DNA of 64,000 bases from positions 68,772,993 through 68,836,992 of the forward strand of contig NC_069132.1 in NCBI RefSeq assembly GCF_026914265.1, given 5' to 3'. Made by a program: the position numbers and the translations under genes. The notes under the pieces were generated by a model. It was not told the origin of the DNA. It saw only the letters and a list, made by a program, of their open reading frames with translations, and searched no databases. This document shows, piece by piece, positions 1-64,000 of the stretch. The first letter of the stretch is position 1, and each line of letters begins with the position of its first letter. This DNA is from Mya arenaria. Its lineage: Eukaryota > Mollusca > Bivalvia > Myida > Myidae.

Positions 1-259
1 TCACACGCCCACATTTTCTAAAGGTTGTTTAATTGAATTCTCGCCAATATTTATAAATCAACTTGTTGCTGTTGATGACGTATATGCAGATTTAAGATTA
101 TCAAAGTTAGGACTTTTTTTATGATCTTTAAATGAAATTTTGCCTTAGAACCCCAGCCCTGCAAAGCACAATGAAAAATAATTATGATAAGAATTGTGAC
201 AAATTAGATCAACTTTAGCTGAAACTTCAGCCTTAATTTTGTGAAACACATGCAACAGC

Positions 260-870
260 TTGTTACAGCTGCTTAGTTCCTTTGTGGAAGGAAAAAATAA
301 TAATTCAAGGGAATCTCTTATTCATGCCGAACCCACATTACAGTAGCGCCAGGTCAAGGTCACAGTTTAACGTCAGAATTTTGAGCCATATATTTAGTGT
401 AAGCTCCATATCTCTTAAATACCTTGAAGAATTTTCATGCACACAATATCGAGGCAATATGCAGAACCCACGTTACTGGCACACAGCACAGGCTCAAGGT
501 AAAGGTCACAGTAAAAGCTCATTGGCTCAAATCATGGATTTCTGATGTCTGATCCATACCTCCTAAACCACTTAAAGTATTTTTATAAAGCTTGGGTAAA
601 ATGTAAACAACATTTACACTACATGCATAAACAAAACACCTGGTGCACTGGCTTAAGGTGAATGATGTAGTTCAAGGTCATAGGATTGAGTCTTCAATTT
701 CTTGTCCAATCCATATCTCCTAAACCACTTGAAAGATTTTCATAAAGCTTGGGTAACATGTTAACAACATTTACACCACATGCAGAACTGATACACCCTG
801 TGCGCTTGCTCAAGGTCAATGACACAGTTCAAGGTCATAGGTTCGAGTCATTGTTTTCATATTGGCTTCA
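260..870 (+). repeat. Degenerate ~150-bp tandem repeat with AAGGTCA motifs
   Basis: Three to four diverged units share the phrases 'catatctcctaaaccactt', 'ataaagcttgggtaa' and 'aaggtcacag'. This is the style of tandem core found in bivalve pearl/Helentron-like elements, but no clear element ends are visible here. Confidence 0.6.
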
Positions 871-1008
871 TATCTTTTAAACCCATTTTCATTTACTTGG
901 GTAAAATGATGACTTCCTCAAAAACCAAAGACCACTTCATATCTCAAAATATCAAATGTTGTAGATTGTTTTTTTACGGAGACAAATATAGGACAAAACA
1001 TTCCATGT

Positions 1009-1252
1009 CATTTTCACATGGTGGACAAAACATCCCGGGTCATTTTGACATGGTGGACAAAACATCCCAGGTCATTTTGACATGGTGGACAAAACATCCC
1101 AGGTCATTTTGACATGGTGAACAAAACATCCCAGGTCATTTTGACATTGTGGTCAAAACATCCAAGGTCATTTTGACATGGTGGACAAAACATTCCAGGT
1201 CATTTTGACATTGTGGTCAAAACATCCCAGGTCATGTTGACATTCAAAGCCA
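1009..1252 (+). repeat. 32-bp minisatellite, about 7.5 units
   Basis: The unit 'cattttgacatggtggacaa' followed by 'aacatcccaggt' starts at 1009, 1041 and 1073 and continues to about 1252 at an exact 32-bp spacing with few substitutions. The open frame across it has no homologue I recognise and is taken as chance. Confidence 0.9.
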
Positions 1253-1379
1253 ATCAATAATGAGACACTCATTTACATCTATAAATAATTTTATCATTTG
1301 CGGAAAACTACCTTAAGTGTGTTGTGGTGATAAAAGTGTGTCTATACTGACAAACATTTATAGGATATAATATCCAGGA

Positions 1380-1480
1380 TGGGATGTTCCATACACCATG
1401 TCAAATTGATGTGGGAGGTTTTGTCCAGCAAGACAAAAATGACATGGCAGGTTTTGTCTGGCTCCAAGGAAGACATCTGG
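1380..1480 (-). repeat. Inverted-orientation copies of the 32-bp minisatellite unit
   Basis: Read on the minus strand this stretch gives 'gacaaaacctgccatgtcat' and then a second 'gacaaaacctcccacatcaa'. These match the 32-bp unit of 1009-1252 in opposite orientation, so the two blocks could pair as a hairpin across about 140 bp. Confidence 0.6.
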
Positions 1481-2126
1481 TTTTGTTATACCAAAAACAA
1501 CCATCTCCTTTTGGTTGTGTTGAAATATCTGAAATTATCCTCAATTATCCACAAGAATTACAAGATTTATTTTCTTTTTGTTTTTCTTCTCAGAATGAAA
1601 TTACTTTGAACAAAATAATGAAAATTTATTGTCTTTGTAATTTTAAGCTGATAAGTGAAAGATGTATTTTGTTTCCGTCCTGTAAATGGAAACTAGGCTT
1701 GATGAGAAGCAAACAACAGTATTTTTAAAACAAGGATAGAATAGTTCCCTTGGGATTTTTTATGTTTCTTCAGCTGGTATTTGTACAAACAAATTTATAT
1801 GTAAAATGTCTGTGTTAGGCCTTCAAAAAAGAAAAGAAAAGAGAAATATTAGTTTTCAAACTTTTGGAAAGGAAATGCATTTATGAAGCTGATAAAGAAG
1901 GGAAATATGTTAAGAAGATTGTAACAAACCATTAAAATAGTTTTGATATATATATATATAACTCGGGTTACATGAATTTAAAAAGATAATATGCTTGTTT
2001 ATTTCACTATTCTTCAGTTTTTTCGTGCTAGAACAGTAGGTTTGAAAATGAAACCTGACGCTAAATTGATAATCAATTTTGTATGGCGTCACTTTGTCTA
2101 AAATATACTTCTCCTTGATGTTCCAG

Positions 2127-2263
2127 GCTTTGTCGACATTTTTGGTTCCGGGGTCACACTGCTGGGAATGCTAATGATTGCAGTGGCTGTTCTGATTGGT
2201 CTGTACGCTCTACGCCTCTACCTGATAGCCGGTGGCAGGAAAGGTCATGACCCCTCTGTTCAG
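2127..2263 (+). CDS. Gene 1 exon A: transmembrane helix
   Basis: The acceptor TTCCAG ends at 2126 and the donor GTGAGG starts at 2264. The exon has two bases completing a codon and then 45 codons, ending in phase 0. It encodes the membrane helix and the basic juxtamembrane segment ending GHDPSVQ. Confidence 0.8.
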
Positions 2264-5200
2264 GTGAGGTATATGGGCTGTATGATAACTTTTTTATTTT
2301 ATGATTTTGAATGAGCCTTATATTTACGTAAATATCGGAAACCATTGATATAAGACTGCTGACAAAAGATCAGATTGCAGTTGCACACCATACTGTGATA
2401 GCATTCAGGCATCAGCTTGAGGTGATATTGAAGCTCAGTTAGGGCTTGCTCAAGAATGACATCTTCACGATTTAATATTTTATGTCATGTATAATTCGTG
2501 AATGCTGTCATATCGTTTTTTTTTATCTGGGTTCCTATTTCAGATTAACTGTGTTTAAATGTAGTTAGATATCCATGAGAGCTTGGTTCATTTCTTAAAA
2601 CAGCCAGTTTAGACAATGTATGACTGGATTATGTCCCTTGAAATGCTGCAGTATATTCTAAGGTTGACAACTTTGATCAGAGAGTTGTGTATCATTGTAG
2701 AATTGTTTTTGCCTAAAGCAAATTATTTTCAAACAGAGACAACTTTGTACAGAGATGTGTGTATTATTGTTGTAGTTTTTGCCCTAAAGCAAATAATTTT
2801 CTAAGAGAAACAACTTTATACAGAGATTTGTGTGTTATTGTAGTGGAACTTGCCCTTGGTGAAACACAGTTCCCTGATTGCTTCCCTTCGAATGTGAGTT
2901 CATGATATTGCCAAACATTTATGCTAGTAGTACAAAGGCCCTCGTGGGCCTCTTGTTTGATCTGAACATGTTTGTTGTTGTTTTTATCATTAAAGGTACT
3001 CACCCATGCACTTTTTTGTGTGATGAAATAAAGTGTGGCAATCATGAGGAGTGTTAAAACTAAGATACAAAAAGCTTGAAACCTTCATTAAATGATGATA
3101 TTTTCTTGTCTTTGAAGACCACATTTTCCATTAGCGTTAACAACACTAATAATCACTGAATTACAGCTTTGTTGTTGCATAATAGGTTGATTCACATTAT
3201 CATGTGATGTAATCAATGTATTGATAAATTGTCAAAATATCTTCCACTTTGTTACAAGTTCCTGTGGCCTTGTGGATAAGTCTTCGCTTTTCTAATTTTC
3301 CTTTACTTTAACGGGGTTCGCAACCCTCTTAGAGTAAGCCACATGGAGTAAAACAATTATAATATAAGTGTTTTCAGATGCATTAACGGAAAAAATATTT
3401 TTTGGTCTGAAAACATGAGCAAATACCATTAAAGTTAAACCAGTTAAACATAATAATGTGTTTAAATAAAAGATAAGGAATTACATCTATGGGTAAACCT
3501 AAATTTTGTCATTTAAAGATATCAACATGAAATTTTTGCACAAGTTTACAATGGCAAAATAATTTTGTTGAGTTAATACCCTTGGTTAACTGAAAAAAGA
3601 AACAGATTCCACTAAATTGACCTCTGTTTAAACAAAGCTAAAGTGGCTAAAATTTCCAACCTGGATTTAGTGGCCACCTGTCTTAAGCAGCCACTTTGAC
3701 ATTTTCCCAAAGGTGGCCACTTAATACTTCACCCAAAAGATGGACTTTTTTTTTTAAATTACGAAAAAGAACCAACACTATAAGGCAAACAAAGTTTAGG
3801 TCGTGAGGAAAAATGAGTCGGGTTGGTGAAAACAAACATATTAATTTTTATGCCCTAAGCCATTATTACCATGTATGGCTTCATTACCTTCTTGTCATGT
3901 TTTGATGTATTGATATATTTGTCTTGTTGAGAATTGGTTTCTGAGAGCTTGTACAGTATGTTTCAGCTGAAAATCATTTAATGGGAAATTAGAGATTTGA
4001 AAAATGTCTTCGGAAGGCTTGACATAATTATAGGAGGAGAAGGCCTAAGGTGGATATTGAGGAGTAGTCACATAATCTTATTAGATAACTTTTGTTTGGA
4101 CTATTATACATCTCTAAAGGAATTCAAATTTTCATTAAAAAAATTATAGATACAGTCGAAACTCGTTGGCTCGATATCTCATGGCTCGATATCCTCGTTG
4201 GCTCGAACCAAATTAAAAGGACCGATTTTTATTTACTCTTTGTTCATATAAATTTCGTTCGGATGATTCGATATCTTGAGGGTCGATATTTCTCCACGCT
4301 CGAAGTCGTTTTCGCGGTCCCAAACAAGAATTTCACACTTTGATTTGGTTGCTTGGGTTGATGTCATTTTCGCGGGTTCAGTTAAGAATCTCACGCCTTG
4401 ATTTGTTTGATTGGCTTCATTTAGCACAATGCGCTAATCGCTTAGAATTGCTTGACTAATATTATAATTATTATCGAATTTAAATGGTTTAACAGTTTGA
4501 ATAAACATGCCATCACTTTAAGTTATGTCTCTAATTGTTATCCATCCCTAAATTACTATGCATTTTGATATAACTTTTAAGCTATGGTTGTGTTACCCAC
4601 TGTTTACAATTGCTTGTTTTCGCATAAATGTATTTTTTATTATAAATAAAAAATAAAATGATATTTTCTAATAATCGAATAAGTCATATTACGTAATTTA
4701 GGGTGCGTAACTATGCCCAATAAATACTCTTCCTTCTCTTGCGGAGATAGCGTAGCCAATAACAAACGAGGTAATAAGACTTTATGTAACAAATGAAAAA
4801 TTCTGTAAGCAATCCCGCTTGGCTCGATATTCTCGAGGCTCGAAGTACTTTGGCCGGTCCCTAGAATATCGAGCCATCGAGTTTCGACTGTATGTACGAT
4901 GGCTGATGAGTGTGGTCTTCATTAAGTCCATTCATCTGTTGAATGTACCCATTCCAGACATTAGGCTATGACAAATGGGATTTAACAGTAAATTTCTGAT
5001 ACACATTGACTTTTTTCTTTAGCTAGTCTTATTATGTGTTATAAATTTACATTTTGTTATCTTTATTCATACAAGCTCAGAATCTTTATTGTACTAGTTT
5101 CACAAAGAGAAGTGGGAGCTATATAGGAATCACACTTGTCGTCTCATCCTTCCGCCTGGGGATTGGTTTGTCGTGTTTTTATCTGATCCATTTCTTCTTT

Positions 5201-8200
5201 CATGGTTGGATTTGAAACTTATTGGCATAAGGGAACACCACAGCATAAGGATGTGTCGCGCACAAAATCTGAGTCCCTATCCAAAATCAAGGTCACAGTA
5301 ACCTTCTGAACTTGGTATGGTCAGCGGGTCTGTCCAATTTTTGGTCCTGTCCATATCATCTTTGATGGTTCGATTTTAAAATTGATTTGCAGAAGTGACC
5401 ACCACAGCATGAGAATGTACCAGGCACAGGACCTGTCTCCAAACCCTCAAGGTCAAGGTCACAGCAAGCTTCTGAACTAAGTATGGGCAGTCAGTCCATC
5501 ATATCTTTGTCAAATCAATCTCTCTCATTCATGGTGGGATTTTAAAATAATTTAGCAGAAGGATCTGTGGCACACAAGACTCATGTCCATACTTTAAATG
5601 GCGGGGTCACAGCAACCTATTGGATTCAGTATGTCTTGGTTTATAAGCCTTATACTGAAAATAGTTCATGGTGATGGATTGTAAAATTAATTGGCAGAAG
5701 TCAGCAGACTGCCATAGTATGAGGATGTGATGTGACAAGACCTGTGTTCCTAACTTCGTTGTCAAGGTCACAGCAACCTTCTGAACTTAGTACATTTTTG
5801 TATAAAAGCTTTACTGGTGACAGTTTGTTTTACATAACAGTACCAATATTTCCCCATGTCTCTATGCTCTGTGACCTTTAATGAAACATGCTCCACTATG
5901 TCTTTAATTGTTCTTTCCAGGCATTATTCCTGACACTTGGGAGTGCAGAAGTATAAATCACACTCTGGCATAGCTGTTGTTTACACTGAACTTGTTTAAT
6001 GATAACTAGACGTCACATAGATAGCAGTTTCCACCAGAGATAGTGAAATAAATGATAACATTTCTTATATGTTTCTTGGCAAAGTAGCATTAAAACAGCT
6101 GACCTACCCTTTCTGTTTTTTTGGTACAAGTTGTAGCCCTAACCACACAATATTTTTTCTTTGGCCTCACTAACATATGACATTACATTTCCATATATGG
6201 CTATTTATTTTTCAGGCACAGCCTGGGACAGTGGCTTCCATGGTGATAGAACGAGAAGATGAGTGCGGCACCCTGACCGTTGTCATGGATACGACTAACA
6301 TGGAAACCACTTGTCAGGCCAGGTATTACACCTGGTAATTCATACATCTTCCTACACTTCTTGTTGCTAATAACAACTTGATGAGGAATTTCAAAATAGG
6401 TCTGTTTTTACAAAAAGAAAAAAAATCAACTTCCAAATCCTTGGTATCATTTTCACCGTCAATATCTTTGTATAAAACTTTAATGTTGGTCGTTTATTAG
6501 AAACGATTTGAGATATTTATTAGAAAATATTTGAAATATTTATTTGGAACTAATTGATATTTTTATTTAATTTGGTACATTATATGTTGAAAATAAGAAA
6601 CTCATTAGGTCTGGTAATATTGATGTCCTTAAATTAAAGTAAAGAAATAAAGTCAAAGGCTTTAAGAGGCATGTCAAATAACTGTTTTTCATTTATTTCC
6701 TTGCTTGTTCCTTTTACTTCTCGAAATTTTCTGTAAACATGCATGAGAAATGTTTTCTTTTTAATTTGATGTTTTAGATGTATCCCTCAGTACCTACATA
6801 AGTCTTCTTGTTATGCAGAATGTATCATCTTCATACCCTTAATCAGGTTAACATTAGTCTTCAGTTACATTTACTATCATTGATAGATGGAGCATATAGA
6901 GCGTCTGAGGAGCGTTTTATCAGTTTCAGCAACACAAGCAAAGTTACAGTTATAGTTTGGGCAAGAATGTCCCGCAAAGTATTCCCTTATGCCATCCACA
7001 CATTTTTTAGACTATCTGCGCATGCGCGCTGGTAGTCTTTAAGACCGCAAACTCCAAAGAACTACTTCTATTCATGTCGTTTTAACCCATTTTTTTGTCT
7101 CAATGCGCTCTATGTTTAGTAGCAGAATGACGTAGAAACCATAAAAATAGATTATCCGAGTATGAGTTATTGCTTGTTCGGCTATTTCCGCTCTGTATAT
7201 CTGTATTTCGGCGTTTTATTTTTAGCAGAATATCACTATTTATAGATCGTTATATTTATCAGATTAGTGTGGGTCAAAATAATAGATGCTCTGGTAGGAA
7301 GGTAACATACTGATATTCACTCTGAGTTCAGCCCAAGATGTTTTAGAAATTATTACCGACCGCAAGTGTACCATCGCCTGCAGGGTTTGTTTGTTATTAT
7401 AACCTTGTGTGACCATGAAGCACGCTTATTTGTAAGGGTGTATTTCTTATATTACTTTTATGAATTAAAAAACAAAAATGATCGTCTGAAAATCAAAATA
7501 GTTGTATCCCAGGTTTCGCGTTGCTAATGCTTCAAATACTATGCTTTTCCTGCTATACAATAACAAAATACTATTCATTCTATGAGTTTTAGGCTTTTTC
7601 TTTTCTAATAAGATGTTTACATTTTTTTGCGTAAAAGCTTCGTTCCGGTGTATTCTTGGCATAGTTTTGGAAATTAGCCTTTCAATTTATTCTAACACTT
7701 GCCCTGATACGACAGTGAGTTATGCATACTTTTGATGAAGCAAAGTAGTTTGGATTTAACCTGTAAAACACACAATTAAAGAGTGCGAAGCATTCATAAC
7801 AGCACTAGTATTATTTCTAAACAGGTACTTACATAAAACATAAAAAAAAAACATTTATTTATCAAAAATACTTGAAAAGGCACAATCATATTCCTATTCT
7901 TAGAACAGAAAATTTCCGATAATCTAGAAATAGTTTCAACTACATTAACTGACTGATCTTCTAAAAATAGTTTCTACATACATTAACTGACCACATGTTT
8001 GCCCTCACCGGGCATTATGATAGGAATTATTGCTAAAGTTATTCGTAAAAATAAAATCATTTTCCTTAAACAGTTAAAACGTGTATGTTCATAAAACTTG
8101 CATAACGTATGATATCTAATCAAAGCACTGAAAATCTTTAGAAGCGATTGAAAGGGGCATGCATTGCCAGGGGCGTAGCCAGCGTTACGCACTTACGCAT

Positions 8201-11200
8201 GTAACATTTATTTGAAAAATGAAAGGTCGAGGGCTAAGCTAAAAATTGATATCAGAATAAAAGGAAGAGCAGCCAAAGTAAAAGTTGCTTCCCTGTGATA
8301 GATAGCTTTCTGAGCAGAAATCAATCACTTGGTAACTACAAAGTCGGCGGCCTCGAACCTATTAATCCTTCCAAATACACCTCAGAGCTCAATATGTTCA
8401 TTCCATTTTCCATTGTTTTCCACTGGGTAGACCCCACGAACTCCCAGCCGGCTACAGGGATATTTCCCATCCCACACCCTCCCCCTTTAGTGCGTAACAT
8501 TCGATAAAGTCTGGCTACACCTCTGATTGTGACTTTAAATACATAGGGATACGTCGCCTTAAGTGATAAGCTGTGCATCTTGAATGTAATTATTGCTGAA
8601 GTTCTCACATGTTTGCCTGCAGATAGTCTTTCAGCGCCTCGCGCTTTGATTTAGCCATGAAATCCAGTCTTAAAATGCCTTTGCAAACTTTGATAACTTT
8701 TGATACACTTCAAATGATGCTGTGACTTGATGTGGGGATACAACCAGAGATCACAAGGTGATGATGTCAAGGCTGGTGCAAAATCTAGCTACTGTGCTGT
8801 TGCAAATATTCTGTAACAATGGCAAAGCGATGCGTTGGTGCATTATTCTGCAACATCTTGACACAGCGTTTTGTGGTACCGTAAATTTGCGCATGGTATG
8901 ATAGTGGTCAATAACACCAAGAGATAACATGATTCCTATGAAATATGCCTGTCACACTGCAGTAAACAGGTTACTTGGACTCTTACGCCTAGCTTTCACA
9001 GGACACTCATTATTTTAATCCATCCACATTTTGTTATTATCTTGGATGCGGGATAAAAAAAAAATTGAGCCATGTTTCATCAGCCATGACAATCTCTCTT
9101 AACCGCAGATAATGGTTGTCATTGAATTTAGAGAGCAAAGATGATTTTCTGTTCCTTCATATAAATGCTTTTGAAGCCTTTTCTGAGTCTGAGTCTAGAT
9201 TGTGTTTTGAGACAAGAGAGATACAAGATACAAGATACAAGATACAAAAATCTTTATTTAAAGTAGGGTATATGATAACAAGAAACAATAGCTCAATGAG
9301 CTATTCTCCGACATGAATAACAAACATTCATTACATATCAAAACATAGCGATGAGCTTGTGTCCTGGAAATAAAGCATATAGTTTAAAATAGGTTCAAAT
9401 ATTGAAACAAGTATTTACAAAAGCTGTTTGTTACTATATTCATGCATACAATTATGAAAAGTAAGATGGATTAGGGCATTGAAAACACTGATAACATAAA
9501 CAAGTTTTCCCGGCTGTACGTGTAATCTACACGTGCACGGTTCTGCTAGTTGACATAATCACTGTGAAATGGACTGTTTGTACTCATGGCCTTTATTCTG
9601 TAGGTTGAGTGACTGTGACCAGTTGCCGTGCTACCATGAGGCTACAGCAGATATGTGTATGGAGGATGTGGATTACAACACAGAAGTATCAGGCGACGGT
9701 GGGCCTGAGTCCTCTAGCGACGTCATCATTAACACCGGGGATGGGGAACTCCCGCCCCCATATTATCAGGTGAAATATGTGGATAAAGATTTCTTTTGAA
9801 TGTTTATGAAATATTATTGTTCGGTATCATGTGACATTTGGTGCAAAAGCCTTCATCGGGAAAAAAAATCAGGTAAAAAAAATATATAAATTGAACTACG
9901 ATAATATAGTTATTTACTAAATCATTTCAAAGAATTAAAGTTGAACCATTGGCATAGCCTTGGTTTTGTTGCGGTCATCATATAAACATAGTAATGGTGG
10001 TCATTACTCAATACTGTTTACGGTATACAAATGAAACTTGGTCACATGTTGAAAGAGACAATACACTGAAGTACAAAGAGGCACACAACTTTGGCATTAA
10101 TAGTAATTGAGTGATTTTCCCTTTTTATGCCCCCACAAAGTGGCGGCATATAGGGTTGCCCTTGTCCGTACGTACGTACGTACGTACGTACGTACGTACG
10201 TCCCGAAGATTGTTTCCGATCTAATTCTTGAAAACCGTTTGTCCAATCCACACCAAACTTTAAACACATGTTTGTGACCATAATATCTTGATCAAGTTCG
10301 ATAGTCATGGAAATCGCTTTAGTCATTTAGGAGTAACGGCCCTTTTTTGCCAAAAATTCCCGAAGATTGTTTCCGATCTAATTCTTGAAAACCGTTTGTC
10401 CAATCCTCACCAAACTTTAAACACATGTGTGTGACCATAATATCTTGATCAAGTTCGATAGTCATGGAAATCGCTTTAGTCATTTAGGAGTTACGGCCCT
10501 TTTTTGCCAAAAATACTTCAAAAATATATGTTTCCAATCTAATTCTTGAAAAGTATGTGTCCAATCCTCACCAAACTTTACATACATGATTGTGACCATA
10601 ATATCTTGATCAAGTTCGATAGCCATGGAAATCGCTTTTGTCATTTAGGAGTTACGGCCCTTTATTTGCAAAAAAAGACTTGAAAAATACGTCCCGAAGA
10701 TTGTTTCCGATCTAATTCTTGAAAACTGTTTGTCCAATCCTCACCAAACTTTTAACACATGTTTGTGACCATAATATCTTGATAAAGTTCGATAGCCATG
10801 GAAATCGCTTTAATCATTTAGGAGTTAGGGCCCTCAGATTATCCTGAATAATCATTATGGCTTATTTTCTGTGACAAAAAATCGAAGTGGGGGCATCCGT
10901 GTCCTATGGACACATTTCTAGTTTTGACTAAAAAAAAATGAAGAGAGAAACTCTAATATTTTGACAGCATCGGCCATTTTTACTGCTGGTTACAGCGCAC
11001 TAACTTCAGTTGATGAATATTAATTTTGTTTTACTTAACAAAGTTTAATGAATTGCTTTAACTGTCATGAATTGTTCGTTTATGTCTCTGTTAAAAATAG
11101 ACATTATACTTCATTTGAAGTGTATATTTCTGATATTGTTGATCCTGTTGGGTACTAATTGTAAACCCATTGTGCAGATTGAGGCTGACGGAAGTCTGGC

Positions 11201-13397
11201 ACACTTATATATATATTGCCATATGTTTAACCTTATTATAGTCTATGAATTATTTTTGTAAATGCACCTTGTATTATATTTTTTTATGAAATAAGCTCGC
11301 TACTTGCAACATTTTGTACTATAACTTTCGCGAGTCTGTTGTCATATTTAAGGAATGCTTGTGCTGACCAAAGCACACATTCAGTTTTCCCAGTATTGCT
11401 GGATACTGAAAGTACCTGGCTTTTGATTGGTTGCCAGCAAGCAGGCATACTTGCCAGCATCCATTCAGCGCAGCAGTTTCTGTACCAGTTGCTAATTTCA
11501 ATAACTGCAACATTTTGAATGTACAGAACTTTACCATACTGAGCTTCATTTCTTGAACCAATCTTCCTGCTGGCGTCTGTATTCCGAAAGGTCGTTAAAA
11601 GTATCTAGTAAGCAATAGTAATTTATATGGTACATGTATATCAAGTTAATTCATAGTCTTCTTAATATTAAATAATAAATAATAATAAACATTATTTTAT
11701 ATAAACTTATAAAGTAAGCAACTGGTCGCAGCTGATGCGCATGCATGCATGTCATTTATGCATCGTCTTTGTAAATATTGAAATAGATATAAACAAGTAC
11801 GGTAAATAAACATTACAGATTCTCTTGGGTCAGTTTTATTTATGTTTACAAAGGCTAAATGTAAATCCAGTCAAGATGTTTGTTACCATACTGAAGGGTA
11901 AATGGTGTAAAACTCGGAGCTTAATCACAGCTTGTACACCTCGAGTCTAGATGCACATCAACATCAACATCAGTGAAACGAAGTCTAGATCTGGGGCATA
12001 TAAGCATTATATAAAATTGTCAAACACCCAGACACAGAACAGCAAGCCTTACAGTTGTACTAGTCGACCTGGAGTGCTTTCAGGGCGCAGTCAGCAAATA
12101 CAGGAAAATTCAGCCTGATCTTTAATGGGAGATAACTTGTGATCACTGTTAATTTCTGAACCATCTGCTGATAAATAGCATGGCAATGTAAAGCAGTACA
12201 AAAATTAATCCAAATGTTTTAATTTTCTGAAAAGGGTGAATTAATATCACAAAAAAATGGTTCTTATGAAGGATACTGTGTTCCATTTGAAAGAAAGGTG
12301 CAAAAAACACGGTATTTCTACCTTATAAGATGATCCTTGATAAGACCCACCAGTCATTTAATATTTGTACTTTTCACCTATTAATTTCACAGTAACTATC
12401 TGTTTATCTGTAATTAATATTTCCATAAATATTTAGTCAAGAGTTTTTCATTAAAAAAATTGTATGTCATATTATTTATAAAACTGAGTATCACTTTGAA
12501 ATCAAGACATCATGTTAACAGTTATGCAAGTGCTGAAACACTTGTTGATCAACTTTTTTTTTCTAAAAATACAACCTATATTTACAGCCAATGAAATTGC
12601 AGATAGGCAATCATGAAGCACTAGGCTTAATCCTAAAGAATTTTAAGTTCGCGGTTGGTTAAAGGTCCACCCACTGCCTCTTATCAGATACACAATCCTT
12701 AAATCAGATTTTGCGTTGGCAATGTGTCAGCCAGTGAGTCAGCCAATGAGGTTGTTTTCTAAGTCTGTAAAATGACCTGAATTAAATTCTTAATGATTAA
12801 GCAGTGCTTGTCCCTACTCTCACTCCGCCCATTCTTAGTCATTCAGACTTTAATTTATGTAGTCTAACTTCTACTTAACCACTCCAGAGTTCCTATAACC
12901 ATTTTCTTATTCTTATTCTTATTCAGGCTATGGGACACAGAGTGATTGAAGAAAGTACAGGTGACCTTACAAGCATCACAAAAGGTCAAGGTCACTCTGA
13001 GGTCGATGATGATTGTCATGACGATGATAACAGTGATAATGGCAACTGTACATGTGACAATCAAGGTGACGAGAGTCATTCACATTGTCGCAGTAGTTCA
13101 CAGAATAATCTTGATGCCAGTGATGATTATAACTTGGTTAAAAGTCGTAGTAATAATAGTGAGATGCGAAACTGTGGTACAAGCTTGCATGCAGAGTGTC
13201 CAGAGAGGACTAGTTTACCGAGTGGAGGGGGTGGGACCGTAGGAGGGGTGAGTAGGCAAATTGGGGCCCAGGAAGGGGATGGAAATCAAGAGAGGGGACA
13301 AGAGGGGGCCACAGGTACCTCATGGCAGCAGGACAGCAGGGCTGAGCCCAAAGAAACACTGGCACATTATCAGGATATGTCGCCAATTACAATCTAG
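2127..13397 (+). CDS. Single-pass membrane protein, C-terminal part (exons 2127-2263, 6216-6322, 9604-9769, 12927-13397)
   Basis: Four exons join in phase through GT-AG introns. The first begins FVDIFGSGVTLLGMLMIAVA and continues with about ten more hydrophobic residues before a basic stop-transfer segment (RLYLIAGGRKGH), so one membrane helix is followed by a cytosolic tail of roughly 260 residues. The tail contains a PPPYY motif (a PPxY site, the known ligand of NEDD4-family WW domains) at the end of the third exon, an Asp/His/Cys-rich stretch near DDDCHDDDNSDNGNC, a Gly-rich stretch, and the end SPITI, a possible class II PDZ ligand. The ectodomain lies upstream of the window, so the family cannot be named. 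Introns of 3-4 kb are filled with mobile elements. An AATAAA at 16405 could end a 3-kb 3' UTR (inference). Coding status is well supported by phase and splice sites; function is unknown. Confidence 0.82.
2334..2380 (+). mobile_element. Fragment of the 350-bp palindromic MITE family
   Basis: 'gatataagactgctgacaaa' followed by 'agatcagattgcag' matches the internal arm of the MITEs at 24029, 25949 and elsewhere. The ends are missing. Confidence 0.6.
2666..2870 (+). repeat. ~71-bp tandem repeat, three diverged units
   Basis: 'gacaactttgatcagaga', 'gacaactttgtacagaga' and 'aacaactttatacagaga' start near 2666, 2738 and 2808, each followed by a similar tail ('tgcctaaagcaaat'). Confidence 0.7.
3262..3335 (+). 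mobile_element. tRNA-derived SINE fragment
   Basis: 'tggccttgtggataagtctt' resembles a tRNA D-arm/A box, and 'ggggttcgcaaccc' about 45 bp later resembles a T-arm/B box. A related head lies on the minus strand at 63725-63760. No complete tRNA fold is possible, so a decayed SINE head is the likeliest reading. Confidence 0.4.
3620..3735 (-). mobile_element. Fragment of the Tigger/pogo-like element seen at 48337
   Basis: On the minus strand, 'attaagtggccacctttggg', then 'gctgcttaagacaggtggcc' and 'actaaatccaggtt' match bases of about 48350-48440 closely. Only the terminal part of the element is present. Confidence 0.75.
4153..4890. mobile_element. pogo-like MITE with TA target duplication
   Basis: The left end 'cagtcgaaactcgttggctc' continues 'gatat', and the right end read in reverse is 'cagtcgaaactcgatggctc' then 'gatat': a 25-bp terminal inverted repeat with one mismatch. 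TA flanks both sides (4151-4152 and 4891-4892). Subterminal copies of 'ggctcgatat' recur inside both ends. The 738-bp element has no transposase and would be mobilised by a Tc1/mariner/pogo-class enzyme (inference from TIR and TSD). Confidence 0.88.
5160..5800 (+). repeat. ~170-bp degenerate tandem repeat with AAGGTCACAG
   Basis: At least four units share 'aaggtcacagcaaccttctg', 'catatcatctttgatggt' and 'gcagaagtgaccaccacagc'. It lies in the intron between exons A and B of gene 1. Element ends are not clear. Confidence 0.7.
6216..6322 (+). CDS. Gene 1 exon B: cytosolic tail
   Basis: The acceptor TTTTTCAG ends at 6215 and the donor GTATTA starts at 6323. Thirty-five codons plus two bases begin AQPGTVASMVIEREDE and end METTCQA. 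The split AG|G codon is completed by the next exon as Arg. Confidence 0.8.
7017..7027. promoter_or_regulatory. Palindromic NRF1-type motif
   Basis: TGCGCATGCGC matches the known NRF1 consensus exactly in otherwise AT-rich intronic DNA. No transcript start is recognisable beside it, so a function is only a possibility. Confidence 0.3.
8168..8525. mobile_element. 358-bp hAT-like MITE
   Basis: The left end 'caggggcgtagccag' and the right end 'ctggctacacctctg' are inverted repeats (13 of 15 matching), and inner 'gcgttacgcac'/'gtgcgtaac' extend the symmetry. The CAGGGG-type terminus suggests hAT, but no clear 8-bp target duplication is visible, so the superfamily is tentative. Confidence 0.65.
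8640..9115 (-). pseudogene. Mariner-like transposase relic
   Basis: Minus-strand fragments in several frames read MADETWLNFFF (the mariner DETW catalytic box), KCGWI/KMWMD, then QNNAPTHRFAIVTEYLQQHS (the HDNAPAH-type catalytic box, with N replacing the first D), then PCDLWLYPHIK (the family's DLAPxDxxLFPxIK region). Order and spacing fit the C-terminal half of a mariner (IS630-Tc1-mariner) transposase. Internal stops and frame changes separate the pieces, so it is dead. Terminal repeats were not found. Confidence 0.8.
9220..9247. repeat. (GATACAA)4 next to A-rich/T-rich tract
   Basis: Four 7-bp units are followed by 'aaatctttattta'. Read on the minus strand this resembles the short tandem tail at the 3' end of some non-LTR retrotransposons, but no LINE body was found beside it. 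Confidence 0.5.
9604..9769 (+). CDS. Gene 1 exon C: PPxY-containing tail segment
   Basis: The acceptor ends CTGTAG at 9603 and the donor GTGAAA starts at 9770. The exon encodes LSDCDQLPCYHEATADMC and onward to GELPPPYYQ, ending in phase 0. The PPPY motif is the only recognisable protein-interaction signal. Confidence 0.8.
10125..10924 (+). mobile_element. Tandem-core element (pearl/Helentron-like), copy E1
   Basis: The element starts 'ttatgcccccacaaag' and then carries an (ACGT)n microsatellite at about 10166-10202. Four roughly 170-bp tandem units follow ('gattgtttccgatctaattc', 'catggaaatcgctttagtca'), then 'gaagtgggggcat' and an end 'cacatttctagttt'. Known bivalve pearl elements have this plan of microsatellite plus tandem core and no protein. 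Assignment to the family is by structure only. Confidence 0.7.
12215..12450 (+). mobile_element. Dispersed repeat, paralogue of 58405-58640
   Basis: Shared phrases in the same order include 'atggttcttatgaaggatac', 'tttaatattt', 'tatctgtaattaatattt' (58.6-kb copy: 'tatcagtaattaatatttt') and 'ccataaat'. It is a diverged copy of the segment that looks inserted at 58299-58658. It lies just upstream of the last exon of gene 1. Confidence 0.65.
12927..13397 (+). CDS. Gene 1 last exon with stop
   Basis: A strong pyrimidine tract and ATTCAG precede 12927. The frame runs AMGHRVIEESTGD to SPITI and stops with TAG at 13395-13397. Composition is acidic, with His, Ser and Gly runs, and looks disordered. 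An overlapping open frame on the same strand is a shadow. Confidence 0.8.
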   Translation, partial: AMGHRVIEESTGDLTSITKGQGHSEVDDDCHDDDNSDNGNCTCDNQGDESHSHCRSSSQNNLDASDDYNLVKSRSNNSEMRNCGTSLHAECPERTSLPSGGGGTVGGVSRQIGAQEGDGNQERGQEGATGTSWQQDSRAEPKETLAHYQDMSPITI

Positions 13398-13858
13398 TCA
13401 TGGAAGAAACTTGTTAAACGTGAAATATCCAATCATAATCTGTACTTTACATGTGATTGCTGTTCATAACTGTTTAATGGTTGAAAGTCTTTTTTGTTGA
13501 ATTATGAATATAGTATTTTATTTACAGTGTTTTACACACAGCTTTGGGAGGTAGGCAAGGACCTTTTGGACTTTGGGAAAATGCATAATTTTAATTTTAA
13601 TTCAGAATTAAAATTTTGCCTGGAAATGCACAAGATACTTAAAGAAATACCTAAGTCAAAAAACTGTGATAACATGTACTTTGTTTCTTAAAAATTACTA
13701 ACCCTAGGGGTTCCATTTTTATCAAATATGAGATGGGACTGATCAAAAGAATTTGAATGTCTATTATTTCTTTATACTGCTATTTTTAGCTGTTGAAAAA
13801 AAGTCCCAGTATTGTGATTGACTTGGTGATTTTGTCAGCATTTTAGTGCGATCGACTT

Positions 13859-14107
13859 TAAAGCTGCACTCTCACAGATTGTTTTGACAACTTTTATGTT
13901 TGTTGTCTTTGAATGAACCAATTATTGAACCAGTGATATAAAACTGCTGACAAATTTGGAACGTTAATATGATAAAACTGTGATCTGATCCATTGTCAGC
14001 AGTCTTATATTATTGGTTCTCAGACATTTACACAAAAATTGTCTCATTTCTAATAAAAAAATTTTTTTAAATTGTCCAAACGGTCAATCTGTGAGAGTGC
14101 AGCTTTA
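13859..14107. mobile_element. Palindromic MITE family, copy 1
   Basis: It runs from 'taaagctgcactctcacag' to 'ctgtgagagtgcagcttta', perfect inverted ends of about 19 bp, with inner arms 'gatataaaactgctgaca' and 'tgtcagcagtcttat'. At 249 bp it is shorter than its relatives. Confidence 0.9.
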
Positions 14108-14597
14108 ACTTGATCATGAGTCAATCTTTTTAAGTCATTTGAATTAAACTTGCTACATATGTTACCAAAACTCATTATGCTCATGTCCAGCAAGGCCTGA
14201 TACTCTGGCTTTAAGCTTTCATTGAGTAACGCCCCTTGTCCCAGTGGTCGAAATAAGCACAAGCCTGCAAGCCCTGCACTGGTAAAATGCTTTCTTGGCT
14301 TGCTCAAATTCTGGGTTTTATATAGCAGGACTTGATAATAATGTAATGCCCAGCACTAGTGTAATGATTCAGGGTTGTTCATCTGAAAGACTAATTTCAA
14401 TGACTGTAATGTTAAACAAAAGAAACTACGAGACACGCTCTGTTGCTCTCTTCATTTAATTTGCTCTAAATGTTCAGGACTATCATACCAAGAGCTTTGA
14501 CGTTTAAAACATGTTTGTTCTGTTACTTTTAGTTATGAGAATACTATGTATTTACAATGGGAGTCAGTGCTTTAGCATGAAAAAATATATTCATGTT

Positions 14598-14911
14598 ATG
14601 CACCAGTCAATTATAACCACATCCCCGCAGGTCCGGGGAATAGTGGGGACTTTTTCTTTGGGTCTAGCCAACCCCGGGTAAAATCCCTGCACTGCGGGGA
14701 CAAACTGATGGTAAAATCCCCGCCAAATGCCCCCACACCCCAGGGACCCTAGGTAAGGCCCATTCCCGGCTATATTTTGTGCAAAGACAAAACCACCGCA
14801 TTCAACTGGCACTGTGGGGTCACCTGGAAGGTAAAAACACGGCACATTTCCCCAGCTATCCCGGTATATCCCCAGACCTGGGGGAGCCGTGGTTACAATT
14901 GACTGGTGCAT
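14598..14911. mobile_element. GC-rich 314-bp MITE with 23-bp inverted ends
   Basis: The left end 'atgcaccagtcaattataac' (then cac) and the reverse of the right end 'atgcaccagtcaattgtaac' (then cac) differ at one base. The interior is rich in CCCC/GGGG and contrasts sharply with the AT-rich surroundings. The 106-residue minus-strand frame inside is a by-product of this composition. No transposase is present. Confidence 0.85.
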
Positions 14912-15019
14912 TATGTTATGTTCAGTTATAATAATACTATTGTATTTACAATGGGAGTCAGAGCTTTGATTAACATTTTGAAAATTGTTTGGAACAGTCT
15001 GTTTGATTTTTATTATGAT

Positions 15020-15385
15020 TTAATAATATGTAATATGAAAAAGATGTGAATAGTACTTTTTAACTTGTTTTATAATATGAAAAAGATCTGAACAGTACTT
15101 TTTAACTTGTTTTATAATATGAAAAAGATCTGAACAGTACTTTTTAACTTGTTTTGTAATATGAAAAAGATCTGAACAGTACTTTTTTACTTGTTTTATA
15201 ATATGAAAAAGATCTGAACAGTACTTTTTTTACTTCTTTTATAATATGAAAAAGATCTGAACAGTACTTTTTTTTACTTGTTTTATAATATGAAAAATAT
15301 CTGAACAGTACTTTTTTACTTCTTTGATAATATGAAAAAGATTTTTATAATATGAAAAAGATCTGAATAGTGCTTTTTTACTTGT
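15020..15385 (+). repeat. 42-bp minisatellite, about 8 units
   Basis: The unit 'aatatgaaaaagatctgaac' then 'agtactttttaacttgtttt' recurs at about 42 bp with small changes in the T run. Confidence 0.9.
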
Positions 15386-15417
15386 TTATAGATACTATGT
15401 GTTTATGTGTAAATACC

Positions 15418-16010
15418 AAGGCCCTAATTCCTCGAAACTTCTTAAGTCTCTTATAACAGGATGAAGCTAATCTCACTACCAGTATTTTTGTTGTTCTATA
15501 AAATGGGTATTATTTACTTCATAAAGAGTTTTTAGAAATTATGCAGAAATATTCTATATGATAATGACAATAAGCCATTTTTCATATATCAAAATCCATT
15601 TTCAGTATGTATTAAGTATTTTAGGCTAATTGAAATAAGCGACTTAAGCCTGTTAAGCTTAAAGCTGCTCTCCCACAGATTGAACAATTTTTGCAAAAAT
15701 CCATGGAAACTAGTTATATAAGACTGCTGACAAAAAATTAGATTGATTATTTTTATATTTAAGTTAAACAATTGATGTTTTATGCATTTTTCTTAAACCG
15801 TTAGTAACAGTTTAAGCCATAAAACAGTCATTTTCGAACAGAAATATGAAAGTCTACGATCTGATCTTTTGTCAGCAGTCTTTTATCACTGGTTTGCAGA
15901 TATTTACGCAAAAATTTGCTCATTCCAAGACAAAAAATATAAAAGTTGTAAAAATGGTAAATCTGTGAGAGTGCAGCTTTAAGAAGTTTCGAGAAATTGG
16001 GGCCAGGGGT
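15418..16010. mobile_element. Outer MITE hosting a nested MITE
   Basis: The left end 'aaggccctaattcctcgaaa' (then cttcttaag) and the reverse of the right end 'ggccccaatttctcgaaact' (then tcttaaag) are inverted repeats. The right arm abuts the nested MITE of 15659-15981 directly, so that MITE inserted next to or into this arm. Confidence 0.75.
15659..15981. mobile_element. Palindromic MITE family, copy 2 (nested)
   Basis: It runs from 'ttaaagctgctctcccacag' to 'ctgtgagagtgcagcttta', with the usual inner arms ('tataagactgctgacaaaa' and 'ttttgtcagcagtctt'). Confidence 0.9.
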
Positions 16011-16559
16011 TCTAATGTTCAGGATTATTCCTGATTTCAGGATTTACAGCTTTTAAATTTTAACTCTTGTACAATTGTAAAAATTGTTTTTTGCTCGCTC
16101 ATTTCTATCAAAAACAGTAGGGAGTACTGCATGTTAACTGAATGTATACGACTTCGGAATCAAATCAAACAGGGTCTAAACCTCTTTATCCTTTTTTAGG
16201 CATATACCCCTCATTTTCAAACAGAACTTCCGGCCTCGACTACTTTTCAGGATTGACAATTTTCAGTTGTTCAAACCCCTTGTATAGCAGAAAGCAGTTA
16301 TTTGTTTTGGTAGTGATTTTTTAGAAAATGTCTGTGTCATGTTTAGTATTACATTTATGTATAACAGAGTTTAATATTGTATTTTTTATCGTGATTAGTG
16401 GTGCAATAAAATGTTTTTGTTTTAAATATGTGCAATACTTCTATACGGTGTAAATATTTTTTTCACATTTTGCATTTATTTTTAAATTATGATATCAGTA
16501 GCGAAAATATTAATGTTATATTTTGTGCGAATCATTAATAACCTGTGTGCAGAAGGTAG

Positions 16560-16880
16560 AAGATAAATCTGTTAAAAATATGGACGATGATTGTTCATTT
16601 CAGTGCAATATCCATTAAATATCATCTAGGTAGCATCAAAAGTCATAATCTCAAGAGTGAAGCAGCTTCTAGTGAAAATATTAACTTTTTGTGTTCACAA
16701 GATTTATCTGTTCAAAATACTTTTATATAGACAAAAATCTGTCGATAATTGTTCGTTTCAGTGTCATATCCATTAAATATCATCAAGGTAGCATCAAAAG
16801 TCATATTTTCATGAGTGATACAGCTACTAGTGAAAATTTAATCTTTTTGCGTTCACAAGATGAAATTGAATCTCACAGGA
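16560..16880 (+). repeat. Two-copy tandem duplication, 159-bp spacing
   Basis: 'gttcatttcagtgcaatatc' at 16592 and 'gttcgtttcagtgtcatatc' at 16751 head two copies that both continue 'cattaaatatcatc' and 'ggtagcatcaaaagtcata'. Confidence 0.8.
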
Positions 16881-17063
16881 ACAATTTATTTCTTCCTTTT
16901 ATTGTATGTTAAAACTACATTAAATATTATTTAATCTGATAAGCATGTTAATGCAATTGTGGACGTCACATCATTTCGGGAATGACGTTGTTAATTTTTT
17001 GGTCCAAGTTATGTGCACTCATTTTTTGGTTCAGGCAGTAGGACGGGTAAAAATTACAAAACA

Positions 17064-17315
17064 GTGGGCCGATTGTTCAGAACTTTCTTAAAGTTAACAC
17101 GTTGTTATCATCAAATTTGTTAAATTTAAAATTATTACTATTCTAGAAGTATTTATCTGCTGTATTTCTTACAAGATTTGGGACAGTCTTTTTCTGCTGT
17201 ACTTATTTGTATTTAAATATGTAAGCACATAATCAAATATTGTTTACGATTAAAAGTTAACAACGATGGTGCTAATCATGTTGTTAACTTAACAAAACTC
17301 TGAACAATCCTCCCA
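17064..17315. mobile_element. MITE with GTTAAC-rich inverted ends, copy 1
   Basis: The left end 'gattgttcagaactttctta' then 'aagttaacacgttgtta' pairs with the right end 'tgttgttaacttaacaaaac' then 'tctgaacaatcctccca'. The related copy lies at 21026-21412. Confidence 0.75.
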
Positions 17316-17535
17316 ATGACTAATATCAAAATGTAATTTCAACCATTCAAAATAGTTGGATGTCAATTATATCCCACTGTTAATTTTTATAAACCACCAG
17401 AGAGCATTATATCAATAATGGTCATGAAAACATGAGAATAAGTTCTGAATTCTACAGTTTAGAATCTTATATTATAATTTTTCATAATGCAAAATGAACA
17501 TAGTCATTGTCTAGTCTGATCTCTCAATACCTCTT

Positions 17536-17785
17536 TGTCCGGTTAGCGCAGTGGTTAGCGCACTCCCTTCTCACCAAGGCGACCCGGGTTTGATTCCCGG
17601 CCTGGGCGCATGTGAGTTTGGTTAGTGGTCACCAAGCCAGACAAGTGGGTTTTCTCCGGGTTCTCCGGTTTCCCCCACAACACAAGACCACGCTCTCGTG
17701 CAACATCGTGCCAACGAGAGTGACTTAGTATAAGCTATCATAGCTTCCTTCACAATCGTTGTAAAATATATAATGGTTAAAGTAA
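17536..17785 (+). mobile_element. tRNA-derived SINE, full-length-looking
   Basis: The tRNA-like head has a good A box (TTAGCGCAGTGG at 17543) and B box (GGTTTGATTCC at 17587). The body follows with 'gacaagtgggttttctccgg', 'acaagaccacgctctcgtgc' and the 3' part 'cacaatcgttgtaaaatata'. The central domain resembles the conserved core of bivalve SINEs of the MetaSINE type (from memory). A second copy lies at 38224. It is not a functional tRNA. Confidence 0.85.
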
Positions 17786-19083
17786 TACCTCTTTATATTT
17801 TTTTAAGACTTATTTTTCATTTGTTCATCTGCATTTCGAAGTCAAAAAATGGGTTATTGTGATAGTCTTTTTGTTATCATTGGTGACAGACTCAGTGTTG
17901 GCAAAAAAATTTAACCTTGGCCATACCTCCAACACCGTTCCAAGAAACTCAACTGAAACTTGGCACACATGTTGCCAGAGGCGATACGATACGTTCATTT
18001 ATAGCTGCACTCTCTTTTTTATTATTTGTCTCTTTTGAATCAGCTGATTTTTGCATCAATGCCTTCAATTCAGACATAAAAGATAACTCACAATAGAACA
18101 TATCTGTTCTATCGGTTCTATTGTAAGTTAATGTCGACGAATGTAAGATTCTTCTTTTTTCTATCCAGGTTGTATTTCAGACATGTTGGCATATGGGGGT
18201 ATTATCCACATGCTGTGATAGCTCAAATTTCTTTAAGAATATATGTGACCAATTGACAAAGTTTCATGGAACATCCTTGCTCATAGGGTTCCCGTCGAGT
18301 GATGCTCTTTGAACCTCAACTCATTCATGATCCAATTCTGGACACGCTGGTTATGAAAGTATAAATATACACCTTCACTGGAAAGGTAAATGATATTTTA
18401 TTTAATTTAGGCATGTAGTGCAAAAGATTTTTGAGAAACGCAAATTAGACACATGTTTCACCTGACAGTTTCATCACACTACGTTGTGTTCTGGCAGCCA
18501 TTTTTGACTGACTCATAATGAGAGATTACATCGTGACTATATTTGTCAACCAGATAGCATATAAATCACTATAATAATCATGATAATCACAACAGGAAAC
18601 AGATAAAGAGATATTTGCGCAGAAATGGCGTAATCATAATCAATTGTAATCAAATGTAATGAATTACAGTATTGGAGCAGCTGCAAAATACCAGGATAAT
18701 TTTCATAATTTTAGTGACATCTCTTTAGCCATATGTAAACATGGAAGCATTTTTGCCATCCCTCGTTTTATTTGTATGACAATATTTTTCAGGCATGGTT
18801 AGTTAGTGAAATGATTTATTGCTTTAGTGAGATATTACCGGCAATTTTCTGATTGGTTTGTTCTCAAAACAGATAAGACAAGTATCTTAGTAACGGTATA
18901 AAGACGCAAGGTAATCATGAACTTGGATTGATTCAAGCAAATCATGTTGGAAATAGGCGGCTAGGACAACTTTGAGCTGGTCTGTTTTTTTAAGGGGAAA
19001 GTCTAGGTATTGGGATAACTAATCTTGGTGTTGATGACTAAAGCTTAAAACGTGGGCATAATTCAACACTGTTTCATGATATT

Positions 19084-19428
19084 TGAAGCTGCAATCTCAC
19101 AGTTTGACTGTTTTGACAACTTTTATTTTTTTGTCTTGGAAGTAGCCAATTCTTGCGTAAATGTCTGAAAATCAGTGATATAAGACTGCTGCCAAAGATC
19201 AGATCACATTCTCCATATTTACGTCCATAAAAATATGTTTTATGCCAAAAAAACTCATTAGTAACACTTCTTGCCATAAAACATTAATTTTTGTACATAA
19301 ATATGAAAACTGAGATATGATCTTTTGTCTGCAGTCTTATATCACTGGTTTCCAGACATTAATTCAAAAATTGGCTATTTCCAAGGCAAAAGTTGTCAAA
19401 ACAGTCAATCTGTAAGAGCGCAGCTTTA
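19084..19428. mobile_element. Palindromic MITE family, copy 3
   Basis: It runs from 'tgaagctgcaatctcacag' to 'ctgtaagagcgcagcttta', and inner arms 'gatataagactgctgcc' and 'gtctgcagtcttatatcac' are present. Confidence 0.88.
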
Positions 19429-19673
19429 AATGAAACCTGGAACATACGTTACCAGAGACAATGCACACATGTACAACCCCAGCTTTGATTATTGAAAATG
19501 AATGCCCTTTTTCATTGAAAAACATCATAAGACCATTGGCGTCTGTTCCCCAGTGTTCTGGTTTATTAGATCTCATGTTTTTGTAGATTTTGTTTAACTG
19601 TTTTCACAGATATGTCATTTCCATTTCTGTTGCTGTTTACTGTTTTTACTTGCATCTCCAAACTTTACTTGTT

Positions 19674-20106
19674 ATTATGCCCCCCTTCGAAGAAGCGGGT
19701 GTTTGATTTGCTCATGTTGGTCGGTAGACCAAATCTTGTATGATTGATAACTATAGAGTATGCATGGGCTTAAGGTCCTCAAACTTGGCAGGCATGTTGG
19801 CATATGACCCCTATTCGTTTGAAGGTCAAAGGTCACGGTCATGGAGACTATGAACACAAAAAGCTTGTGTGACTAATATCGAGAGTATGCTTTTTCATAC
19901 TGTCATTAAACTTGCCAGGGAGGTTGGTCATGACCAGCAGAAGACCCCTATTTATCTCGAAGTTAGTATTAGTCAAAGGTCATGGTCACTTTGATCTTGA
20001 CCACAAAATGTTTGTCCAATTGATTACTAGAGTATGCTTGGTCCTATGGTCCTCAAACTTGGCCCAATTGGGGACATTTGTTATGTGGGTGTGACAGCTC
20101 TTGTTT
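19674..20106 (+). mobile_element. Tandem-core element family, copy E2
   Basis: It starts 'attatgccccccttcgaaga' and ends 'gtgacagctcttgtt'. The core has about two units around 'ggtcctcaaacttggc' and 'ggtcaaaggtcacggtcatg'. The ends match E3-E6. Confidence 0.75.
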
Positions 20107-20259
20107 TTTTAATTCATTTAAAATGAAATACATGTAGCCTGAAAATCATTTTTCATTGTTATACTATAATGATTATGTTATTTTTGCATTTAGACTTGCT
20201 CATGCTTTAAAAGGACCAACTTATTTGTCTTCATTATCTGTTTTGTTTCTGTCCTATTT

Positions 20260-20600
20260 ATGTCATTGGGCCTGTGAAGCATGGCAGACGGTCAAGGATT
20301 AACTTAGGGCAGCAGCAGCATCATCACTGTCACTTTTTCATTTCTCATCAGTAACTTTTGAACGACTTGTTGTAGTGGAGTATGCACTGTTGTCATGCTT
20401 AGTAGATTACCCTTATATATATTGGGGTCAGTAGGTCAAGGTCAAAGGTTAATTTCATGGTGACCTTTACTAGAAAAATGATGGCCACTCCTGATAGGCG
20501 ACACTGATTCACTGAATTCTAGTTTCTAAGAAAAGTGCACATTTTATGAGGTATATTAGGATGTTAGCAGAAACTGACACTGGCTTTTTCCAGAGATTTC
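20260..20600 (+). repeat. Dispersed repeat, paralogue of 23685-23960
   Basis: It shares 'aagcatggcagac', 'cagtaacttttgaacgactt' (other copy 'cagtaactactgaatgactt'), 'gttgtagtggagt' and a 'ggtcagtagatcatc'-like phrase with the copy after the large minisatellite. Confidence 0.6.
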
Positions 20601-21025
20601 TGGTCTATTAATGGTAGAGGTACAATCATTTCACAATTCTAGTGCACAAAAATTTGTCTCAAAATTTTCCTCCTTGTGAAAATCAATTTAAGAGAAAATG
20701 TTTAATGAACTTGTCATTTTCAATGGACTTTGCATTTATCAAAAATGACTTAATAGCTGAATTAGCAAAAAAGCAGAGGCAAATTACCGAGACTTAACAT
20801 TCTTCCAATTTTGTCTCAGATCAGAATATTGAAATTTGTTGTTTAAGCAAATATTAAATCCTCTTTATATAGTAAGCAAAACAAGCAAACAGCTTGAGAA
20901 ATTATCTAAAGCACAGCAAGGTTGAAAGAGTAAAGAAAAATGCTATTCCTTCCTTAAAATATTCAGTTCGTTAAATAGTATTTTAAAGGTAATAATTCTT
21001 TAGTGCATTGACAAATATGAGACAA

Positions 21026-21412
21026 TGGGCCAACTGTTCAGAAATTTGTTAATAATAATTTTTATAATAATAATAAGTTGTTTATATTATCGTTGTAAAC
21101 ATTTAAAACTTACTACTCTGGAAGTTTAATTGATAGACTCGTAATATGCAGTATGCCTTACAAGATTTGAGACAACTGGTTGAGCTGCGCTTGTTTTTAT
21201 TTTAAAAAAAGGAACACATGCACCATCAGATAGTTCATGTTTAAAAGTTGACAACAATATCGTTAATCATGTTGTTAACTTTAAAAACGTTTTGTACAAT
21301 CTGCTTAATATTTCGTGAACATATTAGTTTAATATCGGATATTTCACTTTAAAAGTTAACAACAATATTGTTAATCACGTTGTTAACTTTATAAAAGTTT
21401 AGTACAATTAAG
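21026..21412. mobile_element. MITE with GTTAAC-rich inverted ends, copy 2
   Basis: It has the same layout as 17064-17315: 'gggccaactgttcagaaatt' at the left, 'catgttgttaactttaaaaa' and 'ttgtacaatct' at the right, and an internal 'cttacaagattt'. The right arm is partly repeated at 21350-21412. Confidence 0.65.
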
Positions 21413-22123
21413 ATGTTTCGGTATAATACAGAGCTCAGTGGTTGTGACAAAGCAACAATACCTCACTAAATCTTTTTCATTTATTGTTGTATTTAAAATT
21501 AGAGACAATTTTCTATTGCATGTAATTGTTAGATTGATGGAATCATTATGTTATGATTATAATTTTTTTGATCAAAGTTTTGTCTTCATTTTAGAACTGA
21601 TTGAAATAGCTTTTATGCCAATCAGTTCATATGGCTTTATGTGGATTGGCATTCAACACTTGGAGGCATTGGGGACCTGAGGTGTGCCTGCTTTGTGCTG
21701 ATTGCCTCGTTTATTTGACGCAGGATTATCAATCACACGTTATGTTATCCTTCATTGTTCTCATGGGGGGCAAAAAAAGAACAGCAAAAACCAGGATGGG
21801 CTTTCATTATGAAATTTTAAATTATGGTACCAATAATTTAAATTACCAATTTTTACCAAATAACTAAAGTTTAATATGTTATTCATGAAAGGAAGCAATG
21901 TTTTTTATTGCACCATGAACTTTAAAAATGTGTCACACAATGGCCCTGTCATTTAAATGTTAGTCACAGGAAACTATGATGTCATATAATCTGATTACAT
22001 CATATTTACTAGATGACCTTTTTTATAAGTTTGAAATGTTGACTTCAAAAGCTACTCTTAGTATTTACTTACAAAACATTTCGCCTCATGTTTTGTTATA
22101 TTTTCAAACAAAGATCTTTTTAT

Positions 22124-23648
22124 TTTGTGTCATGGTTGTCATGGCTGTATGTGCCCATTTTGTGTCATGGTTGTCATGGCTGTTATGTGCCCATTTTGTG
22201 TCATGGTTGTCCTGGCTGTATGTGCCCATTTTGTGTCATGGTTGTCATGGCTGTATGTGCCCATTTTGTGTCATGGATGTCATGGCTGTTATGTGCCCAT
22301 TTTGTGTCATGGTTGTCATGGCTGTATGTGCCCATTTTGTGTCATGGTTGTCATGGCTGTATGTGCCCATTTTGTGTCATGGTTGTCATGGCTGTATGTG
22401 CCCATTTTGTGTCATGGTTGTCCTGGCTGTTATGTGCCCATTTTGTGCCATGGTTGTCATGGCTGTATGTGCCCATTTTGTGTCTTGGTTGTCATAGCTG
22501 TATGTGCCCATTTTGTGTCATGGTTGTCATGGCTGTATGTGCCCTTTTTTTGTCATGGTTAATATGACTGATAAATGTGCCCATTTTATGTCATGGCTGT
22601 TATGTGCCCATTTTGTGTCATGGTTGTCATGGCTGTTATGTGCCCATTTTGTGTCATGGTTGTCCTGGCTGTTATGTGCCCATTTTGTGTCATGGTTGTC
22701 ATGGCTGTATGTGCCCATTTTGTGTAATGGCTGTTATGTGCCCATTTTGTGTCATGGCTGCTATGTGTCAATTTGTGCAATGGCTGTTATGTGCCCATTT
22801 TGTGTCATGGCTGCTATGTGTCCATTTGTGTCATGGCTGTTATCTGCCCATTTGTGTCATGACTGTCATTGCAGTTATGTGCCCATTGTGCGTTATGGCT
22901 GCTATGTCCCCTTTGTGTCATGGCTGTTATCTGCCCATTTGTGTCATGACTGTCATTGCAGTTATGTGCCCATTGTGCGTTATGGCTGCTATGTCCCCTT
23001 TGTGTCATGGCTGTTATCTGCCCATTTGTGTCATGACAGTCATTGCAGTTAGGTGCCCATTGTGCGTTATGGCTGCTATGTCCCCTTTGTGTCATGGCTG
23101 TTATCTGCCCATTTGTGTCATGACAGTCATTGCAGTTATGTGCCCATTGTGCGTTATGGCTGCTATGTCCCCTTTGTGTCATGGCTGTTATCTGCCCATT
23201 TGTGTCATGACTGTCATTGCAGTTATGTGCCCATTGTGCGTTATGGCTGCTATGTCCCCTGTGTATCATGGCTGTTATCTGCCCATTTGTGTCATGACTG
23301 TCATTGCAGTTATGTGCCCATTGTGCGTTATGGCTGCTATGTCCCCTTTGTGTCATGGCTGTTATCTGCCCATTTGTGTCATGACAGTCATTGCAGTTAG
23401 GTGCCCATTGTGCGTTATGGCTGCTATGTCCCCTTTGTGTCATGGCTGTTATCTGCCCATTTGTGTCATGGCTGTCATTGCAGCTATGTGCCATTGTGTG
23501 TTATGGCTGCTATGTCCCCTTTGTGTGTTATGCCTGCTATGTGTCAATTGTGTGTTATAGCTGCTATGTGTCAATTGGGATTTATGGCTGCTGTGTGCCC
23601 ATTGTGTGTCATGGATGTTATGTGCACATTTTGTGTCATATATGCCCA
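22124..23648 (+). repeat. 1.5-kb minisatellite: 35-bp units, then an 87-bp higher-order unit
   Basis: From 22124 to about 22830 the unit is about 35 bp ('gtcatggttgtcatggctgt' then 'atgtgcccattttgt'). From about 22856 to 23480 a composite 87-bp unit recurs seven times, made of diverged 28-30-bp versions with 'gactgtcattgcagtt' and 'gcgttatggctgctatgtcc'. The tail to 23648 is degenerate. Because the units lack stop codons, long open frames appear in several frames on both strands (327 residues on +, 226 on minus). Nothing supports translation. Confidence 0.93.
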
Positions 23649-23684
23649 TTGGAATGTTAGTGAATATTTGCATTTATTTCTGTG

Positions 23685-23960
23685 GTTGCCTGCAAAGCAT
23701 GGCAGACACATACACATGTAGGGATTACTTTTGGTGTTGTCCCCAGGGTCACACTTTCCTTTCTGAGCAGTAACTACTCTGAGCAGTAACTACTGAATGA
23801 CTTGTTGTGGAGTCTTTAAACTTGATATGCACATCAGTCATGGTCAGTAGATCATCCCTCTTGATTTAGAGGTCAATAAATCAAATGTCAAGGTCATGAC
23901 CTTAAATGATCCCAACAGGCATCACACCTGATTTGGGGAATACTAGTCATCTCAAGTGGT
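23685..23960 (+). repeat. Dispersed repeat, paralogue of 20260-20600
   Basis: The phrases 'aagcatggcagac', 'cagtaactactgaatgactt', 'ggtcagtagatcatccct' and 'caaggtcatgacctt' align with the 20.3-kb copy. One short internal duplication ('ctgagcagtaactac') is present. Confidence 0.6.
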
Positions 23961-24028
23961 ATCAAACTGTGGAGATTTAATTTGTGGAGTTAAGCCAGAA
24001 GGCTGAAAGTGACATTAAAATTTAGGTT

Positions 24029-24382
24029 TAAAGCTGCACTCCCACAGATTTACCGTTTTGACATTTTTTTTTTTAATTTTTGTCTTGAAAAAAGCCAAAA
24101 TTTGTTTTAATATCAGAAAACCAGTGATATAAGATTGCTGACAAAAGATCAGATCACAGCATTTTATATTTCCATTCGAAAATTAAAGTTTAATGGCTAA
24201 AAGTGTTACTAAAGAGAAAAGCATAAAATATCAGTTTTGGGTCATAAATATGAAAACATGCGATCTTTTTTTCAGTAGTCTTATATCACTGGTTTCCATG
24301 CATTTTCACCAAAAAATTGCTTGTTCCAAGACAAGAAATAAAACAGTTATCAAAATGTTCAATCTGTAAGAGTGCAGCTTTA
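24029..24382. mobile_element. Palindromic MITE family, copy 4
   Basis: It runs from 'taaagctgcactcccacag' to 'ctgtaagagtgcagcttta'. Inner arms 'gatataagattgctgacaaa' and 'gtagtcttatatcactggtt' are clear. Confidence 0.9.
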
Positions 24383-24674
24383 AGTACCTTCGTAAGATAA
24401 CCCCACATATATGATAGTTTAAGTTAACATATTGCATATAATCTAATTGTTCTGCAATTTCTCAAAGCAGATCACATATTCATTACAGTCATTGAAGAAT
24501 TTTATTTTGTGCTCAACATCAGTTTTGGTAAGGATGTAAATTCTGCCACAGTTGTATGGATGTTAATTTGGTGCTCTATTCAAATGGATAGGACATGTAT
24601 ATGTTTATATGTTTTGTTGAAATAAATTCTAAACTAAGCATTAAACTCTGTGTTAATATTCAACCCTTAATATA

Positions 24675-24704
24675 CACCCCCCCCCCCTCCACACACACAC
24701 ACAT
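24675..24704 (+). repeat. C run and (CA)n microsatellite
   Basis: A run of about 13 C is followed by 'tcc' and about seven CA dinucleotides. Confidence 0.9.
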
Positions 24705-24990
24705 ATGAAAAGCAGGTCCTATACCGGTACATGTTTAGCTGTGGCATCTATGAAGGTGAACATTCTCTTCTTTGACAATATCTTTTCTTGCATACCAGAC
24801 GTGTGTTTCTGGTCATGTGGAAAAAACGGTCTTACACCCCCATGTAAGATGAGACACGTGCAACAACGCGCCACTTCTTTTTTTGTATGGTTTATGAAAA
24901 GTATATTATGCCATTTCAAGTGCAATCAGATATATAAGTATGCAAGACTTTTAATTAAAATTGAAAATAAACGTGCCCTCCGGTCGGATT

Positions 24991-25744
24991 TTTATGCCCC
25001 CGAAGGTGGGCAACTTAAAATCGCACTCGGCTCAATAACTCGTGTCCAGGCTGTAACTTACCCTTGTATGGCCAGATTTTAAAATAACTTGCCACATTGT
25101 TCCACATACCAAGACGACGTGTCGCAGGCAAGACCCGTGTTCCTACCACTAAGGTTAAGGTCACACTTAGGTGTTTATTCACAATGGAGTGCTGCATATA
25201 AGGACATAGAGTATAGGTTGTCATGTCCGGGCTGTAACTTTCCCTTGTATGGACAGATTTTAAAATGACTTGCCACATGTGTTCCACATACCAAGACAAC
25301 ATGTCGCGTGCAAGACCCATGACCCTACCTCTAAGTTCAAGGTCACACTTAGTGTTTATTCACAATGGAATGCTGCATATAAGGACACAGAGTATAGTTT
25401 GTCGTGTCCGGGCTGTAACTTTCTCTTGTATGGACAGATTTTAAAATAACGTGCAACATGTGTTTGACATACCAAGACGACGTGTCGTGTGCAAGACCTG
25501 TGTCCCTACCTCTAAGGTGAAAGATACACTTAGTGTTTAATCACAATGGAATGCTGAATATAAGGACATAACAGTGTAGGTTGTCAAGTATGGGTGTTGT
25601 TTTTTTATGTTCAGAGGCAATTTAAAATAACTTGCCATATGTATTTGACACGTAAAGGCAAGATCAACTTTTCATGTACTGACCTTGTTCATAGGTCAAT
25701 GTCACATTCGGGGGCATTCGACACATACTGTGACAGCTCTTGTT
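24991..25744 (+). mobile_element. Tandem-core element family, copy E3 (180-bp core type)
   Basis: It starts 'tttatgcccccgaaggtggg' and ends 'actgtgacagctcttgtt'. About three diverged 180-bp units ('acttgccacatgtgttccac', 'tgtccgggctgtaactttc') match the core of E5 at 44163, so this is an older member of the same subfamily. Confidence 0.85.
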
Positions 25745-25948
25745 CTATCTGTACCGGAAACACATGATAGATACTTATAATCTATTCCTTACCAAACTTG
25801 ATGACAATGTCTATGAGCATAATATTTCTAACTCAGTCCATATCTAGTCTGATCCCTTCAATCACACCTTGATTATGGCCCTTTAATTGTCACAAGTTTA
25901 CAAAGTTGACTGTCCATAAGGTTATGCAGTTCTTATCAATTGTGTTCT

Positions 25949-26298
25949 TAAAGCTTACAGATAGACCGTTTTGACATCTTTTAAATTTTATATCTTGGAA
26001 TGAAACATTTTTTTTCATAAATCTCTGTAAACCATTGATATAAGACTGCTGACAAAAGATCAGATCGCAGTTTTCATATTTATGTTCAAAAATGTGGCTA
26101 ATTATGGCTAAAAGCATTAATGAAGTTTAAGAGAAATGAGTTTTTGGGCATAAAATCCCCCCAGTAAATATGGAAACCTGCAATTTGATCTTTTGTCAGC
26201 AGTCTTATATCACTGGTTTCCAGACATTAATGCAAAAATTGACTGAGTCTAGGACAAAAAAAGTTTGAAAATGGTCAATCTGTGAGAGTGCAGCTTTA
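25949..26298. mobile_element. Palindromic MITE family, copy 5
   Basis: The left end is decayed ('taaagcttacagatagaccg'), and the right end 'ctgtgagagtgcagcttta' is intact. Inner arms 'gatataagactgctgacaaa' and 'ttttgtcagcagtcttatat' are perfect. Confidence 0.85.
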
Positions 26299-26968
26299 AA
26301 ATAAATAGGATGTTGAGGCATAATATTGCTGACAAAATGGAAAGGCTGATCACTTCAGTCAGCCGTGGGTTATGGCCCTTTAATTGTCAAAATTTGACCA
26401 AGTTGACCGAGTCCCCACTTCATTTTGAGCAACTTTTAGGATCACCAAACTTGATAACGATGTTTATGGTGATAATTTATGGAACATGTTCTGTTAACGC
26501 CTGCTTTTTCCTCTCTCTGGTACACTCATATCAAAATTCAGTATAACACACTTTTTCGAGTTGGTAATTCCTGGTAGTTTTTTTTATTAATAACTTCAAA
26601 AAAATAGTTTGGTAGGTTGCTTGAGAAACAGATACCAATAGTAAGAATTGGAAAATAACACTTTCAATTCAGTATTAGTGACAAACTAAAAATCCTGTTT
26701 TAATAATGTTTTGTCGTATGCTCACAAACTCCACGCAGTACTACCTCCCTTACAGTCGAGCAATCTCTGCCACCATGCAAATGCAAATCACACGACCATA
26801 TATCATATCGATAAAGATTGTAAATTATCTAAACATTTTAAATATTTTATTTTTGTATTTTTATCTCAATGCACCTTGAAATTTGATATAAGCTATTTAA
26901 AAAGTATGAAGAAAATTATTTGAAGGTTTGTATAGTTTAAATCCAGCTAGACTCGCTCCTGGTAGCAG

Positions 26969-27128
26969 AGATCTATTCCCCTTGTAAGGAAAGATGATCT
27001 ATTCACCTTGTCAGGGGAGATGATCTATTCACCTTGTCAGGGGAGATGATCTATTCCCCTAGTCAGGGGAGATGATCTTTTCTCCTTGTCAGGGGAGATG
27101 ATCTTTTCTCCTTGTCAGGGGAGATCAC
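26969..27128 (+). repeat. 26-bp minisatellite, about 6 units
   Basis: 'ctattcaccttgtcagggga' then 'gatgat' recurs at 26 bp with C/T changes. Confidence 0.9.
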
Positions 27129-27310
27129 TGCATAGGAGATTGGTATGCTGATTGATAAAATGGCACTATCTTGGCAACTATAAGTATTGGCATTGTATAT
27201 GGCAAACACATTGGATAACCAGTCCAATCTGCCTTAATTAACACAAGTAATGGCCCTTGTCTGTCAAATTTAAGCAAAATCAGTATGTCCCTTACCTATT
27301 TTTTTAGCAA

Positions 27311-27344
27311 GGCCTAAAAAAAAAATATGTCTGTTTCCTGTAAC
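27311..27344 (+). repeat. 34-bp element end, perfect inverted match at 33457-33490
   Basis: 'ggcctaaaaaaaaaatatgt' then 'ctgtttcctgtaac' is identical to the minus strand of 33457-33490. The following 'gtcggtaggtaggttt' is also loosely similar to the other copy. It is likely a terminus of an unidentified mobile element. Confidence 0.6.
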
Positions 27345-27634
27345 ATGCTGAAAAAAAGATGGGTCGGTAGGTAGGTTTTTTTTTTTTTTTTAAATGTCAG
27401 AATGATCCAATATTCAAGTTTATTTCAGGTGAATTATTTTAATAAGAATTCAGTGTGATATATAGATTCAATCTTTCTGCCACTTATAAGCTAAAACTGC
27501 TAGCTTGACAGCCATCAAAACATAAAATACATCATCATTGTAATAAATCAAGACTAAGTGATTTTTTCACATCTATATATAGGTGAAGCTTGACAAAGAA
27601 ACAGCATTGTTTATCAGTTATTTTTAGCCATGGT

Positions 27635-27711
27635 ACATGTATTTCAGTTGTAGAATGCATCCTGTTGAAGGGCAAGCCATGGGTTCGACTCCCAGCGGTG
27701 GCAACATTATG
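27635..27711 (+). mobile_element. tRNA-like SINE head or tRNA fragment
   Basis: 'cagttgtagaatgcatcctg' resembles an A box region, and 'gggttcgactccca' is a good B box/T arm. The 5' acceptor strand is not matched, so a functional tRNA is unlikely. Confidence 0.45.
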
Positions 27712-29112
27712 TGCAATTTTGAGCATTGTCAGTATGTTCACCAGGGAAGCAGTTCATCTTTAGACTTTGCAAATATAACCCAGTGAGAGAGTGAATCAAA
27801 GAACATTTAGACAATGTATTTTTGGCAAATGTTTTAAACAAAACTTTCAAAATGCATACATTTTCTAATAATAAAACATGATATTATTGCACAGACTATT
27901 TTAAGATAGACTGTGTAATAATATCAAGTTGTATTACAATTAAATGTACATGACAACTATTATAAAATAAAATGCTGTTATAACAAGAACAGGCAAGAAT
28001 CTCCACAAAACATAATTTTATATAAATCAATACTTCGATTGATAAATGACTAGAATCAATGACTAAACCATTTAACTCTTAGAGGCTGTCAGAATTGTAC
28101 AGATCTTTAGGACCAGTGTAGACCCATGGTCTACGCTGTTCACTGCTTGGACACTTAAACCTTACCTGCTGACTCGACAGCGAACAGTGTAAAATAACAG
28201 ATTGGACTGGAATATGTTTAAATAGACTAGAATCAGTATCAAAAAAGCTTAGACTGACTAATAAAAAGTAATACCATTTTCTTTTTTAAACAGTAAAACA
28301 GCAAAACTAGTACACGTTCAGTTCCTTTAATAGTTTCCACAACTTATTTTTTTTAACAATTTTCATTGTTTTAAAAAGATCTGCTGTATTAGGTCCACTG
28401 TTCATTCTGTAAAAATCTCAAGCACGATAATCAATGTAACTTTCAATAGAATACCTTGTTGTTTTTTCCTTTTCTGGACTTGACTGGACTACGGGGGTTA
28501 AAACATTCCCAGAGTCAAAACTTGGTAAAATATGTTCTGACTCTGACGAACATATTATTTAGTTAATGCATCTTCGTTATGTAATCGAGTGCATCCTTGT
28601 CAAATTCCAATATGCACCAGCGATTGTTTAGTTGCAACGACATCTTTCTTACTTTAACTTTCACTTTCAGGTTTATCTTTTTTTCCGGAAGTAAACAAAA
28701 ACATTTAACGTTCCTATTGCCAGTATTGCAACATCGTATTTTTCATAAATGGCAAAACCATAACAGTTTTGTTATAGAACCACGGACCTATAAACCAGGT
28801 CCGGATAGAACTAAACTATTACACTATGACAACGATCTACGTAGTTCTCCTTTCACTTTCATTAAAATTGACAGGAAGTTAGCGTGCACCTGTTTTCCGT
28901 GCTTTTTAGACCATGTGGTATGAAAAATGTTTATTTTTCTGTTAACTCATTAAAAACTTATAAGAATATTTTTTAATTAACTGGAGATATAATAAAAAAA
29001 AACTTAAAATAAATGAACAAAATATATCCTAGCATTGTTGTTTTTCAAAACCATTGCACTTAGCGAAAAAGCGGAAGGTATCCGTAAATTTGCATAATGG
29101 GCGGAGTTAATA

Positions 29113-29172
29113 TTACGTCATTCGCCTTATTCCAGAAGCCCATAATGCTTTGCGAAAAAGGTGACTTCCGGT
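29113..29172 (+). promoter_or_regulatory. Candidate promoter: CRE-like, ZNF143-type and ETS motifs
   Basis: TTACGTCA at 29113-29120, 'gcccataatgctttgcg' at 29138-29154 (close to the known ZNF143/Staf motif) and ACTTCCGGT (ETS site on the other strand) at 29164 lie in one 60-bp block. This is a known layout of housekeeping promoters. An inverted counterpart lies at 32930-32975. Confidence 0.45.
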
Positions 29173-30330
29173 TTATTTCCGCATTCAATTTCCTAGTTAT
29201 CGATACGAGTGAAAGGAAGAGCATACTTGGCAAAATAGATCGATAGGTGAGTAAAACATGTTAGGAACATCAGGTTATACATTCTTCTATAAATATCTAC
29301 CGCTTTTTGTAAATGTCAATGAAGATTTTGACGTTTATACCCAACTTCAATACACATTTAAGTGGGTGGGGTAAAATAACAAATATTATGGTAAAGACTT
29401 TCATAGTAGTTCTCAAAGACTTCAAATACATATTGGTTGTTATAAAGTATGCATTCAATTGTGGTTTGTTGAGTTTGTTATTAAATTAAATGAATGATAT
29501 GTTGCAATTAGTGTGAAATTGTTAAAATCTGCAACTTCAAAACAGTCAAGTAAATGAAGCTTAAATGTGATTAAGAAGGGCATTTAAATACTGACTGCTG
29601 TGCTGTATGTAAACAAATATGCAGGTCTTAAAATAACAGCTTATTAATATTGTACTAGTAAATTGTAACTATTTAAATATCTGACTGATATTAAAGCTGC
29701 ACTCTCACATATTAAACATTTTGACAACTGTTGTTTTTTTGTCTTCGACTGCCAATTTATGCAAACGTGCAAGAAAACCAGTGATATAAGACTGCTGACA
29801 AAACATTGGATCGCAGATTTTCATTTTTAAGTAAATAAAATAATTTTTAATGCATTTTTCTTAAACCGTTAGAAACGCTTTTAAAATTAGCCATAAAATA
29901 ATAATTTTTAAATGGAGATATGAAAATCGGTGATCTGATTTTTTTGTCAGCAGGCTTATATCACTGGTTTGCAGATATTTATGCAGAAATTGCCTCTTTC
30001 CAAGACAACAAATAAAAAAAGTTGTCAAAACGGTATATCTGTGAGAGTGCATCTTTAACAGTTAAGAGTCTTTTAGTATTTTTATTTTTTCTGGCTAAGT
30101 TGGATGATGATAAAACTATTTATTTTATTTCAGAGATGTCCATTCTGGATGTTTGATTCCGCCAAGTTGATGCTCAACAGGAGTAGGCAGTTGATACCAT
30201 TGATCTGATAGCACCTGCTATATCAGTGGTTTTACAAGAAAAATTTGTGCAAAACACAAGAGACGGAATCGGTTCAAGAACAGAGATAAAATAAATTAAG
30301 TGTGTCAATATGAATGAAAACTTTCCCTGA
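29173..30330 (+). ncRNA. Candidate spliced non-coding transcript start
   Basis: Downstream of the promoter-like block a consensus donor (GATAG|GTGAGT, exon end 29246) and an acceptor (TTTATTTCAG ending 30133) are seen. The presumed exons carry only very short frames (for example MSILDV). The intron contains a MITE. This could also be the 5' UTR of an unrecognised gene. It is inferred from motifs only. Confidence 0.2.
29692..30057. mobile_element. Palindromic MITE family, copy 6
   Basis: It runs from 'taaagctgcactctcacat' to 'ctgtgagagtgcatcttta', with inner arms 'gatataagactgctgacaaa' and 'gtcagcaggcttatatcact'. Confidence 0.9.
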
Positions 30331-31048
30331 CTGCAAGGACTAAAGAAATGCACACAAGTGACATAAATTTAAATGTTTGGTACAAAAAGTAGACATGTAG
30401 AACTTAAAATTATGACACAGGATGTGAAACAACACTATAGCCGATAACAGTCCAACAAGAGATTTTTCAAAAAGAAGCAAGATTTGGTTTTTGAACCCTT
30501 GGCAAATGAACCTTTAAAGGGATTATTGCATACCAAGGACAATTTATTGTTTTTGAATTATATCATGTTTAATGTTATTATTAAATTGTAAAAAATACCG
30601 TTGTTATTAATATGATTGTCTATGATCTTTTTATTCCAATGACTGTGTAAACTCCCATGGTTAATATTAAAAAGACATAAAATCGAGTCAACGTTTGTGG
30701 GCAATAACTAGCCACCCGGTTAGCTTAGTTTGTAGGAACACCGTGCTTTTTCTGGCAGCCCTTGCTTCGAGCTTTTTCCTATCATGTTACTTTAGTATTG
30801 TTATAGTCAATAAGCCTAGGTGTCGTTAGCGCAGTACTGTAGGCCGAATATTTTCTTGGCCCAAATTCAAACAGCCTTGAGATTTAAATGAAACTTGGTA
30901 CACATGCAAATTTCCAGAAACAATAGGCTCATGTCCAGCAAGATCATACATAATATTTCAAGACTTGAATGATTCAATACATCTGCTCCTATGTATTTTA
31001 ATTTTCATAACTAAAATTGTTCATCATTGTAAATACAGTGCTCAAGTT

Positions 31049-31408
31049 TAAAGCTGCATTCTCAGACTGACCATTTTGACAAAAAATGTCTGAAAACCAG
31101 TGATATAAGATTGCTGATGGAAGATCATAAAACATTTTTACAGAATTATCTTGACCGTTTTGACAAAAAAAGTCTGAAAACCAGTGATAAAAGATTGCTG
31201 ATAGAAGATCAGATAACATTTGTACGTATCTTTGTTTGAAAATGGATATATTTATGGTTAAAAAGCGTTTCTAACGCTTTAAGAAAATGGAGTCTTTTGA
31301 CAGTGTTTCAAACAACTGAGATCTGTTATTTTGTGAATCATCTTATATGACTGACTGAATTGAAGGCAATGATATCAAAATCGGTTAATCTGTAAGATTG
31401 CAGTTTTA
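31049..31408. mobile_element. Palindromic MITE family, copy 7, with internal duplication
   Basis: It runs from 'taaagctgcattctcagact' to 'ctgtaagattgcagtttta'. The left inner arm is duplicated in tandem ('ccagtgatataagattgctg' and 'ccagtgataaaagattgctg', about 82 bp apart). The right arm is decayed. Confidence 0.8.
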
Positions 31409-31879
31409 AAGGTGCATGTCCCTAAAGGTCAATTGGCAGGAGATCTCATCAAATTTAATGAAGAATCATACATTCAATGATGCAATTCAACTTATTCATT
31501 TTGATGAAAATCAGCATTTAAAGAAGTTACCATGAGCTCTGATTTTTTTGCTGTGTTTTTTTTTTATGACAAATTTATCATTTCTGTAGAAAATGTCTGA
31601 CACTATCATACAAATTGTAGCAAAAGAAACAAAAAATGGTTGTACAGAATTAATGTTTATTTAAATATCTTTAAAAAGAGTTGTTCATATAATAAAACAT
31701 TATGATGCACATTGTAAATGTAAAACATAACTAAAGTACAAGGACATAAAAAAATATTTAATTTTATATATTTATATGATTTTTGAATAATACTATTTCT
31801 TATGATAACAATAATAATAATAAGTGTTGAATACTAAGCACTTAACATATTATACATGTATGAATATCAATAACAGCAG

Positions 31880-32200
31880 TAAAACAACAACAGTTCAACC
31901 AACAAAAGAGATCCAACAAGTACTAGCAATGGGAATCAAACCAATATGACCCAACAGTGATTCAAATAACACTAGTTGTCTATCACACATTCTGTCCAAC
32001 AAGCAGTCCAAACAACACTGGTGGTCCAACCAACACTTCCAGTCCAACCATTTATAATTGTTCAACCAACACGTATGGTCCATCCAATATAGCGGCCCAG
32101 TAAGCAATAGATGCCAAACCAACAATAGCATGTCAGGTACTAGCTGTCCATCACGTTGCTACCAATCTAGCAGCCCAACCAATTGTAGTGATGTTCTTCA
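31880..32200 (+). repeat. Degenerate 'tccaaccaacac' repeat region
   Basis: Loose repeats of 'gtccaaccaacac' and 'tccaacaag' at 20-30-bp spacing give a purine/C-biased stretch. The 78-residue minus-strand frame here (WLDHQCCLDCLLD) follows from the repeat. An acceptor-like 'tttctttacag' on the minus strand near 32245 makes a 3' exon of the transcript suggested by the 32.95-kb promoter motif possible but unproven. Confidence 0.5.
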
Positions 32201-32929
32201 TTGAAAGTAATGATCTCAGAAGGTAACATCAGCATATTTGAATCATATCTGTAAAGAAAGGAATGGAACATAAAAAGCATATTTTTATAAAAAAGTAAGT
32301 TACTCTCCGACTTATTTATGAATGGGTTTTAAGACAATCTGGAAACCGATTTAATTCCAGGCCTGGGGGTATGCGACTAGTCCGGTGGCCATCATAATAT
32401 TTGAAAATAACAAATCATTCAGGAGACTACACAGGTGACAGCATGACATAATTACTCTATGTAAAATGTTTATTACATAGTAATAAAATACACACAGCAG
32501 TATAAATATCATAATTTATATTGATGATGATTTATTTATGTTCATTCATAAGACTATTAGTTATACCTGGTAATGTACATACAGATTCCTCATTAGATTA
32601 TGACTGTCAGATAGTAAAACAGACTAATGTATTATTTGTGTTAATTTTCAAAACAAATGTTTTAGAATAGATGAGAATTTGTTGTTTATAATACTCCAAT
32701 AAGAATAGTAACTGCAGTCTTTTCTGAACCATCTACCCCACCCACCAGAACTAACTGTCCAAGTAAACAGTCAAGCGATTTATAGCTCATGACATTCAAA
32801 TAATATCACAATAATGTAATATAAACTCATTAAAATGACAAATCTAATAAAAATAAATAAATTATAACAAACCTGGAATGATAATTTGTCCGTATTTATC
32901 GCTGTTATTGTACTTCGTCATAACCCGGA

Positions 32930-32975
32930 AATAAACCGGAAGTCACCATGCCGCAAAGGATTATGGTCTATTGGA
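32930..32975 (-). promoter_or_regulatory. Candidate minus-strand promoter, inverted copy of the 29.14-kb block
   Basis: On the minus strand, CCAAT is followed by 'accataatcctttgcgg' (ZNF143-like) and then 'ggtgacttccggtttatttc', which is identical to bases after 29160 on +. A donor-like CCAG|GTTTGT follows near 32873. A short frame MTKYNNSDKYGQIIIP reaches that donor, but no partner exon continues it convincingly. Confidence 0.4.
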
Positions 32976-33456
32976 AAGTCGAGAATTGAGTTTGAGTGCT
33001 GCTAATTGACAAGGTTACCGATCAGATTCCAGATCGATAATCACTTGTCACTTCAGGTGTAAATTGCTCTTGCAGGTTAAACAAACATTCAGATCATGCA
33101 TTGAGGCTCCTTTCAGATGATACCGACTCTCACACCGAAATATCCCGTGTCAAAACTGATGCATATTACAAATGGATGATGCGTTGATTTCGGGTCATTT
33201 ACGATTCCTGTGCGTCAAAACCCGGGAGCTCGGGTCAATTGAAAGCCCTGCAGTTTAATGTCACAGCCATTGAGGTTTTTGCCATTGTTTCAACTTGCCA
33301 AACCGAAAACGTTTGTAACTATGCAACGATTCGGACACTACCAAAATATTTAAATTATCGTTGTCATCATAGGCCAGAGATCGCTAAAAATTTGACTTTT
33401 CGAATTTTGGGGCATAAAAAAATTGCGGTCGGCGGTAAAAAATTACGGTCGGTCGG

Positions 33457-33490
33457 GTTACAGGAAACAGACATATTTTTTTTTTAGGCC
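33457..33490 (-). repeat. 34-bp element end, inverted copy of 27311-27344
   Basis: The match is perfect in reverse orientation. A GGTCGG-rich stretch (33420-33456) adjoins it and may be the subterminal part of the same element. Confidence 0.6.
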
Positions 33491-33599
33491 CAATTGTTCA
33501 ATCTCAACAGAAATTGGTCACAATATAATTATACATGTATGTATCTCCTAAGGTTTATTGAATGGCTAGTATAAACATGCTGGAGCTGTGCTACTAACT

Positions 33600-33805
33600 A
33601 TTAAACCTTATAATATGATAAATACATACACACTTGACACTTTTGGCAGTTGAAACCTAATATAACTTCAATTAAACAAAATCTCGAACATTTTCTGTCA
33701 GATTCATGATATTTAAATTCTTATCAGACTGATGAAATATGTGCCTTTTTGAGCCTCTAAGCACCCTTTTGCTTTTTAGCAGCACCCTGTCCTTTTTAAA
33801 ACATG
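33600..33805 (+). repeat. Dispersed repeat, paralogue of 59545-59695
   Basis: Shared phrases are 'cttgacacttttggcagtt', 'aaacctaatataacttcaat' (other copy 'aaacctaaaattaagtaaaa'), 'acattttctgt', 'attcatgatatttaaat' and 'agcaccctgt'. A third fragment ('tttggcagtataaacctaat') lies near 35755. Confidence 0.6.
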
Positions 33806-35127
33806 GCTTATACCCTAATACATATTACTTACTTATATTTATACCACACTTTGTTATTCAGGGGTTCTAGCTCTGTAACACAGAACAATAACAAGTTTGT
33901 GTCATGGAAGCCTGTAGATCGAGTCTCAGATTTCTGCCAAAAGTTCAAATTAATAAGGTCACTTTAAGCCGCGCACAGCGGAAAGAAACCGCTAAGGGAA
34001 GTAAGCTAGCGTCAATAATCTGAAGTTTTTTGGGCTTAAAAACACAAAGAAAGCCTTATCGGTTGACAACACTATAAAACTAATTAATTGGTCAATTATG
34101 AATGAGTTTACATCGTGTATGACCAAAATCCAATGTTAATATAACATCGGTCCATAATGTTGGTCAACATTGGGGCTCCTATGTTAACTCGTTGTTCGAT
34201 TATGGTTGCCGACATCATAATGTAAGTCCAAAGCTGGTACGTTAGTCTAACATTTTGTATTTGCTGGGTGTAAGGAGTGATGCAAGAAGAACACCTTTAC
34301 GAGTATGAATATATAGATTTTATTCAGTAAAGAATTAATAAACAAATATATGTATAGTTCAATGAATACTTATACTGGTTTGTTAAGAAACAAAGTCACT
34401 CCTGGTGGCTGTGTGTATGTAACAGAAATCTTCTAACTGCATTAAAGAACAGAACAGAATAGAAATAAAGAAAAACAATGAAAATATTCCGATAAATATT
34501 TTTTCTGTGAACACCCTTTGAAGACATTTTTGTAAAGAATGTAGAAAACAATTCCATCACAACAATTAATTTATTTGAAAATTGTCACAAAAAGACATTT
34601 AAAACAAAAAAGGACAATAAATTCTGAAACTTAATAAGAAACACTGAAGAGGTCAGAAGTCAAGAACGTTATTAACATGAAAATTGAACTTAGAAAACAA
34701 AGTAATTAACAAGAAAATTAAACTTGGAAAAAGCAACATTCAGGTGAAGAAAGAAGAGGTAAAAAGTTGAAAAAAGCTTAAAATAAAATTGAACCATATA
34801 TCTCTCTAAATTTAAGAGTGATTTAACAGCAATATGAAGTAGTTTAACCAAAAATATTCCACTGAATAAACAAGACGTTATTGTTGGAGGTCATATTTCT
34901 TATTTTAACATCAACATTTTGTTATCACTGATGAATACATACTGTAGAACAAAATAAACTATGGAAAACATTATTTTTAACAGTTGAACAATCAGCAGCG
35001 ACAACAGTATTTTTGAAACCACAAAGTAACATTATATCTGCGCTCTTGTACTTCAGAATAAAGTCCAGCAAATTATTGTTTTTTTTTATCAACACAGTCG
35101 GTCATCGAGATTTTCCTTCTTGAAATT
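33806..35127. other. 3' side of DNAL1; no gene seen
   Basis: The part nearest 35128 is probably the DNAL1 3' UTR; reverse-strand AATAAA signals occur near 34570 and 34318. Around 33850-33950 a weak tRNA-like B box ('gatcgagtctcag') is seen. Around 34120-34265 there are degenerate repeats of 'aacattggggctcctatgtt' type. The rest is AT-rich with no coding signal. Confidence 0.4.
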
Positions 35128-35165
35128 TTAGTCTTCATCATCATTATCTCTGATTATTGGAACAC
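35128..35165 (-). CDS. DNAL1: DNAL1 exon 9 with stop
   Basis: It completes Gly and encodes [11 protein letters not shown] then TAA, matching the family's acidic end (DGTPVIKEDEEDD in vertebrates). Confidence 0.95.
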
Positions 35166-38100
35166 CTGTAAAATAAATAACAAGTTTATATATGTTACAA
35201 ATCATTGCATATCGATGGCCTTACTTCAAAAATGCTGAGGCTGCATTTTTCTGTTTCGGAATTTTGACATCACTATAATCATAATGGCGAGCCGCATCTA
35301 CCTGCATAATGGTGGGCAAATAGTCCAATGAGAAAATGGAGTTGAATCATGTGATCAAAATGTCAAGCAATGATTGGATATCTCACAGAGAAGTAAAAAT
35401 GCCGAACCTTCAGAACTTGTAACTACAAAAATTTTAACTTTGGCATTTTGTAAAATAAAATGTGTGATCAAATAACCAAGATAAAATACTAAAAATGTTT
35501 CTACTGAAAACATGGGATTTTGTAGCTTCGACATTTGGAAATGAGGCAATCAATAAGTTGCATATGGGGTTTTGGCTTAAAAGCTATAGAAGGGTTCTGC
35601 ACTTCATCTTTTTTTGGTAGCACAATTCTGCCCTCATAGAGACCAGGACAGGAACCCTTCTGCTCTCAGAGAATTAAATACTAATAATAATCAAATATTC
35701 TTTTATTTTCATCAAACTTGCAATATGATTATAAACACAAACAAAATCTACATATTTGGCAGTATAAACCTAATATAACTTCAAATTAAAAACAATCATA
35801 ACTCATCAACTACTAAAGCCAGGATTGAGGGCCATGCTACACATGTGTGTATTGTCTCAGGCAACAAGTGTACCAAGTTTCATTTGAACATCTTGAACAG
35901 TTTTTGAGTTACGAGCCCAGGTATCAAGGCTTTGACAAAACCTTGACATTTTTGAAAGCAGTTGTTATGTTACAGAAATATATTTTATTATATGCCTTCC
36001 TGTGACTAATAAAGATTTATAGTGAAATTTTAAATGATATTTCACTTTTTCAAACAGTGAAAATAACAATTTGATATATTTCACTGTTTTGAAATTTAGC
36101 CTGTTCTCTCATTTATATAAAACTTCAGCTTGCACATGGCTGGGACACAATATTAACGACGTCATTTCTGAAATGAAGTTACATGCGCCTACCAATTGAC
36201 ATGTTTTTTTCAAATAAATTTTATTAAATGTCCTTTAATTCCAATTTTAGACATCTTATAATAAGGAAAATTGTTTCTTTCAGTATAAGATAGCAGAAAA
36301 TCTAACCTTGTGAACACCCAAAGTGAATATTTCACTTGTGGCTACGCCACTCACGAAACATAACTTATGGTGCTCACTCGGTGATATATATTATGATCAG
36401 ACACTGAAACAAACAATTGTCCTCTATATATATAGAGTATGTTGATCTTACCATCAACCTTCTTGACTTTGACCAGCTTTTCCTGGACAGTTTGTCTATA
36501 GCCCTTCTCTGTGTTATTTAGGGTTTCTTCCAGCGGATTCCCGACAAATACTAGATCCTCGAGGCACGGAAGGTCCGCCTAGAAATTGGGGGAAAGAGGA
36601 AATTCGTTTGTGGAATATTTACAGTGACAATGATTTTAAATCTTATGAAATATTCTGCAGATCAAAAGTTTGTCATTTAAACTTCCACAGTTATTAAGAT
36701 TTAAAAGTTATCAATGACGAGGTTTGCAACATTGTTAACATTTACATTTTTATGATTGTTAACCTCGAAATCTTCACTGCTCTGAAAGTTTCATATATGG
36801 ACACACTTAAGATCAAATTGACCAAAAAGATAAAAAATTGCTTCCAAAAACCGTTAAAAATAGATGGTAGCTTTTGGCGCATTTCTTCTTTGAAGAGTAT
36901 TCAACACATAGCAATGGGACTTCCTAGGAATTCTTAATGACTTAAGTTGAGATTCACCAAGTACTTCTTATGAACGTTTATGAATAGAACTTAAGATAAA
37001 TGAAATTCCTATCTTAAGTTGATACAGGTGTCATTTTTCTTAAGAAAAACTTAAGTTTTATGAATACGGCCCCTGAAGTACTTCTTACAAATTTTGAGAT
37101 GAGTATGTATGATTATAAAGCTGCAGCCAATTGTATTAAAATGGTTAAGTTTTGGATATGTCAAGGTTATTATTTGGTCAATATTTATCCTAAAATAACT
37201 TCTAACCAATCAAATCAATTTTGATGAGTCATCCAACTAAGTCATTCTGTGCACAACTGATTGAAGTTTTATGTAACTGGATGTGGGTCACTAATAATCG
37301 AATTTAACTCTATTGATATAACAATAAACGGTCATTTAAATTTAAAAGTTGAGATAAAATCACTCACCAGCTTGGAAAATTCTCCCATGTCCTTCACTTC
37401 ATTATTTGACATAAACAACACCTGGAGAATAGAAATGTTAAACAGTGTGTGAATGCCACGTGATAAATTATGTCATAAATGGCAATATTCCAATGAAGAC
37501 TTTAAACAAAGCCTTTATGATTTAAGAGATGTAAAAATTTCGAAACAGAAAAAATGCAGCTTCCACATTTTGAAGTAAGGCCATCGACATCTGACAATTA
37601 ACAAAAGTTGACTTGATTTGCTATACATATAAAACTTTGAATGTTTAATTTAAATTATGACAGAAATAATATGCATTTGAACATGTATTACTGACAACTT
37701 CAACACTATTAATGTCTGTTTGTTTGTTTTTTCAGTTAAAAAAGGGCATAACACAACAAATATTCAACTCGGAGTTATGGGCTTTGCTATGCATGATTGT
37801 ATTGTCTCTGGCAACAACTGTACCATGTTTCAATTAAAGCCCTTAAATGTTTTTTACGTTATGGCTAAGGTTAAAGGTTTGCACTACAACAATGGTGACA
37901 CCAAGTCTACGACAATATCCCAGTCATTTGACTAAATTCCTTTGTCCAAACAAAAAGACTAAATAAAAAAATAATTTTACCTTCAACTTTTTGAGGACGT
38001 TTATTCCTTTAAGTTTCTCAATTCTGTTGTATGAAATCCACAGCTCAGTCAATGTATCACCAACTGCCTCCTGCTCAGAAAAAACAACATGAATGAGTGA

Positions 38101-40910
38101 CTGCAATGCAACACATAATAGTTGGAGCATATATAGAGGGGAAATTCCCTGTTTGACGCCAGCTCACCCATCGCAGACCCAACCAATGGCACATTCCAAT
38201 TTAAAAAAAACCCAGGAATTATGGTTGTCCAGCTAGCACAGTGGTTAGCAAAGTGCTTCTCACCTAGATGACCTGGGTTCAATCACTGGCCTGGGAGCAT
38301 GTGAGTTTGGTTTGAGGTCACCAAGCCTGACAAGTGGGTTTCCTCTGGGTACTCTGTTTTACCCACAGTTACACAAGACCACACTCTCGTGTAACATCAT
38401 ACCAACAAGAGCGATTGATATAATGTTGTAATAACTTGTTTCACAATCGTTGTAAAACAAATAAGTTTAAACTAACAACATGGTTTAAAATGTATTGGTG
38501 GAGGTTGTTCACATCAGATCTCCAGAAAGCAAACCTTCAAATTAGATAAACCTGATTTCATACTGACTGTAATTACAAATGGCAGTGACATCAGCCCAAA
38601 CTCTAAATATATGTAAGTCTGCTCTGAGTATTCAACAAAGCAATACCTGCCCTTTATCATTCTGCAACAGCCTAAAGGTTGCTACTCACCAGTCCAGTTA
38701 AAGACTTGATATTGTTTCTCCCAAGCGACAAGATCCTCAGGTTCTCTGAAACACATTATTTCTAATGTTTAAAATACTGCACAAAGGATTACTGACACTA
38801 GGTAAATAAAAAACAATAGTTTACTAGTATTGACAATTTGGAAATATAAAGCAATAATTAACTCATTTGATAATTATCTCATTGGATATTACTTGCAATG
38901 TTGTAATCAAATTCAACCGGTTTTGCTTTTTCTAAATACCGTAGTACAAAATGAGCAGTTTTAAATATAATACATGCCATTTATAAACATAATAATTTTC
39001 TCCATCAATTCTCAAAATACATGTTTAAAATTATAAATGAAAACAAATTATACTTACTCAAACCATTTAAGTTTGCAATCTTTTCAATACAGTTTGTTGA
39101 GAGAGACAGCTGTCTGTAATTAATAAAGCAGGTAAAACAGGGTAGTATATAACCTACTACAGCAGCATACTCAATAGAATATAACCTATTAATCGGAACA
39201 CCACTACCATGTTCCTTTCAAACAACCTCGGAGGATGTATATAAATGTACTTAACATGAAACAATGTTAAGAAAAAGTTGCGTTTCTTATGACTTGACAC
39301 TTTGGAATCTTAATGATTTATAAAATAATATACTTCACTGGGAAATAATCTGAAATAATCTGAACTTTATAAGTTATAGAAATTACTATTTAAAACAGTG
39401 CAATTGATTAATATTATAATTATCAATTAAACAAATTATTTTTTCTATGCACCGACTTATATGAAAGGCTCTTCATATGGCAGAAATGGCTGAGGTGTTC
39501 TGATTATGTAAGCCTATGAAATGACTGATCAACATGCATTATTTAAGTATAATGATATAAGTCATCATATTTTGGAGTGCAGATTACAGAAATATGATTA
39601 TAAAACATTCTTAGTCAGTCAGCAAATATTGTAATAAAGTAATTCCTTATCTAGACTAAGTAAGGAAATATCATTTGTTTTGCAAGTCTTGATTATAGTT
39701 TATTTTGATTTTCAAAAAATAGGGTAAGTATAAGTATATTACTTACGTGCATTTTACAAGCGTGGAGAGGGAGGCATCCATTTTTTCAACTGGTGGCAAC
39801 TGGCTTATTAGACTGACAACTTCAGCATCACAAGCCTTACAGCCTTCCTTTTCTTCCTGAAATAAGCATAAGTTTAGATGTTGAAGTTTTAGATATTGCA
39901 CCTAGGGCAAGCATATCATATTCTTAGTAACTGATTGAGTAGCAAATATAGGTTGGATTTTTTTCCGCTAAATAACAGCTAGTCAGAAAATAATATAAAA
40001 TTCACACATTCATTGAAATATTTTGTTCTGATTTATGCCATCTGTATAGGGATATCAAACTTCTTAACCTAATCTGTATATAGGGTAATATCTATACCTC
40101 CTATTTTTAACTTTGTTTTATTTAACTTTTCCGTTTCTTTTACAACCATTAATAACATTATTGTAGATTGACACACAAATGTCTAGGTCCCCAGCAGGGG
40201 TTTGGGTTTGACATTAATGGAAGATAGATACTAAGATATTATAATATAGATGCTATTTACAACACAAGTCTATCTATCTATCTATCTTGCTATTACGCTG
40301 CCATCTTATATTCAAACACCAATAAGATTTACCAGACTAATGTACCCACTATGTTTCAGACAAATTAAAGTAAAAACTGACAATCACAAATTTTCATTCT
40401 ATCCTCACTCAGTTGTACTTTGGAACAGTTTGCCCAATCGTATTGTCACTATCCCCACCCCTGACACATTCAACGTGGCTGTGGCAACCATTAGATAAGC
40501 GAGCAGTGTTTTTATCCTTTTACCAGTTCACCAATCACTTTTTATCATGTTACCTAAATTGTGTTCTCTTTTATACCCTAGTTCTCACTTTTCTGATGTG
40601 ATTTGCCTCATCAGTGTTTTATTATTTTTCACTAACAAGCCGGCGCGCACCGTTCATGTCAGTAACACTCGGAAGAGGAGTTGACATTAAACAGAGATAG
40701 ATCGGTTACCCCACCCACTTCTTTGTACATGCATATATTCCTTGTATTTACTTACAAATTTTGCAATCGCGTCCTTGATAGTGGTTCCCTTCGACTGAAA
40801 CGATAATTGATATCATTATCAATAAACAGGCCTTCATATAAGCAAAAATATTTTTATGAGAAACAAAACATTGATAAAAAAGAAAAGAAAAACACTGAAG
40901 TACTGACCAT
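35128..40910 (-). CDS. DNAL1: Dynein axonemal light chain 1 (nine coding exons)
   Basis: Splicing 40908-40910, 40756-40794, 39747-39856, 39058-39113, 38690-38745, 37981-38070, 37368-37421, 36452-36578 and 35128-35165 gives 190 residues, the same length as human DNAL1. All joins are in phase with GT-AG borders. Diagnostic stretches, compared from memory with the vertebrate protein, are [51 protein letters not shown] and [16 protein letters not shown]. The leucine-rich repeats cover about residues 48-158, and the acidic tail ends RDNDDED. In known systems this cytoplasmic protein binds the motor domain of the gamma (outer-arm) dynein heavy chain in motile cilia. Exon 1 supplies only the initiator Met. 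The gene is head to head with LIN52. Introns hold a LINE 3' end (intron 2), a SINE (intron 5) and small repeats. Confidence 0.97.
36452..36578 (-). CDS. DNAL1: DNAL1 exon 8
   Basis: It encodes [20 protein letters not shown] and continues to VKVKKVD, ending one base into a Gly codon. The acceptor is TTTCTAG. Confidence 0.96.
37368..37421 (-). CDS. DNAL1: DNAL1 exon 7
   Basis: Eighteen codons, [18 protein letters not shown], form the fourth leucine-rich repeat, phase 0 on both sides. Confidence 0.95.
37981..38070 (-). CDS. DNAL1: DNAL1 exon 6
   Basis: Thirty codons, [20 protein letters not shown] then [10 protein letters not shown], hold the most conserved block of the protein. Confidence 0.97.
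38224..38464 (+). mobile_element. tRNA-derived SINE, second copy (in DNAL1 intron 5)
   Basis: The same head, core and 3' end are present as at 17536: 'gcacagtggttagca', 'gggttcaatcactggcctgg', 'gacaagtgggtttcctctgg', 'acaagaccacactctcgtgt', 'cacaatcgttgtaaaacaa'. It is more diverged than the first copy and antisense to DNAL1. Confidence 0.85.
38690..38745 (-). CDS. DNAL1: DNAL1 exon 5
   Basis: It encodes [18 protein letters not shown], the second leucine-rich repeat, and the donor is GTGAGT. Confidence 0.96.
39058..39113 (-). CDS. DNAL1: DNAL1 exon 4
   Basis: It encodes [18 protein letters not shown], the first leucine-rich repeat, with one base on each side shared with neighbouring exons. 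Confidence 0.96.
39747..39856 (-). CDS. DNAL1: DNAL1 exon 3
   Basis: It encodes [20 protein letters not shown] then [16 protein letters not shown], matching the family's [14 protein letters not shown] segment. It ends with two bases of a split Thr codon. Confidence 0.95.
40262..40705 (+). mobile_element. LINE 3' end relic (in DNAL1 intron 2)
   Basis: The + frame ends [15 protein letters not shown]... [35 protein letters not shown] then stop. The FxP(H/R)xxxxWNxLP pattern is the known C-terminal signature after the reverse transcriptase domain in CR1/Jockey-type non-LTR elements. A 3' UTR-like stretch follows to about 40705. It is 5'-truncated, as is usual for LINEs. A (TATC)n-like run marks the left edge. 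Confidence 0.75.
40756..40794 (-). CDS. DNAL1: DNAL1 exon 2
   Basis: Thirteen codons, [13 protein letters not shown], lie between TTTCAG and GTAAGT, phase 0 on both sides. Confidence 0.93.
40908..40910 (-). CDS. DNAL1: DNAL1 exon 1: start codon only
   Basis: ATG is followed at once by a donor, GTCAGT. Joining to 40794 gives [14 protein letters not shown], which aligns with the vertebrate start MAKATTIKEAL. The rest of the exon is 5' UTR within the shared promoter region. Confidence 0.85.
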
Positions 40911-41010
40911 TTTTCTTCGTTTCTAATGACAACAATGTATTGGCAAGGTGCCCCGAGATATCGTTTTGGTAAAACTCGTTTTTGAAAACTATGCCCTATT
41001 GGTAAAAAAG
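40911..41010. promoter_or_regulatory. Bidirectional DNAL1/LIN52 promoter (100 bp between start codons)
   Basis: Only 100 bp separate the DNAL1 ATG (40910, minus) and the LIN52 ATG (41011, plus). Two inverted CCAAT boxes (ATTGG at 40939 and 40998) lie inside. The LIN52 start sits in AAGATGGCGG, a match to the known YY1 motif that overlaps start codons in many genes. A four-codon upstream frame (ATG at 40991) precedes LIN52. No TATA box is seen. Confidence 0.8.
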
Positions 41011-41047
41011 ATGGCGGAAAGTTCAAAGCGAAAAAAGGCAAACACAG
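41011..41047 (+). CDS. LIN52: LIN52 exon 1
   Basis: It encodes MAESSKRKKANT plus the first base of a Gly codon, with donor GTGAAA. The start is chosen because upstream frames close at once and the ATG lies in a YY1-type context. Confidence 0.9.
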
Positions 41048-44000
41048 GTGAAATTATAACCTTAAATATATATTACGCTTATAAAACATCAGTAAAAATG
41101 AAGTGATTGAATATGTTTGTAATTTAAACATTTAAAGGAAGTTTTAACGACCCATGGATTTGTGTACTATACGTGTTTTTATAGGAATCAATAGGTTACA
41201 CAACACTATTTAAAAGTTGTGAGGCCTCCACTCACTAGTGGACAATATTAGGTATAATATTACAGGAATTTGGTCAAACTCACTTGGCAAGGTTGTTTGG
41301 CTTTCAGACTAAATTAATCTACATTCTTTGTCCATTTATTTAAGAGGAAAGAGGCAAGAAACATAACAGATAGTCAACAGACAAAAGTTGACTAGAGAGT
41401 AGAATATTAGATGAAATATATAATATATATATTGATTTATTAGAAAATTTGGTAAAATATAATTGACCACTGTCACCAGTATCTATTTCACGGGACTGCA
41501 AAAACACTCTAGAAATACACAAAGAATGACTTAAAGTGAAAGAGTCTCTGAATATAGATTAATGTGGCTAATGTATGTCTTAGTTCACCTAAATGGACGT
41601 CATTATCTCATAGAGTCTTTGACTATTTTTGTACATGGCAGACTAGTTACAGGGATTCATAACAAATTTCAAAATGATTAACGCTCATTATTGTGGGTAA
41701 TGTTTGTTTTCATTAAATCAGTGAAATACCTTAGATTCTCTATGTTAGTGTCTGTTTTTTTAATTGAGTTTATCAAGGTCTGCCTGCGCATGTGGGCAGT
41801 ACTATGGCTTGACAGTCCCGCGACACCATCACCCTTTTACCGGTAATTGTGTTTAAATGCCATAAGTGACATGAAATAGAAATGATTGTTAAGACTTGAA
41901 GAAACTGAGTGAGATGCAAGATATCCGGGTGCAATACCGTAGTAGCTGTTTGCCAAGAGACCTCTTGGTTTTTAGCTGGACTATTCGAAGAGTATGGAGA
42001 GCTATACTACTCACCCATGCGTCGGCGTCACACCTTGGTTAAGATTTTGCATGCAAGCACACATAGGTTAATATCTCAGCAACTACTTGAGGTATTGCAT
42101 TGAGACTTTATACAGTGGTACTCAACCATCCAACCTACTTAATTAACCAAGTTAGAAAACTCTAATTTGCATTTAATGCAAAAAATAGGCCTTTATTATT
42201 CAACTCAGAAATTCTGGTTAAGGTTTTGCGTGCAAGCACACATAGGTTAATATCTCAGCAACTACTTGAGGTATTGCATTGATACTTGATCCAATGGTAC
42301 TCAACCATCCAACCTACTTAATTAACCAAGTAAGATAACTCTAGTTTGCATTAAATGCAAAAAATAGGCCTTTATTATTCAACTTAGAAATTCTGGTTAA
42401 GGTTTTGCGTGCAAACACACATAGGTTAATATCTCAGCAACTACTTGAGGTATTGCATTGAGACTTGATACAGTGGCACTAAACCATCCAACCTACTTAA
42501 TTAACCAAGTAAGATAACTCTAGTTTGCATTTATGAAAATAATAGGCCTTCATTATCCGATTAGAAATTCTGGTTAAGGTTTTGCGTGCAAACACACATA
42601 GGTTAATAACTCAGCAACTTCTTGAGGTTTTGCATTGAGACATGATACAATGATACTCAACCATCCAACCTACTTAATTAACCAAGTTAGATAGCTCCTG
42701 TTTGCATTTAATGCAAGTAATTGCTCTTTATTATTCGACTTAAAAATTCTGGTTAAGGTTTTGCGTGCAAGCACACATAGGTAAATATCTCAGCAACAAC
42801 TTGAGGTATTGCATTGAGACTTGATACAATGGTACTCAACAATCCAACCTACTTAATTAACCAAGTAAGATAACTCTAGTTTGCATTTAATGTAAATAAT
42901 TGCCCTTTATTATTCAACTATAATATTCTGGTTAAGGTTTTGCATGTAGCACACATAGGTTAATATCTCAACAACTACTTGAGGTATTGCATTAAGACTT
43001 AATACAATGGTACTCAACCATCCAACCTACTTAATTAACCAAGTAAGATAACTCTAGTTTGCATTATATTCAAATAATGGCCCCTTCTTTAGTCATAGAA
43101 ATTCTGGTTAAGGTTTTGCTTGTTACCACTTTTAAGTCAATACCTCAGCGAATACATCATGTATTGCATTGAAACTTTAAACACATGCTCACAACCATTT
43201 AACCTTCTTTTTTAATCAAGTAAGATAACTCTATCTTTCATATTATAAATTTTTTGCCCCTTTATTTTGCAACTTAGAAATTCTGGTTAAGGTCTTGCAT
43301 GTTAGCACACATAGGATAATATCTCAGCAATTACTTGATGTATTGCATTGAGACTTTATACAATGGTATTCAACCACCCAAAGTAATTGAATAACCAAGT
43401 TAGATAACTGTATTTTTCAAATAATGGCCCTTTATTATTAGACTAAAAAATTCTGGTTAAAATGTTCCATGTAAATACATTTATCTTAATATCTCAGCAC
43501 ATCATGTATTGCATTGAAATCTAATCTAACAGTGATCCATGCATGTTTCGCCAAAACTTTTCAATCCTTACACTGAAGAGCGGCGGAAAAGTCAAGCGCT
43601 GTCTCTGTGACAGCTCTTGTTTAACATGCTCTGTGTAAAGCACCGATATATGTGATACAACTTTCCTGAGTTTAACCAGTGCTGAATGAACCATCTAACC
43701 AGTATTATTCTTTTGATACCGAACGCAAGTCAAAAGAGCTGATATCATATTTTAACGTCTTTCGGTTTGACCCGACCAGGATTTGAACCTGTGACCTTCT
43801 GCACCGAAAGCAAACATTCTACCACTCATTGGGGCAGTCATGTGTATAAGCCATGGTCTTATATTCCATAAATGCCAGCCACTCTGTCCGCCTCAGCAAA
43901 CCATTGATGATTTTTTTAAATCATATAAATTTTTACGACAAACAAGCGATATTCAAGGATCCCACAACCAGAAGGGTACACGTATTCTGAATCTGCAAGG

Positions 44001-47000
44001 GTTTAGATGAGGTTTTGGAGCTTGATATGCAAGATGGCGGTGAAACCATGACGAAATAGGATTTTTGTAACCTGTTTTCGCCTAGTAAGTGGTACAAAGT
44101 ATATATTTCAAAAATATCATGACACGCATTCGGCTCTACAATTACTATGCCTCACTCGGCTTTCTATGCCCCAGAAGGTTGGCATATTAAAATCACACCG
44201 TCCTTCCGTCCGTCCGTGTGTCCGGCTCAATAACTTGCCACATGTGTTCCACATACCAAGAAGACGTGTCGCGTGCAAGACCCGTGCCCCTACCTCAAAG
44301 GTCAAGGTCACACTTAGTGTTTATTCACAATGGAGTGCTGCATATAGGACATAGAGTATAGGTTGTCGTGTCCGGGCTGTAACTTTCCCTTGTATGGACA
44401 GATTTTAAAATAACTTGCCACATGTGTTCCACATACCAAGATAACGTGTCGCGTGCAAGACCCATGTCCCTACCTCAAAGGTCAAGGTCACACTTAGTGT
44501 TTATTCACAATGGAGTGCTGCATATAGGACACAGAGTATAGGTTGTCGTGTCCGGGCTGTAACTTTCCCTTGTATGGACAGATTTTAAAATAACTTGCCA
44601 CATGTGTTCCACATACCAAGACGACGTGTCGCGTGCAAGACCCGTGCCCCTACCTCTAAGGTCAAGGTCACACTTAGTGTTTATTCACAATGGAGTGCTG
44701 CATATAGGACATAGAGTATAGGTTGTCGTGTCCGGGCTGTTACTTTCCCATGTATAGACAGATTTTAAAATAACTTGCCACATGTGTTCCACATACCAAG
44801 ATAACGTGTCGCGTGCAAGACCCATGTCCCTACCTCAAAGGTCAAGGTCACACTTAGTCTTTATTCACAATGGAGTGCTGCATATAGGACATAGAGTATA
44901 GGTTGTCGTGTCCGGGCTGTAACTTTCCCTTGTATGGACAGATTTTAAAATAACTTGCCACATGTGTTCCACATACCAAGACGACGTGTCGCGTGCAAGA
45001 CCCGTGCCCCTACCTCAAAGGTCAAGGTCACACTTTGTGTTTATTCACAATGGAGTGCTGCATATAGGACACAGAGTATAGGTTGTCGTGTCCGGGCTGT
45101 AACTTTCCCTTGTATGGACAGATTTTAAAATAACTTGCCACATGTGTTCCACATACCAAGACGACGTGTCGCGTGCAAGACCCGTGCCCCTACCTCTAAG
45201 GTCAAGGTCACACTTAGTGTTTATTCACAATGGAGTGCTGCATATAGGACATAGAGTATAGGTTGTCGTGTCCGGGCTGTTACTTTCCCATGTATAGACA
45301 GATTTTAAAATAACTTGCCACATGTGTTCCACATACCAAGATAACGTGTCGCGTGCAAGACCCATGTCCCTACCTCAAAGGTCAAGGTCACACTTAGTCT
45401 TTATTCACAATGGAGTGCTGCATATAGGACATAGAGTATAGGTTGTCGTGTCCGGGCTGTAACTTTCCCTTGTATGGACAGATTTTAAAATAACTTGCCA
45501 CATGTGTTCCACATACCAAGACGACGTGTCGTGTGCAAGACCCGTGCCCCTACCTCAAAGGTCAAGGTCACACTTTGTGTTTATTCACAATGGAGTGCTG
45601 CATATAGGACATAGAGTATAGGTTGTCGTGTCCGGGCTGTAACTTTCCCTTGTATGGACAGATTTTAAAATAACTTGCCACATGTGTTCCACATACCAAG
45701 ACAACGTGTCGCATGACAGACCCGTGTCCCTATCTCAAAGGTCAAGGTCACACTTTGGTGTTTATTCACAATGGAATGCTGCATATATAAGGACATAGCA
45801 GTGTCGGTTGTCAACTATGGGTGGTATTTTTTATGTTTAGAGGCAATTTAAAATAACTTGCCATATGTATTTGACATGTAAAGGCAAGATCGACTTTTCA
45901 TGTACTGACCTTGTTCATAGGTCAATATCACAATCGGGGGCATTCGTCACATACTGTGACAGCTCTTGTTATTTCATGCGTTTAGGTTACGCAATAAAAA
46001 AGTTATTGAAGGAAAACCTTCGGCCAGTCTTTTGTTTACAAATGTGGGAGGCGAGAATTTGATACTTTTTATGACGTTTAAGTTCCAAAAACACATATTT
46101 TTGCAATTTGGTTTCTGCTTTAACATTATTTAAATGTGGTATTTTAATTTCCTGACAATTCCTTTGCTGTACAAGAGCCTTCATGGTAAGTGAGGCAAAG
46201 TAATTGTACAGCCAAATGCGCGTCATGATATTTTTGAAATATATACTTTATACCACTTACCAGGCGAAAACAGGTTCCAAAAATCCTATTTCGTCATGGT
46301 TTCGCCGCCATCTTGCATATCAAGCTCCAAAACCTCACTTAAACCCTTGCAGATTCGGAATACGTGTACCCCCCTGACAACCAAAGTTCATTTTATTTAT
46401 AGAAGACTGAGACATACTAAAATTGAATAATTATTAAAAAAGAGTTTTTTGTGAATTATTATTTTCAGGTGACTCCAATTGGATGCAGTATCCAGATGGC
46501 GATCAGCTGTTAAGTTTTGAGAAGTTAGACCGAGCCTCACCTGATCTTTGGCCAGAAAAAAGTAAGTCTGAAATAAATATAAAATTAAAATGTAGGTAAA
46601 TGTATGTGTCTGACTTTCTATAGTCTATTGTTGTAGCTAAGACATTGGCTCTTCTAATTCCATCTGTGTCTGTCAATAACATATTTTAATTTTAAGCTCA
46701 TCTGAGCACAAAGTGAGTAATGATGATTGTCCATTGTCTGTGGTCAACATTTTCCTTTAAATAACTTCTCCTAAAACACTGGGGGTAATTTCAACCAAAC
46801 TTCACAGGAATGTTCATTTGGTGGTACTCTTTCAAATTCCTTCAATAAAATTGGTTCCATGCAGAACTCTGATTGCCATGGCACCTGAAAAGGACAAAAT
46901 TTGAAAAACTTCTTCTCAGAAACTGCTGGCCTGATTTTGAAACAAGTTCACAGAAATGATCCTTAGGGGACCCTCTATTAAATAAAGTTCTTCACCTTGT

Positions 47001-50000
47001 GTTGATTCGTCTAAAGGCTTAGACACCAGTGGGTGGGGCTACTTTTTACTGTATATCTGTATGGAAAACTTTGAAAATCTTCTGGCCTAATTTTAAAATA
47101 ATCTACAGAAATGTTCCTAAGGAACGGACATTCACATATAAAATAATGCTTTCACTGTATTAAAGCATGCAACTTATCTGTTTTAAGTTAAAAACATTGG
47201 GTCCAGAAATTTCCCTTATTTCCATGCTAGGTACCCCACATTATGAACTTAATGTGCATCCGTGGGTCCCCCAAGTTAACATTAATGTAGAGCAATTAGG
47301 ACTCCATATTTATAATGAGAGAGCCCAAACTTATCAAGGAGGGTCACAGGAACCTTAGCTGAAAAATCCTTGGGAAAACCCTTTATGTTCTAATTTAGTG
47401 TTATATGTATATACATTGTACAATGTTATGTTTTTAATACTTCATTACAGTTCCTGGTGTGTCAGAGTTTGCTGCTGAAAGAATGGTGATTATAATTTTG
47501 TTCTCATTAGATGTTTTTGGGCTGTTTAAACTCACAATCCACCTGTTCATTATATGGATTTCTCTCGATCACTGATTGAAATTAACTTATAAATCTGAAT
47601 ATGATTTTGTTATAACCAGAATGACACTAGTCTTCAAAAAGAAAATTTTCAATATTTTTAGCTATAATTGTATGTTTTTGTGACTATTCAAAGTATTAAT
47701 GTGTGTATCTTGTTAACAATGGGATCGTCAGTTGGAGCATGACGGAAACCCGCCCAAATGGATGGCCGACTTGGAAAACGAGGACATCAATCTTCTTCAA
47801 GGTATCAATCCAAGTTTTCATTTCTGTCATTAGTGTATGTGTGTATGCAATCTAACATTGTGAAGCAAGAATTGAGGTTCTGATTTTTATGATATTTGAT
47901 TTCAGCTCACCTGACCACTAAATGCTCAGGGTAAGCTTTTCCCGTAGTCCAACATCAGTTTTTGGTCCATCATCTGTCTGCCCTCCTTCTGTCAACAGTT
48001 TCTTCAAACAGCATATCCTCCTTAACCTCATGGCCAATTTAGAAGAAACTTAACTGTTATGTTCCTTGGATGGTGCCCTTTCAAAGTTGTTCAAAGAAAT
48101 GAATTCCATGCAGAACTATGGTAACCGAAAGGAAACAATCTTGATAATAAAGCCTAGAGCTTTGATAGTTGGTGTGTTACATTGTCTAGTGGTCCTCCAC
48201 CAAGTGTGTTCAAATCATGCTCCGTGGGTCAAAACTGGCCCCATCCTGGGGTTCACAAGCTTTTTAGAAAGGGAAATCTTTGAAAAAATCTTCTTGTCTG
48301 ATCCCACTAGGCCAAGATCTTTTAAATTTTTATGTACAGTCAAACCTGTATTAAGTGGCCACCCTTGGGAAATGATCAAAGTGGCTGCTTAAGACAGGTG
48401 GCCACTTAATCCAGGTTTGACATTTCGGCCTTTAGCTTTATTCAGAGATGGAGTATGTATCTTAACCACCACCTCACACCACAATCAGTAACATCTGTAT
48501 CAATATTATTGAAGAAGGCTGAATACAAATACATTTGTATAGATAAAATAAATTTATTTCAAATTTATAAATAAAATACAATAGATAAATGTTGATACAA
48601 GGCATAAACAAAACACACCACATATCAGTCTACACATTTCACGCTTACGCTTAAGTAAGAAATTGATTCGAGTCCTTCCACAGTTAAATTCCTTGGCAAC
48701 ACTTCTTGCACTACGGCCGTTTTCTAATAACTTTATAAACTCGACACGTTCTTTCAGAGTCAAACACTTTCGATTAGTCTTAGTTTCAGCCATAATCAAA
48801 GGTAAAAACATATCAAGAACAATGCATTGTAAATATCCGTTCGTAGAAATATAAATCCGTGCACTTTGAAAAATAATATTAAAGTGCATAAAAATTGTAC
48901 CTCGTTTAACGCCTTCGAATGACAATGCAAACTGTGAACTCATAAAAACCGGTGTTTTTGTCGGTATTTAATAATTGTCTTCGTAATTATTTAATTATCT
49001 TATTAATTGTGTCATTAATTGTGTCAATTCTGATCAAAACATTCGCCGACGTGTAATAAACATGATTTCTCGATGAGTAAACACGCATGGCAATCGTGTG
49101 ATGCAATATTCATTTTCATTGGATGACGGAGATTCCCGAGGCCGTCGTTCTTTTCCGTAAACTTTTATACGCAATTAAAGCTGTGTATTGGAAAAATTTA
49201 TAAGCGGAAGTGTTAGTGACAAGGGATTAGTGGCCGCTAATTAGTGTTTATATGGCTTCACGGGGACAAAAATTAGTGGCCGTGGCCGCGTTAGACAGTT
49301 GGCCGCTTAATGCACTTACATTATATAGTAAAAACGTACGGGGGGAATTTGGAGTGGCCCGTTAAGGCAGGTGGCCATTTAAAGGAGGTGACCGTTCAAC
49401 CAGGTTTGACTGTAGCGTCATACAGTAGTTCTATATGAAGTTTGTTCAAATTGTACCCCTGGGGTAAAAACTAGCCATGCCCGAGGAGGGTCACAAGTTT
49501 TATATAGATTTATATAAGAACAACTTTGAAAGACTTCTTGTCTGAAACTGCTGGGCCCAGATGCTTGATATTTTGTATGTAGCATCATACGTTGCTCCTC
49601 CACCAAGTTTGTTCAAATCATGTCCCTAGGAACAAAATTGGTCATGCCCTGGGTTCACAAAATTCCTATCGACTTAAATAAGATAAACATTGAAACACAT
49701 CTTGTCTGAAATAGTTAGGCCCAGACCCATACATGTGATAACGTCCCGTCGATTATCTTAATTTTACCAATGTAAGTCAGCTATTTTGCCTGTCCGGGAC
49801 ACTGGTCGTAAAACACAGGACATGTTGACACTAATCCGTTAATTGGTACGTGTGTCGTCGAGGTCATCGTCAATCACCCGATAATTGATCTATCGGCCTA
49901 TTGTTGTGCTAAACGAGTGGGGGAGGGTTCTTGTATACAAATTCATTGTTTTCATATGGATTTGTTTGGTCTTATGAATGATAGCTTTTAATTGATGAAT

Positions 50001-52264
50001 TGATATTTTTCACACATTTTACCAACAAATGAGCATGAAGGTAAGTTCAAAGAAAGTGACAAAATGAGTAAAAAAAACAAAATTAAAACACTGAAAACAT
50101 CCCATATTCCTTTCAAATTTCAAAGTCGATACGTCGTTATACTTTTAACAACTTATGCGTCCATAAGGAATTTTAGTGTTTTGACTTTTTTTCCGAACTA
50201 TCGTGTGTATTTTTACGCCGAAATAAAACTGACGATATGGGGTTTACAGGTGGTTATATAGAGTGCTTTAATCACGTGACCATGGTAAGTCACGTGATCG
50301 CTTTATACACCCGATTGTTGACACGTCTCTATCAAAATTATATGCATCTCCAAACGGAAAAAAGCTCATCTACTGGAAAATCTTCTTTATCGTCTGAAAA
50401 ATATTGTGTGTCATAAATTGCAAACGTTTTAAATGTGATGAAAAAATAAATATTTTGTAACGCATGTTCTCAAAAGCGCGGGAAAACAGGTGCCCGTATA
50501 GTTGTTTATTTCCTGTTTTGATGAAACCGAAAGTAGACTGCATATCCTCCTGGTTAGCACTTCATTTAAAGCCTGGGAAAATATCTGGTGTTTTTATTTT
50601 TTCAAGAAAATGCAGAAAAAAAACAACCATGTGAAGTAAAAAATACGTCTTGGCAGTCAAAATAGGTACATTTTCCCGACGTTAAAAACGACTAAAATAG
50701 CCCCAGATATGCTATAGAATGCACCACAGACGTTCCCCATTTAAAAAAAATTCCGGACCCCCCTAGTGTGCGTTGACATTACGATGGGTGTCCCGGAATC
50801 GACCCAAGAAATTATCACATGTATGCCCAGACCCTTGATAGTTTGTATGTAGCAGCATAAAGTAGTCCTCTATCAAGTTTGTACAAATGCCCATGGGGTC
50901 AAAACTGGCCTCGTCCTGAGGTTCACAATTTCCTAAGACTAAAAAGTGGAAATTTTTGAAAATCTGCTTGTCTGAAACTCCTAGGCCCAGACCATTTATA
51001 TTTTACATGTAGCATCTACTAATTCATAGTAGAATGGTGAAATTAAATGGTTTCATATACCAGGTAGTTTTTTACAGAGGTGTGAATATTTTCAGAGTTT
51101 GGAAGTTTGACAACGTCCCAGCTTATGGAGAAAGTAAAAGGCTTACAAAACCTGGCTTATCAGCTTGGCTTGGATGAAGGTATAACAAACACACATTCAA
51201 AATTTATTTTGTCATGGAAACAGTATTTACTATAGACCTGATAAAACATAAATACAGGCAAATAGGCAATCAATTTGTCATAAGTATTGTATTAGGTGAT
51301 GCTACCACAGGGGTACATATCTGAATGTCAAAGTTTTTTTGACAAGCAATAGCTGCAATACACTTCAAGCATTACAATATCTGTAAGATAAAAAACAATG
51401 CCGCCATGTCCTCCAACCATCAACACAATTTTTTAAAACATAAACTGTCATTAATTTTTGACAGAATAAAGCTCCATAACACCAGCAATATATGAGTGGT
51501 ATTTACAAGAAATTGCGCTATTTGCATGAAAACGATCTTGACATAAGTAAATTTGAAAATAAAATCCCTACCTACCCTACCTTGTAATTAAAGGGATGTT
51601 CCCCTAAACAAAAAAATATTTGTTTTAGGCCCGGCATAAAATTATTCAAACTCTTTTATTGTTTTAATCTTTTTAAAACCGCATGCTCTTATAAAAGATA
51701 TTGATAAAAAACATTGGTGTATATTCTATGGAAAAAAAAATAATATAAAGCCAAAAATGGATTTGAGTACAATTCCTTGTTTAAAAGCAATTACTCAAGT
51801 GCATTTTCTGTGCTTGTATTATTATTTTTTGGAATACTGACAAAAGGTTTGTACTAATAAAATGAGAAAATGGAATATTGAAAGAGTTATATCATACCAA
51901 ATTTTAAATCATGCTTGGGTTATATGTGGTAGGATGAGCTGAGATTGTGCCTTTTTGAGATGAGATATTGAGGCGAAACATAATTTTGGACTCAGAAAAA
52001 GATATGTATACTTGTCAAATGTACATACCAACTAAAGTTGATACAACAACACTAAGTCATTGATAGCAGTATTGGTAGAAACCACTAGATGTATAAGACT
52101 TATCTTCAACACTTTTTGTTCTGTCTGAAAGAATTTGGCAAAAAATTATCAAGACCCATAAAAGCCAGAATGATTGTAGTCGAATTATTATGTTGTTGAC
52201 TTTTTCAGCCCGAGAAATGACCCGAGGAAAGTATCTGAACGTCTTAGAGAAGCAAAACAAGTGA
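41011..52264 (+). CDS. LIN52: LIN52, MuvB/DREAM complex subunit (six exons)
   Basis: Joining 41011-41047, 46469-46561, 47451-47485, 47732-47801, 51096-51179 and 52209-52264 gives 124 residues in phase through GT-AG introns; human LIN52 has 116. Conserved blocks, compared from memory, are LLSFEKLDRASPDLWPE, PGVSEFAA, PPKWMADLENEDINLLQEFG and MEKVKGLQNLAYQLGLDE, then REMTRGKYLNVLEK. The LxSxExL motif (L26, S28, E30, L32) is the known pocket-protein docking site, and S36 in RASP corresponds to human Ser28, phosphorylated by DYRK1A to assemble DREAM. LIN52 acts in the nucleus with LIN9, LIN37, LIN54 and RBBP4 to repress or activate cell-cycle genes. The N-terminal MAESSKRKKANT is lineage-specific. 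Introns are swollen by mobile DNA. AATAAA at 54494 may mark the 3' end (inference). Confidence 0.97.
41967..43621 (+). mobile_element. Tandem-core element, copy E4 (179-bp core, about 9 units)
   Basis: Units begin at 42065, 42244 and 42423 with 'aggttaatatctcagcaact' at 179-bp spacing and continue, decaying, to about 43500. The left unique part has 'agctggactattcgaagagt', and the right end is 'ctctgtgacagctcttgtt', shared with E2, E3 and E5. It lies in LIN52 intron 1. Identity falls towards the right end. Confidence 0.85.
43762..43836 (-). mobile_element. tRNA-Arg-like SINE head or tRNA pseudogene
   Basis: On the minus strand, 'aatgagtggtagaatgtttg' (A box), an anticodon stem closing a loop TTTCGGT (anticodon position TCG) and the B box GGTTCAAATCC with a perfect T stem are seen. 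The acceptor stem has at least two mismatches, so a functional tRNA is doubtful. Downstream 'tcaaaccgaaagacgttaaa' could be a SINE body. Confidence 0.5.
43974..46371. mobile_element. Element with 182-bp inverted terminal repeats, split by E5
   Basis: Arms 43974-44155 and 46190-46371 are inverted copies, about 94% identical (about 11 differences in 182). Without the E5 insertion the element would be about 590 bp. It has no coding capacity. Both arms contain CAAGATGGCGG, a strong YY1-type motif. The flanks hold a similar 'acaacca' phrase on both sides but no convincing target duplication. Confidence 0.85.
44163..45970 (+). mobile_element. Tandem-core element, copy E5 (180-bp core, 9 units)
   Basis: It starts 'ctatgccccagaaggttggc', has a short (GTCC)n-like microsatellite, then units at 44231, 44411, 44591, 44771, 44951, 45131, 45311, 45491 and 45671 spaced exactly 180 bp, and ends 'actgtgacagctcttgtt'. 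Units at 44591-45130 and 45131-45670 repeat as a nearly identical 540-bp block. Each unit carries 'aaggtcaaggtcacactt'. Confidence 0.92.
46469..46561 (+). CDS. LIN52: LIN52 exon 2: pocket-protein docking motif
   Basis: It encodes DSNWMQYPDGDQLLSFEKLD then RASPDLWPEK, with acceptor TTTTCAG and donor GTAAGT. It contains the LxSxExL motif and the RASP phosphosite. Confidence 0.97.
46694..47380 (+). repeat. Dispersed degenerate repeat, 'agctcatctgagcacaaagt' type
   Basis: It starts 'agctcatctgagcacaaagt' and carries ~170-bp diverged units with 'ctgattttgaaac', 'cagaaatgttcct' and 'ggtcacaggaacctt'. The relative is at 47903. Confidence 0.6.
47451..47485 (+). CDS. LIN52: LIN52 exon 3
   Basis: It completes Ile and encodes PGVSEFAAERM, matching the family's LPGVAEFAAS. 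The donor is GTGATT. Confidence 0.93.
47732..47801 (+). CDS. LIN52: LIN52 exon 4
   Basis: It encodes LEHDGNPPKWMADLENEDIN then LLQ and one base of Glu, matching PPKWMAEIERDDIDMLKE. Confidence 0.96.
48337..49412 (-). mobile_element. Tigger/pogo-like element, internally deleted, TA target duplication
   Basis: The ends 'cagtcaaacctgtattaagt' and (reversed) 'cagtcaaacctggttgaacg' are inverted repeats, and TA flanks at 48335-48336 and 49413-49414. Paralogous units of the host repeat read 'ttgtatgtagcatcata' without the insert, confirming TA duplication. Only the N-terminal part of a transposase remains (next entry). A related fragment lies at 3620-3735. Confidence 0.92.
48554..48793 (-). pseudogene. 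Pogo-class transposase N-terminal HTH fragment
   Basis: From the ATG at 48793 the frame reads MAETKTNRKCLTLKERVEFI KLLENGRSARSVAKEFNCGR TRINFLLKRKRE. This fits the CENP-B/Psq-type helix-turn-helix that starts pogo and Tigger transposases (known pattern K-R-x-LTLKxKxxII...G.S...A..F.v..sTI). After about 52 residues the frame runs into unrelated sequence and stops. The DDE catalytic domain is absent, so it cannot transpose by itself. Confidence 0.85.
49729..50824. mobile_element. MULE-like element: 13-bp inverted ends, 10-bp target duplication
   Basis: It begins 'atacatgtgataa' and ends 'ttatcacatgtat', perfect inverted repeats. The 10 bases GCCCAGACCC precede (49719-49728) and follow (50825-50834) it. 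The host repeat elsewhere has this phrase only once ('ggcccagaccc'). A 9-10-bp duplication is typical of the Mutator superfamily. No transposase is seen in the 1,096 bp. A palindromic 'cacgtgaccatggtaagtca' then 'cgtg' lies near 50273-50298. Confidence 0.8.
51096..51179 (+). CDS. LIN52: LIN52 exon 5
   Basis: It encodes FGSLTTSQLMEKVKGLQNLA then YQLGLDE, the best conserved block (helical segment that packs with LIN9 in the known MuvB core). Confidence 0.97.
52209..52264 (+). CDS. LIN52: LIN52 exon 6 with stop
   Basis: It completes Ala and encodes REMTRGKYLNVLEKQNK then TGA, matching SREMTRGKFLNILEKPKK. The acceptor is TTTTTTCAG. Confidence 0.96.
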
Positions 52265-52924
52265 ACAGGCGTCTTCGCTGACGTACAATATTATAAAATG
52301 CCCAAGTGCCATACTTGGTTCAGCCCAAGTGCGATACTTGATTCACTGAATTGGAACTGCTGGACAGTTGAGATGGCGTGTGATTATTCACCTGTGACTG
52401 CAGACGATAATTATGTTTGATAACATTGCCATGTAATAGTTGAATAAGGAATTTGACAGTATTTGTAATATGTTATCACGAAACACTATTTTTTTATCGA
52501 ATGAACCATTCTTATAAGCTTTTCAATTTTTCAAAGAAAAGAGTTTTGTGAAAGCCTTAGCGTTGTTGTTGTCATGCAAAAACTTGAACTTGGCCATAAC
52601 TTGAAACCATTCAAATATAACTTGGTACACATGTCGCCACAGACAAAACACACATGAACATGTATGTTAAGTTATAACTATGGCTTTAATAATTTATGAG
52701 TAATGGCCCTTTTCTACTGAAAATCAACTAACAGGTAATGGCATTTGCTATGGGTCGCCTTTGTTTTGCCATGTTCTGAATTATTAACTTTTTTAAAAGG
52801 ATCAATTTCTTTTCCTATCCGGGCGCAAAATGAACTAACATTCACACCTTACTGTTAATCTAATGTTCGAATGAATTGTTTGATTTGAATATGAAATATT
52901 TGACTATTCCTTGTGTTTTGATAT

Positions 52925-53190
52925 ATTGGTCAAAGTTCAAACCACTGGTTTGATGAAGAATGTAAAAATGCAAAAATGTTATATAAAAATGCTTTGTTTC
53001 ATCGCATTTAAATGTTGGTTGAACTGAATTGTGTAGACTTAAATCTATATATAAGATTACTGTAAAGAAGGAGGTAATGCAATTTGAATAGAAGTGTTGT
53101 AGAAAGTTCGAAAATTTAAAATCAAAGAAACCGCGTGATTTTTGGTGGGATTTTAAGAGTTAAATGGTATCTCAAATACAAATAGTATTC
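52925..53190 (+). mobile_element. LINE ORF2 relic (linker before reverse transcriptase)
   Basis: The + strand reads NHWFDEECKNAKMLYKNALF, then after frame changes KPRDFWWDFKS. The PWFDxEC...A...Y..A and KPxxFWxxxK patterns are the known segment between endonuclease and reverse transcriptase in many non-LTR elements. It is short, with several stops, and dead. Confidence 0.65.
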
Positions 53191-53199
53191 CATTGTCAG

Positions 53200-54640
53200 G
53201 TAGTGATATTTAAGTTGGTTTATTATTGATAAATTGTTAGGCAGTGCTCCTCATGTTGTCATAATCAAATCATATTATACATGTACTATGTTCATATTTG
53301 TGTCTAAAAATAACCATCTTCTTTGGCCCATATCCAATTCTCCGTTTAGCTAAAATTCCCTTTAGAACTAGGTACAGTACTTCCTACTCCAGGATATTTC
53401 GTATTTCTCGGTCAAAGAGATAAAACAACCTCTTAATCATCACACCTTCCCCACCTGGAGTTTAGCCTGTCAAGCGCCATTTTCTATGCTCGGGGTTCTC
53501 CGCTAGAACCAAGAATTGACAAAATGGTAATCAGTAATGTCCATGAATTAGGAAATGGCTGTGCTCGATTCTTTTCCCCAGTGTATGTCATCTTATCGAT
53601 GACATCACCAGAGCCCCTACTTTTTGTAGATAAACCCCACAAATCCAAGGACAGTTTGTCAACCTTCCCAAAATCTTGTAACCTATTCTATTTACAATTC
53701 TTGTAAACCTCATTCCCCGGATCATCCAGACATGAACCCCATAGTTAGCGAGGTAACGGTTACATTGAAATCTATACCATAACTAATATTATACTAAATA
53801 TCCAGAGAAATAGCTTATTATTATTCTGGGCAATAAATGGCCAACCTGACTATAAATCAAATCCCCTTACCTTAAGGCTTATTCCTGGATTCTGGGGCTC
53901 AGAGATGATACTCATACTGTACGATATGTATGCTTGTTTATCTGTATAACAACATGATGCAACTATCTGAATGTTAAAGTATGACATGGAAATTAATGTC
54001 TTGACTTAAGTTGACATCTTGTTCTGGTTTAAGCGTACAATAGCCTGGAAATGTCACGCCCACACTAGACCAGGGTTGGTCGGTGGCGGAACTATATTCA
54101 ATAGAAGTTTTAAGTTGTGGTGTATTCCCTAAAGCATAGATGAAAGGGAAAAGTGTTCGGATAGAAGGAGTTTTCCACTGTATATAAATATAAACATTAG
54201 AATAATTAAGTTTTGATTAAAAAAAATTCAACATTATATTAAAGGCTATGATATTGTATAACCATTGCAGTGTTGAAAATATTTATTTTACCACTTTCAT
54301 TATGTTATTTACCTTGTTTTGAACTAAACACTATATTTACTAATATTGTATGGAAAGTGCCATTACCTTGAGAAATGTTTAAAACTCTACATTCAATGTA
54401 AGATTCATCCTAAATATGCGCTTACATGTATGTCTTTTAGTTTGATTTGTGCAAATGTATTAATATGTCACAAGAAACTGTATTGCTTATGTGAATAAAA
54501 TACTGATCTGTTCTGCATTGCCTGTAGATCTGGAGTAAATAAAATGTGTCAAGTTATGACCCTTGGGTAGGTTGACAAGCATTGTCATACTTGTGCATGT
54601 TTTTTCAACATGCATAACCTGTTGGAAATGTTCCACTACA
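53200..54640. other. LIN52 3' flank; no gene seen
   Basis: AT-rich DNA contains no coding signal. A CT-rich stretch at about 53320-53720 has a distinct composition and may be an old mobile-element remnant I cannot classify. AATAAA at 54494-54499 and 54539 could serve as late LIN52 polyadenylation signals (inference). Confidence 0.3.
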
Positions 54641-56430
54641 GGATTGTTCAATTATCTGTTTAGAATATCCAATTATCTGTTAAAACTTTACTGTTACCTG
54701 TTAGGACCCTCAAATTACCATTTAGAAAAGTTCCATCACCAGATTTGACCCTCCAATCATCTATTAGGAATGTTTCATTATTACCAGTTTAGACTCTCCC
54801 CATTACTACTTGAGGCTTTCCCGTTACCAGTTTGGATTTATCCCCTAGCAGTTTAGACTCTCCCCATTATTACTTGAGGCTTTCCCTTTACCAGTTTGGA
54901 TTTATCCCCTAGCAGTTTAGACTCTCCCCATTATTACTTGAGGCTTTCCCGTTACCAGTTTGGATTTATCCCCTAGCAGTTTAGACTCTCCCCATTATTA
55001 CTTGAGGCTTTCCCTTTACCAGTTTGGATTTATCCCCTAGCAGTTTAGACTCTCCCCATTATTACTTGAGGCTTTCCCTTTACCAGTTTGGATTTATCCC
55101 CTAGCAGTTTAGACTCTCCCCATTATTACTTGAGGCTTTCCCGTTACCAGTTTGGATTTATCCCCTAGCAGTTTAGACTCTCCCCATTATTACTTGAGGC
55201 TTTCCCTTTACCAGTTTGGATTTATCCCCTAGCAGTTTAGACTCTCCCCATTATTACTTGAGGCTTTCCCGTTACCAGTTTGGATTTATCCCCTAGCAGT
55301 TTAGACTCTCCCCATTATTACTTGAGGCTTTCCCGTTACCAGTTTGGATTTATCCCCTAGCAGTTTAGACTCTCCCCATTATTACTTGAGGCTTTCCCTT
55401 TACCAGTTTGGATTTATCCCCTAGCAGTTTAGACTCTCCCATTACCACATTGGACCCTCCCATTAACAATTCAGACTCACTACCAGTTGACTTTCCCTTA
55501 ACCATTTTGGGACTCCATTACCGCCTATGACTTTTCCATTACCAGGTTAGGACTTTCCCATTTGCACCTTGGACTTTCCCATTACCACTTAGGGCTCTTC
55601 CAATACCACATAAGGACTTGGACTTTCCCATTACCACCTTGGACTTTCCCATAACCACTTTGGGCTCTATCATAAGGACATTCCCATTACCAGTTAAGAC
55701 TCTTCCATTACCACTTGGACTTTCTAATTACTATTTTGGGCTCTCCCATTTCCAATTTGGGTTTTCCCATTACCACATAAAGATGTTCACATTAACAGTT
55801 TAGAATCTCCTATAACCACTTTAGGTTTGCCCATTACCACATAAAGACGTTCCCATTACCAGTTTAGATTCCCCCATTACCACTTAGACTTTCCACATAG
55901 ACTTTCCCATTACCAATTTTGGCTCTCGCATTACTACAAATCATGTATCATTACCAGTTTAGGCTTATTACACAAAGATTTTACCATTACCAGTTAAGAT
56001 TATCCCATTACCAGTTAAGATTATCCCATTACCAGTTGGACTTTCCAGTGTTCACCTTAAGATTGCAATTTCCACTTGAACTTTCCCTTTAGACTTTCCG
56101 ATTACCATTTTTGGCTCTCACATTGCCACAAACCATGTATCTTGTATCATTACTACTTTAGGCTTTTCCATTACTAAACTAGGGTTTTACCATTACCAGT
56201 TAAGGTTATTCCATTACCACTTGGAATTTCACATTTCCACCTTAAACTTTCCACTTGGACTTTCCCATTTCTACCTCAGACCTTTCCATTACCATTTTTG
56301 GCTCTCACATTACTACAAACCATGTATCATGTATTATTACCAGTTTAGGCTTATTACACAAAGATTTTACCATTACCAGTTGGACTTTCCTGTGTTTACC
56401 TTAGACTTTGCCAATATTCTTATGGGATTG
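54640..56430 (+). repeat. Pyrimidine-biased minisatellite field with 64-bp core (54786-55440)
   Basis: Core unit 'agtttagactctccccatta' then 'ttacttgaggctttcccttt' then 'accagtttggatttatcccc' then 'tagc' repeats about ten times at exactly 64 bp. Units alternate between CCCGTTACC and CCCTTTACC versions. On both sides the same words (CCATTACCA, GGACTTTCC, GTTTAGACT) occur at irregular spacing, as if the core arose by recent amplification within an old decayed array. Short open frames here are by-products. Confidence 0.92.
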
Positions 56431-56804
56431 GGTTGAATTGTCATCAAGGGTACCAGACAATTAAGTAAGATAACACTTGATTGAAATCTAATGACATGGG
56501 TCTCTGTTTCAACTCTGAATTTGGCATAAGTGTTGAAAGGCAGATAAGTCCTCTTATGAGCTAGCTCCTGTCAGGGCCAACATTCCCTAACATCATGACT
56601 TTCAGATTAAAAACTCGTATTATTTTGTAAAGTGCTATTTTTGAAGTATGTATGGTAAGATTTGATGTACTGACATAAAAAATACACAAGTACTTAAAAA
56701 AATTGACGAAAATAATACATATATATACTTTGCTTTTTATTACTGACCAGTATATAAAAATTGGTTAACTAGTCATTCAGTAAAGCAAAATAAGTATGAA
56801 TAAA

Positions 56805-56908
56805 TATATCATGAACAGAAAAAACAACATCTAAATGCATGTTTGCAGTTAAAATTGATGTTTGTTATACATGTGTATGTATTGATTTTGAATAAGAGTG
56901 TCACTTTA
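56805..56908 (+). repeat. Paralogous segment, empty-site version of 58261-58726
   Basis: 'atatcatgaacagaaaaaac' then 'aacatctaaatgcatg' is identical to 58263-58298, and 56851-56908 is identical to 58669-58726. The 370 bp that separate these two blocks at 58.3-58.7 kb are missing here. Confidence 0.85.
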
Positions 56909-56915
56909 AAAAAAA

Positions 56916-57197
56916 AACAAGAGATGTTTGTCAAACATTATGCCCCCTGAGCGCCAAGTTGCCAGAAATATTTGGACAATTGAATGAAATATGCATGGAC
57001 TGAAATGACAGCTGATTTGTCATTGGATGCATATGAGGCAGGTCATCTACTGGTCATACCTAATCTTCATGTCAAGTTTGATGACCATAGGTCCGGGAAT
57101 TGTTGAGTTATCACTCGGACAAGCTTTGGTCTTCCAACAGACCGACCGACATGTGCAAAGCAATTATATAACCCCTCTGCTTCGAAGGGGGGCATAA
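56916..57197 (-). mobile_element. Tandem-core element family, copy E6 (short)
   Basis: On the minus strand it starts 'ttatgcccccct' with 'tcgaagcagagg', carries GTCGGTCGGTC, and ends 'aaacatctcttgtt'. It is a short member without a long core array. Confidence 0.7.
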
Positions 57198-57199
57198 TT

Positions 57200-58138
57200 A
57201 AACTAGATGTTCACTGAAAACTGATACTTCAACTCATGCATTTAGTGACATATAAATTTCTACTGTCTACTATATAAGAAAATAAAATATGGACAATCAG
57301 AAAACCTTTTTTCAGCTTACAGTCACACTGACCTTGACCTTTGACCCACTGACCTCAAAATCAATAGGGTTCATCTGCTGGTCATGACCAATAAGCCTAC
57401 CTAGTATGAGGTCCCTGGGTCAAAGCGTTCTCAAGTTATTGATCGGAAACCGTTTTTCATGTTAAGGTCACACTGACCTTGACCTTTGACCTCAAAATCA
57501 ATAGGGTTCATCTGCTGGTCATGACCAATACACCTACCAAGTATGAGGTTCCTGGGTCAAAGCGTTCTCAAGTTATTGATCGGAAACCGTTTTTCATGTA
57601 AAGGTCACACTGACCTTGACCTTTGACCCACTGACCTCAAAATCAATAGGGTTCATCTGCTGGTCATGACCAATAAGCCTACCTAGTATGAGGTCCCTGG
57701 GTCAAAGCGTTCTCAAGTTATTGATCGGAAACCGTTTTTCATGTTAAGGTCACACTGACCTTGACCTTTGACCCACTGACCTCAAAATCAATAGGGTTCA
57801 TCTGCTGGTCATGACCAATACACCTACCAAGTATGAGGTTCCTGGGTCAAAGCGTTCTCAAGTTATTGATCGGAAACCGTTTTTCATGTAAAGGTCACAC
57901 TGACCTTGACCTTTGACCCACTGACCTCAAAATCAATAGGGTTCATCTGCTGGTGATGACCAATACACATACCAAGTATGAGGTCCCTCGGTCAAAGCGT
58001 TCTCAAGTTATTGATCGGAAACCATTTGGTATTCCGACCGACCGACCGACAGACAGACCGACCGACCGACCGACCGACCGACCGACCGACCGACATGTGC
58101 AAAACAATATACCCCACTTTTTTCAAAAGGGGGCATAA
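57200..58138 (-). mobile_element. Tandem-core element family, copy E7 (145-bp core)
   Basis: On the minus strand it starts 'ttatgcccccttttgaaaa', then a (GGTC)n microsatellite (58036-58094), then about five units of 145 bp (one of 137), and ends 'catctagtt' like E1. Units alternate in two versions ('aagcctacctagtatgaggt' and 'cacctaccaagtatgaggtt'), a dimeric higher-order pattern. Each full unit holds TGACCTTTGACCC, a perfect DR1 nuclear-receptor site. Confidence 0.88.
58036..58094 (+). repeat. (GACC)n microsatellite
   Basis: About 14 tetramers, GACC with a few GACA, form the microsatellite block of E7. It reads as PTDR repeats in translation, with no coding support. Confidence 0.95.
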
Positions 58139-58148
58139 AAATTATTTG

Positions 58149-58266
58149 GCTTCTAGACTATGAACGATTAACTTTATGTGACCTGACTGGTTGTTGAGTG
58201 TTCCTGGAACTTGCAGAATTTTCAAGAACCCCACTTTCTTCATAGTCAGAAACACTTCCAATATCA
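58149..58266 (-). pseudogene. 118-bp copy of part of the gene 4 exon
   Basis: It matches 60293-60410 in the same orientation with two differences in 118 bp. It includes the codons for SHKVNRSQS and for YEESGVLENSASSWNTQQ. The copy is bounded on the left by the end of E7 and on the right by a switch at 'atatca' to the 56.8-kb segment. It is too short to be a gene. Confidence 0.93.
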
Positions 58267-58298
58267 TGAACAGAAAAAACAACATCTAAATGCATGCA

Positions 58299-58658
58299 GG
58301 GCTATAAGGGCTTTCCACAGTTAAAGACCACAAACAAAAAATGTTTTACGATGCACTTACTCCCAGATAAGATTTACTACAATTAATAATATTGTTTTAA
58401 TATTCCAAAAAGGATGAATAAATGTCTAAAACAATGGTTCTTATGAAGGATACCGAGTTTTAATTTGAAAGAATTGAGCATAATTATGGTATTTTTACTT
58501 TATGAGACTATAGTAAACCACAGTAAATCTTTTAGCATTCCTCAATCTTTTAATATTTTTGCACTTTCTGCTATTAAATACACGACTACAATCTTTTTAT
58601 CAGTAATTAATATTTTCCATAAATGCATCATTTAGTAAGTTTTAGTAAGTACTAAAGG
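58299..58658 (+). mobile_element. Probable ~360-bp insertion, paralogue of 12215-12450
   Basis: The segment starts 'cagggctataagg' and ends about 'agtaagtactaaag'. It is absent from the otherwise identical 56805-56908, and its inner part matches 12215-12450. No clear inverted ends or target duplication were found, so its class is unknown. Confidence 0.6.
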
Positions 58659-58738
58659 TTTATCAGTCAAAATTGATGTTTGTTATACATGTGTATGTAT
58701 TGATTTTGAATAAGAGTGTCACTTTAATAATATAAAAA

Positions 58739-60049
58739 AAATTATTAAGTTTTGAGGTACAAAATTTAGCAAGCATAATACATTTATTCTTTGCAGCATG
58801 TGTAGCTGTCATAAGGAGTTGAGCAAATTTAACGAAAGAAAATTTTATTAGATTTCCAATCAAAAAGCATTTGCAGTTTTTTCCGAAAAAGTCTTTATAC
58901 TTAATGAATACCGTATGTTTTTGGTGTCAAAAAAGTCCATACTACCCAACCAACAATGTATTGGTATGTGTGGTGAGTGCAGCTATTTTAAGAAAGAAAT
59001 TACCATTTTTGTAACCTAACCAGGAAATGAATTTAATCCACTATTTTTCATTATTGCATTGAATATCTTTCTTATTTGAAAAGAACCTACAAGACATTGT
59101 TCATTCATGGGTCGTATGGGGCATTTTAACACAAAAAAACATAGTTATGTTGTCAAAAGACGTTTCCATAAAATTGCAAATGCATATGATCCAAAATCTG
59201 ATAAAATATTGACAAAAAAAATATAGATTTTATTTCACTTTTCACATGTTTTTCCGTTTGTTTATAAATACTATGCAGAAATAAGTTTAGACAACATAAT
59301 AAAATTTATATCACTGGATTGGAAATTTAATTCTCTACAAACTTTACATTGATTACTAATTGATTAAACCAAAAGAAATACTAGGAAAATGGGTTTGTAA
59401 TGCATGAGAGTCAATTTTCCAGTAATTACCAATAATATTTTATGAAGAAGGGGTATTGATATGTACTGATAAGCCATACACTGGCAGACCTAATATGGCT
59501 TGGTTTGACATGAAGTAAAGGGTTAAAGGAAGTTTAATAAGTTATAAATGCATGCAAACTTGACATGTTTGGCAGTTAAACCTAAAATTAAGTAAAACTT
59601 CATTCAATAAAGCACAATTCCTAACATATTCTGTAAAATTCATTATGTTTAAATCCTTTACAGCCAGACACAGCACCCTGTGTCTTTTCAAAACCTAGCT
59701 AAAACATTTAAATACAATAACACTTGCAGTTTACTACAAATTGAGTACAACAAACTAGTTAATATATTTTATGCTTCGATTTGCACAATATTTTTTTCTA
59801 CAATACAGTTCTAAAGAGTCATCTTTTCATCGCATGTACAATCCTACAATCGCTTTTTTCAAATCAACATTTCTGAGTATTTAAAATCTCAATTCAAAAG
59901 TTTTTTGGGGTCATTTTGACAAAGATTTTTTTTTCACAAGTAACACCTTTCGCTTTGATTTGAGACACTCACTGTACATTTCACTGAAATTCTGATACAT
60001 TTTGTGGTACACTTATTAAAACGATAGCCTCAAGCAAATCTATACACTC
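58739..60049. other. 3' UTR/flank of gene 4; dispersed repeat
   Basis: AT-rich, no exon seen. 59545-59695 is a copy of the dispersed repeat at 33600-33805. A minus-strand AATAAA near 59229-59234 could end the gene 4 transcript (inference). Confidence 0.35.
59545..59695 (+). repeat. Dispersed repeat, paralogue of 33600-33805
   Basis: Shared phrases in order are 'cttgacatgtttggcagtt', 'aaacctaa', 'acatattctgt', 'attcattatgtttaaat' and 'agcaccctgt'. The two copies are in the same orientation, and neither has recognisable terminal repeats. Confidence 0.55.
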
Positions 60050-63000
60050 TCATTTTCTGTTATCTCTCATTGGACTTTCAAAATCAATCACATAAGTATC
60101 ATTAAATTGTCTATTAATCTTCACTTTCCCCACTCCTGGTAATGACTGTCTAGATCCAAGTTTTACATGTGTCCCATCTTTTACAAGTGTTGGATGTGTC
60201 CCATCTTTTACACATTTCGCACGTCCTCCATCTTTAATGAGTTTGGCATCTGCCCCATCTCTGACATTACACGTTTGACTATCTTCAACATTGCTTCTAG
60301 ACTGTGAACGATTAACTTTATGTGACCTGACTGGTTGTTGAGTGTTCCAGGAACTTGCAGAATTTTCAAGAACCCCACTTTCTTCATAGTCAGAAACACT
60401 TCCAATATCACTTTCTAGCTCATAATCACTATTCTCAGTAGTTGGTACAACCCTCTGTTCAGCTGCATCTAAATCATCAACCAAGTTAATGTAAGTAATT
60501 CCAGACAACTCTGTCTTCTCTTTATTGGGAGACACGTCAAATGGAAGGCTTTTCCTAGCCCCTTTTCTGTTCTTAGACCTCTGCTGCTCAATTCTTTCTG
60601 CTATACCTCCATATTTACGCAAGCTCTTCAACTCTGTCAAAGGCGTTCCAGTAAATGAAAACTGGTCTCTAGGATTGTTCTTATTGCTTTCCAGTTTTTG
60701 CTTCATTTCTTTCCCATACATCTCAGTTTCTTCCACAATTTTTCTATCATCTTCTTTTGATTTTCTATTATATGACCCAACTGTCATTCCTCCATTTATA
60801 TTCACTTTTACATTAAAAGATCTTGCCCTCTTATTTCTTGGGGCACTTTCCACCATACTTTTATCTTCATGACTTTCATCCTGCACACTGTATACAATCT
60901 CTGGGCTTTCCGACATGTTTGTGTTACCTTCTAAATAACTTTTATCCACTCTGATAGGTGTTGGTAACTCTTCTTCAGTGTTGTCCACAATATGACTGCC
61001 GGTTGCTCTACCATCAATATTATTTCTTCCATTAACATGCCTACACCTTCCCACTCTTTCCTCATAAACTCCAACACCACTAGTAACTCTATTTACCTTC
61101 CTTCCTCCATTTACATTCTTGTAGATGGTTGCTCTTCCTTCATGAGCATTACTATTGTCTGCTGTTCTTCCTGCATCATAGTTCACATTGCCAATTGCTA
61201 TTCCTTCATTAACACTCCTATTGTCTGCTGTTCTTCCTGCATTATAGTTCACATTGCCAATTGCTATTCCTTCATTAGCACTCCTATTGTCTGCTGTTCT
61301 TCCTGCATCATAGTTCACAATGCCAATTGCTATTCTTTCATTAACATTCCTTTTGCTGGTTTCTCTTCTTTCATAAACTTTCCAATTGGCAGTTGCTCTG
61401 TCTTTAGCGTTCCTATTTCCAGCTGCCTTTCCTTCATTAATATTCCTATTGCCAACTGCACTTATTTCCTTAACATTTGAACTGCCAGATGTCTTTCCTT
61501 CATGAACATTGCCAGTTGTTTTTTCTTCATTAGCATTCCAACTGACATTGACTCTATTGCCACTTGTTCTCACTTCATCAGCATTACTTATGCCAATTGC
61601 TCTTACTTCATTAACACCAAAATTTCCAGATACCTTTCTTTGATAAACATTCCTTTTGCCAGATTTATTTTCGTAATCTACATCCCTATTGCCATTTGCT
61701 CTTCCTTGATTAACAGTCCAATTTCCAGATGCCTTTTCTTCATTAGCATTCCAATTGCCAGTTGCTCTTCCTTGATTAACAGTCCAATTTCCAGATGCCT
61801 TTTCTTCATTAGCATTCCTATTGCCAGTTGCTCTTCCTTGATTAACAGTCCAATTTCCAGATGCCTTTTCTTCATTAACATTCCTATTACCAGTTGCTCT
61901 TCCTTGATTAACAGTCCAATTTCCAGATGCCTTTTCTTCATTAACATTCCTATTGCCAGTTGCTCTTCCTTGATTAACACTCCGGTTTCCAGATGCCTTT
62001 TCTTCGTTAACATTCCAACTGCCAGATACCTTTTCTTCATTCGCAATCATAAGGCCAGTTGCTCTTTCTTCATTAACACTCCAGTTTCCAGATGCCTTTT
62101 CTTCATTAACACTCCAACTGCCAGATACCTTATCTTCATTAGCAATCCTACTGCCAGTCACTCTTCCCACTATCCCACTTGTGTTATTCTTGACTGTCTC
62201 ATTTTCACTAACATTCTTATCTTGCTCTGCTCTTCTATGCCTACGAATCCTTGAGTCGTTATCTTCCGACTCGCTCGCTGTTGATGGAAAATCATCCTGA
62301 AAGCTGTTGTCATGAAACTGACTGTGACTTGACATAGTTCCACTTCTCAGTTTCTTGTTTGGCCTTTCAATACTTAATGACTCGTTTTCCTGATATTTTG
62401 TCATAAAATCTTCACCATGATGTCCATGAACAGATTTCTCAGACACCTGGCTTTTATAACTATGGACTATAATACCCCGTTTTTTTCTAAGAAGTTGTCT
62501 ACTCTCTGACTCTATATTATTTCCACTATTATATCTTTTCGCCATCTTGCCTCCATGCTTAATAGTCACCGGTGAAAGTAGATCCACGTATTCTTCATCA
62601 GAATTTTGATTGAGAAAAACCTCACTTGCCCTTCTTTTTCTTGCTGGGTGAATTTCTTTCACACAAGTTGAAGACTTTCTCCCAGCTGTGAGATTGTGAG
62701 TGGGGTGGTGTAAGATTCTCTCATCCTGACCGGAGACATGTACAAGATTCTTTGCATTGAAACCTGTATTATTTCGCCCAAGTTGTAAATTCCTCTCACA
62801 TGGGGAATCATTTCTCATCGGAGACACAAAAGCAGTTTTTTGATAATTTCTTATTGGAATGTTCTTGCCTGGATCATCATCATATCCCATTTGTCTGGCT
62901 CCTTTTGTCTCATAATGACTTTCCTTTTTAGAAATATTTTCATGCCGGAAATCTTTGAGCATATCAGTGTCATCTCTTGTCGATTTTTCCACTTCTATAA

Positions 63001-63492
63001 AACTAACTTCCCCATATTTTGGACATGGCCTAACAACCCCTTTGCCATGGGTTTCTATTCTTGCTCCTCTACCACTATCATCACGTCTATTAAAGTCATC
63101 TTCCACTAAATCTTGCTCCTGTTTGATTGCATCCAAAAGTTTTGACATCTGCTTCTTAACGCTGTCAGAAAACTTCCCGCTCTCGATGCCGTGGGCCATA
63201 TTTCTTACAGCGGACAAATCATTCCCCCCAATTCGTTTTTTTTCATTATCTTCATCAATTGAATTGGATATAGAGTTATTCCCATATCCATCGTCATGTT
63301 TAAAACCGCCAATTCTCCTATTTGGCAATGGTTTAACAACTGTAGATTTGTGATCAAAGGGAGGTAATTCTACTGTTCCCAATCTAAGGAGTTCCAAAGG
63401 CGAGAGTTGTCTTTTCTTGGTGCTATAAGCTACTGCTGGGGAGTAAGGATAAATTGAGCTGTCCAGACCTTGTGCAGGAATTGTATTTTCAC
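60050..63492 (-). CDS. Large repeat-rich charged protein, terminal exon (1,146 residues)
   Basis: The exon begins at 63492 after a strong acceptor (TTTCTTTTTTTTTCAG); an ATG at 63532 lies in the intron and is not the start. The frame runs to TGA at 60050-60052. The protein is hydrophilic and probably disordered. After SPLELLRLGTVELPPF come about 400 residues rich in K, R, D and S. A tandem array of 11-residue repeats follows, of type GN-x-x-VNEEKAS / GNWTVNQGRAT, with about 25-30 units between about residues 450 and 830, the last ones diverged to AIGNVNYDAGRTADN. After this lies a conserved-looking block with FSFTGTPLTELKSLRKYGGI and YINLVDDLD, then VKDGTH-type repeats and the end YVIDFESPMRDNRK. 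I do not recognise a family. Basic patches such as RKKRG and NKRAR suggest a nuclear protein (inference). Codons in the array are highly similar, so the repeats expanded recently. Confidence 0.85.
61480..62160 (-). repeat. 33/66-bp coding minisatellite in gene 4
   Basis: Unit 'attgccagttgctcttcctt' and 'gattaacagtccaatttcca' alternate to give a 66-bp (22-residue) unit built of two 11-residue halves. At 61.70-62.00 kb the copies differ by only a few bases. Length is a multiple of three throughout, as expected if translated. Confidence 0.9.
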
Positions 63493-63532
63493 CTGAAAAA
63501 AAAAGAAATAGTAGCGAAAAGTATATATGCAT

Positions 63533-64000
63533 TTTAATGTGGGTTTTTTAATGGTTGTTAAAAGGGATTTAAAATTAGTGTTTTACCGGTAAAACACTAA
63601 TTTTAACATTATTTTCTCTATGATAATAAAATTGCAAAAAGTATTACAATTAAAGTATAAAACAATATTTTGGCATTAGTGCGGTGCAAGTAAAGTCAAG
63701 AAATGATTAGAAATGCAAGGTCTTTACCACTCGACCACAAGGACTTCTACAACAGTGATGGATATTTTGACCTTTAACAAAACCTTGATAACATCCTGTG
63801 ATAATTGTCAATCAACCAATCACCCAACACCTACTTACCGAAACCTGTTAGTAACTTGAATTGTGGTCTTCAAAGCCAATATTTGAGCAAATATCAACAT
63901 TTGTGAAGGGTTCCAACCGTCAGTATCTTAGTTTTAACACTACTAATGATTTGCCACACTTCATTTCATTATCAAAAAAGTGCATTTTACACACCATGAG
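63533..64000. other. Intron and upstream part of gene 4
   Basis: A good minus-strand donor (TTTCG|GTAAGT) lies at 63838-63839, and its phase would fit the exon at 63492, but the short frame before it (LLTGF) closes within about 11 codons, so an exon here is unproven. A tRNA-like A box (minus, 63725-63760, 'ccttgtggtcgagtggtaaa') suggests a SINE head related to 3262. An AT-rich palindrome 'gttttaccggtaaaac' is at 63581-63596. Confidence 0.35.

Follow-up and report, generated by a model that had tools for sequence, protein, structure and literature searches.

Two complete genes in the 64,000-nucleotide window, which is the whole stretch of DNA analysed here, lie on opposite strands with their 5′ ends facing each other, and they probably share one promoter, a very compact candidate for the bidirectional kind. 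DNAL1, which encodes axonemal dynein light chain 1, starts with an ATG at 40910-40908 on the minus strand, and LIN52, which encodes a subunit of MuvB/DREAM, starts with an ATG at 41011-41013 on the plus strand. Exactly 100 bp (40911-41010) separate the two start codons. A preliminary description of this DNA had reported this spacing and orientation, which are borne out by complete gene models and by matches to solved orthologues. It had also held that the two genes must share regulatory DNA. Judging from the 100-bp gap and from the start context of LIN52, sharing would indeed be close to unavoidable. The genes, their orientation, their distance and the motifs described below can be read directly from the DNA (Table 1).

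The DNAL1 model comprises nine coding exons running from 40910 to 35128 on the minus strand, and that of LIN52 comprises six coding exons running from 41011 to 52264 on the plus strand. All 13 introns of the two models are of the GT-AG type (13/13), and the joined reading frames are free of stops. The spliced DNAL1 product of 190 amino acids matches the 8j07 chain named 'Dynein axonemal light chain 1' with 266.2 bits (E 1.4e-78), and the alignment extends over the whole length (query residues 1-190 to chain residues 1-189). It also matches structures of outer-arm dynein light chains, such as 1ds9. LIN52 encodes 124 amino acids plus a stop. Its product, queried without the 12 residues of exon 3, matches the Pfam family LIN52 (PF10044, E 8.4e-31) and the solved chains 6c48, 4yos and 4yoo. 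In the docking stretch, 17 of the 18 aligned residues are identical to the 4yos peptide, and therefore the LxSxE and RASP elements are intact. Searches of viral contigs for relatives of DNAL1 and LIN52, and of prokaryote contigs for relatives of DNAL1, confirmed none, as expected for animal genes.

The coding part of the first DNAL1 exon is only three bases long. It is highly unlikely that DNAL1 truly starts in another first exon, be it a remote non-coding one or a different one, such that the gap would not be its promoter. Apart from the brevity of the exon, that reading could appeal to the donor, which is imperfect (C at +3) and is equalled in score by 10 of the 167 ATGGT words in the window. 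Among the 11 sites on that strand where ATG is directly followed by GT between 40795 and 46000 (about 5.2 kb), however, this donor scores 6.6 and each of the other ten scores 2.8 or less, on a generic donor matrix. The frame of exon 2 holds no in-frame ATG back to a stop, which likewise argues against a different start. The first residues of the product, M-S-K-G-T-T-I-K, are colinear with residue 1 of both 8j07 and 1ds9.

Table 1. Coding exons, promoter candidate and motifs at the DNAL1-LIN52 locus (window positions).
Feature	Position	Strand	Remarks
DNAL1 exon 1, coding part (ATG only)	40908..40910	minus	donor GTCAGT directly after; best of 11 sites with ATG followed by GT
DNAL1 exon 2 (13 residues)	40756..40794	minus	gene model
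DNAL1 exon 3	39747..39856	minus	gene model
DNAL1 exon 4	39058..39113	minus	gene model
DNAL1 exon 5	38690..38745	minus	gene model
DNAL1 exon 6	37981..38070	minus	gene model
DNAL1 exon 7	37368..37421	minus	gene model
DNAL1 exon 8	36452..36578	minus	gene model
DNAL1 exon 9, coding part, with stop	35128..35165	minus	gene model
Putative bidirectional promoter (gap between start codons)	40911..41010	none	GC 0.36; 4 CpG against 3.23 expected
X-box-like (RFX) site, GTTGTCATTAGAAAC on DNAL1 strand	40919..40933	minus	8 bp from DNAL1 ATG
CCAAT pentamer (TGCCAATAC)	40939..40943	minus	68 bp from LIN52 ATG; near background
CHR-like TTTGAA in gap	40981..40986	plus	not significant
CCAAT pentamer (TACCAATAG)	40998..41002	minus	88 bp from DNAL1 ATG; near background
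YY1/TISU-type motif AAAGATGGCGGA around LIN52 ATG	41007..41018	plus	10/12 against SAASATGGCGGC
LIN52 exon 1, coding part (MAESSKRKKANT plus one base)	41011..41047	plus	gene model
Second CHR-like TTTGAA, within LIN52 exon 1	41022..41027	minus	not significant
LIN52 exon 2, contains docking stretch LLSFEKLDRASPDLWPE	46469..46561	plus	gene model and structure match
LIN52 exon 3 (IPGVSEFAAERM, split first codon)	47451..47485	plus	12 residues; weak donor GTGATT
LIN52 exon 4	47732..47801	plus	gene model
LIN52 exon 5	51096..51179	plus	gene model
LIN52 exon 6, with stop	52209..52264	plus	gene model

One sign of a promoter is that CpG is not depleted around the gap. The ratio of observed to expected CpG is 1.08-1.20 over 40600-41199, against 0.49 for the whole window, and it falls to 0.13-0.46 at 41050-41649 and to 0.25-0.34 at 40000-40599. 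For the gap itself the ratio is 1.24. The peak is modest: 5.5% of 300-bp stretches reach it, and the window has ten separate places with a higher one. No TATAWA element was found in 40855-41060. A scan for promoters of the sigma-70 type, which does not apply to animals, returned none.

The start context of LIN52 also points to a promoter in the gap. The preliminary description had pointed to a context of the YY1 type, and it is present as the 10-mer AAGATGGCGG at 41008-41017, over the LIN52 ATG. Given an ATG, the chance of its seven other bases is about 1.7e-5. This exact 10-mer has three copies in the window, the other two lying in the arms of one inverted repeat. The longer TISU consensus is reached with at least 10 of 12 bases at 11 places in the window, and therefore the weight of the LIN52 motif comes from its position at the start codon. 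Elsewhere in the window the scores rise to 12/12 at 46304 and to 11/12 at 44030 and 51400; the matches at 46304 and 44030 both fall within an inverted repeat. The likeness of LIN52 to YY1/TISU core promoters consists of a motif at the start codon with 10 of 12 bases, whereas the first S and the last C of SAASATGGCGGC are missed, and TISU is an element described in mammals. It has been tied to YY1 and to efficient initiation near the transcript start (PMC5577775). For amphioxus, one figure legend describes counts of YY1 motifs by promoter category and sets ubiquitous promoters that carry such a motif against those that lack it (PMC6292497).

This start context independently suggests that the LIN52 transcript begins within the gap. 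On the LIN52 strand, ATGs are found upstream at 40926, 40935 and 40991. They open short reading frames, all closed by 41005, the position at which the stop for the ATG at 40991 ends. A leader that avoids upstream ATGs must begin after 40991, and it would therefore be shorter than 20 nt. On the DNAL1 strand, the 100-bp gap contains no ATG, against 2.3 expected.

The other motifs are weak. As 24 sequence patterns were tried, none of them is significant alone. The two CCAAT boxes noted in the preliminary description are both present in the gap, on the minus strand, but they are near background. CCAAT boxes bound by NF-Y have the flanks RR...SR, and at the two cores one of four and two of four flank bases fit. 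The distances of 68 and 88 bp are usual for a CCAAT box from a start. As 3.1% of the 100-bp stretches in the window contain at least two CCAAT pentamers and the NF-Y flanks are poor, the boxes were rejected as proof of a shared promoter. On the DNAL1 strand, GTTGTCATTAGAAAC fits the X-box consensus RYYRYYN(1-3)RRNRAC (PMC4168999), to which 4.7% of 100-bp stretches hold a match. By a scoring matrix the site comes 11th in the window, and a score as high is reached in 1.5% of 100-bp stretches, a figure uncorrected for the number of motifs tried. At either frequency it was rejected as proof of RFX control. TTTGAA occurs twice in 40855-41060; with 0.21 copies expected per 100 bp, the CHR was rejected as proof of DREAM control. 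A CDE sits four bases upstream of a CHR, and no GC-rich stretch was found at the expected spot beside either TTTGAA. The CHR is the required element of DREAM targets, and the CDE is not essential (PMC5683655).

These sites bear on the proposal that one shared promoter ties ciliogenesis to exit from the cell cycle, RFX acting through the X-box and DREAM through the CHR on both genes. We regard this as unlikely. The X-box-like site next to the DNAL1 ATG and the CHR-like elements, one in the gap and one within LIN52 exon 1, speak for it, but X-box, CHR and CCAAT are each near background after 24 patterns, and both CHR-like elements lack a CDE, even if that element is dispensable (PMC5683655). Some precedent comes from Caenorhabditis elegans, where DRM is found on most promoters of genes for DRM subunits and most such transcripts rise in the mutants tested, and where 423 of 1418 DRM sites are in bidirectional promoters (PMC5683655). 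By analogy with these two observations it is conceivable that a DREAM input to LIN52 also touches DNAL1. However, LIN52 is gated by DYRK1A phosphorylation, which assembles DREAM (PMC5683655), and therefore cell-cycle exit does not need a transcriptional link to cilia. Furthermore, the one paper found that brings together DNAL1, the X-box and RFX (PMC4168999) names DNAL1 only in the legend of an orthologue table and in a reference, and does not present it as a target of RFX.

An ordinary, very short TATA-less bidirectional promoter that drives both genes is, in our view, a likely explanation of this layout. The transcript starts, open chromatin, activity and joint regulation that we infer for the gap would then arise as follows. 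Two divergent initiation complexes would be loaded onto a single open region of about 100 bp that lacks a TATA element. LIN52 would initiate at the YY1/TISU-type core, at about 40992-41006, and its leader would probably be under 20 nt. DNAL1 would initiate leftward within the same gap, and its first coding exon would consist of the ATG codon, followed by the first intron. The proximal upstream DNA of each gene would be the core promoter and leader of the other, and the two genes would thereby be physically coupled. This coupling would most likely yield broad basal expression of both, on top of which a cilium-specific input to DNAL1, perhaps through the RFX-like site, could be added.

Alternatively, each gene might have an independent core promoter, the two lying side by side by chance and sharing no control except through steric overlap. 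The fact that each side has an element of its own, the YY1/TISU site for LIN52 and the X-box-like site for DNAL1, would accommodate this arrangement. We find it doubtful nevertheless, as within 100 bp the proximal elements of one gene would necessarily fall in the core region of the other.

Divergent gene pairs with transcript starts within 1 kb are a familiar class in animals, which DNAL1 and LIN52 resemble in their orientation and short gap and from which they differ in having only 100 bp between the ATGs. In amphioxus, bidirectional promoters account for 25% of neighbouring genes (3,950 of 15,884), the corresponding values being 12.83% for mouse and 7.84% for zebrafish; the amphioxus pairs are enriched in housekeeping functions (PMC6292497). 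Head-to-head genes make up 32.2% of Drosophila genes and number 11,379 in the sponge Amphimedon (PMC4773876), and elsewhere the bidirectional arrangement is put at about 10% of genes (PMC4089025). The DNAL1-LIN52 arrangement adds a new pair to this common class. In the open-access literature searched, DNAL1 and LIN52 were not found described as a head-to-head pair, nor was a paper found that linked DNAL1 with a bidirectional promoter.

The residual linkage of the two genes in mammals is the sole point that raises the pair above the routine. In human, both genes map to 14q24.3, from which the preliminary description had proposed that the linkage may be ancient. The linkage itself recurs, as DNAL1 and LIN52 share one interval in pig (1.30 Mb) and in cattle (0.88 Mb), whereas the head-to-head order is absent from the pig list. 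That table, which we assume to follow map order and which gives no strands, includes, in this order, ACOT6, DNAL1, PNMA1, MIDEAS, PTGR2, ZNF410, FAM161B, COQ6, ENTPD5, BBOF1, ALDH6A1, LIN52 and VSX2 (PMC12189728). Nine genes thus stand between DNAL1 and LIN52, which are ten places apart. The cattle table agrees with that of pig from PNMA1 through LIN52 and lists DNAL1 last, and the two genes are again not adjacent (PMC12075139). In the listed rows of these two tables the head-to-head order is absent. About 0.1% of random gene pairs would be as close as the pig pair, if 20,000 genes are assumed, a figure computed after the pair had been seen.

Such linkage suggests an old association, and it raises the possibility that DNAL1 and LIN52 were a head-to-head pair in the bilaterian ancestor, which shared regulation held together and which came apart in the lineage of the vertebrates. 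This concerns the history of the locus and is compatible with a short bidirectional promoter in the present genome. It would fit a known pattern, in that the majority of 372 putatively ancestral bidirectional pairs were lost in vertebrates (PMC6292497). We hold it only tentatively, with odds somewhat against it. The closeness in pig and cattle, rare as it would be among random pairs, can also reflect a conserved neighbourhood in which no promoter was shared; the arithmetic followed the observation; and in both lists the genes are not neighbours.

Nor was any other gene of the 14q24.3 neighbourhood recognised in the scanned parts of the window, a weak negative because the scan overlooks short exons. 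Six-frame Pfam scans covered about 1-14999 (with one frame only for 14701-14999 on the minus strand), 15000-24901, 25100-35001 and 52300-62201, and three single ORFs and two sequence searches against solved structures were added. Outside the scans lay 24902-25099, 35002-35999, 40950-46399, 51302-52299 and 62202-64000 (except the ORF at 60050-63547), as well as the plus strand of 36000-40949 and the minus strand of 46400-51301. Only three families were returned, DUF4812, PT and DUF2574, all below the curated cut-off. As a positive control, LIN52 was recovered in two of three plus frames and DNAL1 in none of three minus frames, with one FATC match below the cut-off; it is this miss of DNAL1 that makes the negative weak. 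A listing of splice-flanked exons gave 26 candidates, of which seven outside DNAL1 and LIN52 passed a GC filter, and no gene could be named from them.

If the pair is old, it offers a clean natural test of the idea that sharing a promoter keeps genes in order, and a comparison of the invertebrate pair with the separated vertebrate genes would show whether leaving a shared promoter alters regulation. A pair confined to this lineage would be one among thousands of similar pairs. In the pig and cattle lists LIN52 also has a close neighbour, which in the pig list is ALDH6A1; this partner is a metabolic enzyme and not DNAL1, and LIN52 seems to be differently partnered there. Human ALDH6A1 and LIN52 are divergent. 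The fullest version of the history, in which a bidirectional promoter as old as the bilaterians coupled the ciliary motor gene with the DREAM subunit through RFX and CHR inputs and vertebrates then split the pair within the same neighbourhood and re-partnered LIN52, strikes us as improbable. In a human muscle gene list, ALDH6A1 and LIN52 are both signed 'positive' (PMC6125682).

The first intron of LIN52, which encodes a MuvB/DREAM subunit, wholly contains an inverted repeat and, between its two arms, a tandem array of a 180-bp unit in 8.8 copies. Each arm also carries a match to TISU, the 12-base start element of YY1 type, one at 11 and the other at 12 of the 12 positions. Judged from its sequence, this arrangement looks like a non-autonomous mobile element having an internal satellite.

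Repeats and open frames in the window (window positions)
Feature	Positions	Strand	Remarks
Inverted repeat arms, 188 bp	43969-44156 and 46189-46376		93% complementary; LIN52 intron 1
Enclosed array, 180-bp unit	44229-45812
Tandem array, 179-bp unit	42036-43416		7.7 copies; second array of LIN52 intron 1
Long repeat tract (CHGCYVPILCHGC...)	21964-23660	both	several frames open simultaneously
tRNA-like match	17537-17608	+	Rfam, 31.3 bits, barely over the cut-off of 29
1165-aa open frame	60050-63547	-	internal repeats (ASGNWTVNQGRATGNRN...)
Open frame containing LTLKERVEFIKLLENGRSARSVAKEFNCGRTRI	48554-48967	-

Outside this intron, the long repeat tract is, by its sequence, a satellite-like array. 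ARAGORN called no tRNA at the tRNA-like match, which is perhaps the head of a SINE. The 1165-aa frame, for which searches of Pfam (E 0.1) and of solved structures (E 1) returned no match, is possibly a single large exon of a fast-evolving gene. In the remaining frame, the stretch LTLKERVEFIKLLENGRSARSVAKEFNCGRTRI is presumably similar to the DNA-binding region at the N-terminus of transposases of the Tigger/CENP-B type.
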